Below, piece after piece: positions 1-64,000 of a stretch of 64,000 bases of DNA. This DNA is from Magnolia sinica (lineage: Eukaryota; Streptophyta; Magnoliopsida; Magnoliales; Magnoliaceae). Within the stretch, counting starts at the first letter, position 1. Each line of letters begins with the position of its first letter. Below the pieces are notes generated by a model. It made no database searches, was not told where the DNA came from, and saw nothing but the letters and a program-made list of their open reading frames with translations. The DNA lies in contig NC_080579.1 of the NCBI RefSeq assembly GCF_029962835.1, positions 80,183,959-80,247,958 of the forward strand, in the 5' to 3' direction. Position numbers and translations under genes: made by a program.

Positions 1-667
1 TCATATCGGTGGGATTGAATTAACACCCGATGTTGCTGGACTGTTTTGGTCACTTTCGGTGGCACTGAAGGTTTCTTCGGTCTTCGGTGGGACCGAAGAT
101 GCCATTGGGTGGCACCTAATCCAACTGAAGTTGAGACAAATTTTCCATTTTAAGTTCTTGTCCTGCAATTCTTTCAACAACTTTGAACCTACTAAAGCCA
201 AAACAAAGGATATACGATTTTTGGACTTTTTATGGCTTAAAGGGATGATCTAGCTGATGATTTCTAATTTGGGTCAAGATCATATAAGGGGTATAATTAG
301 TTTTGAGGATAAGAGCACTTTTCTACCCTTTGAATATTGCTTGATTCTTCTCCTCCAGTTGTGTCTTTAATCTTCATTTTCCAAGGACTCACCGGTCTTA
401 CTTGACACAACAATTCACGTGATTGACAAACAATTGTGCAAGATGACAGCATTAACACAACTCGTCCTTTGTAGCATTAAGCTAATGAGAATGGTTGGTA
501 CTTTTTTTATCTTATATAAATGATTTATGATCTTTTTCCACTATTATGTTAAACTCATACTCCTGTAGATATACGATGTAATCGTCTTAATTCACAGGCC
601 TCCTCTCTCTTTCAAATCTTCTCAATGGCTCACCCTCTTGAATGTGATTTTGATTTCCTTCATCAGT
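1..667. other. Unassigned left edge, no gene recognised
   Basis: No coding region is supported. The first 120 bases carry short repeats of a 'cggtgggaccgaag' type in both orientations, reminiscent of the tandem motifs found inside copia LTRs elsewhere in the window. No LTR end, primer-binding site or protein match could be read, so this may be a truncated element entering from the left. Confidence 0.4.
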
Positions 668-2429
668 TGTAACGTTCTGGATTTTTGCTATTTTGAATTT
701 TCAAATACCCTTGAAAATTTCGATCACTTAAACATCGAGTTTAGCCTCGGGATTTGTTCACGTAGGGTCCAAATCTAGCCGATTTATCACTAACTAATCG
801 AGACGACTGTAACTAAATAAAGACCTGCTAAAAGCTAAGACAACCAGGGTCAGATCTTAATTAACAAACCAAATCAATCCAGTTACTCCTTTAACCTAAG
901 AACCAACGGTTTAGGATTATTATGATCGAATCATTGTTTTCACTAATTACAAATAGGACACACTATGAACTTAGCTAATCCAAACCCTAATTATTATGCA
1001 CAAGAAATCTCGACACCCAATTCATTTCAGAAATGCCCTGATTATCCAAACAAGCTCTGGACCACTCGTTAGTGGGCCAGTGAACTCAAGGCTATAAAAA
1101 TACGTTCGTCTTAGTGGGCTTGACGTCCATCGCAAGACAACGAGTTGAGATCATGACTTGAATCGCTCAACTTGGACTTGCAAGGTCGATGCATGAGTTG
1201 TGTGAATATTCTTGAAATTAACTAAGAACTTAAGTCACTTATCCGCGTTCGATCTTTACCCAAGTTGTGGCTTTCAGACCTTTAGATTACGACCAAATTT
1301 AGGACAACAATCTAAGTCAATATCTTGCACATATCTGTATAGCCGCAACCCCGATCGACCATCGAAGACTGTCTATCCATCAATTGACGCATTCAAATGG
1401 CAGGCTGATTATGTCTATGCATAGATCATCACTAGGGCTAACTTTCAACAGTGGGTGTGAGACTCGTATCCTAGCCCGTACCGTTCCGTAGGGTTTCGCG
1501 GTCCTCCCGGTCGAATTTTGGCAACCCTCGACCTGTATCCAACGTTTACACTTGAACCTGAGTCGTGTCTCATCTATTAGAGTCAGCTCGACTCGAGACT
1601 TGTATCCTTGCAATTGCGCCGTCGCCATGGTTCCGACACCGCGTCTCGCGCGCCGATGGGATACTCGAGCCTGAAGATATGGGCCAACATTCATTTCGAG
1701 AAAAATGTCATGCGTTGCGAATTCTGAGAGAATCTCTATAACCTGTCACATCAATCAATCAAGTATACATCAATCACAAGTCAAGTACACCACCATACCC
1801 CATGCCACCTCACCCCTCACAAGGCAACTCTCTCTCTCTCTCTCTCTCTCTCTCCACCCATCCCTCTTTCACCCAAATTTTAGCTAAGCCCATACTCAAA
1901 CCATTCCTTACAACATCCATTCCACTCATCCCTTATCATCCCATCACTTCTCTCTCTCCCTCATTTTTCAAACAATTTCCCAAGCAACCAAGAGATCCAT
2001 CGTCCAAGCTAGCTCCATGAGAGAGAGCTTTGTGTGGCTCACTCCCTACCACCCTATCTCCCATCTCCACCCTTGGATTGCCATCTCCACCATTGAAGGA
2101 GCACTTTTGGTGCATTGGAAGGCTAGGGAGGAAGAAGAAGGATAGGTGGGTGATTTTATGATTTGAGAGCCCACATATGATGGGACCCATCTTGATTTAT
2201 GCATTGTATTGAGGGGCCCATAGTGGCGAGGCCCCTCCGCTATTCTGTTCTTTCTCTTTGGATGTGTGTGGCCCACCCCAATGCACCCCATCATGAGGTA
2301 TGTATTATATCCATGCCATCCATATGCCGGGCCACCTTGCTGGGCTGTCCAGCAGTAGGCCTGCTGGCCTGTCCGTCTGGACAGGCTCAGATGAAGAGAA
2401 ACCACAAATATTGGCTTGATAAAAAAAAT

Positions 2430-2787
2430 TTGGTGGGTCCCACACGTATGGACCCACCTTGTACACGTATTGTAGCTAGGTCGTCCAGAGCAGCACCTGC
2501 TGCTGTTGACAACTCACGTGGACCTCACCCTGATGCATTAGATCTACATCTAAACCGTCCATCTGCGGATGGTGGGGCCTGGACGAAGGAAACACACGGA
2601 TATCATCTTTATCCAGATCTGTGGGCCACACGTGTGGCCCACCTTGTTGAGGTACTTATCCAAACCACCCGTAGAAAGCTAGGACGGTGGGTCCCTTGCA
2701 GCAAATGCTGCTGGATTGTTAAATCCACACCGTCCATCCAGACATGGGTCTGGACGGTGAACCATTTCAATACACACACACACATAA

Positions 2788-2821
<34 letters not shown>

Positions 2822-3650
2822 TAAAAAAAATGAGGCAGATTCAAATCCTTGGTGGGCCACATGTGTGGTCCTCACCCTGATGCACTTAATCTCCACCGTC
2901 CAGCAAGGACGGTGGGATCCACCATGCTGTGGTGTTTTACCTAAGCCGTACGTCTGACGGGCCCCATGATGGATGTGATGTATATCCATCCAAACCGTCC
3001 ATCTACATGTGGCCCATGCACGTGATTCATCCTCACCGTCCACTGATTGGGACGGTGGGAATCCCACCCCGATATATATGTTTTATATCCTTGCTGTCCG
3101 AGCATGGGACATGGGGCTACCTTGATGTGGCTGGTGGGCCACACGAGTGTGGACCCCACCTTAATGCTTGTGCTGTAGCTGCACCAGCCATCAGGGGACG
3201 TGGAGCCCAACAGTGTTGTATTTATTATACTTGCACCGTTCATTTGTGTGGGACCCACCTGATGTATAAACCGTCCAGCACGTGGATGGTGGGTCCCACA
3301 TTGATGTATATGTTGCATCTACGCCGTCCAGCTGGGACAGTGTTAACCCACCTAATGTATGTGTTGTATCCACCGTCCAGCTGTTGGACGGTGGTATGCA
3401 CCGTTGATGTATGTACTTCATCCACACCGCCTGAACATGATCGATGGGCCCACCTGCCGTGTTATCGCAGGGCCCACCATAATGTACATGTTTCCTTTAT
3501 GTCATCCACTTATGCGGCCCAAGGATGCCACCCTCTTGATGTATATGACGCCCATTGGTGCGGCCCATGTGTTGTGGCCCACTTGATGTATATGAGGCCC
3601 ATTGATGCGACCCACTCGATGTATATAAGGCCCATATGGTAAGGCCTCTT
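2430..3650. repeat. Degenerate ~50-bp tandem array with GGTGGG/CCCACC palindromes
   Basis: Units combine 'ccgtccagc', 'ggacggtggg', 'cccacc' and 'tgatgtatgtgttg'. Successive ccgtcca/ccgcctg starts at 3271, 3324, 3373 and 3427 give spacings of 53, 49 and 54 bases. Many units are internally palindromic (ccgtccagc...ggacggtgg). The motifs are those of the arms of the fold-back family found at 33.3, 36.3 and 48.2 kb, so the array is probably related to it. A (CA)n(AAT)n microsatellite interrupts it at about 2772-2820. Open frames of up to 237 codons in this array are artefacts of repetition. Confidence 0.7.
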
Positions 3651-3831
3651 ATGATTGTATGAGGTCCATTGAGATTGTATGTGGCCCATTATACTATGTA
3701 AGAGACCCTTGTGTGAGGCTATAGGCCCAATATATGTTTGGCCCTATGAACGCCACTCCTTAGGAGCAATGTTGGTTAAATGTCCATATTGATGGGCAAT
3801 GATGGTTAAATGTCTATATTGTGGCCTTGTC

Positions 3832-3945
3832 TTAGGCCGATTCTGATTGTCGAGGCCGATTATCGAGGTCGATTTCGATTCTCGAGGCCGATTCCGATTA
3901 TCGAGGTCAATTTTGATTGTCTAGGCCAATTATCGATGTCGATTA
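3832..3945. repeat. Short tandem array of 'cgaggccgatt' units
   Basis: Variants of 'gattatcgaggtcgattt' and 'ctcgaggccgattccg' recur with a unit of about 18-21 bases for just over 100 bases inside the putative LTR. The copies are diverged. Confidence 0.6.
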
Positions 3946-5503
3946 TGAGTATGTGAAAGCATAGCATCATGATACATGCCCATGCGCATCATCTGCATGT
4001 TTGTTATGAGATGTGGTTGACCATTGCATATGTCATTGGGCATGTTGTTATGAGACTCCCTGATAGGCGAAGATTGTCTCACATGAGCACATGGTATGCA
4101 TAGGATTGATGCATGACTAGATTGTATGACTTATGCTTCTTACATTGTGTATTGTGATTACTGTATGCCCTAGTGACATCAGGGTCGTAGCCTCCACAGG
4201 CATATCATGGATGACCAGATGAGACACTGAAAATCTATTACTAGCATCGAGCTGCCATAGATGTCCCTGGGTGAAAATTCCTAAACCCTCTTGGTACTAG
4301 AGGACGCCCCAACGTCTAGACCGAGTGGATATATATGAGCGCATGAGGGCCGTATACTAGTAGGCCGGGTCTCCTACTGTGTCGTAGTCGGTTGGAAGGG
4401 AGTGTGGCCTTACCCGCTTGAGGGAGTAGGCATAGCTAGGTTGAGTCTGACCAGCTCGTAAATGAGTTCACTATCGATGAGCCGGGCCAGCATTGGTAGG
4501 CGAATAGTGAGGTCTCTTCCACTTACCCAGTTGTATTGTGTGCTTGGTGGGGTGGCAAGCTGGTATGAAGTGTACTAGACCCCGGTGACGATCCCGGAGA
4601 TGTACAATACTGATATATAGACTTATTGAGCAGGAGTTGCATACTCATTTATTCATTCATTCACTATCCACTCGGGCTGGTGCTGCGCAACTATTTGTCA
4701 CGTGTACCTTCGCAATGGCTAGAATTTCGGTTGGGACGCGCGACTAACTTGAGATTAGGAGTCTACCACATTGAATTTGACTATCCAAATTTAGATATGA
4801 GACTAGTTTGGATAGAAGTCCCCTGTGATGGACCCCATAGCCTGCGATACTACGTACTATCATCCCGACTTCACACTCCTACATGATCATTCGCACTGCA
4901 TATTGCATTGCATCCTCGGTATTTGATACTTGACTCTTTATGACTACTCATTTGCATAGCTAATTTGTATTGCGTACTCTAATATTGATGACTTATGGAC
5001 TTGTCAGTATTCCGCTTACTCTGATATCGTATGATTCATGATCTTACCAGTATTTTCAATATTGTATGATTATGGCATCGTATTAAATACTTGGCACTTA
5101 CCTTATGTACACACTTATACCACCCTTTAAGCTTGCTAGAAGCTTATGCACGATAGATGAGTACTGGTGATGTTGGGTTGCAGCAGCGTGGAGCTTGGAG
5201 CATGTAGCTGACTTCTGGAGCTTTGATTTTGACATATATATTTCCCTTTCAGCATTGTATTCAAATATTTATATTAGTGGATATATGATGATGATGTTAT
5301 TTTTTTTTTATGATTTGGATAAACTTGTGGTTATGTTTCTTACGAGATAAATGTACGTTGAAAAATCCTCCTTGTAGGATCCCAGGATCGGAACCTGGCA
5401 TATGGGCGCTTGGAGCTGAGAATGGGGTACTACGGAAGCTGTCGGCACTGGATTCGACGATCGGGATTCCTGTGAATCCAATTTCTGGGTTTGGGGTATG
5501 ACA

Positions 5504-7879
5504 GTGGGTGTCAACTCCTATGCCCTGTAGTGGCCCCCCAAGGATAGAAACACACTCTCCTAGGGCTAATATAGTAAAAACCCAGCCCTTAGGGCCATTT
5601 TTACTAATTCCGGCACTATATAAGGCCCTTGTTTGGGCACCCCCTCCCTCCATATGAATTTTATACCTTAGAGCAAGAGAAAAAGGGAGAAAGGGAGAAG
5701 AGAAAGAGGAGAAAGGAGAAGAGAGAGAGAGAGAGAGAGAGCGAGCTTGAGGTATGAATGTTGGTGCACATCCACCATCTTATCCTCTCTAGTCGCCTCG
5801 CCATAATCGGAGCCATCGTTGGAGCTTTCCCGGTAATGATTGGGGGTAAGTGTTGAATTCCACTTGTAATCTAGGGTTCAATAGTTGTTTATCCATAATC
5901 TCATAAGCTTGTATGCTTGTTTACGCCTTTCGATAATCTTTTCCTAACACCATTACCCTACAAGCACCATGAGCCAAGCAAATCATCACAAGGTGCGGAC
6001 CATTATTCATACGTTATTTTTTATCGACCCTTGAGGGTCTCAGTTAATGATTTGTTGATGTAAATGACTTGGTTTATATTAATATATTCACATTTAGACT
6101 TGACTTCAACATATGTTATAAGATGTTAATAGATGCTCACATGTTTGATGAATTGTCTAAGTGCTTGAGTTGTGTTGTTGTTGCTCACATGTTTGATGAA
6201 ATGCCTAAGTGTTTGAATTCATTATCTCATTGGTGTTCACATGTTTGATGAAATACTTAAGTGAACGTATTGCTCTATTGATGCTCGCATGTTCGATGAA
6301 ATGCCTAAGTAGTGTCATTAAACCTATGCTATGATGGAATGACGTATTACTAAGTCCATAGTGATATTTAGGATTACTATAATGTTGGGTCAGTTGGTAA
6401 ATTGCCCAAATCAAGGAGTGACCCAAGTTAGGTAGGCCACCCTAGGCTTGTTCAATCGACCGGGGTCGAACACGGACGACCGAGAGTAGCTGGACTACAC
6501 AGGATGCTTGCGCCCAATGCCAGCTGCGTTCGGGTTCTCCTAGGTCAATCAAATTAGTCCACTAGCCGACTAATTATGTATGTTCATAATGTATAATATG
6601 ACCAAATTGAATCTAGAATACCTCGTTCATAATGGATGAGTCCATTCATAATCGTTAGTGCGATACGATCCCACTAAGACTCATGAGTCGGACATGGTGG
6701 TATGGGACACCGTGTCCGAGTTGTCGGCCTATGTTAGGTTGACGAGCCTCCCCATAGTGACTAGTGAGCACTGATGTAGGTGATAAATCATTGTTCGAAT
6801 AGCCCCCATCAAATTACTCGACCGATGGTTCCGTGCTAGAGTACCGTTCGAACAATCTGAGCATGGATGAATTGGGTAACGAGTCATTTCCTTATGGTGA
6901 TTTGGTTTTATGTGATAAGCTCGTACCTCGGAATTGAGTAATCATACTCGGTTTGGCTGACGACCCATACTAGATTGATCCTCATACATTTAAGTATCAT
7001 GTCGTACCTTTGGAATCATTGATTTGTGAGATAAATAGGTGACACCTAAATTTGGATCAAGGGACACTGGTGAGGAGCCACTACGTGGCGCAACGAGACA
7101 CGTGATCCGGATAAGGACTAGTGATATGACATCGGTAACCTAGCTTCGCCAATATGATGGATGAATAGAACTTAATAATTACTGGGCCAACATAAACATT
7201 TATCGCATTAATTTAGGCTGTGGCCACTTAGGTGTTGTAGTCGCGTAATGAGGGAGCGTTGGCATTTGCGAAATAGGCATTGAAGTCGCGTGTGAGGGAG
7301 TGTTAGATTGTAAGGTGCATGCATCATTTCATTATCTCATATATGCATTTAACAAGAATATTTAGGAAATGCTTAATTGGTTGTTTATCATTAACTGCAT
7401 TGATTGTGTTGATAGTATGTGTAACTTAGGACTAATGGAACCACTAAGTTAGTTACTCACTCCCACCTGGGACGGTGTTTTAAAACACCAACTAGGCGTC
7501 GTTGTTGTTGCAGGTGCTATCGAGGTCTCCTGTGGGTAGGCTTAGATCGGCTTGTACCACTGCCATTATGTTTTAGAGGATTGGGTGAAAACTGGAAACT
7601 TTATACTTTAATCGTCTTGGGTATGTATATTGTAGCTTGTATAATCCTCATTTGGGCGGACACCACTTTTCAATTATATTTTGACTGTTTGCCCTACATT
7701 TATTAAAAAAAATTATCTCTACCTTGCTTTGGTTCCGCTAAGTTGAATTACACAGCGCTGATTATTCATGTGCGGACTTAACTTGAATTAAAATAAAGAT
7801 GCATATATTTTATTAAGTTAACACTTAGGAACTCAGAACCGAAGTCTATGTACTCGAGTGCCGATTTTCGGGGTGTTTC
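5504..7879 (+). mobile_element. Gypsy-type LTR fragment (3' part), same family as 20531-28816
   Basis: A LTR-style promoter lies near 5616-5628 (ctatataaggccc) and is followed by a purine-rich GA tract (about 5660-5745). The order and sequence match the reverse complement of the split LTR at 20531-21608 plus 26791-28816: the same 'actcatgagtcggacatgg' and 'gtgtcc' block (near 6680-6720), then 'gacgagcctccccatagtga' (near 6740-6760). It ends in 'ttcggggtgtttca' at 7879, the counterpart of the LTR end at 20531. The first ~1 kb of the LTR is missing because it abuts 668-5503. No protein-coding content. Confidence 0.6.
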
Positions 7880-9760
7880 ATCAATGAGTTATATAAGAGG
7901 TTCATCATGGTGATCCGTAATGAATACAGGCTCGATTGTAGGATTCATACTAACGTGGTCCAGAATAATTACGACCGAAGTTAGTCCTTTCTTCCTCAAA
8001 TGCAAAATCCCTAATGTTTGTACTACCACTATTTTCAGTATCCTCAATGAATCTGACATTCCAGTATCAATAATCCTAATGAAGTGGGAAGGGTAGTAGA
8101 TCGATAATATTTTGACTTTTCCAAGTATCCTATAAAGAGAATTTATGGTTATGTGATCAAGTTTTCTTTCCAGCGGGTTATACATCCTCAAACATGTAAA
8201 TATCGGAGACTTAGTTTTCTCTCATCCCACAACTCAAATGGGTTTTACTTACAGCCTTGCTGAGAACCTTGTTAAGGATACAAACTACAGTTTTGATTGC
8301 ATCACCCCAACAGATTCTGACAATGTCGAATTGCTTATCATGCTACGCACTATATTCATAAGGGTGTGATTGTGTCTTTCAGCCACACCATTATACTCTG
8401 GGGTCCTAGACATGGTGTGCTGAGCGTCAATGCTACGATTTTGTAGTTATTTAGCAAAGGGCCTTGGATTGCAACCTGATTCGTCATATCTGCGATAGTA
8501 TTCACCACTTATCGAGTTGATTTTCAACTTTAGCTTTATAGATTTTAAAAGCATTCAAGACATCTGATTTTTCACTGATAAGATAAAGGTAACCAAAATG
8601 AGAGTAGTCATCTATAAAGGTGATAAAATATTTGTGTCCACTCGAAGATGTTGTAGGGAATGACCCACAAAGGTCTATGTGTATCACCTCCAAGAGTCCT
8701 GCACTCCTTGTTGCACTATTTTTTTATTCTTATTTATTTACCCTTAATGCAATCAATACACATTTTATAGTTGGAGAAGTCTAGAGAATTAAGAATCACT
8801 TCTTGTACCAGGCAATGATGAATCCTTTCTCGCACTAGGCTATCCAATCTCTCACGAGAGATATGGCATAATCACCTATGTCACAACATGAAAGAATTTT
8901 CATACTCTAGTCTTCGTTTGGATCCTACTTTATTCCTATACAGAGCATTTACATTGTAGACGTGTGAGGCATTCAAGTCTAGTTGGTATGGGGTGTTTAC
9001 CATAGAGTCAGTGCCGATATTAATTGTATCAAAGTAAATACTCAATATTTTATTATCAAATTTAAACGAATAACTCAATTTATCTAAATGAAAAATAGAG
9101 ATCAAATTACCCCTTATAGAATGCACATAAAATGTATCTACTAGATCTAATGAATGACCTAACCTCAACCTAAGCCTACAGACTCTAATTGCCTCAATGT
9201 CAATTTTCACATCGTTGCTTACGTATATTGAGCGTTCTGCATCAGTTGGTGGCCTGCTCTATAACAAGTCTTGCATAGAAGTACAATGTGAATAGTTGTT
9301 TATAAATCTATCCACCAAGAATCTTGCGACACATCAATTAGATTGGATTCAAAACAGACCAGAATTGAATTATTACCATTTCTTATGAGTCATTGCTTGT
9401 ACTTTATACAGTATTTCTTATGATGACTCGACTTCATGCAAAAGAACCAGTTATACTTTTTAGCCTGCTTATGTTTTAATCTGTTTTCAGGGTAATTACC
9501 AGCCGGAGAACCTAAAAGACCTGAGGATCTCTTATCGGAACTATGTTTCCTTTTTTTTTATTTCCATTATGTCCACGTCAATGTCCTGAGATTACAATAT
9601 TGACATTCTGTACAGTTTTAGATGATTTTAGATGTTCAAGTTTTTCCAAAGCAAGGTCCAACTATAAGTGTCTCAGGACTATCTCTATGGACTCTTTCTG
9701 TTGAACATAGTTTGACCCAGTTAAGGAAATAACATAATTTGAGTTGGAATTGTAACTGAT
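7880..9760 (-). pseudogene. Decayed copia gag-pol relic (integrase to zinc knuckle)
   Basis: Reading leftward on the minus strand, a copia polyprotein can be followed in broken frames. A zinc-knuckle-like segment lies near 9395-9460. Near 9290-9330 a protease-like WWID motif is visible. The GAG pre-integrase part spans about 8881-9210 (RGNLISIFHL). The start of the integrase core is at 8502-8693 (HIDLCGSF, then FITFIDDYSHFGYLYL). The post-integrase segment with YNPLERKLD is at 7889-8191. Reverse transcriptase and RNase H are absent because the relic is cut at 7879 by the gypsy LTR fragment. Numerous stops and frameshifts make it non-functional. It belongs with the PBS and LTR at 12072-12540. 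Confidence 0.8.
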
Positions 9761-12071
9761 TAAAATATTATCACATTAACAAATCGTTCACATAAAATAA
9801 TTCATGAACAAAAGTAAATATCAGACAAATTTTATTATAAGTTCAATTGATTGGGGCCTTCAATCAAACTCCATAGGATAAAGATGGGCCCAACCAATCA
9901 ATCCTGGTGAGAATCGGTCACATCATCATTACTTAGGATACTCTTTCCATGGGAGGCAATAATAACTTGCAAGTGACTCTCCTGAACATGAAGCCAACTG
10001 ATCACAATCATGTAAATTTAGGATACTCAACACCTGCGAGTGAGATGAGTGTCTATGCCTTATATCACCAGCACCGTTTACTTCATACCGTCCAAGGCCT
10101 TGTCAAATGGTGATCGTCTATGTTTTCGTCATTGTCTGCATTAAACATAAATGTAACTTTATGTAATCCTTTAACTTTATCACAATATTACAAGCCCCAA
10201 TTCATGAAATTTTTTTACTGATTGAGGTTACTATGGTGGCTAACACAGCCAGATCTAATCTCATGAATTTGGATTAAGATTACGATTTTAATCCCGCACT
10301 CAACAGATTATCAATCAAATGGTTCAATTTGGCCTAGTAAGCAGTTGACATTGAATATTGAAATACAGGAAATACATAAGGCGAAACAAACGGCAGGGTT
10401 TCATTAGACATTTCAATAGTTCGTGTTAGTTCCTAAAGATAGGTAATGAGTCCACAACTGAGCCGAATCGAGACTCTATATGATATGAACATCATCAATG
10501 AATATTTCAATTTTGACCATTTAATATTCACAAGATAGACTATCAAATCCTTTCATTAGAGTTCATAAAATGGACAATTCATGTTCAATACTCAAGGTCC
10601 ATATCATGGAATTTTAGACACTTAACTGTCTTCCTAATGAACAGTCCAAATTATATGCTCATTATAAATTGAATAGACATCTAAATATAAAATAAATACC
10701 TATGAACACAACAAAAGGGAAGCCTTAAGTAAATGTCCAAAATAGGGCTCCATGATGGGCATCAAAGCAGCCCCAAAGATTAGGCTTGGATTAATTTAGG
10801 GCAAGGGTCTAAGATATGGCTGAAAAAGGTCAGCTTATGGGCCTAAATTGGAAATCTTAAGAAGTGTGAATTCAGTCCACTGACTTGCCTAGAGAAATTG
10901 GCTACAACCCATGTACATTGAACTCAAGCCTAATAAAATCCCAACCCAAGTTGGCCCATGACAAAGAAAGGGTCGGAACCAGGACAAAAACAGGACCTAA
11001 AATACTTCAAACAATAGGCTCGAATTAGGTCTCGAACATATGGCCCAATCATGTGGCTCACCATGTAATGACTACAAGCTAAAGCCCATTGGAACTCTGA
11101 CCTATAGAGATGTGCCAATAAGAATGGTTGTCAACCATTCGATTGGTCTGAAGATAGCCCACAAATAGAATGAAATGGGCTAGTAGATTAGCTAGACAGC
11201 CGGGGGGGGGGGGGGGGGGGGCCTTAAGGGCTCATTTTCAAGTAGAACCAACAAATAAAAAAGTAGACAGGGGAAAAACCCTAACCCTAAAGTAGCCTCA
11301 ACCTCATCCCCTATCGTTCCTTTGAAAATTGGCCACCGCCACGATTTCCAGATGAAAAGTTGTACTCAATGATGATTGTAACCCTCTTGACCACGTCAGA
11401 AACAATGGCATATGATTCAATAGCTAGAGAGGAGACCAACAATCGTATGCCGGAATGCAATAGTCTAGCCAGGATGCTTCTGCAAGTGGCCAACGTGCGT
11501 AGGAATCCACGATAGCAGCAAAACGAGGGTTCGAAGTCCATATCCTCCATTGGATGTCGCTCACTACCACCATCAATGACCACCACTATCTTCTTAAGTA
11601 AAGGAAAGGATTTTCGAACATGAACGACAAGTAAACCCTATGTCGTTGTCTACAATGGCTGCCAATTTTCAACGACCAAAGAAATAGAGGACTGCATAAC
11701 TGCCCATTTCAAACATGATAGCTATTGGACAACGACTGCGGGTGTGAAATTAAATGTCGTCCATGCTCACCAAATCGAACAATCGTAAGTAAGGTTTTTT
11801 TTAAAAAAATGCTTGACCAACAATGACGTTGACAGTGATGAACGGATGTGGCTAGAAACCACCCTCAAAGGGTTTGGAAAATCCCAATCTAGATCTTATA
11901 AACAACCCAAAGATTGAACTATATAAAAATGTCATCAAAATCCACTGCTTAATGAATGGTGTGCCTAACATCCCAGATCTGGTCTTGAAGGTTTATTGAT
12001 GAATCATTCAGATCTAGTCCTGATAGGGTCATAAACGATTCTTTGAAAGATCCGCCATAACTGATGCATAG
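9761..12071. other. Non-coding stretch, probably leader/insert of the copia relic
   Basis: No gene is recognised. The stretch lies between the gag remnant (about 9.76 kb) and the primer-binding site of the same minus-strand relic, but it is longer than a normal copia leader, so it probably contains further insertions. It holds a 20-G homopolymer at 11202-11221. Open frames at 10930-11118 and 11311-11586 show no recognisable domain. Confidence 0.5.
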
Positions 12072-12540
12072 TAGGCTCTGATACCAGCTATAAACTGTAA
12101 TGCAGAATTGCAAAGGACCGAGCTATGCATCGTATGGAGATAAATGAAGATGTATGAAAGGTATACTTGATTGAGAAGCCATAGCCATAGGAGATGGCCG
12201 GAATCTTCCTCACCTTACACCCTTAAAGAAGCACTATGATGGGATGAAAAGCTTCAGTCGTATGTAAGCATGGGGATCCAACCCTATTTATATAGCTTAA
12301 AGGGTTAAGGAGTTTGGAACCCATCGAAACTCCTCTCCCTAAGGTTCCACACGAATTTGTTAATCGTAGTCCAACTAGAACACTATCCATGTGACACAAT
12401 TGTAATGCACCACCCCTTACACGATTTTAGATGAATCACAACTGAGTGGGTCCACTGGTACTCCTGATCACACCAACCAACCCTTAGGGTAATCCAGATT
12501 GTTGATCAATAAGGCCCACCTTATAGAATTTTTACACTGG
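12072..12540 (-). mobile_element. Primer-binding site and 5' LTR of the copia relic
   Basis: The plus strand at about 12072-12084 reads ggctctgatacca, the reverse complement of TGGTATCAGAGCC, the initiator-tRNA-Met primer-binding site typical of plant copia elements. To its right an LTR appears to start with 'tgtaatgcag' at about 12095. A TATA-like box on the minus strand lies near 12282-12295 (cctatttatatagc on plus). The outer LTR end is not clear and is set approximately. The 3' LTR is missing. Confidence 0.5.
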
Positions 12541-12983
12541 GCATAAAACTTTGATATGTGGACCATGTCCATCGACTATCTCCTTCCTAATGATAATGGG
12601 ACTCTTGGATTTTATTATGATAAAGATATACAACAAATGCTTAAATTGAAGTTAATAACATTAGATGTCTATTTCATTGTTAGAGATGGTATTAATCTTT
12701 GTGGATCTGACTTAGATTACTACAAGGTGTATTTTTTTAATTGTAGCTCCTACATTTTGAGTTGAACCATATGTGAAACATATTGTTGCTTTTGATTTAT
12801 AAGATAACTATAACAAAAAATAAAAATAAAAATAATTAGTTATCTCTGATAATTCTACTAGTTCTAGTACTAACGATATCATAAATCAAAGAATGATAAC
12901 CTTTTTTGGAAAAAAATTATCACTTGTGTCGCCCAAGACTTGCACTTTTTACAAGTCATTGGGCAAATTTGTAGCTTGTGGCT
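12541..12983. other. Short unassigned interval
   Basis: AT-rich sequence between the relic LTR and the intact-ended copia element. A 69-codon open frame at 12556-12765 has no recognisable domain. Its last bases (tggct, 12979-12983) form the left target duplication of the next element. Confidence 0.5.
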
Positions 12984-13623
12984 TGTTGCACAGCATGCCA
13001 ACAATGCTAGTGAACTGAGATCTAATCTTCGGTCTCACCCACAAAATGATAAACAGGAAGAAAAAATAATCTAGAAGTAGAATCCAAGCATACCAACAAA
13101 CCACAAGACAGAATATACGTGGAAAAACCCCAACAAGGGTTAAAAAACCACGGGTGCAAACTTCCACTATGAAGAAAAATGAGATTACAATCAATATACT
13201 AACCTTGGACGTATAGAAAACCCTTAGCCTTGCTTTAGAAAAGAAAATCTTTTTTCATGCCCTAGAATAACCTTAGGACCCCTATTTATAGTTTAAGCAA
13301 CTCCCTTCCGCACCTTGGCGAAAATCGCCTCAAATTTACGCAGTCCGCACCAAATCCGGACTAGGATCTGCATAGCCTCGACTAGTCAAGCAAGGGCCTC
13401 GACTGGTCGAGCGGCCTACTCGACTGGTCTAGCACCCCACTCAACTGGTCGAGCACAATGGAATTCCAAAACATTAGCTCGTTGGACTTTGAGTCGAGCA
13501 CCGCTCAACCGATCAAGCGGCCCACTCGACCCATCGAGTAGTCTACTCGACCCATCAAGTAGCCTGGTGAAAGGCCTCCATTTTTCAACAGGCGCATTAG
13601 TGTGCTGGCTCCACACCTCAACA
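12984..13623 (-). repeat. 3' LTR of the copia element
   Basis: Matches the 5' LTR at 17593-18171 and the LTR at 61170-61758. From about 13376 to 13565 it contains a run of ~20-bp units around the palindrome-like core 'cgactggtcgagc' or 'ctcgacccatcgag'. It has about three more of these units than the 5' LTR. Confidence 0.9.
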
Positions 13624-13698
13624 ATCTTCCACTTGGAGACATATCACATAAACCTTTGTCTTCTACATCCGGAGTGCACCATCTCCCCGTCTTCAAGC

Positions 13699-14220
13699 CT
13701 AAAGACCAATCAAAGCTAAACAGAGCTTCAGCTTCTCCCATGTGACTACCTTGGTCAGCATATCCACAGGGTTCTCACTTGTATGGATCTTCTCTAGAGC
13801 AATCGATTCATCTTCTAGTAACGAGCATATGAAGTGATATCTGATATTAATATGCTTGGTCCTTGAATGAAAGGTTGAATTCTTAGCCAAGTGTATTGCA
13901 CTCTGACTGTCACTGTACAGCTTGCAATCTGCTTGCTTCTTTCCCAACTCTTCCAGAAAACTTTGCATCCACACCATCTCCTTGCACGCTTCTGTAGCTG
14001 CAACATATTCTGCTTTCGTTGTACTCATGGATACTATCTTCTGTAACTAAGAGACCCAACTGACTGCACACTACCCAGAGTAAAGACATACCCTGTAGTG
14101 CTTCTTCTATTGTCGATATCTCCTGCCAAATCTGAATCTACATAGCCTTGTAGCTTGATTTCTGATCCTCTATAACACAACCCTACATTCACATTACCTA
14201 CCAGGTATCTAAGGATCTAC
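13699..14220 (-). pseudogene. Copia RNase H remnant
   Basis: Minus-strand translation gives the copia RNase H block in two frames. The main frame, 14028-13699, includes [16 protein letters not shown], then [14 protein letters not shown] and the conserved HTSENPVDMLTK end. The preceding DSDLAGD and [10 protein letters not shown] block lies at about 14140-14070 in another frame. The acidic residues of the RNase H core are still visible, but the frameshift separates them from the RT. The adjacent left sequence is the polypurine tract and LTR. Confidence 0.85.
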
Positions 14221-15464
14221 TTCACAGCTTTCCAATGTTCCTTCCCGGAGTTGTTCATGAACTTGCTAACAACTCCCACTGCTTGAGTAATATTCGGCCT
14301 CGTATTTACTATAACATACAAGAGGCTCCCAATAGTTGATGCGCATGAGACTTTAGCCATGTAGTCTCATTCCTTCTGCATCTTCGCACCTTGCTCCTCA
14401 AAAAGCTTGAAGTGGTTGGCTAATGGAGTGTTAACCGGCATAACACCTCCCATACTGAATCAATCAAGTACCTTAAATATGTACTCTGCCTGTGACAAAA
14501 ATAGTTTCTTGTTTTTCCTGTCACATTTTATCCTCATGCCTAGGATTTGTTTTGCAGCTCCCAAATTCTTCATGACAAATTCTCTAGACAGTTGTCTTTT
14601 GAGATCTGAGATGTCCTTCATGCTTAATCCGGCCACAAGCATATCATCAATGTACAGAATAAGGATGATGTACGACGTATCAAACTTCTTTAAATAGCAA
14701 CAGTGGTTTGCATGATATCTCCTAAAATCGTTTCCCGACATGAAGCTGTCGAACTTCTTGTACCACTGCCTCGGGGCTTGCTTCAGGTCATATAGACTCT
14801 TCTTTAGTCTACACACCTTGTTCTCCTTTTCTGGTGCCACATATTTTGTCAGCTGATGCATATATATCTCTTCTTCAAGGTCCCCATGAAGAAAGGTTGT
14901 CTTAACATCTAGCTGCTCTAGATATAAGTCATCTGTAGCCACTCTACTCAAGACCATGCGAATCGTAGACATTTTCACCACTGGTGAAAATATTTCAGTG
15001 AAGTCGATACCTGCCATTTGTTGGAACCCTTTCATAGCCAATCTGGCCTCGTATCGTTTCGAACCATCTTGTTCTTCCTTCAGTTTGTAAACCCACTTGT
15101 TATGAAGAGCTGTCTTACCCTTAGGTAGAGTGACTAGCTCCCACGTACGATTGGACTCAAAAGAGTTTATCTCATCATCCATGGCCTGCTCCCACTTAAC
15201 ACGTGTATCTAACTGTAATGCCTCTTCAAAATACTCTGGTTCACCATTATTTGTCAGCGGTAGATAATGTAAGAAGAGTGAGTATCGGACCTTGGGTCTC
15301 CTCTCCCGAGTAGACTTCACAACCGGTGTCTGTGGCTCTACCTCATTGTGCTCCTGGGCATGCTCATCCTGTAGCACTGTAACACCCATGTCCGGTAACT
15401 CTTCCAACTCTACAAATTCTTTCTCATCGGCCTTATTTTGTTGCACACTGTCCTTATGCATCAC
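14220..15464 (-). pseudogene. Copia reverse transcriptase remnant
   Basis: The longest frame, 15464-14460 (334 codons), spans the end of the linker region and most of the RT. It runs from NKWVYKLKEEQDGS, through FTEIFSPVVKMSTIRMVLS, VKTTFLHGDLEEEIYM and KSLYDLKQAPRQWYKKF, to the catalytic YIDDM box. The rest (PVNTPLANHFKL and the VVSKFMNN block) continues at about 14450-14220 in another frame with stops. Catalytic aspartates of the YIDD box are intact, but the polyprotein around it is not. The closest relative in the window is the RT at 62369-62998. Confidence 0.9.
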
Positions 15465-15517
15465 TTTTTCATTGAAGAATATGTCTTTACTTCTGATAAT
15501 TTTTGGTTCTCTATATC

Positions 15518-16589
15518 CTAAAAACGGTAGCCAAAATCATGTTGTCCATAGCCTATAAACGTGCACTTCTTTGACTTTGCATTCAGCTTGTTTCTGTGCT
15601 CAGCATCAATGTGAACATATGAAGTGTAACCAAACACTTTGAGATGTGCAAGGTTCACTTCTTTCCCAGTCCACGTTTCTTCTGGTAGCCCACTATCCAA
15701 TGGTGTTGAGGGACTTCTATTGATGAGATATGCGGTAGTATTTACAGCATCTGCCCAAAACGTCTTAGGCAACCCTGCACGTAACCTCATGCTCCTGGCG
15801 CGGTCAAGGATAGTCCGGTTCATGCGTTCAGCCGCACTGTTCCACTGTGGTGTCCTTAGAATTATTTTCTGATGTTTAATTCCATTTGCTGCACAATACT
15901 CCTCAAACCTCTTATCATAGTACTCTCCCTTATTATCTGATCTGAGACATTTTACTGTTTGTCTCATTTTCTACTATTACTTTCCACTTCTTAAATACAT
16001 CAAATACATCAGATTTGTGCTTTAAGAAATAGACCTACAATTTTCTACTATTATCATCAATAAAAGAAACAAAATAACATGAGCCACCAATAGATGATAC
16101 CCGTGCCGGTCCCCACACATCAATGTGTACAAGCTCCAACAGATGGGTCTTTGAAGCGCGTTCTATTTTTTTGAAACTTATCCTCTTTTGCTTGTCATAC
16201 ATGCAGCCCTCGCAGAATTCCAAGTCAATTGACTTTAGCCCTGGTAGCTTCCATTTTGACAATAACACTTTCATTCTCTTTTCACTCATATGTCCCAACC
16301 TCTGATGCCATAACTGGCCATTCACTCCAGTTGATACGACTGCGAGTGAATCATACGATCTGAAAGTCACGTACAAAGTACCTTCCTTCTTGCCTCGAGA
16401 TATCACCAGGGCACCTTTTGTGACCTTCCAGGTATCACTAGTGAATGTCGTCACATATCCGATATCGGCCAACTGTCCCACTGAGATCAAATTCCGTCTC
16501 AAACTCGGTACATGTTTGACATCCTTCAATTTCAAAACCATTCCATTTTCTGACTTATATGAACGCCTCCTTTTCCAACAATACTGCAC
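15518..16589 (-). pseudogene. Copia integrase remnant (two frames)
   Basis: The frame 16589-16035 holds the GAG pre-integrase and HHCC zinc-binding region (LWHQRLGHMSEKRM, then CEGCMYDKQKR) and the start of the catalytic core (HIDVWGPA). The frame 15967-15518 holds its second half, with LRSDNKGEY, the usual position of the second acidic residue, and AAERMNRTIL around the catalytic glutamate. A break of about 70 bases with stops separates the halves. Confidence 0.88.
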
Positions 16590-17553
16590 GGCTCATCATC
16601 ACCTAGATAGACTTTTCCAAAATCATCTAACACATAATCACACAGAACTTCCTTACACGAAGTGGCATGAAATGAAGCACCCGAGTTTATAACCCAAGAC
16701 TCATTCCGCGCATCAAGAGATAAGATCAACGCCTTTTTGTCACTCTCCTCAAATAGATTCATTGAATCCTTCCCAACTTGAGAGTTTCCTTCTTGTTTAT
16801 TAAGGGCCCGCAATCACGTTTCATGTATCCCTTCTTCCTGCAATGCCAACACTCATACTTGTCTTTCGGTCCTTTAGACTTCTTCCTCAACTTAGAACGT
16901 CCGTGTTTATTGCCTCCTTTGTTCAGTGATCTTTCTCTTCCTTCAACGTTTAGAGCATTCCCTGAATCCCCTGAAACTCCTTATGTCTTTCTTCTAAATT
17001 CTTCGCTAAGAATTAGACCAGCCACATCATCGAACTTCAGCTTTGTCGACTTTGAAGAATTGCTCACGACAATCATCAAATCATCCCAACTGTCTGGCAA
17101 ACTGGACAAGATTAATAACGTCCTGATCTCATCCTCAAAAGTGATGCCGACGGATTCTAATTGGGTCGTGACTGTATTGAACTCGTTTAAATGTTCAGCT
17201 ACGCTCCCACCATCTGACATCTTCATATTGAATAGCCGTTTCATAAGATGAACCTTGTTGGACGCTGAGGGTTTCTCATACATCGTAACTAGGGCTTGTA
17301 TTAATTCTTTTGTGGTCTTCACTTCGGATATATTGAAAGCGTCGCTCTTAGATAAAAAGAGTCAGATCGTTCTTAAAGTGTTCTAATCCAATAAAGACCA
17401 TTCATCATCTGTCATCTTCTCTAGTTTCTTCTCTTTTCCTCCTAGAGGAATATAAAGGTCCTTCTAATACAGATAATCCTCCATCTGCATCTTCCAGAAG
17501 GTAAAGTTTGAACCATTAAACTTCTCAATTCTAGTCTTCTCTTCTTCTGTCAT
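16532..17553 (-). pseudogene. Copia gag and protease remnant
   Basis: The gag start codon reads on the minus strand at 17553-17551, about 30 bases after the primer-binding site, and is followed by NGSNFTFWKMQMEDYL. In-frame stops interrupt this frame at least three times before 17330; the frame is then open over 17322-16981. The zinc knuckle (about 16860-16815) reads CWHCRKKGYMKRDC: the usual histidine of the CCHC motif is tyrosine. In the protease part (16813-16532) the usual DSG active-site triad reads NSG (WVINSGAS). Both changes would be expected to inactivate the element. Confidence 0.85.
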
Positions 17554-17592
17554 CGCTCCCACTTGAACTAAACCAATAACTTTGATACCAGT

Positions 17593-18171
17593 TGTTGCAC
17601 AACACGCCAACAACGCTAGTGAACCGATATCCAATCTCTAGTCTCACCCACAAAATGATAAACAGGAAGAAAAATAATTTAAAAGTAGAATCCAAGCATA
17701 CCAACAACCACAAGACAGAATATACATAGAAAAACCCCAACAAGGGTAAAAATCACAGGTGCAAACTTCCACTATAAAGAAAAACGAGATTACAATGGAC
17801 GTATAGAAAACCCCTAGCCTTTCTTTAGAAAAGAAAAATATTTTTCATACCCTGTAATAACCCTAAGACCCCTATTTATAGTTTAGGCAACTCTCTTCCG
17901 CACCTTGGCGAAAATTGCCTCAAATTTACGTAGTCTGCACTAAATTCGGACTAGGATATGCATAGCCTCGATTAGTCGAGCAAGGGCCTCGATTGGTTGA
18001 GCGGCCCACTCGATCGGTAGAGCATCCCACTTAACTGGTCGAGCACCGCGGAATTCTAAAACATTATCTCACTGGACTTTGAGTTGAGCATCGCTCAACC
18101 GGTCGAGCAGCGAGGTGAAAGGCCTCCATTTTTCAATGGGCACATTGGTGTGCTGGCTTCACACCTCAACA
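17593..18171 (-). repeat. 5' LTR of the copia element
   Basis: Pairs with 12984-13623. Its right part, from about 17938, was included in the A1/A2 duplication and recurs at 21609-21846 with the same adjacent flank. Confidence 0.9.
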
Positions 18172-20530
18172 TGGCCACCTACAAGCCACAAAGTGTTGGA
18201 TTGTGGCATAGTTAAGAATAAGTTAAGAGAAACATTGTCCTGTAAGTTTAGATAAATTACTTAATGTTGGTATTATGGTTATAAAGGCTTACAATATTTA
18301 ATAGTCACAAATGAAATTATCTAAACACAATATTATGAGGGCAGATTGCACTCTTGAATCAAATTAATTTCGAAATTAGAGTAGCTACGAGCTTGATTTT
18401 GTATGGTAAAGTGTGATGAGGTAAAATATGTATAAATTCAGAAAATGACTTCTAAAATAGTTTGAAATTAAAGATATAGACAAGGAACCATGGTGACGGG
18501 AAAAGGAATATTTTTCTGTATGTTGCGGTCTCTACTTGGTGACAAAGAGAATTTAGTTTTAAACAAGAAGAATTCTTGCACTAGAGGAGAAATGAAGATA
18601 TAATAAGAAATTATAACACATACAAATCAAAATAACAAAGAAATGGAAATCTCAAACTCCGACTATAAATATTTTTAATGTTGTTGGGGGGATATCTTTG
18701 ATATACTCTTATACGTTCAAATTTGTACTTCAAATCATATTAGAAAGGTTGTCAGAGCTGAATCTCAAGCCAAGAGGATGTAGAAACCTCACTGATCAAA
18801 ACACGTCCATGTGGCTTTTGACTTTAGTGGCCATTGATTTAGGTGGTCGTACACACTGAAATTATGTGGTGGGATAAGCGTATATTATAACGCATGCGGA
18901 AGCTTGGCAGAACTATAAAATTATGGCTAAATCTTAGAGAGAGACGATTAGGACTAATTTAAAAGTATACAATTAAAAACACAATTACCTACTTAAATTA
19001 ATTTATAAATTAAAAATAAGTAAGACAAATGAACATTAAGGCTTTCAAACCAAAGTGGGTCTAATCACATACTAGTAATTTTGTGTATATAAGCAATAGT
19101 AATTTTGTGTATAGTATGTGCTACCTATCAACACCTAACATACATCTAATCATTATATATAATTCATCAAATTAAGTTTATTAGTATAAAGAGAAATGTG
19201 CTCAAATGACAAATCCAAACACGGGTATGTATAATGGTTCTGTTTCTCTACTCTACCCCCGGCAGATCCACTCTCCTCGAGTGTACCGGTATTCACTATC
19301 AGGGGTTTTAAATCATGTTCACTTCTAACCCATACAACCTTATACAAGGACCTAAATGTACATTCCTTTTGGAGGCTCCCTCTGATACTTAATTAGTTTT
19401 CTATTGGAGACTTAGTTTTTTATTGGCTAACCAACAACCTCAGTCTTAACCTAATGACCAACGTTTACTTCCGTCAGAGGCTCTTGCGGATACTAACACG
19501 TACGCACTCGTGTTCGATGAATTTGGCCATACACAAGAGCCCAGTCATACACAAGAACTTATTCGAGTTTGGGTTACAAATTCTTACACTCAACCCTACA
19601 CAATGAAAGAGTGTATGTAGAGTCTTAAAAATGACACTTACTTGTCGGATTGAGCTATTTTGTAGCGCCTTGCTTAAATCCGCTTCTCAATTGCTTCCAC
19701 GTTTGTTGATGCCGATGGTTCGGCTCTACAAACAAACACTTTACATGCGATGCTCTATTAAGGTGACTAAGGTAATGGAAGGATGATGGAATCTACTACA
19801 ACTAACTAAATAGTTGATTTCCTAGGGGATTCACTTAAATGAGTGTTATAAGGTGTTTAGACATGGGATATGCTTATAAGCTTGGATTTAGTATTTCAAA
19901 CAAGGTGGTGATTGAGTTCATATTTAATGTGGAGGTTTAAATCCTTATTAAAATGGTTAAGCTCAAGAAGATGAGTAAAAATTTATTGGTCTGGAGGCTT
20001 AAGATTAGGGATATAAGTGAGGAATATCTTAGGCTTCTATTGTACCAAAAATCCATCCATATGCCCAATAACTGAATGTTATATATAGGAATCGAGTTCC
20101 AATAGTCAAATAACGGGCAAAATTTTACACTATTGATTGACTGACCAAAGGATGTTGATTGATCGACACCCACACCAATTTAAACCATTAACATATACTG
20201 CAACAATTAGTTCGATTCGTGAGAAGTTAGGCATCAAGCATTACAAAAATAAAATCTAAGATATTAAGAAATAACTATCATTAGGTAAAAACGATGCTCG
20301 AATAAGTGAATTTGGATGGGACAACACTTGAAAGTGTGTTACTGCTGAACCACAAGTATGTGATGCATGCATCCAGGTAAACTAATAGAAATTATTTTTC
20401 ACACAAAATCTTTCTAGTTGTAGTAATGTTAATATATGTGTGTGTATGTGTCTGAATTTTAAAGGCCACAAATGCAATATAGAACAAATGAGTTTTGGAA
20501 CAACCCATTTTCTCAATATGATAATATGGT
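17938..20530. repeat. Duplication block A1
   Basis: Near-collinear with 21609-24216 over about 2.6 kb, with scattered substitutions and small indels. It begins inside the copia LTR and continues through non-coding flank. It ends at the ATGGT (20526-20530) that is the left target duplication of the split LTR. Paired open frames (19153-19347 and 22851-23045; 19937-20173 and 23623-23859) show no recognised domain and are not called as genes. Confidence 0.9.
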
Positions 20531-21608
20531 TGTCACGCCTTGAAATTTGGGGGTCGAGCATATCTCAGCTCCCGAGTTTCAAAACATCACTTATGCAACA
20601 TATTTAATGATGGATGTATGTTGTCTGTAAGAGTACATAAAACATGGGATAGATTAAGCCAAACTGCAAACATAATTCAGGGATAAGTGAAGGATGCAAG
20701 CAGAAGACTTATAGAATCATATGTGTACATGTACAAGTCCCTGAAATACGTATACATGCCAGGTCATACTTACAAGTGTTACTATTAAAAGTACAAATAT
20801 TAAATGACATCATCTATTACAATAACCCAGAATTCCCCGCACATCAGGACATGGCTCACAAGAACCCGCCTGAGAACTGCAAAAAAGAAAATGCGGCCTC
20901 ATCATCCTCGAACTCTTGCTCTGCCTCAGAAGTCGCGTCAACATCTGCATCTAAGATAGTCTGGTTGGTGTGTACAACACCGCCCCAGAACGTGGGAGTG
21001 AGTGATCAACTTAGTGGAACAATAAAGCAAAGGTTAACATGTTTTCAATTCAATCAAGCAGTAATGATAAAGCAAAACAATCAAACATGTCCTAACTACT
21101 GTTGTTAGTGCAAGAATGTATGTATAAATGATGCATGCCCTCGCCTTCCTCCCTCAACGTCTTTATCTTACGTTACGCATGACATCCTCCCGCAGTGCCA
21201 ACGACTTCCACGCACATGCAAATGTGGTGTATGAACATGATTACTAAGTTGTTATTAGTCCTTTTCATACAGCAGGATTGGGAAGCTAAGGTACCTTCCT
21301 CATATTAAATTCCACATAGTGATCCATTCTAGGGTCGTCAGTCCCAGGCCATCTCATACGATCATATGGTTTTAGGTCGTTGCAAAGGGCTCGTCACCAA
21401 TCAATGTACGCCTATCATACCTTCGTTATTACTCTAAGGCTCGTCGCGTTAATGCAGCATCAAGGTATGCTCAAGGTCACTACAAAGGGTTCATTACCAA
21501 TCAATGTAGGCCGACGCACGAATATAGTGTCTCATACCACCATAATCGGCTCACGAGTCTAGTGTGCTCACTAGTCACTACGGGGAGGCTCGTCACCCCA
21601 GTGTAGGC
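20531..21608 (-). mobile_element. Split gypsy-type solo LTR, 3' half
   Basis: Starts TGTCACGCC on the plus strand, that is, the minus-oriented LTR ends in GGCGTGACA. Its right end stops at 'gtgtaggcc', where block A2 begins. In the related LTR at 5504-7879 this position is followed directly by the sequence that here resumes at 26791, so the two pieces are halves of one LTR. No coding content; the 110-codon frame at 20776-21108 is not supported as a gene. Confidence 0.85.
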
Positions 21609-24216
21609 CACACCAAATTCAGACTAGGATATGCATAGCCTCGACTAGTCGAGCAATGGCCTCGATTGGTCGAGCGGCCCACTCGACCGGTCGAGCATCC
21701 CACTTGACTGGTCGAGCACTGCGAAATTCTAAAACATTAGCTCACTGGACTTTGAGTCGAGCATCGCTTAACCAGTCGAGCAGCGCGGTGAAAGGCCTCC
21801 ATTTTTCAATGGGCGCATTGGTGTGTTGGCTCCACACCTTAACATGGCCACCTATAAGCCACGAAGTGTTGGATTGTGGCATAGTTAAGAATAAGTTAAG
21901 AGAAACATTGTCCTGTAAGTTTAGATAAATTACTTAATGTTGGTATTATGGTTATAAAGGCCTACAAAATTTAATAGTCACAAATGAAATTATCTAAACA
22001 CGATATTATGACGGCGGATTGCATTCTTGAATCAAATTAATTTCAAAATTGAAGTAGCTACAAGCTTGATTTTGTATGGTAAGGTGTGATGAGGTAAAAT
22101 ATGTATAAATTCAAAAAATGACTTCTAAAATAGTTTGAAATTAAAGATATAGACAAGGAACCATGGTGAAGGGAAAAGGAATGTAAGGCAATTTTTTCTG
22201 CATGTTGCGGTCTCTACTTGGTGCCAAAGAGAATTTAGTTTTAAAAAAGAAGAATTCTTACACTAGAGGAGAAATAAAGATATAATAAGAAATTATAACA
22301 CATACAAATCAAAATAACAAAGAAATGGAAATCCCAAACTCCGACTATAAATATTTTTAATGTTGTTGGGGGGATATCTTTGGTATGCTCTTATACGTTC
22401 AAATTTGTACTTCAGATCGTATTGGAAAGGTTGTCGGAGCTGAATCTCAAGCCAAGAGGATGTAGAAACCTCACAAATCAAAACACGTCCATGTGGCTTT
22501 TGACTTTAGTGGCCCTTGATTTAAGTGGCCGTACACACTGAAATTATGTGGTGGGATAAGAGTATATCATAACACGTGTGGAAGCTTGACAAAACTATAA
22601 AATTATGGCTAAATCTTAGAGAAAGGCGATTAGGACTAATTTAAAAGTATACAATTAAAAACACAATTACCTACTTAAATTAATTTATAAATTAAAAATA
22701 AGTAAAGCAAATGAACATTAAGTCTTTTAAACCAAAGTGGGTCTAATCACATACTATAAAAGATATGCCGATGAAGCAATTAGTCTATAAGCGATAGTAA
22801 TTTTGTGTATAATATGTGCTACCTATCAACACCTAGCATACATTTAATCATTATATATAATTCATCAAATTAAGTTCATAAGTATAAAGAGAAATGTGCT
22901 CAAATGATAAATCCAAACACGGGTATATATAATGGTTCGGTTTCTCTACTCTACTCCCGGCAGATGCACTCTCCTCGAGTGTACCGGTATTCACTATCAG
23001 GGGTTTTAAATCATGTTCACTTCTAACCCATACAACCTTACACAAGGACCTAAATGTACAATCCTTTTGGAGGCTCCCTCAGATACTTAATTAGTTTTCT
23101 ATTAGAGACTTAGTTTTTTATTAGCTAACCAACAACCTTAGTCTAACCCAATGACCAACATTTACTTCCGTCAGAGGCTCTTGCGGATACTAACACATAC
23201 ACACTTGTGTTCGGTGAATTTGGTCATATACAAGAGCACAGGTCATACACAAGAACTTATTTGAGTTTGGATTACAAATTCTTACACTCAACCCTACACA
23301 ATGAAGGAGTGTATGTAGACTCTTAAAAATGACACTTACTTGTCGGATTGAGCCATTTTGTAGCCTTGCTTGAATCCGCTCCTCAATTGCTTCCACGTTT
23401 GTTGATGCTGATGGTTCGGCTCTACGAACAAACACCTTACATGCGAAGGTGACTAAGGTGATGAAAGGATGGTGGAATCTACTACAACTAACTGAATAGT
23501 TGATTTTCTAGGGGATTCACTTAAATGGGTGTTATAGGGTGTTTAGACATGGGATATGCCTATAAGCTTGGATCTAGTCTTTAAAACAAGGTGGTGATTG
23601 AGTTTATCTTTAATGTGGAGGTTTAAATCCTTATTAAAATGGTTAAACTCAAGAAGATGAGTAAAACTTCATGGGTCTGGAGGCTTAAGATGAGGGATAT
23701 GAGTGAGGAATATCTTAAGCTTCTATTATACCAAAAATCCATCCTTATGCCCAATAACTGAATGTTATATATAGGAATCGAGTTCCAATAGTCAAATAAC
23801 GGGCAAAATTTTGCACTATTGATTGACTGACCAAAGGACATTGATTGATCGACACACACCCCAATTTAAACCATTAACATATACTGCAACAATTAGTTCG
23901 ATTCGTGAGAAATTAGGCATCAAGCATTGCAAAAATAGAATTTAAGATATTAAAAAATAACTATCATTAGGTAAAAATCATGCTCGAATAAGTGAATTTA
24001 GATGGGACAACACTTGAAAGTGTGTAACTGCTGAACCACAAGTATGTGATGCTTGCATCCAGGTAAACTAATAGAAATTATTTTTCACATAAAATCTTTC
24101 TAGTTGTAGTAATGTTAATATATGTATGTGTGTGCGCGTGTATTTTAAAGGCCATAAATGCAATATAGAACAAATGAGTTTTGGAACAACTCATTTTCTC
24201 AATATGATAATATGGT
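21609..24216. repeat. Duplication block A2
   Basis: Second copy of A1, beginning abruptly inside the copia LTR sequence (cf. 17938) and running through the copia flank. It differs from A1 by dispersed substitutions and small indels, for example an extra stretch near 22758-22790. At 24212-24216 it reads a single ATGGT with no LTR: the unoccupied version of the insertion site. Confidence 0.9.
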
Positions 24217-26790
24217 AATAATAGTTATGACTAATTACACTACCGGCAACAAATCAGTGGTATATATTGAGTCCAACAAAATTATTGAAAATCCCACATG
24301 AGGGGGCATTTAGCTCAAAATTCATTTGAAAAAAATCTCAAGGTGCGTTAAGGGCATACTTTTTTTATGCAGGTTCGCAACATATATCATCACCAATATT
24401 TGAAATGAATAATATTTCACAAGCTAAATCATCTTCAATGAGACCATAACAGGAAAAAAGAAGAAGCTATTATTAAACCTGAAAATGATGCACAAGATAG
24501 AGTGTTTAGCCTCGCCTCTCGAAGTGACCTAAGCGATGTTGATAGAGATGTAAGCCAAACTCAATAATTTTATGGATACGCACCATATTGCTCAAAATGA
24601 TAAAAGTAACCTCCATCAATACATAATACAGTATATGAGGGATATTGTAAACATAAATAACTGTATAGGTGCCAAACATTAAGGTGTCTTACAAAACATA
24701 GAGAGTTAACATTATTCTTCATCGAATTACCTATTGAACCAATATTAGAGTTTCTGGTAAACATTATTTGAAATTTGAGGGTGTCACATTCTTTTTATAA
24801 CTTTTATTTTAGGTAATTTCATAATTTAGGTCTATATAATTCTAAAAATATTTTATATTTGTTTCTTTTTTATTAATATGCGTGCACATATGTTTTATAA
24901 ATTATATGGTGTGTATGTTTTGACTACTCAAAATTAGAGTATATATATTTTTCTTAACATATTGTATTTTGCTTCAGGTGGTAAATTTTAGTGGGCCCAC
25001 TTTTTATGGCCCACTTGAAGTTCAAAATCACATTTTTTTCAAAGTATGTATTTTGATGGGCTTATTGCCATAATTATTTATATTGTATACATGTTAACCA
25101 CTTTAGGGTATTATATATAATTTACTCAATCATCTTGAAAATTTATGTAAATATACCACAAAATTTGAATGGATTTCAAATCCATATTGCCATACAGAAT
25201 TTTTTTAAACTCTAAGTTATTCTAAATCAAAGGTGTCAAATGCAACTATTCTAAATTCAAGGTATTCCAAATCCAGGGTGCAAAACACAACTTAAGTATT
25301 CTAAACCGAGGGTATTCCACATTTATGGTGCAAAATATACTAGAATATTTCAAATTTAGGGTATTCTAGATCCAAGATATTTCAAATTCACACTCCCGAA
25401 CAAGGTCTTAATACTTGAATGTATTTTGAGGGAGCATAACTCAAATACTTGGTGTCAGGGTGGCTTAAAACATGCCTTAGCATTAAGTACAAGATTTCCC
25501 TTCATACTCGTAAGGCTTGTTAGATAAAAGAATTGACAAACCTACAACACCATGACGGACCCCACAAAAAAATAGTGGTAAATGTCCCCATTCCAACTAT
25601 TTCGTATGTTGTGACTCACTTGAATTCTGGATCAATATGACTTTTGGTTCTTATGGTCAACATGAGGTGGTGCACCTAAAGGGAGTCGTTGATTGCATGC
25701 ACATTTCCTTTAAGTGGCAATGTGAGGCACACTGTAACCATTTCTATAAGAAAATAGCTGAATTAATGTCACGCTCCAAAATTTTGGTACCCGAATAGGG
25801 TTACTTAATATCCAAAGTCCAAGCACGTGAGCTAAAATTTATATATTATCATTAATATATAAGTAAATACTCAATCCTACAAGGCTATGTATATACAAAA
25901 TAAAGAAGGACAACTACTAATTCCAAACTTAATTAAATAACATTGTACCGTACTATCTACAACTTAAGCAACTAATTAAATTAAATAACTTAACTTATTA
26001 CATTAACATTTGAAATTTCAAACTAAACCTAATGCAACTAATAAAAAAGACCCGCCTGCTCGAAATATTCCAACTCGGCACTTGTATGGTTTAAATTAAC
26101 GTGAGTATAATGACTCAGTAGGATCGTCTCAAACACAAATCTGAAGTTCTAAATTTCTTATGTCTTTAAGTAAAGTAATATATTTGAAATAAACATACAA
26201 ACAAAACTTATAATAACATCAAGTAAAAGGAATGTAAAAATGATATACATGCGATACTATTCATGATTCCACATAAATAATTAAATAAACATCCATTATT
26301 AATTACAACACCGTACTCAATGTATGGCCACATCGCATTAACGTTCACGCACCGATACTTCGTGGTGAAGGACCCATTTATACATTAGCTGGTCAAACTA
26401 CTGCTCCAATTGTACTTCTGATGTATGTCCGCACACACGATTGTACTCATACGCCGTATACAAAAGACACTCCAAATGATCCAAGGGACACGATGGCCCC
26501 AATTGCTTTTACCAATTTATTCTTTTTTTTCATCGTTTCATAATAAATAGAAATACATGTATGTCATGAATGAATCCAAAATCAGTAATAAAATGATTCA
26601 GTAAATTATATTTCCCTACAATAATGTAGGTTGTATACAAAATTTGTGGAAATTCAGTGTTGTTAAAATTTAGTCCCTGAAATTACCTAAAAAACTGTTT
26701 ACTGTAAGGGACAGTAAATTTAGATTTTCTGAGGGTATAGGCCGTGTTTTGTAACTGTGAAAATTTATTCCAAAACCCCTTGACTTTTCT
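24212..26790. repeat. Duplication block B1
   Basis: Near-collinear with 28817-31365. Contains short degenerate tandem 'tattctaaa...caaggtattcc' units at about 25215-25390 and, from 25767 (TGTCACGCTCC), the 3' end of another minus-oriented LTR family. It stops at 'ttgactttt' near 26788, inside that LTR, where the second half of the split LTR resumes. Confidence 0.9.
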
Positions 26791-28816
26791 GCAGCTCGAC
26801 CACGGTGTCCCATACCACCATGTCTGGCTCATGAGTCTTAACGGATCAAGGTACAACGGTTAACGGAATTTCATCGGTAAGTTTGGTACCCTAGATTCAA
26901 GCAATAGCATCCATACATGTTTAACATACATCGGACAATCGGCTTACTTGACGAACTCGACTAGCATGAGCGCACGTTGAGTTGAACGACATAGAGTGCG
27001 CAAACACTCCGTGTGGCCAAACCACTGTCGACAACTCTAATACCACTCGGGTTCGTCAAATCACGTCCTTCGTGGCGAAAGCAACCTCAGCCACAAACTT
27101 AAGGCCGATTACCGATTTTCTGGACTATTTCATAGTCCCAAACACATTCCACTACAATAGATATTCATATCAACACTTAAAACAGTAATGGAACAACAAT
27201 TCAAATCATACAGTATGTGAGCATTTGAAGCATATCAACTTAACATGGATTTCAGCATAAGTAATACTTGAAGTTAAACAACAAAGAATGTGACTTGCAT
27301 GTAGGAAATCATACACACTAATAGGAGTGTTGAGAATCGCTTCTCAATGCCCGCAATTAGGATAATATATTACACTTTAGACCATTCAGACATTTCTACA
27401 AACACTTAGACTACATAGGTCAACATACATGATGTATGTTGGAATACACGCATTTGGACCATTCCTTTTGCTAAGGAGTTGACACACATACAACTAGCAC
27501 AAATACACAACAGTTAATTATGGTAAGCACGTATTCATATTTTATACGTATACGATACTTCCTACATATACATAGAATACACAAATCTCAATATAATACG
27601 TACATATCAGGAACGCAAACTGAACATAGCATTTGGCATGTGAAATTGCACCCACAACAAGAATAAACCATTAACTAACATTGAAAGCCTTGAAAACCAT
27701 AACCTATACGAATATAGTCCGCACCTTAAACCAGAAAAAGCACACCGAACTGATTCAGACGATATGTCTTCGTCAACGACGACTAGATAACCTAAGGCAA
27801 GAATAGAAATGAGCTACATCAACACATAGACTCTTCTAAGCTCTAAAACAGATTAGGATTAGATTAACTTACCCAAGAAGGAACTTAGAATCCCCGAAAT
27901 AACGATTCAAAAGTGATGGTTTAAGGATGTAGAATAACAGGAAAGAATCTTGAGATGATTCACCAACTTCTCTTTCACTCTCTCTCTTTTCCTCTCTCTT
28001 TCTTAACTAGGGTTAGGAAATTCGTATGGAAAAGAGAGTGAGGGTTTTAAGGTCTTTATATAGGCCTAACATTGATGAAAATAGCCCCAGGGCCAAGGTA
28101 TACTTAGGTTATAACCAAATCAGGCCTTTCTCGATCCAACGGAGCACTTCTGGTGGTCCTTTTTCCACGTGCGGTCGGACTTAAGCTCACTGACCATGTA
28201 TCTAGGTCGTGAGATTAATTTAAATTGTTCGGATGGATTACAGATCAGCCGTGGCGGACCACTCTCAATTCAATGGTCACCAAAACTCGATCAGGCCCAC
28301 AAGCATCATGACATGCCTGGGCCATCTTCCCTGATCCGAGGGTGAAATTGGGTCAGAATTCAATGGTCAGATTGCTTAAAATCGTCGCGCAAGCGACACG
28401 ACTCAAATTTCATAAAATCATATTTAATTTCTCACCATTCTCACACTCTTCACTCCGGCCTTAATCAAATCGACCCAGGACATCATCTGGACTTGATTTT
28501 TGAGGTGATGGTCAAGTCCAACATGGTGACCATAAATGTCTAAGATCATCACTATCGGACTTTCGACGCGTGGTCCAGGTCCGAACCAAATCTTCTAAAA
28601 ATTCCCAAGAGCAACTGGATTTCGCGTTGAATCCCAGATTTCAGAGTAACATAGCGCTAACGATTCTACAGGTTTTGAGTCCTGCAGATCAAATTTAAAG
28701 TGATTGATGCTAATTTCACAAGCAATCGAGTTTAGCGCTAAATAACCCACAAATAACTTCTAAGGAAAATAGAGGTAGTACTCGGGTCTTAGCACGAAAT
28801 TTTTCGGGTCATTACA
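26791..28816 (-). mobile_element. Split gypsy-type solo LTR, 5' half
   Basis: On the minus strand it starts TGTAATGACCCG at 28816. The minus-strand promoter cctatataaagacc lies near 28055-28068, followed by a GA-rich leader (about 27960-28010), the architecture seen at 5616-5745. The left limit joins block B1 at about 26790. Followed by ATGGT at 28817-28821, matching the ATGGT before 20531. Joined to 20531-21608 the LTR would be about 3.1 kb with a perfect 5-bp target duplication. Confidence 0.85.
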
Positions 28817-31365
28817 ATGGTATTAATAGTTATGACTAATTACACTACCGGCAACAAATCAGTGGTATATAGCTCAAAATTCATTTGAAAAAAATCTCAA
28901 GGTGCCTTAAGGGCATGTTTTTTTTATGCAGGTTCGCAACATATATCATCACCAATATTTGAAATGATTAATATTTCACAAGCTAAGTCATCTTCATTGA
29001 GACCACAACAGGAAAAGAGAAGAAGCTATTATTAAACCTGAAAATGATGCACAAGATAGAGTGTTTAGCCTCGCCTCTCGAAGTGACCTAAGCGATGTTG
29101 ATAGAGATGCAAGCCAAACTCAATAATTTTATGGATACTCACCATATTGCTCAAAATGATAAAAGTAACCTCCATCAATACATAATACAGTATGTGAGGG
29201 ATATTGTAAACATAAATAACTGTATAGGTGGCAAACATCAAGGTATCTTACAAAACATAGAGAGTTAGCATTATTCTTCATCGAATTACCTATTGAACCA
29301 ATATTAGAGTTTCTGGTAAACATTATTTGAAATTTGAGGGTGTCACATTCTTTTTATAACTTTTATTTTAGGTAATTTCATAATTTAGGTTTATATAATT
29401 CTAAAAATATTTTATATTTGTTAGTTTCTTTTTTATTAATATGCGTGCACATATGTTTTATAAATTGTATGGTATGTATGTTTCGACCACTCAAAATTAG
29501 AGTATATATATTTTTCTTAACATATTGTATTTTGCTTCAGGTGGTAAATTTTAGTGGGCCCACTTTTTATGGCCCACTTGAAGTTCAAAATCATATATTT
29601 TTTTTCAAAGTATGTATTTTGATGAGCTTATTGCCATAACTATTTATATTGTATACATGTTAACCACTTTAGGGTATTGTATATAATTTACTCAATCATC
29701 CTGAAAATTCATATAAATATACCACAAAATTTGAATGGATTTCAAATCCACATTGCCATACAGAATTTTTTTAAACTCTTAAGTTATTCTAAATCAAAGG
29801 TGCCAAATACAACTAAAGTATTCTAAATTCAAGGTATTCCAAATCCAGGGTGCAAAACACAACTAAAGTATTCTAAACCGAGGGTATTCCACATTTAGGG
29901 TGCAAAACACACCTAGAATATTTCAAATTTAGGGTTTTTTAAATCCAAGATGTTTCAAATTCACACTCCCAGACAAGGCCTTAATACTTGAATGTATTTT
30001 GAGAGAGTATAACTCAGATACTTGGTGTCAGGGTGGCTTAAAACATGCCCTAGCATTAAGTACAAGATTTCCCTTCATACTTGTAAGGCTTGTTAGATAA
30101 AAGAATTGGCAAAACCTACAACACCATGACGGACCCCACAAAAAAATAGTAGTAAATTTCCCCATTCCAATTATTTCATATGTTGTGACCCACTTGAATT
30201 CTGGATCAATATGACTTTTGGCTCTTATGGTCAACATGAGGTGGTGCACCTAAAGGGAGCCGTTGATTGCATGCACATTTCCTTTAAGTGGCAATGTGAG
30301 GCATACTATAACCATTCCTATAAGAAAATAGCTGGATTAATGTCACGCTCCAAAATTCGGGTACTCGAGTAAGGTTACTTAATACCCAAAGTCCAAGCAC
30401 GTGAGCTAAAATTTATATATTATCATTAATGTACAAGTAAATACTCAATCCTACAAGGCTATGTACATACAAAATAAAGAAGGACAACTACTAATTCCAA
30501 ACTTAATTAAATAATATTGTACCGTACTATCTACAACTTAAGCAACTAATTAAATTAAATAACTTAACTTATTACATTAATATTTGAAATTTCAAATTAA
30601 ACCTAATACAACTAATAATAAAGACCCGCCTGCTCGAAATATTCCAACTCGACACTTGTATGGTTTAAATTAACGTGAGTACAATGACTCAGTAGGATCG
30701 TCTCAAACACAAATCTGAAGTTCTAGATTTCTTATATCTTTAAGTAAAGTAATATATTTGAAATAAACATACAAACAAAACTTATGATAACATCGAGTAA
30801 AAGGAATATAAAAATGATATACATGCGATACTATTCATGATTCCACATAAATAATTAAATAAACATCCATTATTAATTACAACACTGTACTCAATGTATG
30901 ACCACGTCGCATTAACGCCCACGTACCGATATTTCGTGGTGAGGGACCCATTTATACATTAGCTGGTCAGACTACTTCTCCAGTTGTACTTCTGATATAT
31001 GTCCGCACACACGATTGTACTCATACGCCGTATACAAAAGAGACTCCAAAAGATCCAAGGGACACGATGACCCTACTTGCTTTTACCATTTTATTCCTTT
31101 TTTTTCATCGTTCCATAATAAATAGAAATACATGTATGTCATGAATGAATCCAAAATCAGTAATAAAATGATTCAGTAAATTATATTTTCCTATAATAAT
31201 GTAGGTTTTATACAGAATTTACAGAAATTCAGTGTTGTTAAAATTTAGTCCCTGAAATTGCCGAAAAGACTGTTTATTGTAAGCGACAGTAAATTTAGAT
31301 TTTCTGAGGGTATACGCCGTGTTTCGTAATAGTGTGAAAATTTATGCCAAAACCCTTGACTTTTT
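28817..31365. repeat. Duplication block B2
   Basis: Copy of B1 with substitutions and small indels. Here the LTR-like sequence starting TGTCACGCTCC is at 30341. Unlike B1, it continues past the duplication end into AT-rich sequence. A 64-codon open frame at 29129-29323 is mirrored at 24570-24764; no domain is recognised. Confidence 0.9.
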
Positions 31366-32430
31366 TTAAAAATTTATTTGAGCTCTTAATTTGTGATTTT
31401 CTTTTTATAGTTTTATATATTGATAGAACTAATTATCTTTTAAAATTTTAAAATAAAATAAAAATTTATAAGATTAAAATTTCAACTTAAATAATTAATT
31501 AACCATATATACTAACGTTTATATTAATCGCTAAACACCAAATTCTATAATTATCAACAATTTCATAAATAATCTTAATCTCATTTAATTAATTTTAAAT
31601 AGATTTAGTTCTTAATATTTGAATTGAATTCGTATTACAAGTGAGCGTAATTACTATTAATCTTATAATAGTAACTACAAATTAAATTATAATATAAACT
31701 TATAACTTAATTAAACATCTTAAGGTAATTCTTAATTTAGGTCAATAGATTGACTAAAATAAAGTCCTATATCTATATTTTGTATATATTAAATTTATTG
31801 AATTAATTATTCTAATATTTTAATCAATGCATCAAATTAAAATTTTAAATTCTTCAAGAGGATTTATGTTACTAATTTAATTTTTATATATCAAATTTTT
31901 TACAATTTGTATTTAAATTAATTAATTTATAATATTAAGTTTTTTTCTAGAAATTTGTGAATTAATCCGAAGTTAAATATAATTTTTTTAATTAATTAAC
32001 AAATTCAGAAATTTAAAGTGAGTTTTATACTATTGATGGTAAAGCATTTCAATTCAAAAGAGTCTATAATTTATAACAACTTGAAACCATAAATTTACGT
32101 AAAAATTTTGAGCAATAATTTAAAATTAATAATTCTTAAGAATTTTATATTTTAAATTAATTATATATTAACATTTTATATAAAAAATTAATAAACAAAA
32201 GATCACCCCAATGACACAGAATAATTTATTTAAAAATTAAATGATTAATTAACATATTATATAAATTTTAATTATTTAATTATAATAAAATTATATGAAA
32301 ATTCGAATTTAAAAGCATACATATCTAAAATTCCAAATTCGTATAAGATTACCAACCTTAATTAAAATATAAAAAATAAAAAAAATCTGTTGATGCAACT
32401 TGACAGGGCCTGATTCAATATCGATATCTC
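31366..32430. other. Extremely AT-rich non-coding stretch
   Basis: About 1 kb composed almost entirely of A and T with runs such as ttaattaatt. It may be the rest of the LTR that begins at 30341, but no matching LTR end or target duplication was found. No open frame of note. Confidence 0.6.
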
Positions 32431-32507
32431 TCTTTTGATTTCCAGAGTTCTCCTTATCTTCTCTCTCTTTGTTTTTTTTTTTTTTTTAATTGTTTATTTG
32501 TTTTCTC

Positions 32508-32565
<58 letters not shown>

Positions 32566-33300
32566 GGGTGGATATGGGACGGTTTATATTAGTGGGAGGG
32601 TCCGGTACCCATTACTGTATGAAGAAGAAGGAAGAAGGGCGAGGAGTGGGTTGGTTCGGGCTGTGACATGCTTTCGCACGTCACTGCTGATAACTTTTTT
32701 TTTAAAAAAAAAAGATGTGGTGGGTCCCATTGATGATATTATAAATCTACTCCGTCCATCATCTTGGCCTGGCCATGAGAGTAAAGGAATTTTTTGGTTC
32801 TTGGTATATCTAAAATGGAACACATATGTATCATCTATTACAACAAAAGTATTAGCTGTATTTGCATTTGTCATGACCTAGGATCTAGCTAACTCCCACA
32901 CTTTCTCAGTTAAGAGGTATCAAATGAAAGGTTTAAATATTCAATCATACACAATTAAAATTCAAGAAGAAGAAGGAAAAAAAAAACTAAAGATTTAAAA
33001 TTATCAATGAATGTGATTTCTATATATTTTTAATGACACCGATTCTTAAAATTACTTTGATTAAATGATCTAATGAGAAATTGTTCTTTTTAAAGACAAT
33101 GTCATGTGGACGCTTATATTTTGGCTGAATTCCAAAAACAAGCTTGCTTTTAAACTGTTTCATAAAACACTCTTAAAATTTTAAAATACAATAAAAAAGC
33201 CACATAATTTGACTTTGACTCATGACTCTTATAGAATTCTGTTTGTTGTATTTCAAAAAGACAATAATGCCCCTTTTGTTACTTGTTATGCTTGCGGAAT
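32431..33300. other. Microsatellite and unassigned sequence
   Basis: Contains a T-run, a (CT)n(AT)n microsatellite at about 32503-32564, and a diverged half of the GTGGGTCCCA fold-back family at about 32713-32780. The 148-codon frame at 32435-32881 reads through the microsatellite and is not a gene. Confidence 0.55.
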
Positions 33301-33310
33301 CCACTCCTTT

Positions 33311-33780
33311 GACAGGAAGTTCTTGGGCAGAAAGGTAGGTGGGGCCCACTATGATGTTTAATCCACCCCATTCATTTGTTTTTCAAGTTCATTTCAAGAC
33401 ATGCGACAAAAAGAGCTGGATCTACTACTGATGTGGGCCACATGAGAGGAAATAATGGGATTGAACAACTACCATTGAAACATTTGTATGGACACAAAAG
33501 TTTTGTATCAAGATTATTTTTTGTGTTTTTAGTTCATCCCAGTGGGAATGGCATTATAAACTGTTTGGATGACATATAAACATTAAGGTGGAGTCCATGA
33601 AAGTTTCAATTATATTCATTTCATTGCCCACTTTTCCCTCTCGTGTGACCCACTTGAGTCTTAAATTTAGGTCATTTTTATCACGTCTTAAAATGAGCTT
33701 GCAAAATGTAGATGAAGTGAAATACTCACAGATATCACAGTGGGTACCACCTAACTTTCCAATGCAACTACTTCCTACAG
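33311..33780. mobile_element. Fold-back (palindromic) element, copy 1
   Basis: The outer arms 'gacaggaagttc' (33311) and 'acttcctacag' (ending 33780) are inverted copies, as are the inner arms from ggtggggcccact (33338) and the 'agtgggtaccacc' near 33749-33762. The middle shows the family's mirrored blocks: 'ccacatgagaggaaataatg' near 33439 against 'tcgtgtgacccacttgag' near 33640. No coding capacity. Probably a non-autonomous DNA element, possibly Mutator-like given its long inverted arms (inference). Confidence 0.7.
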
Positions 33781-33868
33781 AAGGCTTTTGTAGGAAATAT
33801 GAATGAACTAACAATGTGGCAAAAGTAGATTGCGTGATTTGAGGCACACAACGGACCAAGCAAACTAA

Positions 33869-34300
33869 TATGGGTCCCACCATAATGTATGTGTTATATA
33901 CACATTGTCCATTCATTTTTTTAGACCATTATAGAGCATGAGACAAAAAATGAGGTAGATACAAATCATAGGTGGACCACGTCACAAGAAGCATTGGTGA
34001 CAATGAGGCCTATTGTTGAAAACTTCTGGGGCTAGATGAGATTTGGAAAAGGCCGATATTTGTATTTTTCTTTCATCCTTGTCTATGAGACCCCCATGAA
34101 CAGGTTGGTTGGCAAAAAAACATGACGGTGGGACTTAATAAGGTTTCAATGGTGGGTGTCATTGTTCCCACTACTCCATGTGGTGTGGTCCACTTAAGCT
34201 TTGAATTTGCCTCATTTTTTGGTTCAAGCCTTAAAACGGTCGCGTAAAATGGATGAACAATGTGGTTATAACACATACAACATATTTGGAGCTACAACAA
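33869..34300. mobile_element. Fold-back element, copy 2
   Basis: Left arm from 'tgggtcccaccataatgtat' (33871), right arm ending 'aacacatacaacat' near 34282. Mirrored interior blocks are 'ggaccacgtcacaagaagca' (near 33974) and 'tgtggtgtggtccacttaag' (near 34180). It has lost the outer GGAAGTTCC-type arms on at least one side. Confidence 0.65.
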
Positions 34301-34350
34301 TTTTCCATGTCAACATACCATGGGAGGTTGGTGGTGTGTGGCACACTTCG

Positions 34351-34850
34351 CAAGCATTTTACAGGAAGTTCCATGTTGGGATGCTATGTGGGGCCCACCG
34401 TCATGTTTTTGAGAAATCTACACTGTTCATCCATTTTCCACATCATTTTAAGATGCGAGGCCACAAAATTAGGTGAATCCAGAACTCAAGGTGGCCATGC
34501 CAGAGGGAAAACCAGAGAAAGAGTTTCCCATCGTTGAAACGTTCTTGGAATCTACCTTGATGTTTATATGCCATCCAAACCATTTATAACGTCATTCCCA
34601 CAGGGATGAAGTGAAAACACCATAATCTTAGATTGATATGAAACTTCGTGGCCATACGTGTGTTTCAAATGGTGGTCACTAAATCCTCATTGTTTCCTCT
34701 CGTGTGCCCCATTGAGCTTTGGATCCACCTGATTTTTTGTCTCATATCTTAAAATGATCTGAAAAAATGGATGATCGGTGTGGATTTCTCACAAACATCA
34801 CTATGGCCCCACATAGCCAACACAGGAACTTCCTGCAAAAGGCTTTCGTA
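34351..34850. mobile_element. Fold-back element, copy 3
   Basis: The clearest palindrome of the cluster. 'acaggaagttccatgttggg' (34361) and 'gctatgtggggccca' on the left mirror 'ggccccacatagcc' and 'aacacaggaacttcctg' (34805-34835) on the right. The interior includes the family's 'cctcgtgtgccccattgag' block. No coding content. Confidence 0.75.
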
Positions 34851-36267
34851 GGAATTCCGCTTGAGCCAGCGACCTGACCCATAGGCCCCACCTTGATGTC
34901 CCATAGTTCCCACCCGATCGTAGGATTTAAGCAATGGTGGGTGGTTGTGTGGCCCTGAGAAGGTTTCACTGACACGTGTCATTATCACCGCTTATCTTCG
35001 ATGATAGAAAGATTTGGGTGAGACAATTTCAAATGTGTGAGAGGGAGCCTTCGGGTGAGATTTTGAGATGGAGAGAAGGAGAGGAGATAAAGAGAGGGAA
35101 GGGAGAGAGATTGTAACATTTGACGGTTCGGGCAGAGAGAGAGAGAGAGAGAGGTGTGTTTTATTAGAAGAGTGTTCTGAGAATTTTCTTTCAAACTATT
35201 ATTATTTTTTAAAATATACAACGCCGAATACGTGACATTGTCAGACAGTGAGCTTTTTTTCACTAACGAATAAAAAATTTACGCAGATTTTAAGAAACAT
35301 TATCTCTTCTTTTTTAACATTATATTTGTAAATTAATTTTATCTATGTAATTCTTAATGATTATTTATAAAAAATATAATTTGATTGACTATACTATGAT
35401 TCCTGTGGGGCATGATGAAATCCACCAAGCAGGTCCAATATTTGCCAGACCTTTCTTACCACAGTACACGTGGCATGGAGAGGTATCAATCGGGGCTGTT
35501 CATCCTCTGGGTCCTATGATGGATGGCACACGTGTCCAGAATCGCAACTACCACAAAATCCAATCCATCATCTAATGCACTGTTTATACTGATCTGATGT
35601 CTACAACCATTTGATCCATTCTTCTTTCGAAAGAGGACCCATTTGAAGGAATCGAAACTAGATGGACGGTCTTCATCGATTCATCCCCGCCGTGTGTACC
35701 GCAGAAAACAGATCAACCATATTCCCTTCTTGTAACTGTCTGGATTCTTTTCGATCTCGCACGCTCCCTGTCCCCTCTCATCTCACGTGACACATCCCTT
35801 TCTTTATCCGCACTCCACCTAACCAATCCATTTGAGAGAAAAATTCAGTACACTAGTAGAGAGTAGCGGATGATACACATGCGCTCAAGATATTACTTAT
35901 AAATTGCATACGTGGCATAGAACTAAGTCAATAAACTGTCCACATTATTATTCCCAGCGTAGACGTATGATGAACCAAAAATAAAATCTCGATCTGACCA
36001 TCAAAACTGGTGGACATGTATTGGACGGTTAGAAAGAAAATCCAATGATCCAATTTCAACAAATTAGTGTCCATGAATCAACCGCTGGCTTTATCGACGG
36101 TAGGTTCCACTATTTATCCAGTTTAATTGGAGTAAATGTGTACCACCTGAGATCTCCTGACTGCTTGCGTATCAAGCGTCATATGCTACCTGAGTAACAT
36201 ATAAGTAATGACTCCCCTTTTAATGAAAGGGATCCGAGCCGTCTGCACCGCCTGTTTAGCTAAGCTC
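34851..36267. other. Intergenic, diverged repeat pieces only
   Basis: No gene seen. Contains a GA microsatellite at about 35134-35153 and scattered 'gtggggcatgatg' and 'gatggacggtc' words at 35400-35700 that look like eroded fold-back pieces. The 92-codon minus frame at 34985-35263 crosses the microsatellite and is not supported. Confidence 0.5.
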
Positions 36268-36692
36268 CGTGCTCCCCACCATTTTCAAATGTGAAATCCG
36301 CTCCGTCCATCAGGTGAGAACACTCATTTTCACCGTACAAATAAAATCATCCTGATTAAAAAACTCAGATGGGGACACCAGAAGAAACAAGGTAAAATTG
36401 CACATAAAACTCCAAATTCACATGGTGTGTCCCGCCTGAGTTTTGGATAAATCTGATTTTTGGTTATTCACTTCATCCTAGTGCACCAAACCTGATGAAT
36501 GGATTTGATGAAAAGTAAACCCACGGTGGCCCCACCAACAAACCTATGGTTGGCGTTCCATCTCCATTGTTTCCTGTGGTGTGGCCCACCTGAAATGTGT
36601 AGTTAGTAGTATTTCATCCTGATACTTAGAATCGAGGAGCGCACCTGATGGACGGAGTGGATGGAAGACAGACAACATGGTGGTCCCACAGA
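36268..36692. mobile_element. Fold-back element beside the prohibitin promoter
   Basis: The left arm 'ccaccattttcaaatg...ccgctccgtccatcaggtg' (from about 36276) is mirrored by 'cacctgatggacggagtgga' (36643-36662) and 'catggtggtcccac' (36676-36689). The interior carries the 'tggcccacc' blocks of the family. It ends about 240 bases before the start codon of the prohibitin gene, so it forms the outer part of that promoter region. Confidence 0.75.
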
Positions 36693-36719
36693 TCTTCGTT
36701 GTTCTTCGAAGGGGTTGCA

Positions 36720-36931
36720 GGGGAGAGGGTTTAGGGTTTTAGCTCTCCCTCCCTCTCAAGCTCTGCCACATTTCATAAACCCTACCAATATAAAAAAACA
36801 GAAAAGAAAAAGGACCAAAATCTCCCTCTCCTCCATTTCTATTTACTAAGGATCTCTCTCCATTTCAAAAACCCTACCAGGAGTTAAAAAAAGACAAAAA
36901 TCTCCCTCTCCCCCCTCTCTATTTCCCAAGA
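36720..36931 (+). promoter_or_regulatory. Prohibitin promoter / 5' leader with telo-box-like motifs
   Basis: A TTTAGGGTTTT motif (36730-36740) and two AAACCCTA words (36777-36784 and 36868-36876 region) resemble the telo-box common in plant promoters of ribosomal and mitochondrial-protein genes. A TATA-like 'ccaatataaaaaaac' sits near 36785-36799. A tandem duplication is visible: 36769-36850 and 36861-36930 share 'catttca-aaaccctacca', an A-rich middle, 'acaaaaatctccctctc' and 'atttcccaag'/'atttactaag'. A pyrimidine-rich leader (CTCCCTCTC) is typical of plant 5' UTRs. The transcription start cannot be fixed from sequence. Confidence 0.55.
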
Positions 36932-37783
36932 ATGGGCAGCAACCAGGCAGCGGTCTCCTTCCTCACAAACCTCGCACGTGCGGCCATTGGCCTCGGCGCC
37001 GCCTCGACCCTCCTCTCCTCCTCCCTCTACACCGTCGACGGCGGCCAGCGCGCCGTCCTCTTCGACCGCTTCCGGGGAGTTCTTGACGACACAGTCGGTG
37101 AGGGGACCCACTTCCTGGTCCCCTTACTCCAACAGCCGTACATCTTCGACATCCGTACTCGGCCCCACACCTTCTCCTCCATCTCCGGCACCAAGGATCT
37201 CCAGATGGTCAATCTCACCCTTCGCCTCCTCTCTCGCCCTGACGTCGAACACCTCCCCCACATCTTCAAAACCCTAGGCCTTGAATACGACGAGAAGGTC
37301 TTGCCGTCCATCGGCAACGAGGTCCTCAAGGCTGTCGTCGCCCAATTCAATGCCGACCAGCTCCTCACCGATCGGCCCCACGTTTCTGCTCTCGTCCGTG
37401 AGTCCCTCATCCGCCGTGCCCGTGACTTCAACATCGTGCTTGATGACGTCGCCATCACACATCTCTCCTACGGTGCTGAATTCTCCAAGGCCGTTGAGCA
37501 GAAGCAGGTTGCGCAGCAGGAGGCTGAGCGGTCCAAGTTTGTGGTGGCCAAGGCTGAGCAGGAGCGGCGGGCTGCGATCATCCGGGCTGAGGGTGAGAGT
37601 GAGTCTGCGAAGCTGATCTCGGACGCCACTGCCGCTGCTGGGATGGGGCTGATTGAGCTCAGGAGGATTGAGGCATCGAGGGAGATTGCCGCCACGCTGG
37701 CGAAGACACCTAATGTCGCGTACCTCCCCAGCGGGAACAACATGCTGCTGGGGCTGAACCCGTCCCTGGCACCAGGGCGTTGA
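36932..37783 (+). CDS. PHB3: Prohibitin, type I (PHB3-like), mitochondrial inner membrane
   Basis: A 283-residue protein closely resembling plant type I prohibitins of the PHB3/PHB4 group; Arabidopsis PHB3 is slightly shorter (277, from memory). Prohibitins assemble with type II partners into ring complexes in the mitochondrial inner membrane that act as scaffolds for proteases and respiratory complexes. A hydrophobic anchor lies at residues ~8-33. The SPFH/prohibitin domain, ~34-190, includes [17 protein letters not shown] (34-50), GEGTHFLVP (56-64) and the [17 protein letters not shown] block (81-97). A charged coiled coil occupies ~183-225 ([20 protein letters not shown]). [13 protein letters not shown] follows near 241-253. 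The start is the family's usual MGS, with A at -3 and G at +4. The CDS is one uninterrupted exon, strikingly GC-rich beside its AT-rich surroundings. Residues after position 275 (NPSLAPGR) extend slightly past the Arabidopsis end. Orthology among plant type I paralogues is not settled. Confidence 0.95.
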
Positions 37784-38219
37784 TGGGCCAGAATGACCTG
37801 CGGCGGTGATTGAATCTTTCACTCTGGTTTGATTGTTATATTTCTTAGTTTTTTAGCATATCAAGTTGAATGATAAATTGGAGGATTTTGAGTAGCTTCC
37901 GACTTTCCATTGGGGGATTTTTCAATTCTCTTTGTGACTGTTTCTTGTTCTGGATTTTTGGCCTAGTCCTAATTTTTGGAACATGGGTTTATGAGAATAG
38001 TAACAAAGGTCTTGATTTCAGTTTATATCTGTACTTATTTTTTTGTTGATGTTTGTGGAATGTGTTGGATGATTTTTTATTTTTTTTTGGTGTTTTTTAT
38101 ATTTTCAATGTTTGTTTTGAATGACAATTTCTAATTTGAGTATGATTATGCAGATTTCTTTTGACAATCTTTGGTTTTGTATTCACATTTCACGAATGTT
38201 CGATGATATGATTGTATTT
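37784..38219 (+). other. Probable prohibitin 3' UTR / downstream flank
   Basis: T-rich sequence with repeated 'ttgtttct' and 'tttttggt' runs follows the stop codon, as expected for a plant 3' UTR. No canonical AATAAA is seen before the MITE at 38220, so the cleavage site is uncertain. Confidence 0.4.
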
Positions 38220-38631
38220 AGGGGCATTTGATAGCATGGATTTGGGTTCTGACTCAAGGATCCAAATCCTGGATTTTGGATTATTTCAGTTGTGTTTAGC
38301 AGCCTGGATTTTCAATAATGTGGAATCTAGACATTTGTGTTTGGCAGCCTGGATTTTCAATCATGTGGAATCTAGACATTTATGTTTGGCAACCTGGATT
38401 TTGGGCCTTGAAGAGGGGAGGATAGAGCAATGATGTCAGTTGGAGAGGATTGAAAATCCAGGATTTTGCACCCTGGCTTTTCTCTCGGATTTTAAAAGGG
38501 GCCCTTCCGAGGGTTTTCAGTCTAAGTTGTATTCGAAATAGATGATTCTGGGGAGGGCGAAACATGATTTGGATTGAAAATCCTGGATTCCAGTTCCTAA
38601 CTGTCCAATATCCATGCTGCCAAACGGCCCC
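38220..38631. mobile_element. hAT-like MITE with internal 45-bp repeat
   Basis: Terminal inverted repeats: left 'aggggcatttgatagcatgg', right 'ccatgctgccaaacggcccc'. Flanks ttgtattt and ttgcatta agree at 6 of 8 positions, in line with an aged 8-bp hAT duplication. Inside, 'tgtgtttagcagcctgg...ctagacattt' repeats with starts at 38291, 38336 and 38381, a 45-base period. No coding capacity. Confidence 0.75.
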
Positions 38632-39671
38632 TTGCATTATTTTTGTTGGACCTTATGTTTTCGTGTAATCACTGCATTGTCCATGTTATATGTCTAAAAT
38701 GGCGTTCTTTTGGTTTTCCATTTTGTTTATTATGTTGTGGAACTGGTGTTGAAAAAATTTTTATTTTGAAAATTTGTATTTTCAGTGTTGAATTTGAGTA
38801 ATTAATGAAGTGTATTCTTGGCATGTTAGAATTGGTTATGCCGGTTTGATTTTATGTTTATGTTTCATGAATTGTGTTTATGCAATGTATAAGTGATGTA
38901 TGTAAACATGCTGTTGAATGTGTGGAAGCAAAATTGCTTGATTAGAATAAAATTTGATAGCTAGTTTCTTAACTATTTGTCGATGCGATCAAAGCTGGTT
39001 TGCTTAGTAGGTGTAGAACCATGGACTAGTTTCTAGATAAAGTGTTGCTTCAGGTATTTGTTCTCACGGTTGCAACAATTGAGGCCCATGATCCCTTTGA
39101 AATAGTGCTGAAAAGTGACATTAGGGTATTTTGATCTGTCTTGAATCTTTCCAAATTCATTAGTGCAGTTTTTGACATTTGCTATTGCGCTATGTTTGGA
39201 AGTCCCCAATTCTTGAGGTTGACTCAATGGGCATCAGCCAATATACAAATGAGATACATTCTGGACTTTTCTTGTGATTTGGGGCGGAAAGTGGGAAAAC
39301 GGAAGTAAAGATTCATGTTGGTTCTACTTTTTGAATTTCCTAAATATCAAACCTACATTGTTAGCTTGGAAGTCATGCCAAGTGCATTGTAGCAGTACAT
39401 CTAAACATTTTCATTTACTTTCCTCATGAAAAATCTACCACTAGTAAAGATTTTGAAGGGATCTTATGTCATTAATGGTTTTCTATTTCAAGAGATTTGA
39501 GTCTTAGGAGATCTTTAATAGGATATAAAAAATACTTGAGGGTATCTTTAATAAGATTTATTAATATCTTGGAAGATCTTAATAATATAAGTTAGAGATA
39601 AGTATAAGAGAATAAATGGGGAATATTGAGGTCCATATATTTGTGGTGTTTTTGGATTCTTTTTTCTTAAT
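38632..39671. other. Intergenic, no gene seen
   Basis: AT-rich single-copy-looking sequence with no supported coding region. An AATAAA-like word occurs at about 38946. No inverted repeat or LTR landmark was noticed. Confidence 0.4.
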
Positions 39672-39930
39672 CTGTGTGTGTGTGTGTGTGTGTGCAGATG
39701 CCGTAGGTCAATGAAGATTGGAATTAAAAAAGAGTTCAAGTTTAGGGAGGAAGTATTCTTTTGCAGAAGGAGAAATGTGCGTACGTGCATGCATGGAGAA
39801 ATGTGCGTACGTGCATGCATGCATGCACGTGTCCATGCCTCTGTAGATGCTGTAGGGCAATGAAGATTGGAATTAAGAAAGATTGTAAGTTTGAGGAGAA
39901 AGTATTCTCTTGTAGAGGGAGAAAACCCAA
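39672..39930. repeat. TG microsatellite plus ~148-bp tandem duplication
   Basis: (TG)n at about 39672-39694 is followed by two copies of a segment starting 'gatgccgtaggtcaatgaag' (about 39698) and 'gatgctgtagggcaatgaag' (about 39846), 148 bases apart. Between them 'tgtgcgtacgtgcatgcatg' is itself repeated near 39776 and 39803. Frames through here are repeat artefacts. Confidence 0.75.
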
Positions 39931-41664
39931 TAAAATCAACCCTTTGATTGTGGTGTGTGCAAAATCCATTCTTCTCTTCTTATTTTCTTTCCACCATCCT
40001 ACAACAGTGTATTGCCATCCTCTTCCCATTTCTGATGCACGAGTGACCCATGATGAGCTTGGGATGTATGTGGACCGAAGAGCGGTTTGCGTAGATTTAG
40101 TGAGGAACAAAAATAGGAGAAGATGCAAGCAATGGAATGTGTGCTAGATGGAAAGATCCTCCATCAGAGGGGACCTAAAATAGAGCCCGAATAGGGCCCA
40201 CAACCAACCAAACAGCAAGAACAGGAAACATGACAATAAAGCACCGTTATGTTTGAAAAAACTTGGAGAAGAAATTGTCATTTCGGTGCATGTCCCTAGG
40301 GATGGCTTGAATTCGCAATGAACTAGGATGGATCACCTAAGGTTCTTGTAAGTTGTTATGACTAGAAAGATTGCAAATTTGAGCAATGCCACCTAGAACA
40401 ACCTACATCTCAGGTGAAGTTTAAACCCCCATCTCAAGATCAAATAAGAGCGACCTCGTGGTTCAGGGAAGTTAAAGCCTACATCTCAAGTGGGCCTTGG
40501 ATGTTCTCAAATCGATCCCCTCCAACCTTGAGATCCCCTTTAAAAGCCTCCAATGCAATTCCTTAAGGGTGTTGTGTAGGTTAGGCTTCATGACCTCCTA
40601 ATATAGTTTTGGAACTAGCCACTGTTAGTGAAAATTCCTAGGGTAGCATGCTTGTCTCTAAAACCCTAATCTTGGACTCAATTAGTTGCCAATGTTCTCT
40701 TTTATGACCTTGGCGAAGCAGGTCAGTTCAATCCTAGACATCCCATCAATTCATCAAAGGCTTCTATCCATAAGCCTGTGTGGAAGTACCCTTGGCCTCC
40801 CCTTTGGCTAAGGGAATCCTCATCAAAAGCCATGGCCTTGTGTTTTGGCAAGTTCTGAGTATTAGTCCCTACCCAAAGTATGCTTCAATTATGACTGATC
40901 GACAACACTCAGGACATCTAAACGATGCTCTTACCAAGGTACCAGCAACTACTACTGTTGGGATGGCCAATCTTGACATAGTTGAAGAGGAAATATTGAA
41001 GCCATATGGAGCTTCGATCCTAGGACGAAAATGTTAGTTTGGGAAATCAGGGCTTAAACAACGCCAAATGCCAAGTTGCTAAGGCAAATTAAAATGGAAT
41101 TTCATTGAAGAAAAGTCGATTCCCATGCTCATGTGAGACAAACAAGTACATCCACCTCATAACCCAACCTTACACATGGTGCCATAGTACGATCTTATCT
41201 CCTCAACACACAACACTATGTATTTATAACCACTTTGTCCAAATTTAGAATGGAGAAACAAAAGAGGAATTTCCTTAACTCCAATTTGACGCCCAACCAA
41301 ACCACAAATAAATAGTACAACCCACATTAGAATTTTCAACACCACCAACTATAATCCTCTGGAAGAATCTGTCATTAAATTGAATCAAATGAACCCACCC
41401 AAAGAACAAAATCAGCTATCTTGGTGAAATGGGATCTACTTGAACTCAAGATTCTATCAGCTGACTTTCATGGCTCTGATAGGCGTCATCAGGGATGACT
41501 CGGGACATTGCATGTTCAAAATGGTTGCCTTCCTATTCGCCAATATTGCAAAATGCATTGCTTTCTTGCATGAATCTCTTTGGCAGCAAAGCTCCATATC
41601 TAAAGTTGGAAATTGAGGGTTGCTCAAAGCTACAAATAAAATCTCTTTTGAAACAAATAAATTT
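39931..41664. other. Intergenic, no gene recognised
   Basis: Several short frames (for example 40780-41037, 85 codons) lack any recognisable motif. No repeat ends identified. Confidence 0.4.
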
Positions 41665-42064
41665 GACTGTTTGGATTGAGGCAAAATGAAGGAAAATTGA
41701 AGAAAGCAACAATTTTCCTTTGATACGACATTTCCTCTATTTAGGAAACATAAAAAGAGAAGGAAATAAATTTCCTTTCCTCGGGAATAAAGTAATTTTT
41801 TTTAAAGCTAGTTTGTGGGAAAAGAGGTTTCACTCTGATGTAACGTTTTAAATGGTAAAATTGGAAGGAAAGATGTTTCCCTTTGAAAATTGCAACCTAA
41901 ACACTAAAAGTGAAAAATGGAAAGTACTTTTCTTCACAATTTCTATAGCAAAATAAATAGGGGTAAGGTATTTCCTTTCCGTTGTGCTCATATCAACTTT
42001 ACACTCTTATGCCATCAACCATAATTTACTCTCTTGCTCTGTTTTCAGCCAATCCAAACACTGA
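41665..42064. mobile_element. Tourist-like MITE, copy 1
   Basis: Inverted ends: left 'ctgtttggattgaggcaaaa', right 'ttttcagccaatccaaacac'. The interior (aggaaataaatttcctttcc; 'gaggtttcactctgatgtaacg') matches the reverse complement of the MITE at 44175-44587, so the two are one family in opposite orientation. No target duplication was clear for this copy. Confidence 0.65.
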
Positions 42065-42469
42065 CACGTGGATGACTAGACATGTTATTGAAAGTGAGTA
42101 GTGTAGTGGATGTTCCATCGAAATCTACTTAGAGGAAGTATCAGGAATGGTGGTGGGGTTCACCCCATTTCTCATTTTACGTAAACTTTGATCCTTTTGG
42201 TTGTGCTTCCTCCATTCTCTATCATGGTCGTGCATCAAGAATGATTGACAAAAGACTGCAATGATATCAAGGAGGAAGTTGTACATAGGCTTTGGGGTTT
42301 GAAGTCGTCAGTAGAAGGTTGATATCTTGTGGTCATGCAACATGTGTTTGGCAAAAGGAATAAAAAACAACGAAAAACACAAACTAAGAAAAATGAAAAG
42401 AAGAGAGGAGAAGGTTGCGATGTAGGTAGCCTCCTAATGTCAGGAGGACAATTGATTTAATATATTTTT

Positions 42470-42840
42470 TTATGGAATGGAAGAACTTGGTTTAAATGGG
42501 GTCAAATGGTGTTGCCTTTTTTGTGACATTGTGACAAAATAGGGCCAAATCTTATCATCCAATAGTGACACCGTGATAAAATAGGGCCGAATATTGTGGC
42601 CAGATGGTGTAATTGTGATAAAATGTGAGCAAATGATGGAGCCAAACGATCTAATTGTAATTAAATGGGGTCCAATGGTGTATCTGTGATAAATGGAACC
42701 AACTAGTGTAGTCAAATGTTGAATTGTGATAAGATCAAATGGTGTGATTGCAACCAAATGGGCCCAAATGGCATGGACGAATGATGAATTGCGAGCAAAT
42801 GGGGCCAAATGGTGTAACATAGACATTATATTGGCCAATC
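42470..42840. repeat. Degenerate tandem array of 'aaatggggccaaatggtgt' units
   Basis: Variants of 'gtgataaaatggggccaaatggtg' recur about ten times with irregular spacing (roughly 25-45 bases). No coding meaning; the 122-codon minus frame across it is a repeat artefact. Confidence 0.7.
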
Positions 42841-43260
42841 ATAATCATTCATTGAGAGCGTAGTTCAAATGGTGAATGTTGTTTGCAAATGACATAGTTT
42901 TGATCGGATAAAAGAGGGAAGGTGTAAAGACAAAGCCATATTAATGGTGGGATGCTTTAGAACTTAAAGATTGCTGACCAAGTTCCCAAAATGACCGCGC
43001 TCAATACATTGGGTTAATAATTCATGAGAATAGAGAGAAGAAGGATGTTGCCTATAGAATTCAAGATGGGCGTAAGAAATGGAGATGTTGCTCTGGAGTT
43101 TTAGGTGATTGTCATGTATCACTCAAATTGAAGGGGAAATTTTATCGGATAGCTATAAGATTAGTCGTGCTTTATCAGATAGAATGTTGTGCAGTTAAAG
43201 CACAACATGTTCATAGGATGAGTGTTGTTGAAATAAGGATGTTAAGATGGATGAGTGGCA

Positions 43261-43394
43261 TCATAGGTGTGCTCCCCACAGACGCGAGTTCGATACCCGA
43301 TGCACGTGGTTTACGGGTGATTGCATGCATTCGTAAGTAATAGCCTTGCCTCAAAATGGGGTGGGAACACCCTAATGTTATTATAAAAAAAAAA
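43261..43394 (+). mobile_element. tRNA-derived SINE, copy 1
   Basis: Contains a polymerase III box B-like 'gagttcgatacc' at about 43289 and ends in an A-tail (43384-43394). It is bracketed by a 15-bp target duplication: gatggatgagtggca (43246-43260) and gatggttgagtggca (43395-43409), one mismatch. Box A is not clear, so the 5' end may be truncated. Same family as 43548-43683. Confidence 0.85.
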
Positions 43395-43547
43395 GATGGT
43401 TGAGTGGCAAGATGAGACATGATAGAATTAGAAATGAATACATTAGAGGGAACTTAGGAGTAACTCCAATAGGTAATAAGATGAGGGATAGTAGACTTAA
43501 ATGGTTTAGTCACATGCAACGGAGACCAAGAACCACTTTGGAATAAG

Positions 43548-43683
43548 TGGTTTTTTTTTTAATGACGAGAGGGTGTCCCCGCCCCTTTAAGGCGAGACTA
43601 TTCCTTGCGGATGCACGCAATCACTTGTCGACCACGTCCATCGAGTAATCCGCGGGGAGGGGAATCGAACTCGTGTCTTTGAG
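43548..43683 (-). mobile_element. tRNA-derived SINE, copy 2 (opposite orientation)
   Basis: Reads on the minus strand: box B-like 'gagttcgattcc' near 43665-43676, shared body with copy 1 ('gtgattgcgtgcatccg', 'ggacaccct'), and an A-tail seen as T-run 43551-43562. Flanks ttggaataag (43538-43547) and ttggtataag (43684-43693) form a 10-bp target duplication with one mismatch. Confidence 0.8.
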
Positions 43684-44174
43684 TTGGTATAAGATTAAGG
43701 CTCTAAAAGGGAAAGGGGAAGGCCCAAAGGATGTGGACAAAGGTAATAAGATAAATACTTGATGACCTATGGTCTAAATGTCTGGACTGTGATAGAGTGG
43801 AATGGCGGAATGGGATTCATGCAGTCGACCCCAATTATTGGGATAAGGCTTAGATGATGATGAAGATGATGATTATTCATTTGTGAGTGCATGTCTTGAA
43901 GAAAGAACCATCAATGTAATGTGTAACATGCACTCTGGGGCACTTATAATGACTATTATAACATTCTTAGAAAGAGAAAACCATTGCTTACATCCTAACC
44001 CTTTGATTTGTATGCATCCGCTTTGTGCTGTTCCAAATTCTAAAAGGGAATAAGGATGCGTAGCAATAAAAAAGGATGGGTTTAAATTTGATCCTGCCTT
44101 AAAATATGTATTAAAAATGTATTGATGCCACTATAACCACAAGAAACTCTTACAAAGAAATACTTTGTCCTTTA

Positions 44175-44587
44175 GGGCGTGTTTAGATTGAAGAAAATAG
44201 AAGAAGGCAAAGGAAAGCCAAGATGGTGATATAAGCGGAAAGAAAAGTGGCTTCATTGCTAAGGAAAGGAAATCCTTTACACTTGTTTGTGTTGCTACAG
44301 AAATTATCCTGGAAAATGCTTTCCTGTTTTATTTTCCATTGTTTGAGTTGCAATTTGGAATGGAAATTTTCTTTTTCTACCAATTTTGTCACTTAAAACG
44401 TTACATCAGAGGGAAACCTCTTTTCCTACAAATTAACTTTTTGAAGAAAAGGTTTTACTCACTTTTTGAGGAAAGTAAATTAATTTCCTCTCTTTTTACG
44501 TTTTTCAAATAGAGGATGTGTGACATCAAAGGAATTCATTTTGTTTTCCTTAATTTTGCAAGGTTTTCATCCAATCCAGACACGCCG
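44175..44587. mobile_element. Tourist-like MITE, copy 2, TTA target duplication
   Basis: Inverted ends: left 'gggcgtgtttagattgaag', right 'catccaatccagacacgccg'. TTA flanks both sides (44172-44174 and 44588-44590), the PIF/Harbinger signature. Inverted relative to the copy at 41665-42064. Confidence 0.75.
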
Positions 44588-44590
44588 TTA

Positions 44591-46850
44591 AGTTCTTTTT
44601 ATTGAGGATTGTGGCTAGAGTTGGGTTACCATAGAGCAATCCGTTTGTGCTCTTCTCAAAAACGTTGGGCAGAGATTGAGGAACATCATATCCTCGATCT
44701 TCTTGCTAGGTTAAATCTCGAATTTGAAAGCATATGTACCCAGATTCTTAGTAGGGAGCCCATTCTCTTAGAATTGTCTTACTCCTCTTTACTTTAGCTA
44801 GAAGAAAGTAGTTGAAATTATGTTAGAAGCTGTCTCTAGTACTGATGATAGATCGGCCCTTCTTAACTCAATTACTGGTGTAGTGGACAGGGTAGCAAAG
44901 GGAGGTCTGATTGAAGTAAGCGATTTGGATCCAACATGGCTATGATATGAGTCGAGGCTACTTTAGCCTTGGTCGTGGGGATGTGGGTTGTGGCTGCCTT
45001 GACTCTTGACTTAGTTTGAGGACAGAACACTTTGTCTAGTGATGAGAAGAACAAACTGGTTTGCACTCATTGTGGCTATCCCAGATGTACGAGAGATACT
45101 TGTTTGGACTTAGCTGGTCAACTGCCAAGACGGCTTATGCTGCTATTGCTAACTCTGAAGTAGTTAGGGATGAATATCAAAATATGATGTGAAAACTTTT
45201 AAGTGGCACTTATGATTCTCCAACTGAATAAATTACAAACCTTCATTGTTCTCTGGAAGGGGCCTCCTCTCATCCGAGTCACCCTTCCTCGTCGAGTATA
45301 TTGGCATCTGCACATCTAGCGTCAATCTCTTCTCCTCGTCTGTCCTAGATAATTGATTCTGGCGTATTAGATCATATGTCTAGTACAAACTCTCAATTTC
45401 ACTCTTATTCATCACTGCCTTCATCAGATAGTCATGTTAAAATAGCAGACGGCTTTTATACTCTAGTGGAGGGTATGGGCACCATTAAAGTATGTCCATT
45501 CTACATTTATCTTTTGTTCATGTTTCCAACCTGTCATCTAATTTATTATCTGAGTTGCCTTGCTCAGTTTTTCAACTATATTGCAACTTTCTACACTTCT
45601 CATCATGGACAAAGGATTTGGATGGCGGTGAGGGAGGTGGCCTCTATCTTTTTCATCTGATGGATACTGTCAGATCTGCCTTCCAGATATCTAGTTAAGC
45701 TAGATGCGGATTATGTACTGGCATTGTTGCATTCAAACTAGCATTTGAAGTTTTTGCACACGTTTTTTATTTGCATGTAGCATAGTGTGCATAAGTTATT
45801 ATGTGAAACATATCAACTTGCTAAACATGGTCGATCTTATTATGCTGATAGCTCTAATGAAACATGTGATGCTTCTTTCAATCTTATTCATTCTCAAATG
45901 CGGGAAACCCCTCTTTGTTCCTTCTATATTTGGTTACAAATACAATGTCTCACTGATTGATGTTTGCACTCGAACTACTTGGGTTTACCTTATAAAATCA
46001 AATCTTATGGATTTCGATTCCGGATTTTTGAACGGGTGGTTGTATGTACAAGATGAAGTCTTCTCCATCTTCCAAATTTTTCATGAGATGGTTGGCAATT
46101 AGTTCAAGGCCAAAATAAAAAATCTTGGGAAATGCATTTCATCTACCTTTCAAAATTATTTCATTGAGAATGGCACTGAATCTCTCAGAAGTTGCCATAT
46201 GTCCTTGTAATTCGGAACAAAATGGGGTGGCTGAGAGAAAGAATAGCACCTCCTTGAAGTGTTGTGTGTCCTCCTTGAAATGGATGTCCCTAATAATCTA
46301 TGGGCCAGGGCTATTTTATGTGTTGCATACTTAATAAATCGGATGCCCACTTGTATCCTTAGGGGCAAGACACCCATTCAAGCTTTGTAACTGGAGAAAC
46401 CCATTTTTCTCATTGCTCCTTGAGTGTTTGGATGCATGTGTTCAAACTATTTAGATGGCAAAGCAGTCAAATGTATCTTCTTAGGTTATTCATGTAACAT
46501 CTCAAGGGAAGTATATTAGTTATCCTTCTTAGGGGGAGTCCTCAACACCTCCTTGCTTACCGCTGCCTATGCTTGACTCTCCCCGTAAATAGTTTGAACT
46601 GTACAGGAATAATGATCAGTTTTAGCTCGAGTGGTTTGTAGGGGAACCCTACCTTTGATCCATTTGACACCACCATCCCGTCTGCTTCTCCATTGTGAAT
46701 ATCCTCCTCTGCAAGCTAGGGGTGTGAAGACATGTTTGATGGAAGAAAAATGATACTATTTTCCCTCTTGACACTCGTCTCCAGTCCAATGTTCCAGATC
46801 TAGGTATGTCCTACAATTATGATTCCCATGATGTTCCCATTGCATGCACA
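44591..46850 (+). pseudogene. Decayed copia gag-pol relic, plus strand
   Basis: Gag end near 44660-44770 (HHILDLLARLNLEFES, then ILSREPILLEL). Zinc knuckle near 45061-45110 (CTHCGYPRCTRDTC, lacking the usual histidine spacing). Protease start near 45350-45420 (IIDSGVLDHMSS, retaining DSG). GAG pre-integrase and integrase pieces follow at about 45785-46330, including 'EQNGVAERKNS' near 46215-46245, and post-integrase fragments to roughly 46850. There is no RT, RNase H or LTR. The protein style differs from the minus-strand copia at 12984-18171, so it is another lineage. Multiple stops and shifts. Confidence 0.75.
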
Positions 46851-47794
46851 AAGGAAAGCGGTCATGTACTGCCCATCTTCCTGCCAATTTTGTTTTGTAT
46901 GCCTTCTTTCCCTATTGTATTGTACATTCCTTTATAATATTGCTTCCATCTTTGGTGGTCCTTGGATGGACTCCTGCTGTAATTTTGGTTCGTATTTAGT
47001 GTTTTGATTGTGGTAATTTTGTTAAGAGGATTGAGTCTAGGGGAAACTAATTGACGTGGGTGCCACTTGTAGATTTAATGGTTCTTTGGAGTTCTCTAGA
47101 GATCTGTGTCCAAGATTGGTCTATTTGATTGGGATGTCGCATGGGTCCAGGTGTCTTGCAGGAGCATGGGTTTTGGTGTGCCTCCATGCATGTGTTCTTT
47201 GTCTTGAATTGGCTGGAAATGGAATCATGGCCTTTGGTGTTGTTAGACCTTACTTTTGGAGTGCCATGTTGGAGCTTTGATCCAGGTCCTGTATGATTCA
47301 GAATCTTCTTTATTTGAGACATTGAGATTGGCCATTTCTAATTTCAGGAAGGAGTTGCATATGCAAGGGGGGTTTTTGGTGGCATGGGAATAAGCTTTGC
47401 ATTGGTAAGTTCAACTGTAAAAACTGCCCATTATTTGTTTTCAAAATGCCCCTTTGGCTATAGTTCCAAGATGACCACCACACAAGCCTGGACCTAGTAG
47501 GGCTTAAGCAATTGCCCGTGTTTACAGGTGGCATTGGGCTGGCAGCTCGGCCCGGCCTTGTAGGGCTAGGATTTGGCCCCTAAATTTAACCCGAAGGCCT
47601 GTGCTTGAAATCTAGGCCTGGTGCCCAAGGTAAGGGTAAATGATGAATGACCGGCCCAAATCATTGGCCCGGTCCAGTCATCAAGTGATTAATTAAAAAA
47701 AGGATGGAAGGAATAAAGACACTTATCGTTCAAGGGGGGAAAAATGGGATTAAAGACAATTGTTAGTGGTTCCCATTAAACATACATGTGTAGT
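46851..47794. other. Unassigned, possible hAT end at 47526
   Basis: No gene recognised. From about 47526 the sequence 'caggtggcattgggctgg' followed by GGCCCGG-rich words looks like one end of a hAT-type element, but no partner end was found. Confidence 0.3.
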
Positions 47795-47802
47795 TTAAGG
47801 AC

Positions 47803-48042
47803 TATTGTTGTCATGTGCGACTGCATATGTGCATATCCATATGCAGAAATATGCGCTGTATGCAATCACATGCAACATATGCATGCGATTCCATGTTGGC
47901 CAACGGTTGGCCCAATTTTATTTTATTTTTGTAAAAAAACAACTTTTTGCCTATAAATAGGGCTTCAAAACCTCCTCCATTTGCAGTATTCTCACGTCAA
48001 AACTCTCTTACTCTCTTCTCTCTGACATTTCTTAATTCCAAG

Positions 48043-48081
<39 letters not shown>

Positions 48082-49070
48082 ATTTCCTACTTCCAAGTGG
48101 TCTTTCGGGCTATTTGATTTTTTATTTTCATGGTAAATGCTTGGGAAATGGGTTATTATTACTCCCTAAGCATGTTTGATTTTTGCGAGTATTTCCACCT
48201 CGAAAATCAGTTCAAAAAAGGACTTACTTAAATTTGTGGGCCCCACCATGATATATGTGAGATATCTATGCCATTCATCTGTTTTACTGGAACATTTTAG
48301 GGCATGAGCCCAAAAATGAGGCAGATCCAAAGCTCAATTGGCTCACGCCACAAGAAACAACGGTCGTAAAAGTTCTACCGTTGAAAGGTTTTTTCTCCTA
48401 GAGCCCAAAAGATTGTTTATTTATCATCTAATCTATTCATAAGGTCTTCGGGACATGGATAAGGGGAAAACACAAATATCAGTATGATCCAAAAGTTCCT
48501 GGGCCCTCAAAACGTTTTTAATGGTAGGCCTTCAATTCCCACTGTTTCCTGTGATGTGGTCCGCTTGAACTTTAGATTTGCCTCATTTTTAGGCTCATGC
48601 CTTAAAATCAGCTAGCAGAATGGATGGACAACGTGGATAAGACATATACATCATAGTGGGCCCCACATGAAATTCCCATAAATGCACATTTCCTATATAT
48701 TTAACATGGAATTGAGAAAGAAAACATTCCCTTAATCTCTCTCTCTCTCTCTCTCCCTCTCTCTCTCTCCCCTTTATTCCTTCTCTTGGAAGTTGGAAGA
48801 TCAAGATTCAAGCACTTGTGTTCAATTCATTGTTTAATTGATTTTATCTCCCAAATGTATTTTAAGTATGTAAAATTAGCTATCCATTAACTTAGGAAAG
48901 TTTTCCTTAATTTCTCATTTTTTTAAAAGATTTTTTTCCCATATTTTTGGATTTTTTTAATTGTTATTATTTTTAAAAAAAATATGCGGTTGCATATGCG
49001 GTTGTGCAATCACATATACTCATAGGCATATGCGATCACGCATGATTGCATATGCGATTCGACAACATTG
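47803..49070. mobile_element. hAT-type element with perfect 8-bp target duplication
   Basis: TTAAGGAC at 47795-47802 and 49071-49078 flanks the element exactly. Ends are 'tattgttgtc' and 'gacaacattg', inverted repeats apart from the outermost bases. Subterminal zones on both sides are packed with 'gcatatg' and 'tgcgatt' words (47815-47900 and 48980-49060), as hAT transposase-binding regions often are. A promoter-like 'gcctataaatagggc' occurs at about 47949-47963, with CT microsatellites downstream (48045-48078, 48738-48770). No transposase is encoded. A complete fold-back element (48236-48666) is nested inside. Confidence 0.85.
48236..48666. mobile_element. Fold-back element nested in the hAT element
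   Basis: 431 bases running from GTGGGCCCCACC to GGTGGGGCCCAC-type ends: left 'gtgggccccaccatgatata', right 'catcatagtgggccccac'. Arms mirror throughout: 'ttagggcatgagcccaaaaa' (48298) against 'tttttaggctcatgccttaa' (48586). Adjacent 9-mers cttaaattt and atgaaattc agree at 6 positions, compatible with an eroded 9-bp Mutator-type duplication but not proof. Confidence 0.85.
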
Positions 49071-49078
49071 TTAAGGAC

Positions 49079-49555
49079 ATCTATTGGATTTGGTATCATG
49101 CTTCGATGATTGGATCATTGTTATGATAGGACTCATTGTGGATGGGGGATACTCTAAAAGAAGGAAAAAAAATTCAAACCTTTGATCTTTTAACTCTTTT
49201 ACTTACATGGCTGGCTTGACCTTGTGAGGCTAGAGCCAGTCTAGGGCTTGCCTATCCTGGCCAATTGCCACCCATAATTGGGTTTGTGGATATGGTCTGA
49301 TTGGCTGGCCTGCTACCTTTAGAATCTTGGCATATGGTATTAGTGGCCGGCCTGGTACCTTCAGAATCTCGGCTAACAAAGGCCAATCCCCAAACTCTGG
49401 AGGGAGACCATGAAGTCTTACCTAGGCTAGGCACTTTAGAAATCTCGCTTTTGTAGCTTTAAATAGAGGGCCCTGGGGGATTATCCAGGCTCGTGTGGCT
49501 GCGTGTGGCCTCGCATGCCCCTCACATGGCCTTGTGTGTGGCCTCTTTCCCCAAT

Positions 49556-49608
<53 letters not shown>

Positions 49609-50340
49609 CCCTAAAACGTTTGAAAAGACAAAAATACCCATAGTAAGTAGTAATAAAGGAAAAAATTCCACTTATGTCCTAAACAAGAATCCTAATCAAA
49701 CATAAATAATGACTCAATCTAAAACCCTAAACAATGAGATAAAAGGCCTAGGCCCACATCCTTAGATGGGCCATAAAGTTGTATGGTCCATATCGCATAT
49801 ATTAACAAGGTCTTTATGCATGAATTGGCCTATCAGAATTGATTTTCATTTGTCTCTTCAAGGGAGGACTTTAGAAGGAAGGGCCAAAGGCGACTTTTGG
49901 TTGGGGTTGCTATCAGTTGTTGGTCTGGCGAGGGCAAGGTTTTAAATATCAGTATTGGCTGGGGTGCTGTCGGAGTGTGTCAATTTGGATACTGTATGGT
50001 CAATCATACTGCATATTTAAAACCATTAGACATTGTTATCTCCATGAATTCCTCTATTAGGTTGATCCATCCCTATACAGAAAGAAAATGGGACTTGGAG
50101 ATGTTCTTTGTAGGTGAGATCGTCACAGTTTTTCCTTTGTAAAAGTGACGTAGCTGGTGTTTGGATCTTGATACGCTGTTTAATGGCCAATGTGATTGCT
50201 GGTTGGTCGATCAGGTTAGCGTTCCTTGGATTATCATTCGTTCATCTGCTCTCCTGATGATCTTCCCTGATTCATTTCAAGCTTCAGAGGCCTCCAAGGA
50301 GACACGATGCTACATTAGTGTTTGTTTTAGTTTTATAGTT

Positions 50341-50426
<86 letters not shown>

Positions 50427-50678
50427 AAAGATACTCGTTGAACTATAGCTATGTTCATGTGAGGAATTTGGCATCTTGGGGGTTTATATACCCATTGTTT
50501 TCCTTGAAGTCATAGAGTTTTCCCTCATTTTGTATCACATTTAGATTGTTATTATAATTTGCCAGAAGACATTTTGGGATTGCTTGATTTTGAGTTTATC
50601 TACTGGAAATTAAAGCTTTACTGCTGGAAATTCATGTGTACTGGAAAATTGTTTCTACCTGTTGAAACGTGCGTTTTA
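49079..50678. other. Unassigned with two large microsatellites
   Basis: No gene recognised. (GA)n at about 49559-49604 and (CT)n(TA)n at about 50344-50424. Around 49280-49370 a ~60-base unit ('ggctggcctgctacctttagaatc') is repeated once. Short frames at 49897-50142 and 50161-50427 have no recognisable domain; the latter runs into the microsatellite. Confidence 0.5.
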
Positions 50679-50963
50679 GGGTGTGTTTGGTTGCACCAGA
50701 TATCATGATTTTCATGACATTTTCCACCAAATTGGGCTGTGTTTGTTAACGGCCTCCATTGCACTTAGGAGGGGCGTTGGCTTAGCATCTCCTCAAGTAG
50801 GAGAGTGCACGTCATAATTTGTGTTTGTTTGCACCAAATATCATGAAATTTCATGATTAATGTCTTTTTTGGTGCAAAAATATCATGAAATTTGGTTCAA
50901 CCAAACCCAGCCTTGACTGATTAATCATGAAATATCATGATATTTGGGCAATCAAACACACCC
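50679..50963. mobile_element. Tourist-like MITE with TTA target duplication
   Basis: Ends 'gggtgtgtttggttgcacc' and 'atttgggcaatcaaacacaccc' are inverted; TTA flanks at 50676-50678 and 50964-50966. The interior repeats 'caaatatcatgaaatttcatg'. A short insert at about 50740-50830 appears to split the left arm, since the arm motif restarts at 'gtgtttgtttgcaccaaat'. Confidence 0.75.
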
Positions 50964-51034
50964 TTAGATTGTATCTTCCGGAGTTTGTGATATTCTTGCT
51001 AATTTTCAGTTCTGTTTAAACTTCAAGTTATTTA

Positions 51035-51145
51035 GGGTGTGTTTGGATGGACCAAATATCATGAAAATTTTCATCATAATGTTTTACACCAAATCAGATG
51101 GATTAATCGTAAAATTTCATGATATTTGGTGCAACCAAATGCACC
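51035..51145. mobile_element. Short MITE related to 50679-50963
   Basis: The left end 'gggtgtgtttggatggacca' and right end 'atatttggtgcaaccaaatg' share the family motifs in a much shorter element. TTA precedes it (51032-51034) but the right duplication is eroded. Confidence 0.6.
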
Positions 51146-51318
51146 GTTCCCCCATGCTTGCACACACACACACACAAAAATTAACACAAGAGTCGGTCCT
51201 TCAGAATCATTTGGTACGTTTGGATTACAGGGTATTCTGTCTTTGTAATGCATGCAAGTTGGGTTTCTTTTTGGTCATCTTAATCTTGTAGAGTTTGCGG
51301 ACTTGGCATTTCACCTGA

Positions 51319-51763
51319 TTGAGTCAATTCACTTTTTTTTTAATATCTACCTGTCTGGGTTATCATGAGTTGTCAGGACTAGAAAGATGGTCAAGTCAGC
51401 ACAATTGTCCACGTCAGCTAATTCTAGTCTATGGAAATTGTCCTGTCCGTGGTGTGAAGTTACACATCCAACTATTTGAACTAGGCTTTTCCGAGTCAAT
51501 TATCTCGAGCATTATCAACAGTGCCAAAGACATGGCCCACTTGCCCTGTGATCGGCAATGCACAGTGACCCCACCCGAAAGACCACTTTGCTGGAAGCTA
51601 TGCACACAGGTCCCAAAGTAGGGACAAGGTGTCTATGACGTACCCAACTTATATCATTCTGCAGAATCTGCACTAGCTGATTCCATGGTTGAGATCTCTG
51701 AGGTTTCAGGTAACATGGTGGCATGCTTGCATCTTACTTTAGTATTTGAAAAGGTTTCTTTCT
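51319..51763 (+). other. Exon-like open stretch with one in-frame stop, unassigned
   Basis: A frame runs from 51319 to 51763 broken only by TAG at 51619-51621. The part QLILVYGNCPVRGVKLHI through ELGFSESIISSIINSA looks more protein-like than its surroundings, and after the stop VYDVPNLYHSAESALADSM leads to a possible donor 'ttcag|gtaaca' near 51709. I do not recognise the family. It could be a pseudogene exon or chance. Confidence 0.25.
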
Positions 51764-52784
51764 GATCAAGGATATTGATGTCGATGCGCGAAGCTCCAGT
51801 GGAATCATATGGTGGTTGATATAAATCAGAATTTCTAGATTGAATGGCAGATTAGGTCTCCGTTGGTTTTTTCCCCCATTATTCAGTGTGCTGGTATAAC
51901 ACATGCTGCATCTACAATATTTGAGCCAGTCATATGGTAGGCCCCACCATGACTGAGCTGCATATCCTGAAATTAATACCATTCAGAATGGAGAACTTCT
52001 CCATCGGGTGTTACTTCTACCCAGCCCTTTTACCTTGAACCTCAGATAAATTGATAGCACTAATCCTGTATGGTATTGTTGTTGTGCTATGGCCCATCCA
52101 TATTGGGACATGTTGATGAACAGTTTTGATTGTTTTTTCATTTTTTATGGTTAAATTCTTCATCACATACCATTAAGATCATAATGTCAAGTCAGGAAAA
52201 TGACTAGAAATTCTATGATTTCGTTTTCATTTATGTTTAAACTCGAATCATGTAGGGCTGAAGGATTCCACGAGGTTGAAGGTTGGGTTTTCAGTATCTT
52301 TGGTATCTTTGTTTTTGCTGTATCCGTTTGGATGGCATTCTGCCTTAATCCATATTTTGCCCTCCCATGTGCAGCAAAAATGGTGCTTCACTTAATAAAA
52401 ATTTTGGGACTTACTTTTTCTGTCTTGAACTTCCAAAAAGTCTGTTTGACGCTTGGAAATCTGATGTGGGCCCTCCAAAATTGGAATTAAGGCTTTAATG
52501 CCTACCTTTTGTATGGTGAATGTGGTATTGAGAAATGATTGTACATGTATTCTTCTGGGGCAGTGCTCAATTTGGTCTACTTGCAATGCATGATGTGCGT
52601 TTTTTTTTTTTTGGATTTATTTTCAAATACCTTGTGGACCCCCTTTTTATTTATTTATTTATTTTATGCTTTACACTAAGCTCTGCTATATTGGATGTAG
52701 TTGTTATCTTCTCATTAGAACTGCCAATTTGGTATTGCTTATACCAACGTTGGACCATTCATCTAGTCAATACGTGTCAAATGA
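51764..52784. other. Intergenic, no gene recognised
   Basis: Short frames only (for example 52200-52490), without recognisable motifs. A stray 'taggccccaccatgact' at about 51938 is a fold-back family word. Confidence 0.4.
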
Positions 52785-52960
52785 TTCCATGGATGATCCT
52801 AACCACTCCTTTTCCTATTTATTGCAGACAATCTTTCATTGGATGATCCAAGCCACAGCTTTTCCTGTTAACTGCAGATAATCTTTTATTGGATGATCCA
52901 AGCCACACCTTTTCCTATTTACTTTAGATCATCTTTCATTGGACGTTCCAATCTGTCAAT
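52785..52960. repeat. Tandem repeat, ~50-bp unit
   Basis: 'ttggatgatccaagccac' followed by 'cttttcctatttactgcaga' and 'taatctttcatt' recurs with starts near 52839 and 52889 and partial copies on both sides, about 3.5 units. Sequence differences between units are few. Confidence 0.75.
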
Positions 52961-55800
52961 TGGTTTAACTTTCCCTGTTTATTTAGACCATGTTCTATGT
53001 TCCCTAACCATAGCAAAATTACATACTGCAGAGAAGTGGTACAGGAAACGTTCAAGTTTGATTTGGTCAAAGATATGGAAACATGAGAAAATTGGAGAAT
53101 GAAAATTTTTGTTTTCTAAAAGTTGAGAGTGAAAAAAATGGCTATATATGCACAAGCACATAGGTAATCAAATTGTAGGTTGATGTCATTTCATTCCTCT
53201 CTCAAAACTCTAGTTATTCTTATATAAATGATTTGACTCCGCCAAAAAATTTCACCTTCTTCTCAATTCAATAATGGGAGCAATTTTTCTTTTTTAATCT
53301 CTCTCAAAAGTTCTGTTCTGATAAATATGTTTCTTGAATTTATTTTTTATATTTAATTCAGTTTCCTCAAAAGCACCCTTTGCGCTCTCAAACATGCTGT
53401 GTTTTAGAGGTGGAACTAGTTCTGTGGCCTTCTATTTTTAAACCGAGTCTAGAACATAGATACTAAGTATTTTCCTAACTGCCCATTCCATCTTGATCTG
53501 GATAAATATCTAATGAGCTCTACTGGACAAGTGATGGCCTGATCACCTGACCTATTTAGATGATCCTGATCGGTTCTCTCAATTGATTTGCGGACCACCA
53601 ATTGGGTCCTGGTGCGGCTCAGGTGATTTGTTTCAAGCACATAGCAATGTGCTAGCACACGCAAGATCCAGGCAATTCATTAGGCATCCCATCAATGTGG
53701 AGCAAGCAATCTCGTATAGAGATGTGATCCAGTATGAATACTGCTTACCTCTCCATGCAGCGACAACTAGCTGTGTTTGGAGCCAATAGTGGTGTACGGC
53801 ATGCAACCCATTCAGCAGGTCTGCGCCACTGTGGAAGTGGAACGTCCCAAAAGTTAGGCTGGTCCAACTGTTGGTGGACTACTACGCGAATGGTTACCCA
53901 CTGTTTTCTAGGGTGTTGTCTTTGTGATGATTGATCTGATCAACCCGTTTTTTGGGCCTCTCATTTTCAGGATGAGCAAGCCGATAAGTTGGATACCACA
54001 CGCACACCACGGTGGGATCCACAAGCTGCTAGGCAATATATTTTCTTCGACGGACTGGAGGGACAAGAAAGACATTAGGACCGGTTTGGCCGGTTGGTAT
54101 TTCTTTGGGGAAGTGGGTGCACTAGGTCTTGTTTGCAGCAACCTTACAAAAATGTGGATTCCAAATCCGTAGCAGACGGTTGCTGATCAAATGCTAACCT
54201 CTCTTCACTCAAGAGGTAGCAAAATGGCACCCTACAAAATAATTCTCAGCGAAATGTTGGCTGGCGTTTGTAAAAATAAAAATCAGAGAATTAAAAGTTA
54301 GGTTCATACGTTTTGATTTCTAAAACTGGAGCTAGAAAAGGGGATTGACATGCACGTTTGATTGTGCATGTCTGATGTGGTGCCAATACAAAATTTAAAC
54401 TAGATTAAATTTAGAATCGCCATGGCCTAACTACTAGTAGGTGTACCTAGAGTTCCATCTACTTGGGTCAAATTTTCATTAGATCCAACCCATTAATCAG
54501 ATACGCTGCCTCTCGTTCAGGCTAGAACCCAAGATGGTAGGCCGCACCATAGGAAACAACTTGTATGGAACGCCCACCTTTGGTGTTTGTGTAGAGCCTA
54601 CAGTGCCCTATATATATATATTTCATCCAACTTGCTTCGTTACGATGAAAGTATTCCCTCAAGAACAATGCTGTTCCAAAACTCAGATGAGCTAACAAAG
54701 AAATGAACTTGGAGGTTTAGTTATAATTCCTGGTGTGGTGGCCCACTTGAGTGTTGAATCAACCTGATCTTTGGGATCAAGGGCAAATAAAGGGCAATGA
54801 ACCTGATGGATGGAGATGCATCTCATGCACTTTAAAGTCAATCCCCTCACAGAGGCGTTACACACCCATTTGCATGCCCACTAAGTAATTACTCGGGAGT
54901 TTTCCTTAAATTTATTCTGAGTAATAACAAACGAAGGTGGTTAAAAGTTTTTTTTTTTTTTTTTTAAAACTCATTCTTTGCCTCTATTAAATCTAATCCC
55001 AATGAAAATGAAAATAAAATCCATTCAATACTCCTTTAATATCAAAAGGACTTTAATTCTATCAAGGGATGATAACGACCAATCTCCATGCCTGAATCAC
55101 CCTCCAATTTTTCTTTTTAAAAAAGTTTGCTTTTTTCTTTTTGATATTATTATAATTATTATTTCCTTTTTTGCTTTGAGATAGGTTTTAGCTCACTTAG
55201 CCAACGTGAACTTTTCGTAAAAAAATAGCAGGGATTGAAACATTAGGTCTCACTTCCAACCATTTGCGACCACTCAGAGGATAACCAACCTATCAAGTGC
55301 CATCCGAACCCTTCCAATAGATTGGGCCCACCATGAAGATTACACTGTGAAAAGCAGCCCCATCTTACTCATCATGTAGGCCACACCATAGAAAACAATA
55401 TATCTAGCCATTGAAAGAAAAATACAAAGTGTTGAAGGAAAGTGTCAATGAGTACATGCAGCTGACTTTTGCACAAGGTGATCCTGGAGCCAACTTATTG
55501 GAGCGCTTGAATGTTGCACATACATGAAGGTTGGAAGTTATTGCTAGGTGGATCATAGCTTGTGGTCCAACCTGTTGGACAGCTTATATCCAACAGGCTG
55601 TACAGCAGTGATCAAAATAGTCAACGTGTGATCCACGACTCTAATTTCCTTCAACAACAAAGCTGAATTGCCATAGTTCCACATCGTCGTTCCTACCAAA
55701 ATTACCAGACCAGAACCATTAAATTGATGATATGACAAAGACGGGATGGATTGCCAAACAAGAACCTAATCCCCTCTTGAATCACCCTTTGTCAAGAGTC
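52961..55800. other. Intergenic with eroded fold-back pieces
   Basis: No gene recognised. Interior and right-arm blocks of the fold-back family lie at about 54520-54830 (cgcccacctttgg, then 'ttcctggtgtggtggccca') and a left-arm piece at about 55320-55400 ('gggcccaccatgaagatt'). A T-run occurs at 54949-54965. Confidence 0.5.
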
Positions 55801-55985
55801 CTAATCCATGCCAGCCTTCTTCCCCTCAGTTTCTGAAAACTTCAGCAAAAGATCCTTAAAAGAACTCAAGAGACCTTGAAAGTTCAGTAAATCTTCTCTC
55901 GAATGTTCCTCTCGGCATTGTGGAAGCAAGTGAATGACCATTGCTTCAGCTTCTTTGTATGTGAAACAAAGGTTGATGAAAAGAT
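55801..55985 (-). CDS. Probable terminal exon of a minus-strand gene
   Basis: On the minus strand 'ctttaacttttttag' gives a good acceptor ending at 55986. From 55985 a frame of about 61 codons runs to TAG at 55803-55801. It contains INLCFTYKEAEAMVIHLLPQ, REDLLNFQGLLSSFKDLLLK and ends KKAGMD. The amphipathic, leucine-rich character and intact frame look like real coding sequence. It lies 3' of the two exons at 56402-56641 and 59324-59484. It needs one base from the previous exon to fill its first codon, which does not fit a direct join to the phase-0 donor at 56420/56419, so an intermediate exon or a different model is required. It may instead be alternative or belong to a separate gene. Confidence 0.4.
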
Positions 55986-56102
55986 CTAAAAAAGTTAAAG
56001 AACGAATAAAAAAGAAAAAGGAAAAAAGAAAAACTCATTGAGGTGATATGTTGACTTTGGAGGTGAGACCATCGATCGTGTGTATTGGAATGTAGATATT
56101 GA

Positions 56103-56272
56103 GAAAAACACAACTGTTGACATTTTCATTTGATGTTCTGTACAAATCTGTACACAAACCATTGGAAGAACACAAATCAAAGAATGCGAAAAACACAACT
56201 GTTGACATTTTCATTTGATGTTCTGTACAGATCTGTACACAAACCATTGAAAGAACACAAATCAAAGAATGC
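56103..56272. repeat. Recent 85-bp tandem duplication
   Basis: Copies 56103-56187 and 56188-56272, both starting 'gaaaaacacaactgttgaca' and containing 'ttctgtacanatctgtacac', differ at very few positions. The unit length is not a multiple of three, so any coding frame here would be shifted. It lies between the exon at 56402-56641 and the one at 55801-55985. Confidence 0.9.
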
Positions 56273-56401
56273 AAAGCCACACCTACAGCTCATCACACAG
56301 AGCAGCTAAAAAGAAACAATAAGAAAGAACAGCATAAAGAAAAAGGGAAAAAAAAAAAAGAATGAATGAAAGAATACAAAACCGACGGATGTTGTACAAA
56401 A

Positions 56402-56641
56402 TCAAGATACACATCTTACAGGTAAAGGGGACATGTTTACTCCTAAATGGATGGCCTTGATTAATGACACAAACTTGAGCACAGCATCTTCAGAAAACCA
56501 CTTAAGTTTCCATGTGAGAGGGGCCGAAGTCAACTGTTCAAACTGCTTTTTCTTCCCAAGGTCAGGCAAAAAGTTGATTTTCCTGGATGCAGCATGGTTC
56601 AAAGACAAGGTCACACACCTACTTTCCCTGGGTTCGATTAC
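56402..56641 (-). CDS. Internal or terminal exon of a minus-strand gene, family uncertain
   Basis: The minus strand has an acceptor 'ttcatttccag' ending at 56642. The frame from 56641 begins VIEPRESRCVTLSLNHA and continues with FLPDLGKKKQFEQLTS, APLTWKLKWFSEDAVLKF and IKAIHLGVNMSPL. It either stops at TGA (56404-56402) after PVRCVS or is spliced at a good donor CCT|GTAAGA (56420/56419). The exon joins in phase 0 to the one at 59324-59484, giving ...GIVEM|VIEPRE.... The combination looks to me, from memory and unverified, like the C-terminal part of plant leucine-rich-repeat proteins annotated as outer-arm-dynein-light-chain-1-like or STK11-interacting-like. The upstream repeats and N-terminus are not in view. 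Confidence 0.6.
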   Translation of the reverse strand, partial: VIEPRESRCVTLSLNHAASRKINFLPDLGKKKQFEQLTSAPLTWKLKWFSEDAVLKFVSLIKAIHLGVNMSPLPVRCVS

Positions 56642-57019
56642 CTGGAAATGAAGCATCAGACTGGATTATCTTATGAATCAAGGGATTAAAATCATGTGAG
56701 GCTTTCATATTATATTCATTAAGATGAGCAGGATCTCATTTGATCCACACATGTATTGTAGTCAGTGCATTTGACAAAGGAGATCATCCATCATGGTTTA
56801 GTTGCATTCTGATGCTCAACGTGAGTCAACATGCAATATTCAATTCGATAAAGTAGAAAATGACCTAATGAATTGCATTTCAGATCATTTCAACTTGGAC
56901 AAAAAACATAGAATTGTATATTGGGATTTTAACTCGCTTGGGCTTGTATATTGGGTTTGTATTTTTGTAAATTTTGAACTTCGGTTCTGTGAAATAATAT
57001 TAACATCCTTTCAAAAAAA

Positions 57020-57535
57020 AAATTTAAAAAATCCTCATTTGAGCTACACTCATCCTATAAACATGTTCTTTAACTTTCCAATATTCTGTCCCATAAAGCA
57101 CGGCTGGTCCTTATAACTATCCTATAAAATTTCCCTTTAAATTTCAGTGGTACACGACGATCACATAAAACTCTTAGAGGCACATCTCCATTTCTTCCAC
57201 CCAGCTTGAATTCTATGGGCAACATCCTTCTCAGATTCTCCATCGTCATGAATTATTGACCCAAGGTCATCTTGGGAGACGTTTTAGTCAACAATCTTAA
57301 TCAATTGCTTGTTTTCACTCCTGTCGTTACTAAAATTGCACTCTATACACTCTATTTTAGTCCATGCAAGCTTAAATCCTTTATATTCTAAAAGACCCAT
57401 CCATAAATCTAGCTTTGTATTTACACCCTCCCTTGGTTAGTCAATCAAAACTATCTCACCTGCAAAGAACATACACCATTGGATATCTTCTTGCAAATGC
57501 TTCGTTAACTTGTCCATAACCATGGGTCACTATTT
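57020..57535 (-). mobile_element. RTE LINE relic in intron, reverse transcriptase end
   Basis: The minus strand reads a broken RTE RT segment: FAGEIVLID (catalytic FADDI position altered), REGVNTKLDLW, then CNFSNDRSENK, SIIHDDGESEKDVAHRIQAG and WKKWRCAS. Same family as 42870-43860. It lies in the long intron between the exons at 56402-56641 and 59324-59484. Confidence 0.8.
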
Positions 57536-57576
57536 TTACTGACCCAAAAGTATGGCTCTATTTTCCTATTGTTGAT

Positions 57577-57925
57577 TAGGTTTTTAATCATCATCATCAT
57601 CGTAATCTAAGCCTTATTCCAACTAATTAGTGTCAGCTACATGAATCCCTTCCACCATTCCACTCAATCAAGGACCATATCCTCAATTAAACCATAGGTC
57701 ATAAAATCTTTTGCTATGACCTCCATCCACGTCCTCTTGTTGATTAGGTTTTTAACAATCATGATCATCATCATAATCTACGCCTTATCCCAACTAATTG
57801 GTGTCAACTACATGAGTCCCTTCCACCATTGCACTCAATGAAGGACCATGTCCTCAGTTAAACTATAGGTCATAAAATATTTTCTTACTACCTCCATCCA
57901 CATCCTCTTAGACCTTCCCCTTGCG
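57577..57925 (-). mobile_element. Two tandem RTE LINE 3' ends
   Basis: On the minus strand, two successive copies (about 57925-57736 and 57735-57577) of the RTE 3' segment, each with 'ttagttggaataaggc'-type sequence followed by a (GATGAT)n-like tail. They correspond to 43740-43880 of the plus-strand relic. Confidence 0.75.
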
Positions 57926-59323
57926 CTTTTAGGGCCTGTTTGATTGGTTGTAATTACATGGAGTCAAAGGTAAATAAGTAATACTTATTTACCAGGGCAT
58001 TTCTTAGAGAAATACGGCATTCCATACAAACAAGAATCTCAAATTGTGTGTCAAGTATAGTGCAACGTGGCAAAACTCTATGGGCCACACCTTGATTTAT
58101 GTGTTTCATCCACGCCGTCCATTCATTTTGGCAGCTCATTTTAGGCCATGAGTGATGCAGACATCAGACCATTCAAAGTATATCAACGCATGAGACGTAC
58201 ATTACCTGTATCGATGTGGTTAGATGACGGGTACGGGTCAGGTCTCTAGAGGTTGAAGACCTTACACATGTGTTCGTGACATGTATAAGTTGCTTGAAGG
58301 AGATATTTGGACTGTTGGATCGTTTCGGCCCACCTTTTTTGCCAATTTGCCATATCATTGAGGCCCATCGGGCATCTTGGATTTGAGTTTATCCTATGAA
58401 TATTTTATTTATTCGAGTTTTGAGACAGTGCGCGCGCAATTTTTTGTGCAAATTTCTCTTCTTCTTTTTTTGAAACATTTTTTAGTATGGGTATTTTGGT
58501 CATTTAATGTAATTCCGAATTTATAAGGGTGTTTTGCCCTAAACCTCATGATGCTATGTCATGTATATGTAAAAAAAAAAAAGAAAAAAAAAAAGAAGCT
58601 TTTCTTCTTCAAGGTTAGACGGATCTTCAAGGTCAGACGATTCCGTCTTCGACTTCTAGTGATTGGAAGAGGGTATGAGACCCAGGGAAGTGATTTCTCA
58701 TCTCCTTCTCTCTCATTCTTTCTTTTCTCAAGGTATTCTCTTCTTTAAACCTATTTTCTTCATTTTTTTCTAAATTCTCTAGATCTAGAATCTGACTCCA
58801 TATAAAATAATTAGTTCTAGATTCCTAGTATATGCTCATATTAGGGATAAAATTTTATGGGCGTAGATGTCAGGGATAAGCATATCCAACACCATACTTC
58901 GCAGAATTATTGGGTATAGTTGACATTTTAGACATTGAAGGGAATCTTTGCCATGGAATTATCAATCCCTGATATGCCCACTCCATATAAATGGGACCCT
59001 TGGTTCAGTGATCCAGACCACTGATCCCATGGTTGGTAAGGATGGGAATGCTTAAAATTCTTCTAGTTTAGAAGATCCTAGCCATCCAATCTTGTGGTCT
59101 TCTGTATGGAGTATTGCAGTAGTTTTTTCCCTAACCATCAAAATAAGATCCACCAATGTGTGAAATCTTTGGGCACACCCCCATTTAAGATGGGTCCCAT
59201 CAGATAAATGGCCAGGATCAACTTGTGTCCCACAAGTACAGAATGTGGGGCACTGTTCACATTCTTATGCATAATTCTTCATCTTTGTAATAATAAAGAA
59301 AGCACAGATAAACAGAAATTTAC
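57926..59323. other. Rest of the long intron, repeat fragments
   Basis: A possible Tourist-like left end 'gggcctgtttgattggttg' at 57932 (TTA before it) has no clear partner. A fold-back left-arm piece is at about 58078-58165 (tgggccacaccttgattta, then ccgtccattcattttgg). An A-rich run is at 58571-58596. No additional exon was convincing. Confidence 0.45.
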
Positions 59324-59484
59324 CATTTCCACTATGCCACAGATGGGGCAGCATGAATCAAGGGAGAAATATGGAGAAGATACTCCAACATCATCTGTGC
59401 GAGAGCTGAAGTGTACAAGATCTTCAATGCACACAAGCACGTACCCTTCAATCACAAATAGAGATCTCAAAAGCCATGATTCCC
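59324..59484 (-). CDS. Internal exon of the same minus-strand gene
   Basis: An acceptor 'tttattttatgatggacag' ends at 59485 and a donor ATG|GTAAAT follows 59324. The 161-base exon, after two bases completing a split codon, reads ESWLLRSLFVIEGYVLVC, IEDLVHFSS, then SPYFSLDSCCPICGIVEM. It ends in phase 0 and joins the phase-0 exon at 56641. The hydrophobic-then-cysteine-containing layout resembles a folded domain rather than chance. No earlier exon was found up to the copia element at 61170, so the rest of the gene lies to the right of it, beyond the window, or in short exons I missed. Confidence 0.6.
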
Positions 59485-60183
59485 CTGTCCATCATAAAAT
59501 AAAACATGTTAAACACTATCTAGTATTCCTCAAACTTCAAAAAATGAAATATCTAAAACATGAACAGAATAAGTGTTGAGGCTTGAGATCATAATTCACT
59601 CAACCGTATTACTACATGGTATGGAATCACTTTAGTTTTGCCAAAAAAGAAAAGCTTAATTCTAACATGAGTTTCAAAGATATATTTCTTTACGAGGTCT
59701 GATTTACTAATTTGTGAGGGCAATAGCAATCATCATTTACTGCCTCCAATCAACAGCTTAAATAGGAGGCTGCATAAAATGAGGGCAGGTTTATCACTCA
59801 AGCAGGATCAGTCCAACCTTCCAAATTGGACAATTTGATTGGTCCAGGACCACAACTAGGCTATCTTTAGATCAACTCCTGACATAAATTTCAATGGCCA
59901 TATTTATATTGTACAAAGTCTTAAACTAATGTATGTCACTATTCTTTCCTTTCCAAGATCTGGGATATGGTGTGTTAGTTTTTTTTTTTTTTTCCAGCAC
60001 AAAGATCCATAGCTGCAAATGGTTGAGAATTCTACTTCCGATTAAGGATTCTCACAGGATTATTCTTGCAGGTGAAGCATGCTTTTTTGTTTCTTTATGC
60101 AATGTTAACAAGTTTTAGAAACCATTAAAAATTAGTTCAAGAAATATCAAGAGAACTTGGATTGATGGATCTAGTTAGGTCTC
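59485..60183. other. Probable intron or flank, no exon called
   Basis: AT-rich, with a T-run at 59979-59994. A small minus-strand stretch near 60020-60085 (KNNPVRILNRK) is open but lacks a convincing acceptor. Confidence 0.35.
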
Positions 60184-60186
60184 TAA

Positions 60187-60654
60187 GGGCCCGTTTGGTA
60201 CATGGGCTTAGGTGGGATGGAATTGCATTTGGTCCCATGCAAATTCCATCCGGCATTTGGGGAGGACAAGAAGGGATGGAATTGCATTTGGTCCAATAGA
60301 GGATTTCCTGTGGAATTTGAAATCCACTACACATGTGGACCCCACATTGATGCATGTGTTTTATCTATTCCGTCCATCCATATACGCCCTTTACACGAGA
60401 CATTCTAGTCATACATGTGTACAAGTGACCGATATCCGTTGTGAATTTGGTTCGTTGATTACAATTCCATGGTCCACCAAATGAGGTTTTGCTTAATCCA
60501 ATGTTTTTCCCATAGCAAGAACTTTATCCCAAACATGGGGATTGGATGGCCAAAATACCATGGTATTTCCAGACATGTGATCATTGAGCAATAATGGTGT
60601 TAATCCCATCTAATGCAATTCCATACCATTTAATCCCATGGACCAAACCGGCCC
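60187..60654. mobile_element. Tourist-like MITE with TAA target duplication
   Basis: Inverted ends 'gggcccgtttggtacatggg' and 'cccatggaccaaaccggccc', flanked by TAA at 60184-60186 and 60655-60657 (PIF/Harbinger type). The interior repeats 'gggatggaattgcatttggt' (60213, 60274). A fold-back family arm (gtggaccccacattgatgca, from about 60336) is nested within it. Confidence 0.8.
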
Positions 60655-61169
60655 TAAGATTGTTTGTCCACATGTTTATAAATTGTAGTCATCATCATCA
60701 TCTTACCCTTTCTCCCTGTAATTTGGGATTCACTCTTAAATGGTAGATTGGCAAAAATTTTATGATTGGCTGACAACCACATATTGACCATCCTCTTTCA
60801 ACATGACTCTTGAAACTCGCCATGGCAAAGGTTCACATTAACACCACTCATAAGCCAACAACGTCCCACCTAGTATCGATTACCAGCCCAACTATTACAT
60901 GCATGCCCCAAAGGGTGAACACAAAAATAGCATTATGGAGGGGGAGGTTGCTTAGGGAACTGCTAAGAACAAAGCACCCACAAACATGAAAGGGTATGCC
61001 CAAGTAGTTGGCTACAATGTTTTAAATATCGATGATATCAGCCGATATATCCCACGATATATCTTGTATCCCACTTGTGCGATACGAAACCCACGGGTAG
61101 TGCCGATATATCCCACATGTTCGACCCGATGAGCATTTTCAATTTTTGATCCCTTTTTATTGTTGAAAT
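60655..61169. other. Unassigned, possible hAT end at ~61017
   Basis: No gene. From about 61017 'caatgttttaaatatcgatg' followed by repeated 'ccgatatatccca' words looks like a subterminal repeat zone of a second hAT-type element, interrupted by the copia LTR at 61170. Confidence 0.4.
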
Positions 61170-61758
61170 TGTTGAGCAGCACGCCAACAACGCAGTGAAC
61201 TGAGATCCAATCTCAAGTCTCACCCACAAACGATAAACAAGAAAAATATAAGCTAGAAAAATAATCAAAGCATTCCAAACAAACCACAAGACAAGATATA
61301 CGTGGAAAAACCCCAACAAGGGTAAAAAACCACGGATGCAAACTTCCACTATGAAGAAAAACGAAGATTACAAGGCAATATACTAACCTCTCCTTTGGAA
61401 GTATATAGAAAACCCTTTACCCACACCTTAGAATTATTTCCTCATACCTTAGAAAAGCCCTAGGGACACCTATATATAGTTTAGGCAACTTCCCTTTCAC
61501 ACACTTGCGAAAGCCGACTCAAAAATCCGCAGTCCGCATCAAATCCGGAAACGAAACTGCGTAACCTCGACTGGTCGAGTAGGCTGCACGACCGGTCGAG
61601 AGGACCCCTCGACCGGTCGAGCACCTCAGAACCCAAAATTGATGCTCGCTGGACTTTGAGTCGAGTCAGTCCACGACTGGTCGTGTGGGCTGCAAGACCG
61701 GTCGAGCAGGGGCCACAACCGATTGTGCGGCCCCCAGATGTGGCTCCACATCTCAACA
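61170..61758 (-). repeat. 3' LTR of the second copia element
   Basis: Contains the TATA-like 'cctatatatagtttagg' (about 61468-61484) and, at about 61566-61740, repeated near-perfect palindromes ctcgaccggtcgag in place of the diverged cgactggtcgagc units of the first element. Confidence 0.9.
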
Positions 61759-61828
61759 ATCTCCCACTTGGAGACACATTGTCATAAACCTTCGTCTTAT
61801 ACATCCGGAGTGTACCACCTTCCCGTCT

Positions 61829-62278
61829 TCAAGCTTGAAGACCGATCAAAGCTGAACAGAGCTTCAGCTTCTCTCGTGTGACCGCCTTGGTCAGCATATC
61901 CGCAGGATTCTCACTTGTATGAATCTTCTCCAGAGCAATTGATTCATCTTCCAGTAACGAACGTATGAAGTGATATCTGATAGCAATATGTTTAGTCCTT
62001 GAATGAAAGGCTGAATTCTTAGCCAAGTGTATTGCACTCTGACTGTCACTGTACAGCTTGCAATCTGCTTGCTTCTTACCCAACTCTTCCATGAAACTTT
62101 GCATCCACACCATCTCCTTGCACGCTTCTGTAGCCGCAACATATTCTGCTTCTGTCGTACTGATAGATACTATCTTCTGTAACTGAGAGACCCAACTGAC
62201 TGCAGCACTACCTAGAGTAAAGACATAACCTGTAGTGCTTCTTCTGCTGTCGATATCTCCTGCCAAATCTGAATCCAC
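61829..62278 (-). pseudogene. Copia RNase H domain (fragment of element)
   Basis: A 149-codon open stretch: [20 protein letters not shown] at the start, then [32 protein letters not shown] and [14 protein letters not shown] near the end. The acidic core residues D-E-D are visible and the frame is intact, but it is out of frame with the RT segment at 62369-62998. Confidence 0.88.
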
Positions 62279-62368
62279 GTAGCCTTGTAACTTGATTTCC
62301 GATCCACCATAACATAGCCCTACATCCTTAGTACCTACCAGGTATCTAAGGAACTACTTCACAGCTTC

Positions 62369-62998
62369 TCAATGTTCCTTCCCGGGGTTGTTCATGAACT
62401 TGCTAACAACTCCCACTGCTTGAGCAATGTCTGGTCTCGTGCTCACCATAGCATACATGAGACTCCTTATAGCTGACGCGTATGGGACTTTAGTCATGTA
62501 GTCTCGTTCCTCCTGCGTCTTTGCACCTTGCTCCTTAGATAGCTTGAAGTGGTTGGCTAATGGAGTGCTAACCGGCTTAACACCTCTCATATTGAATCGA
62601 TCAAGTACCTTGGCTATATATTCTGCCTGTGACAAAACCAGTTTCTTGTTTTCCCTGTCACGCTTTATCCTCATGCCCAGGATTTGTTTTGCTGCACCTA
62701 AATCCTTCATGGCAAATTCTCTAGACAGTTGTCTTCTGAAATCTGAAATGTCATTCATGCTTGAACCGACCACAAGCATATCATCAACGTACAGAAGAAG
62801 GATGATGTACGACGTATCAAACTTCTTCAAATAACAACAGTGGTCTGCATGACATCTCCTAAAACCGTTTCCCGACATGAAACTGTCGAACTTCTTGTAC
62901 CACTGCCTCGGGGCCTGCCTCAGGCAATATAGACTCTTTTTTAGTTTACATACCTTGTTCTCCTTTCCTGGTGCCACGTATCCTGTCGGCTGATGCAT
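62369..62998 (-). pseudogene. Copia reverse transcriptase, C-terminal two thirds
   Basis: A 209-codon open stretch: KKSLYCLRQAPRQWYKKF, then catalytic YVDDM with flanking LLLYVDDMLVVGSS, KDLGAAKQILGMRIKRD, PVSTPLANHFKLSKEQ and DIAQAVGVVSKFMNN. The upstream N-terminal third (about 63000-63280) is in other frames with stops, so the enzyme is not intact. Confidence 0.9.
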
Positions 62999-63277
62999 AT
63001 ATATTTCTTATTCAAGGTCCCCATGAAGAAAGGCTGTCTTACCATCTAGCTGCTCTAGATGTAAGTCCTATGTGGCCACTATACTCAAGACCATACGAAT
63101 CGTAGACATTTTCACCACAGGTGAAAATATTTCAGTGAAATCGATACCTGCCTTTTGTTGAAACCCTTTCACAACCAATTTAGCTTTGTACTGTTTCGAA
63201 CCATCGTGCTCCTCCTTCAGTCTGTAAACCCACTTGTTATGAAGAGCTTTCTTACCCTTGGGGAGAGTAACTAGTTC

Positions 63278-63976
63278 CTATGTAAGATTAGACTCAAGAG
63301 AGTCCATCTCATCATCCATGACCTGCTCCCACTTAACCCATGTATCCAACTGTAATGCCTCTTCAAAACACTCTGGTTCACCATTATTTGTCAGCAGTAG
63401 ATAATGTAAGGAGGGTGAATATCCGACCATGGGTCTCCTCTCCTGAGTAGACCTCCTCACAACCGGTGTATGCAGCTTTGTCTCATAATGCTCCTGTGCA
63501 TGATCATCCTGTGGCGCTATAACACTCGTGCCCGGTAACTCTTCCAACTCTACGAATTCCTTTTTCTCGACCTTATTTTCCTGCACATTGTCCTTATGCA
63601 TCACTTTTTCATTGAAAACTACGTCCTTACTTCTGATGATTTTTCTGTTTTTTGCATCACAAAACCCGTAACCAAAATCATGCAGCCCGTAGCCTATAAA
63701 CGTGCACCTCCTGGATTTCGCATTCAGCTTGTTTCTATGCTCTGCATCAATGTGAACATATGAAGTGCAATCGAACACTCTAAGATGTGCAAGGTTCACT
63801 TCTTTCCCAGTCAACGTTTCTTCTGGTAGCACACCATCCAATGGTGCTGAGGGACTTCTATTGATGAGATATGCGGCAGTATTCACAACATCTACCCAAA
63901 AGGTCTTGGGCAACCCTGCATGTAACCTCATGCTCCTGGCGTGCTCAAGGATAATCCTGTTAATGCGCTCAACCAC
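63278..63976 (-). pseudogene. Copia integrase C-terminus and linker
   Basis: A 232-codon open stretch starting at VERINRIILEHARSMRLHAG (the integrase glutamate region) and including FWVDVVNTAAYLINRSPS, YTSYVH-like 'DCTSYVHIDAEHRNKL' and FIGYGLHDFGYGF, followed by an acidic linker (EFVELEELPG). It continues toward the window end in the same element. Confidence 0.88.
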
Positions 63977-64000
63977 ACCATTCTGCTGCGGTGTCCCTAA

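Follow-up and report, generated by a model that had tools for sequence, protein, structure and literature searches.

Transposable elements interrupted by copied genomic DNA have been described in humans as repair-mediated duplications (Pace et al. 2009, PMC2671141). In the cases reported there, the copied DNA comes mostly from less than 5 kb away, the joins show microhomology, small deletions or filler, and inserts are up to 619 bp when proximal and up to 3,424 bp when distant. Pace et al. propose that repair may favour ectopic templates located on the homologous chromosome. In plants, filler DNA at double-strand breaks (Roffler and Wicker 2015, PMC4423477) consists of foreign segments inserted during repair, which that study explains by SDSA; the breaks it describes follow DNA-transposon excision, and the fillers are 1-123 bp. 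In mouse meiosis, a fragment freed when DNA is broken twice can be inserted at a further break (PMC12918824, preprint); for inserts originating at other hotspots, the reported lengths are 15-967 bp in Atm-/- animals and 19-339 bp in Mre11-/- animals. Here, we describe a locus of Magnolia sinica that can be compared with all three.

A solo LTR split by a copy of the locus that it occupies

The window is the whole stretch of 64,000 bp that was analysed, and all positions refer to it. In the window, a solo LTR (L) interrupts a native locus, and is in turn divided in two by another copy of that locus (X2), which lacks L. The left and right halves of the locus are A1 and B2 in the native copy, and A2 and B1 in X2. 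The features are listed below, with the basis for each in brackets.

12984-18171, minus strand: native Copia element (LTR alignment, TG..CA ends; domains on the minus strand)
17938-20530, plus strand: A1, native left half including the ATGGT target site (94.0% identity to A2)
20526-20530, plus strand: left target-site duplication of L, ATGGT (sequence)
20531-21609, plus strand: 5' part of L, beginning TGTCACGCC.. (compared with positions 1-1080 of two C8 LTRs, ~94%)
21608-21609, plus strand: left junction CC, which fits both L and the donor Copia LTR (family LTRs, Copia LTRs)
21610-26791, plus strand: X2 (A2-B1), L-free copy of the locus, 5,182 bp, no target-site duplication (sequence comparisons)
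21610-21844, minus strand: outer end of the Copia right LTR within X2 (then TGGCC, like the native copy)
24212-24216, plus strand: single ATGGT, the empty target site inside X2 (sequence; relatives)
25767-26791, plus strand: start of repeat R within X2, beginning TGTCACGCTCC.. and cut at the right junction (comparison with R)
26792-28816, plus strand: 3' part of L, ending ..CATTACA (comparison with family copies)
28817-31365, plus strand: B2, native right half, beginning with the second ATGGT (95.3% identity to B1)
30341-32788, plus strand: native repeat R, unbroken across 31365 (matches to L004, L006 and L008)

A1 is continuous with a whole Copia element upstream, which has LTRs at 12984-13623 and 17593-18171, is flanked by TGGCT and TGGCC, and carries RVT_2, GAG-pre-integrase and SH3 domains on the minus strand. 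The A block opens with 235 bp that belong to the Copia right LTR, at its outer end, and the left breakpoint of the copied segment falls within this LTR in the native copy. The last ~1.02 kb of the B block are the start of a dispersed repeat, R. R carries on in the native copy, where it runs through the breakpoint with ~80% identity to L004, L006 and L008; the match to L004 was used to place its right end (32788). For parts of A and B there are old dispersed relatives, with 65-80% identity.

L is a complete LTR of 3,104 bp with TG..CA ends, a 5-bp target-site duplication (ATGGT at 20526-20530 on the left and at 28817-28821 on the right) and no internal region. Its two parts cover both LTRs of one two-LTR member of the family, located on C8, end to end, minus 2 bp. 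In alignments across the break, the parts are contiguous in 14/14 family copies that were fetched, and they are also contiguous in the related LTR near 6,700 in the window. At 10 listed places, seven of which are among the 14 fetched copies, matches to the 5' and 3' parts lie 3 bp apart. Repair-mediated duplications are recognized by an insertion of 50 bp or more into a transposable element whose two parts adjoin in its family, and the 5,182-bp insert in L conforms to this.

The native locus and X2 are colinear, and X2 brings along the Copia LTR end and the adjoining target-site bases. Given this colinearity and the shared Copia insertion, X2 stems either from this locus or from a true duplicate. 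Where the native copy contains L, X2 reads a single ATGGT, and four relatives (L012, L014, L015 and L016) read the site uninterrupted in the alignment. Given these relatives, the donor of X2 would, most simply, never have carried L. X2 starts inside the Copia LTR and ends inside R, and because both repeats are unbroken at these points in the native copy, X2 is a section of longer sequence rather than an element in its own right.

A first-pass annotation, made from the sequence alone, had described an LTR-free version of the locus inside a ~3.1-kb solo LTR occupying the other version, with matching ATGGT duplications outside, a single ATGGT inside and LTR halves that are contiguous near 6,700. 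The alignments bear this out in each respect. The size given for the segment (~5.18 kb) was also correct, but its boundaries (21608/26791) were revised to 21610-26791, because CTG at 26789-26791 is donor sequence and CC at 21608-21609 fits both sides.

Junctions of the inserted copy

L is split at 21609|26792, and 2 bp of family sequence (GA) have been lost from it between these positions. The left junction has 2-3 bp of microhomology, CC(G), and the right junction is blunt. The CTG at the right end of X2 is also found in relatives of R, while the native copy reads TTT. Inspection of the sequence at the X2 junctions revealed no target-site duplication and no poly-A. The junctions therefore have the form used to recognize repair-mediated duplications (microhomology, small deletion or filler; no poly-A), and, judged on their sequence, they are hallmarks of imperfect break repair, like end joining.

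These features also bear on ordinary nested transposition, in which A-B would be a transposon and X2 a copy of it that jumped into L. Nested elements are common in plants, and the dispersed relatives of parts of A and B at 65-80% identity would suit a transposon. However, the target-site duplication is absent, 2 bp were lost, both ends of X2 lie within other repeats that run on in the native copy, and there is no other near-full copy among the scored matches. We find this explanation hardly credible. X2 was rejected as a transposon as it lacks termini of its own and a target-site duplication, ending instead in the Copia LTR and in R. Helitrons are characterized by an A|T insertion site and a CTRR end; as neither was seen by eye at the junctions, a Helitron was rejected too.

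Both breaks lie ~1.05 kb from an LTR-like start, which had suggested a homologous crossover between L and R. This was rejected, as the scores for alignments of the L parts with R (two pairs) and with the Copia LTR (one pair) were within the range of 100 shuffles per pair, with two of the three 1.6-1.7 SD above the mean.

Divergence, age and donor of the copy

The many small differences previously noted between the copies were confirmed by alignment, with gaps excluded. A1 and A2 are 94.0% identical over 2,580 aligned bases (K2P 0.063), and B1 and B2 are 95.3% identical over 2,531 (K2P 0.049). The raw difference between X2 and the native copy is 5.4%, or ~4.4 times the heterozygosity of M. sinica (1.21%, which is a genome-wide and not a local figure; theta-pi is 0.0149). 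As the K2P distances are far above present diversity, most of the divergence would post-date the event, unless the alleles were old. Polarised derived changes number 45 in the native copy and 57 in X2, with 62/102 being C>T or G>A, and both copies have decayed alike. Mosaic divergence was considered, as differences amount to 3.1% in the first kb of B and to 5.9% elsewhere (p 0.0002 in a Fisher test; p 0.04 for transversions only), but this kb is also poor in G+C and CpG, and the variance of 250-bp windows was reached in 1,126/5,000 permutations.

The divergence is relevant to a possible haplotype-merging error, which the first-pass annotation had raised. An alternative-haplotype contig could have been placed or gap-filled within the LTR, as the assembly was built with scaffolding and LR_Gapcloser gap filling, and all three breakpoints are within repeats, where contigs tend to end. 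However, the copies do not differ by about the heterozygosity (5.4% versus 1.21%), and the 45/57 split with its C>T or G>A changes is unlike read error. In addition, the contig N50 is ~45 Mb, the ONT reads (mean 22 kb, N50 25 kb) are longer than the 13.4-kb structure, the window contains zero N, and the halves of L abut exactly save for the 2 lost bp. Such an artefact would appear quite unlikely, and keeps a small share of the probability.

Among scored candidates in the 1.84 Gb assembly, the only long matches of >90% were X2, A1 and B2, and no match of >80% to the part of the locus without R was found outside the window. The neighbouring 5 kb had no long recent duplicate among the scored matches. 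A1 and B2, the close long matches among the best candidates scored, stand 1,079 and 2,025 bp from the break. The resident copy carries L and so is not the literal template. The lack of a second close copy and of a duplicate in the neighbouring 5 kb is expected if the donor was the allele.

The first-pass annotation had also proposed an ectopic copy, where X2 came from an L-free paralogous duplicate elsewhere that has since been lost or is absent from the assembly. No second donor was found among the scored matches, neither to the R-free part (>80%) nor as a long recent duplicate in the neighbouring 5 kb, and that a random donor should be exactly the locus bracketing the acceptor would be a rare chance. 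A lost paralogue still fits, the 5-6% divergence exceeds present allelic diversity, and the junctions are silent on the location of the donor, but we regard this source as unlikely.

A template on the sister chromatid or in cis would carry L, and the polymerase would have to jump from ATGGT to ATGGT, skipping L. The 5-bp direct repeat is present, donors at <5 kb are usual in repair-mediated duplication (824/1,136 among those reported in PMC2671141), and the L branch (see below) is not shorter than the copy/native split. However, A1 and B2 share 11,797 identical 5-mer pairs, giving an exact jump between target-site duplications a chance of ~1 in ten thousand, whereas an L-free donor yields the exact absence of L for free. 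Slippage is very unlikely.

We consider it probable that a break in L was sealed with DNA from an L-free homologue, a route also listed in the first-pass annotation. It is favoured because no second donor was found among scored matches, the junctions resemble end joining and the empty site is ancestral. The break itself and the homologue as donor are what we infer from the sequence. An ancestor would have been heterozygous for the L insertion, and a double-strand break would have occurred 1,079 bp into L on one chromosome. This would have been sealed by ~5.2 kb of the same locus on the L-free homologous chromosome, running from within the Copia LTR to within repeat R. The ends would have been joined with 2-3 bp of microhomology on the left and bluntly on the right, with 2 bp of L lost, leaving both versions of the locus in cis on one chromosome, one nested in the other. 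The piece may have been copied (microhomology-primed synthesis or SDSA, in register via the homologous flanks), or a cut fragment of the homologue may have been captured; the two leave identical sequence.

To tell a homologous from a sister template, L was dated against the copy/native split; two of the 14 family loci (L030 and L035) were left out of both the tree and the rate counts, as their 3' parts could not be aligned. L has 25/2,571 transversions from the family majority, which is an upper bound, compared with ~32/5,111 per copy/native branch, and its tree branch is 0.038 compared with ~0.028. L does not appear clearly younger than the copy/native split. As repair from the homologue prefers a younger L, the dating leans slightly against it, though the order can be blurred by recombination between L-bearing and L-free alleles and by the higher CpG content of L.

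On balance, we lean towards the view that a break within the LTR received a 5.2-kb non-allelic insertion from the homologous chromosome, which is recognizable by its lack of that LTR. In most repair-mediated duplications, inserts from the sister, the same chromatid or the homologue are nearly identical and the donor is indistinguishable, but the LTR missing from X2 would be a tag pointing to the homologue. If true, the locus preserves in cis, as a fossil, the two haplotypes of a single heterozygote, and its sequence is direct evidence that the homologue can serve as donor in repair-mediated duplications and that these can extend over several kb. It also offers a signature to search for, in which the insert that interrupts an LTR matches the flanks of that LTR with the site still empty. 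From assemblies alone, it would become possible to measure genome-wide how germline break repair chooses its donors, how long the tracts are and how the ends are joined.

Comparison with described repair products

X2 resembles a filler as described by Roffler and Wicker (PMC4423477) in that it is, as proposed here, a segment inserted at a repaired break. Unlike the fillers reported there, X2 sits at a break within an LTR, measures 5.18 kb and comes from the same locus. If a fragment was captured, the event would be like that in the mouse preprint (PMC12918824), with a piece released by two breaks joined into another. However, X2 is 5.18 kb long, and the mouse fragments come from meiotic breaks. 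X2 also resembles the vertebrate duplications of Pace et al. (PMC2671141), as L is interrupted by a copy of a nearby locus, with microhomology and a small deletion at the joins. Compared with the cases described there, X2 is longer (5,182 bp), its host is a plant and not human, and it spans both flanks of the acceptor in their empty-site version, which makes the donor distinguishable from the resident chromosome.

Structure of the nested locus

Five consecutive segments make up the locus, with coordinates on the forward strand:

17938-20530, A1, native left half of the locus
20531-21609, left part of the solo LTR (L)
21610-26791, X2, the second copy of the locus
26792-28816, right part of L
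28817-31365, B2, native right half of the locus

A1 and the first half of X2 are 94.0 % identical over 2,580 aligned bases, and the second half of X2 is 95.3 % identical to B2 over 2,531 aligned bases. L starts with TGTCACGCC, ends with CATTACA and has an ATGGT repeat on either side, and X2 has a single ATGGT at the point corresponding to the L insertion. These alignments bear out the first-pass annotation, which described a second, LTR-free copy of the locus nested in the LTR.

A family member of L in another contig (C8) has two LTRs approximately 10 kb apart. Because the two parts of L match these LTRs end to end, lacking 2 bp at the break, L is a complete solo LTR that was split once. The family sequence is uninterrupted across the break point in all 14 copies fetched which, with the C8 alignment, agrees with the earlier claim that the LTR halves are contiguous when set against the related LTR near 6680-6760. 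The best 40 candidates were scored in the search with each part of L, and spanning of the break was examined in those alone; among the matches listed, the 5′ and 3′ parts were 3 bp apart at 10 places outside the window, seven of which are also among the 14 fetched. The L family is very large (>10,000 first-look candidates), the other main matches to L were 87-94 % identical among the 39 scored, and LTR pairs in this family differ by about 4-6 %.

The assembly searched contains 1,838,573,281 bases in 127 contigs (window, C7:80,183,959-80,247,958). According to PMC10999834, it was built from ~100x ONT reads (mean 22 kb, N50 25 kb), longer than the 13.4-kb structure, with LR_Gapcloser used for gap filling, and has a contig N50 of ~45 Mb; heterozygosity is 1.21 % and nucleotide diversity 0.0149. 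X2 and the native copy differ at 274 of 5,106 sites (5.4 %, raw), about 4.4 times the genome-wide heterozygosity. Relatives made it possible to polarise changes over roughly half of X2: the native copy has 45 derived changes and X2 has 57, with 23 unresolved, and 62 of the 102 resolved changes are C>T or G>A. An assembly artefact, in which X2 is an alternative haplotype of the same locus in the same tree or a product of read errors, would explain this divergence and two-sided decay less well than two copies decaying independently. The haplotype-merging error that the first-pass annotation wished to see excluded is therefore unlikely.

Ends and junctions of the second copy

X2 opens with 235 bp that correspond to the outer end of the right-hand LTR of the Copia at 12984-18171; the adjoining target-site bases are identical to those in A1. 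In 324 shared columns of the alignment, some of which belong to flanks and junctions, the A1 and X2 pieces have 31 differences from each other, and the left LTR of this Copia has 73 and 82 differences from them, respectively. As the two pieces are closer to each other than to the left LTR, the Copia predates the separation of the copies. X2 closes with ~1.02 kb from the beginning of the dispersed repeat R, and the native R continues beyond 31365, with ~80 % identity to three relatives (L004, L006 and L008). Because the Copia LTR and R both run on in the native copy, the ends of X2 are arbitrary cuts in other repeats, and X2 was rejected as a transposable element.

A second Copia of this family (84 % over 2.9 kb) lies at 61169-64000, continues past the window end and has a minus-strand match to RVT_2. 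Further repeats in the window are two clusters of diverged inverted repeats (~67-74 %) that match each other, at 33306-34851 and 48235-48679, and two-copy tandem repeats at 56103-56272 (unit 85 bp, 97 % matching) and 57564-57909 (unit 171 bp, 87 % matching).

At the break, the L family reads GTAGGCC-GA-CAGCTCG, with few variants, and the window reads GTAGGCC, X2, CAGCTCG; the GA is gone and there is no duplication. At the left junction, L and the Copia LTR share CC, or perhaps CCG. At the right, the R relative L006 reads GACTTTTCTGAAAATT, L004 and L008 are nearly identical, and L005 and L007 are more different. The CTG at 26789-26791 is therefore best taken as part of the donor, which would make the right join blunt. 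The native copy has TTT at this position, and X2 therefore retains an older state.

Source of the second copy

Five relatives of the old repeat around the ATGGT site were fetched, and the BLAST match to each of them (72-74 %) spans the site. In the alignment, L012, L014, L015 and L016 are uninterrupted across it; L013 matched in the opposite orientation and was not usefully aligned. X2 also includes 46 bp (24265-24310) that are absent from B2 at 28869/28870, ~50 bp from the LTR, and have alignable sequence in the same four relatives. As the site is uninterrupted in X2 and in the relatives, and X2 keeps the 46 bp, the donor would most simply be a copy that never carried L. Template slippage, with a polymerase copying an L-bearing locus and skipping L between its target-site duplications, is less simple, as that pair would have to be chosen among the 11,797 5-mer pairs that A1 and B2 have in common.

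In the donor searches, the best 40 of thousands of candidates were scored. Among these, the long matches to X2 at >90 % across the whole assembly were three, all within the window. Those to the part without R (21850-25760) were likewise confined to the window, and the remaining places listed were 65-80 % identical, the 80 % one over ~80 bp. A haploid assembly is expected to miss an allele, not a paralogue, and the failure to find a close copy elsewhere among the scored matches therefore favours the homologue as donor. A paralogue that has since been lost is a less likely donor. For the neighbouring 5 kb (36300-41300), no long recent duplicate was found in the assembly among the matches scored, the best outside matches being 88 % over ~530 bp and 92 % over 350 bp. 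A Band_7/SPFH domain, which we take to be prohibitin-like, is in a 329-codon stop-to-stop open frame at 36794-37783 on the plus strand, ~5 kb right of the locus.

A homologue as donor would prefer L to be younger than the split between X2 and the native copy. Counted against the majority sequence of 12 copies of its family, L has 25 transversions in 2,571 sites, which sets a maximum for its age, and X2 and the native copy are separated by 64 in 5,111 sites (~32 per branch); tree branches agree, at 0.038 for L and ~0.028 each for X2 and the native copy. This comparison fails to show the preferred order and is slightly unfavourable to it, although the higher CpG content of L (34.8 per kb versus 9-20) and inter-allele recombination, which can shift flank ages, may blur it.

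Proposed break repair and known parallels

The best reading of these sequences is that a break within L would have been repaired with 5.2 kb from an L-free homologue. Copying may have been primed by microhomology, with homologous flanks keeping both chromosomes in register, and the donor would therefore be the same locus. Alternatively, a fragment may have been freed from the homologue by two cuts and captured at the break, which would give a blunt right junction. Both routes are of known kinds. Among the papers listed from an open-licence library on break-repair insertions and related subjects, no title or abstract opening described a comparable case. In PMC2671141, vertebrate repair-mediated duplications have proximal inserts of up to 619 bp and distant ones of up to 3,424 bp, and the homologue is suggested as template. 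PMC4423477 and PMC12918824 give 1-123 bp for plant filler DNA at transposon excisions and 15-967 bp for mouse double-cut fragments, respectively. Compared with the repair-mediated duplications, the plant filler DNA and the mouse fragments described there, X2 is longer, brackets its acceptor and carries a tag indicative of a donor without L.
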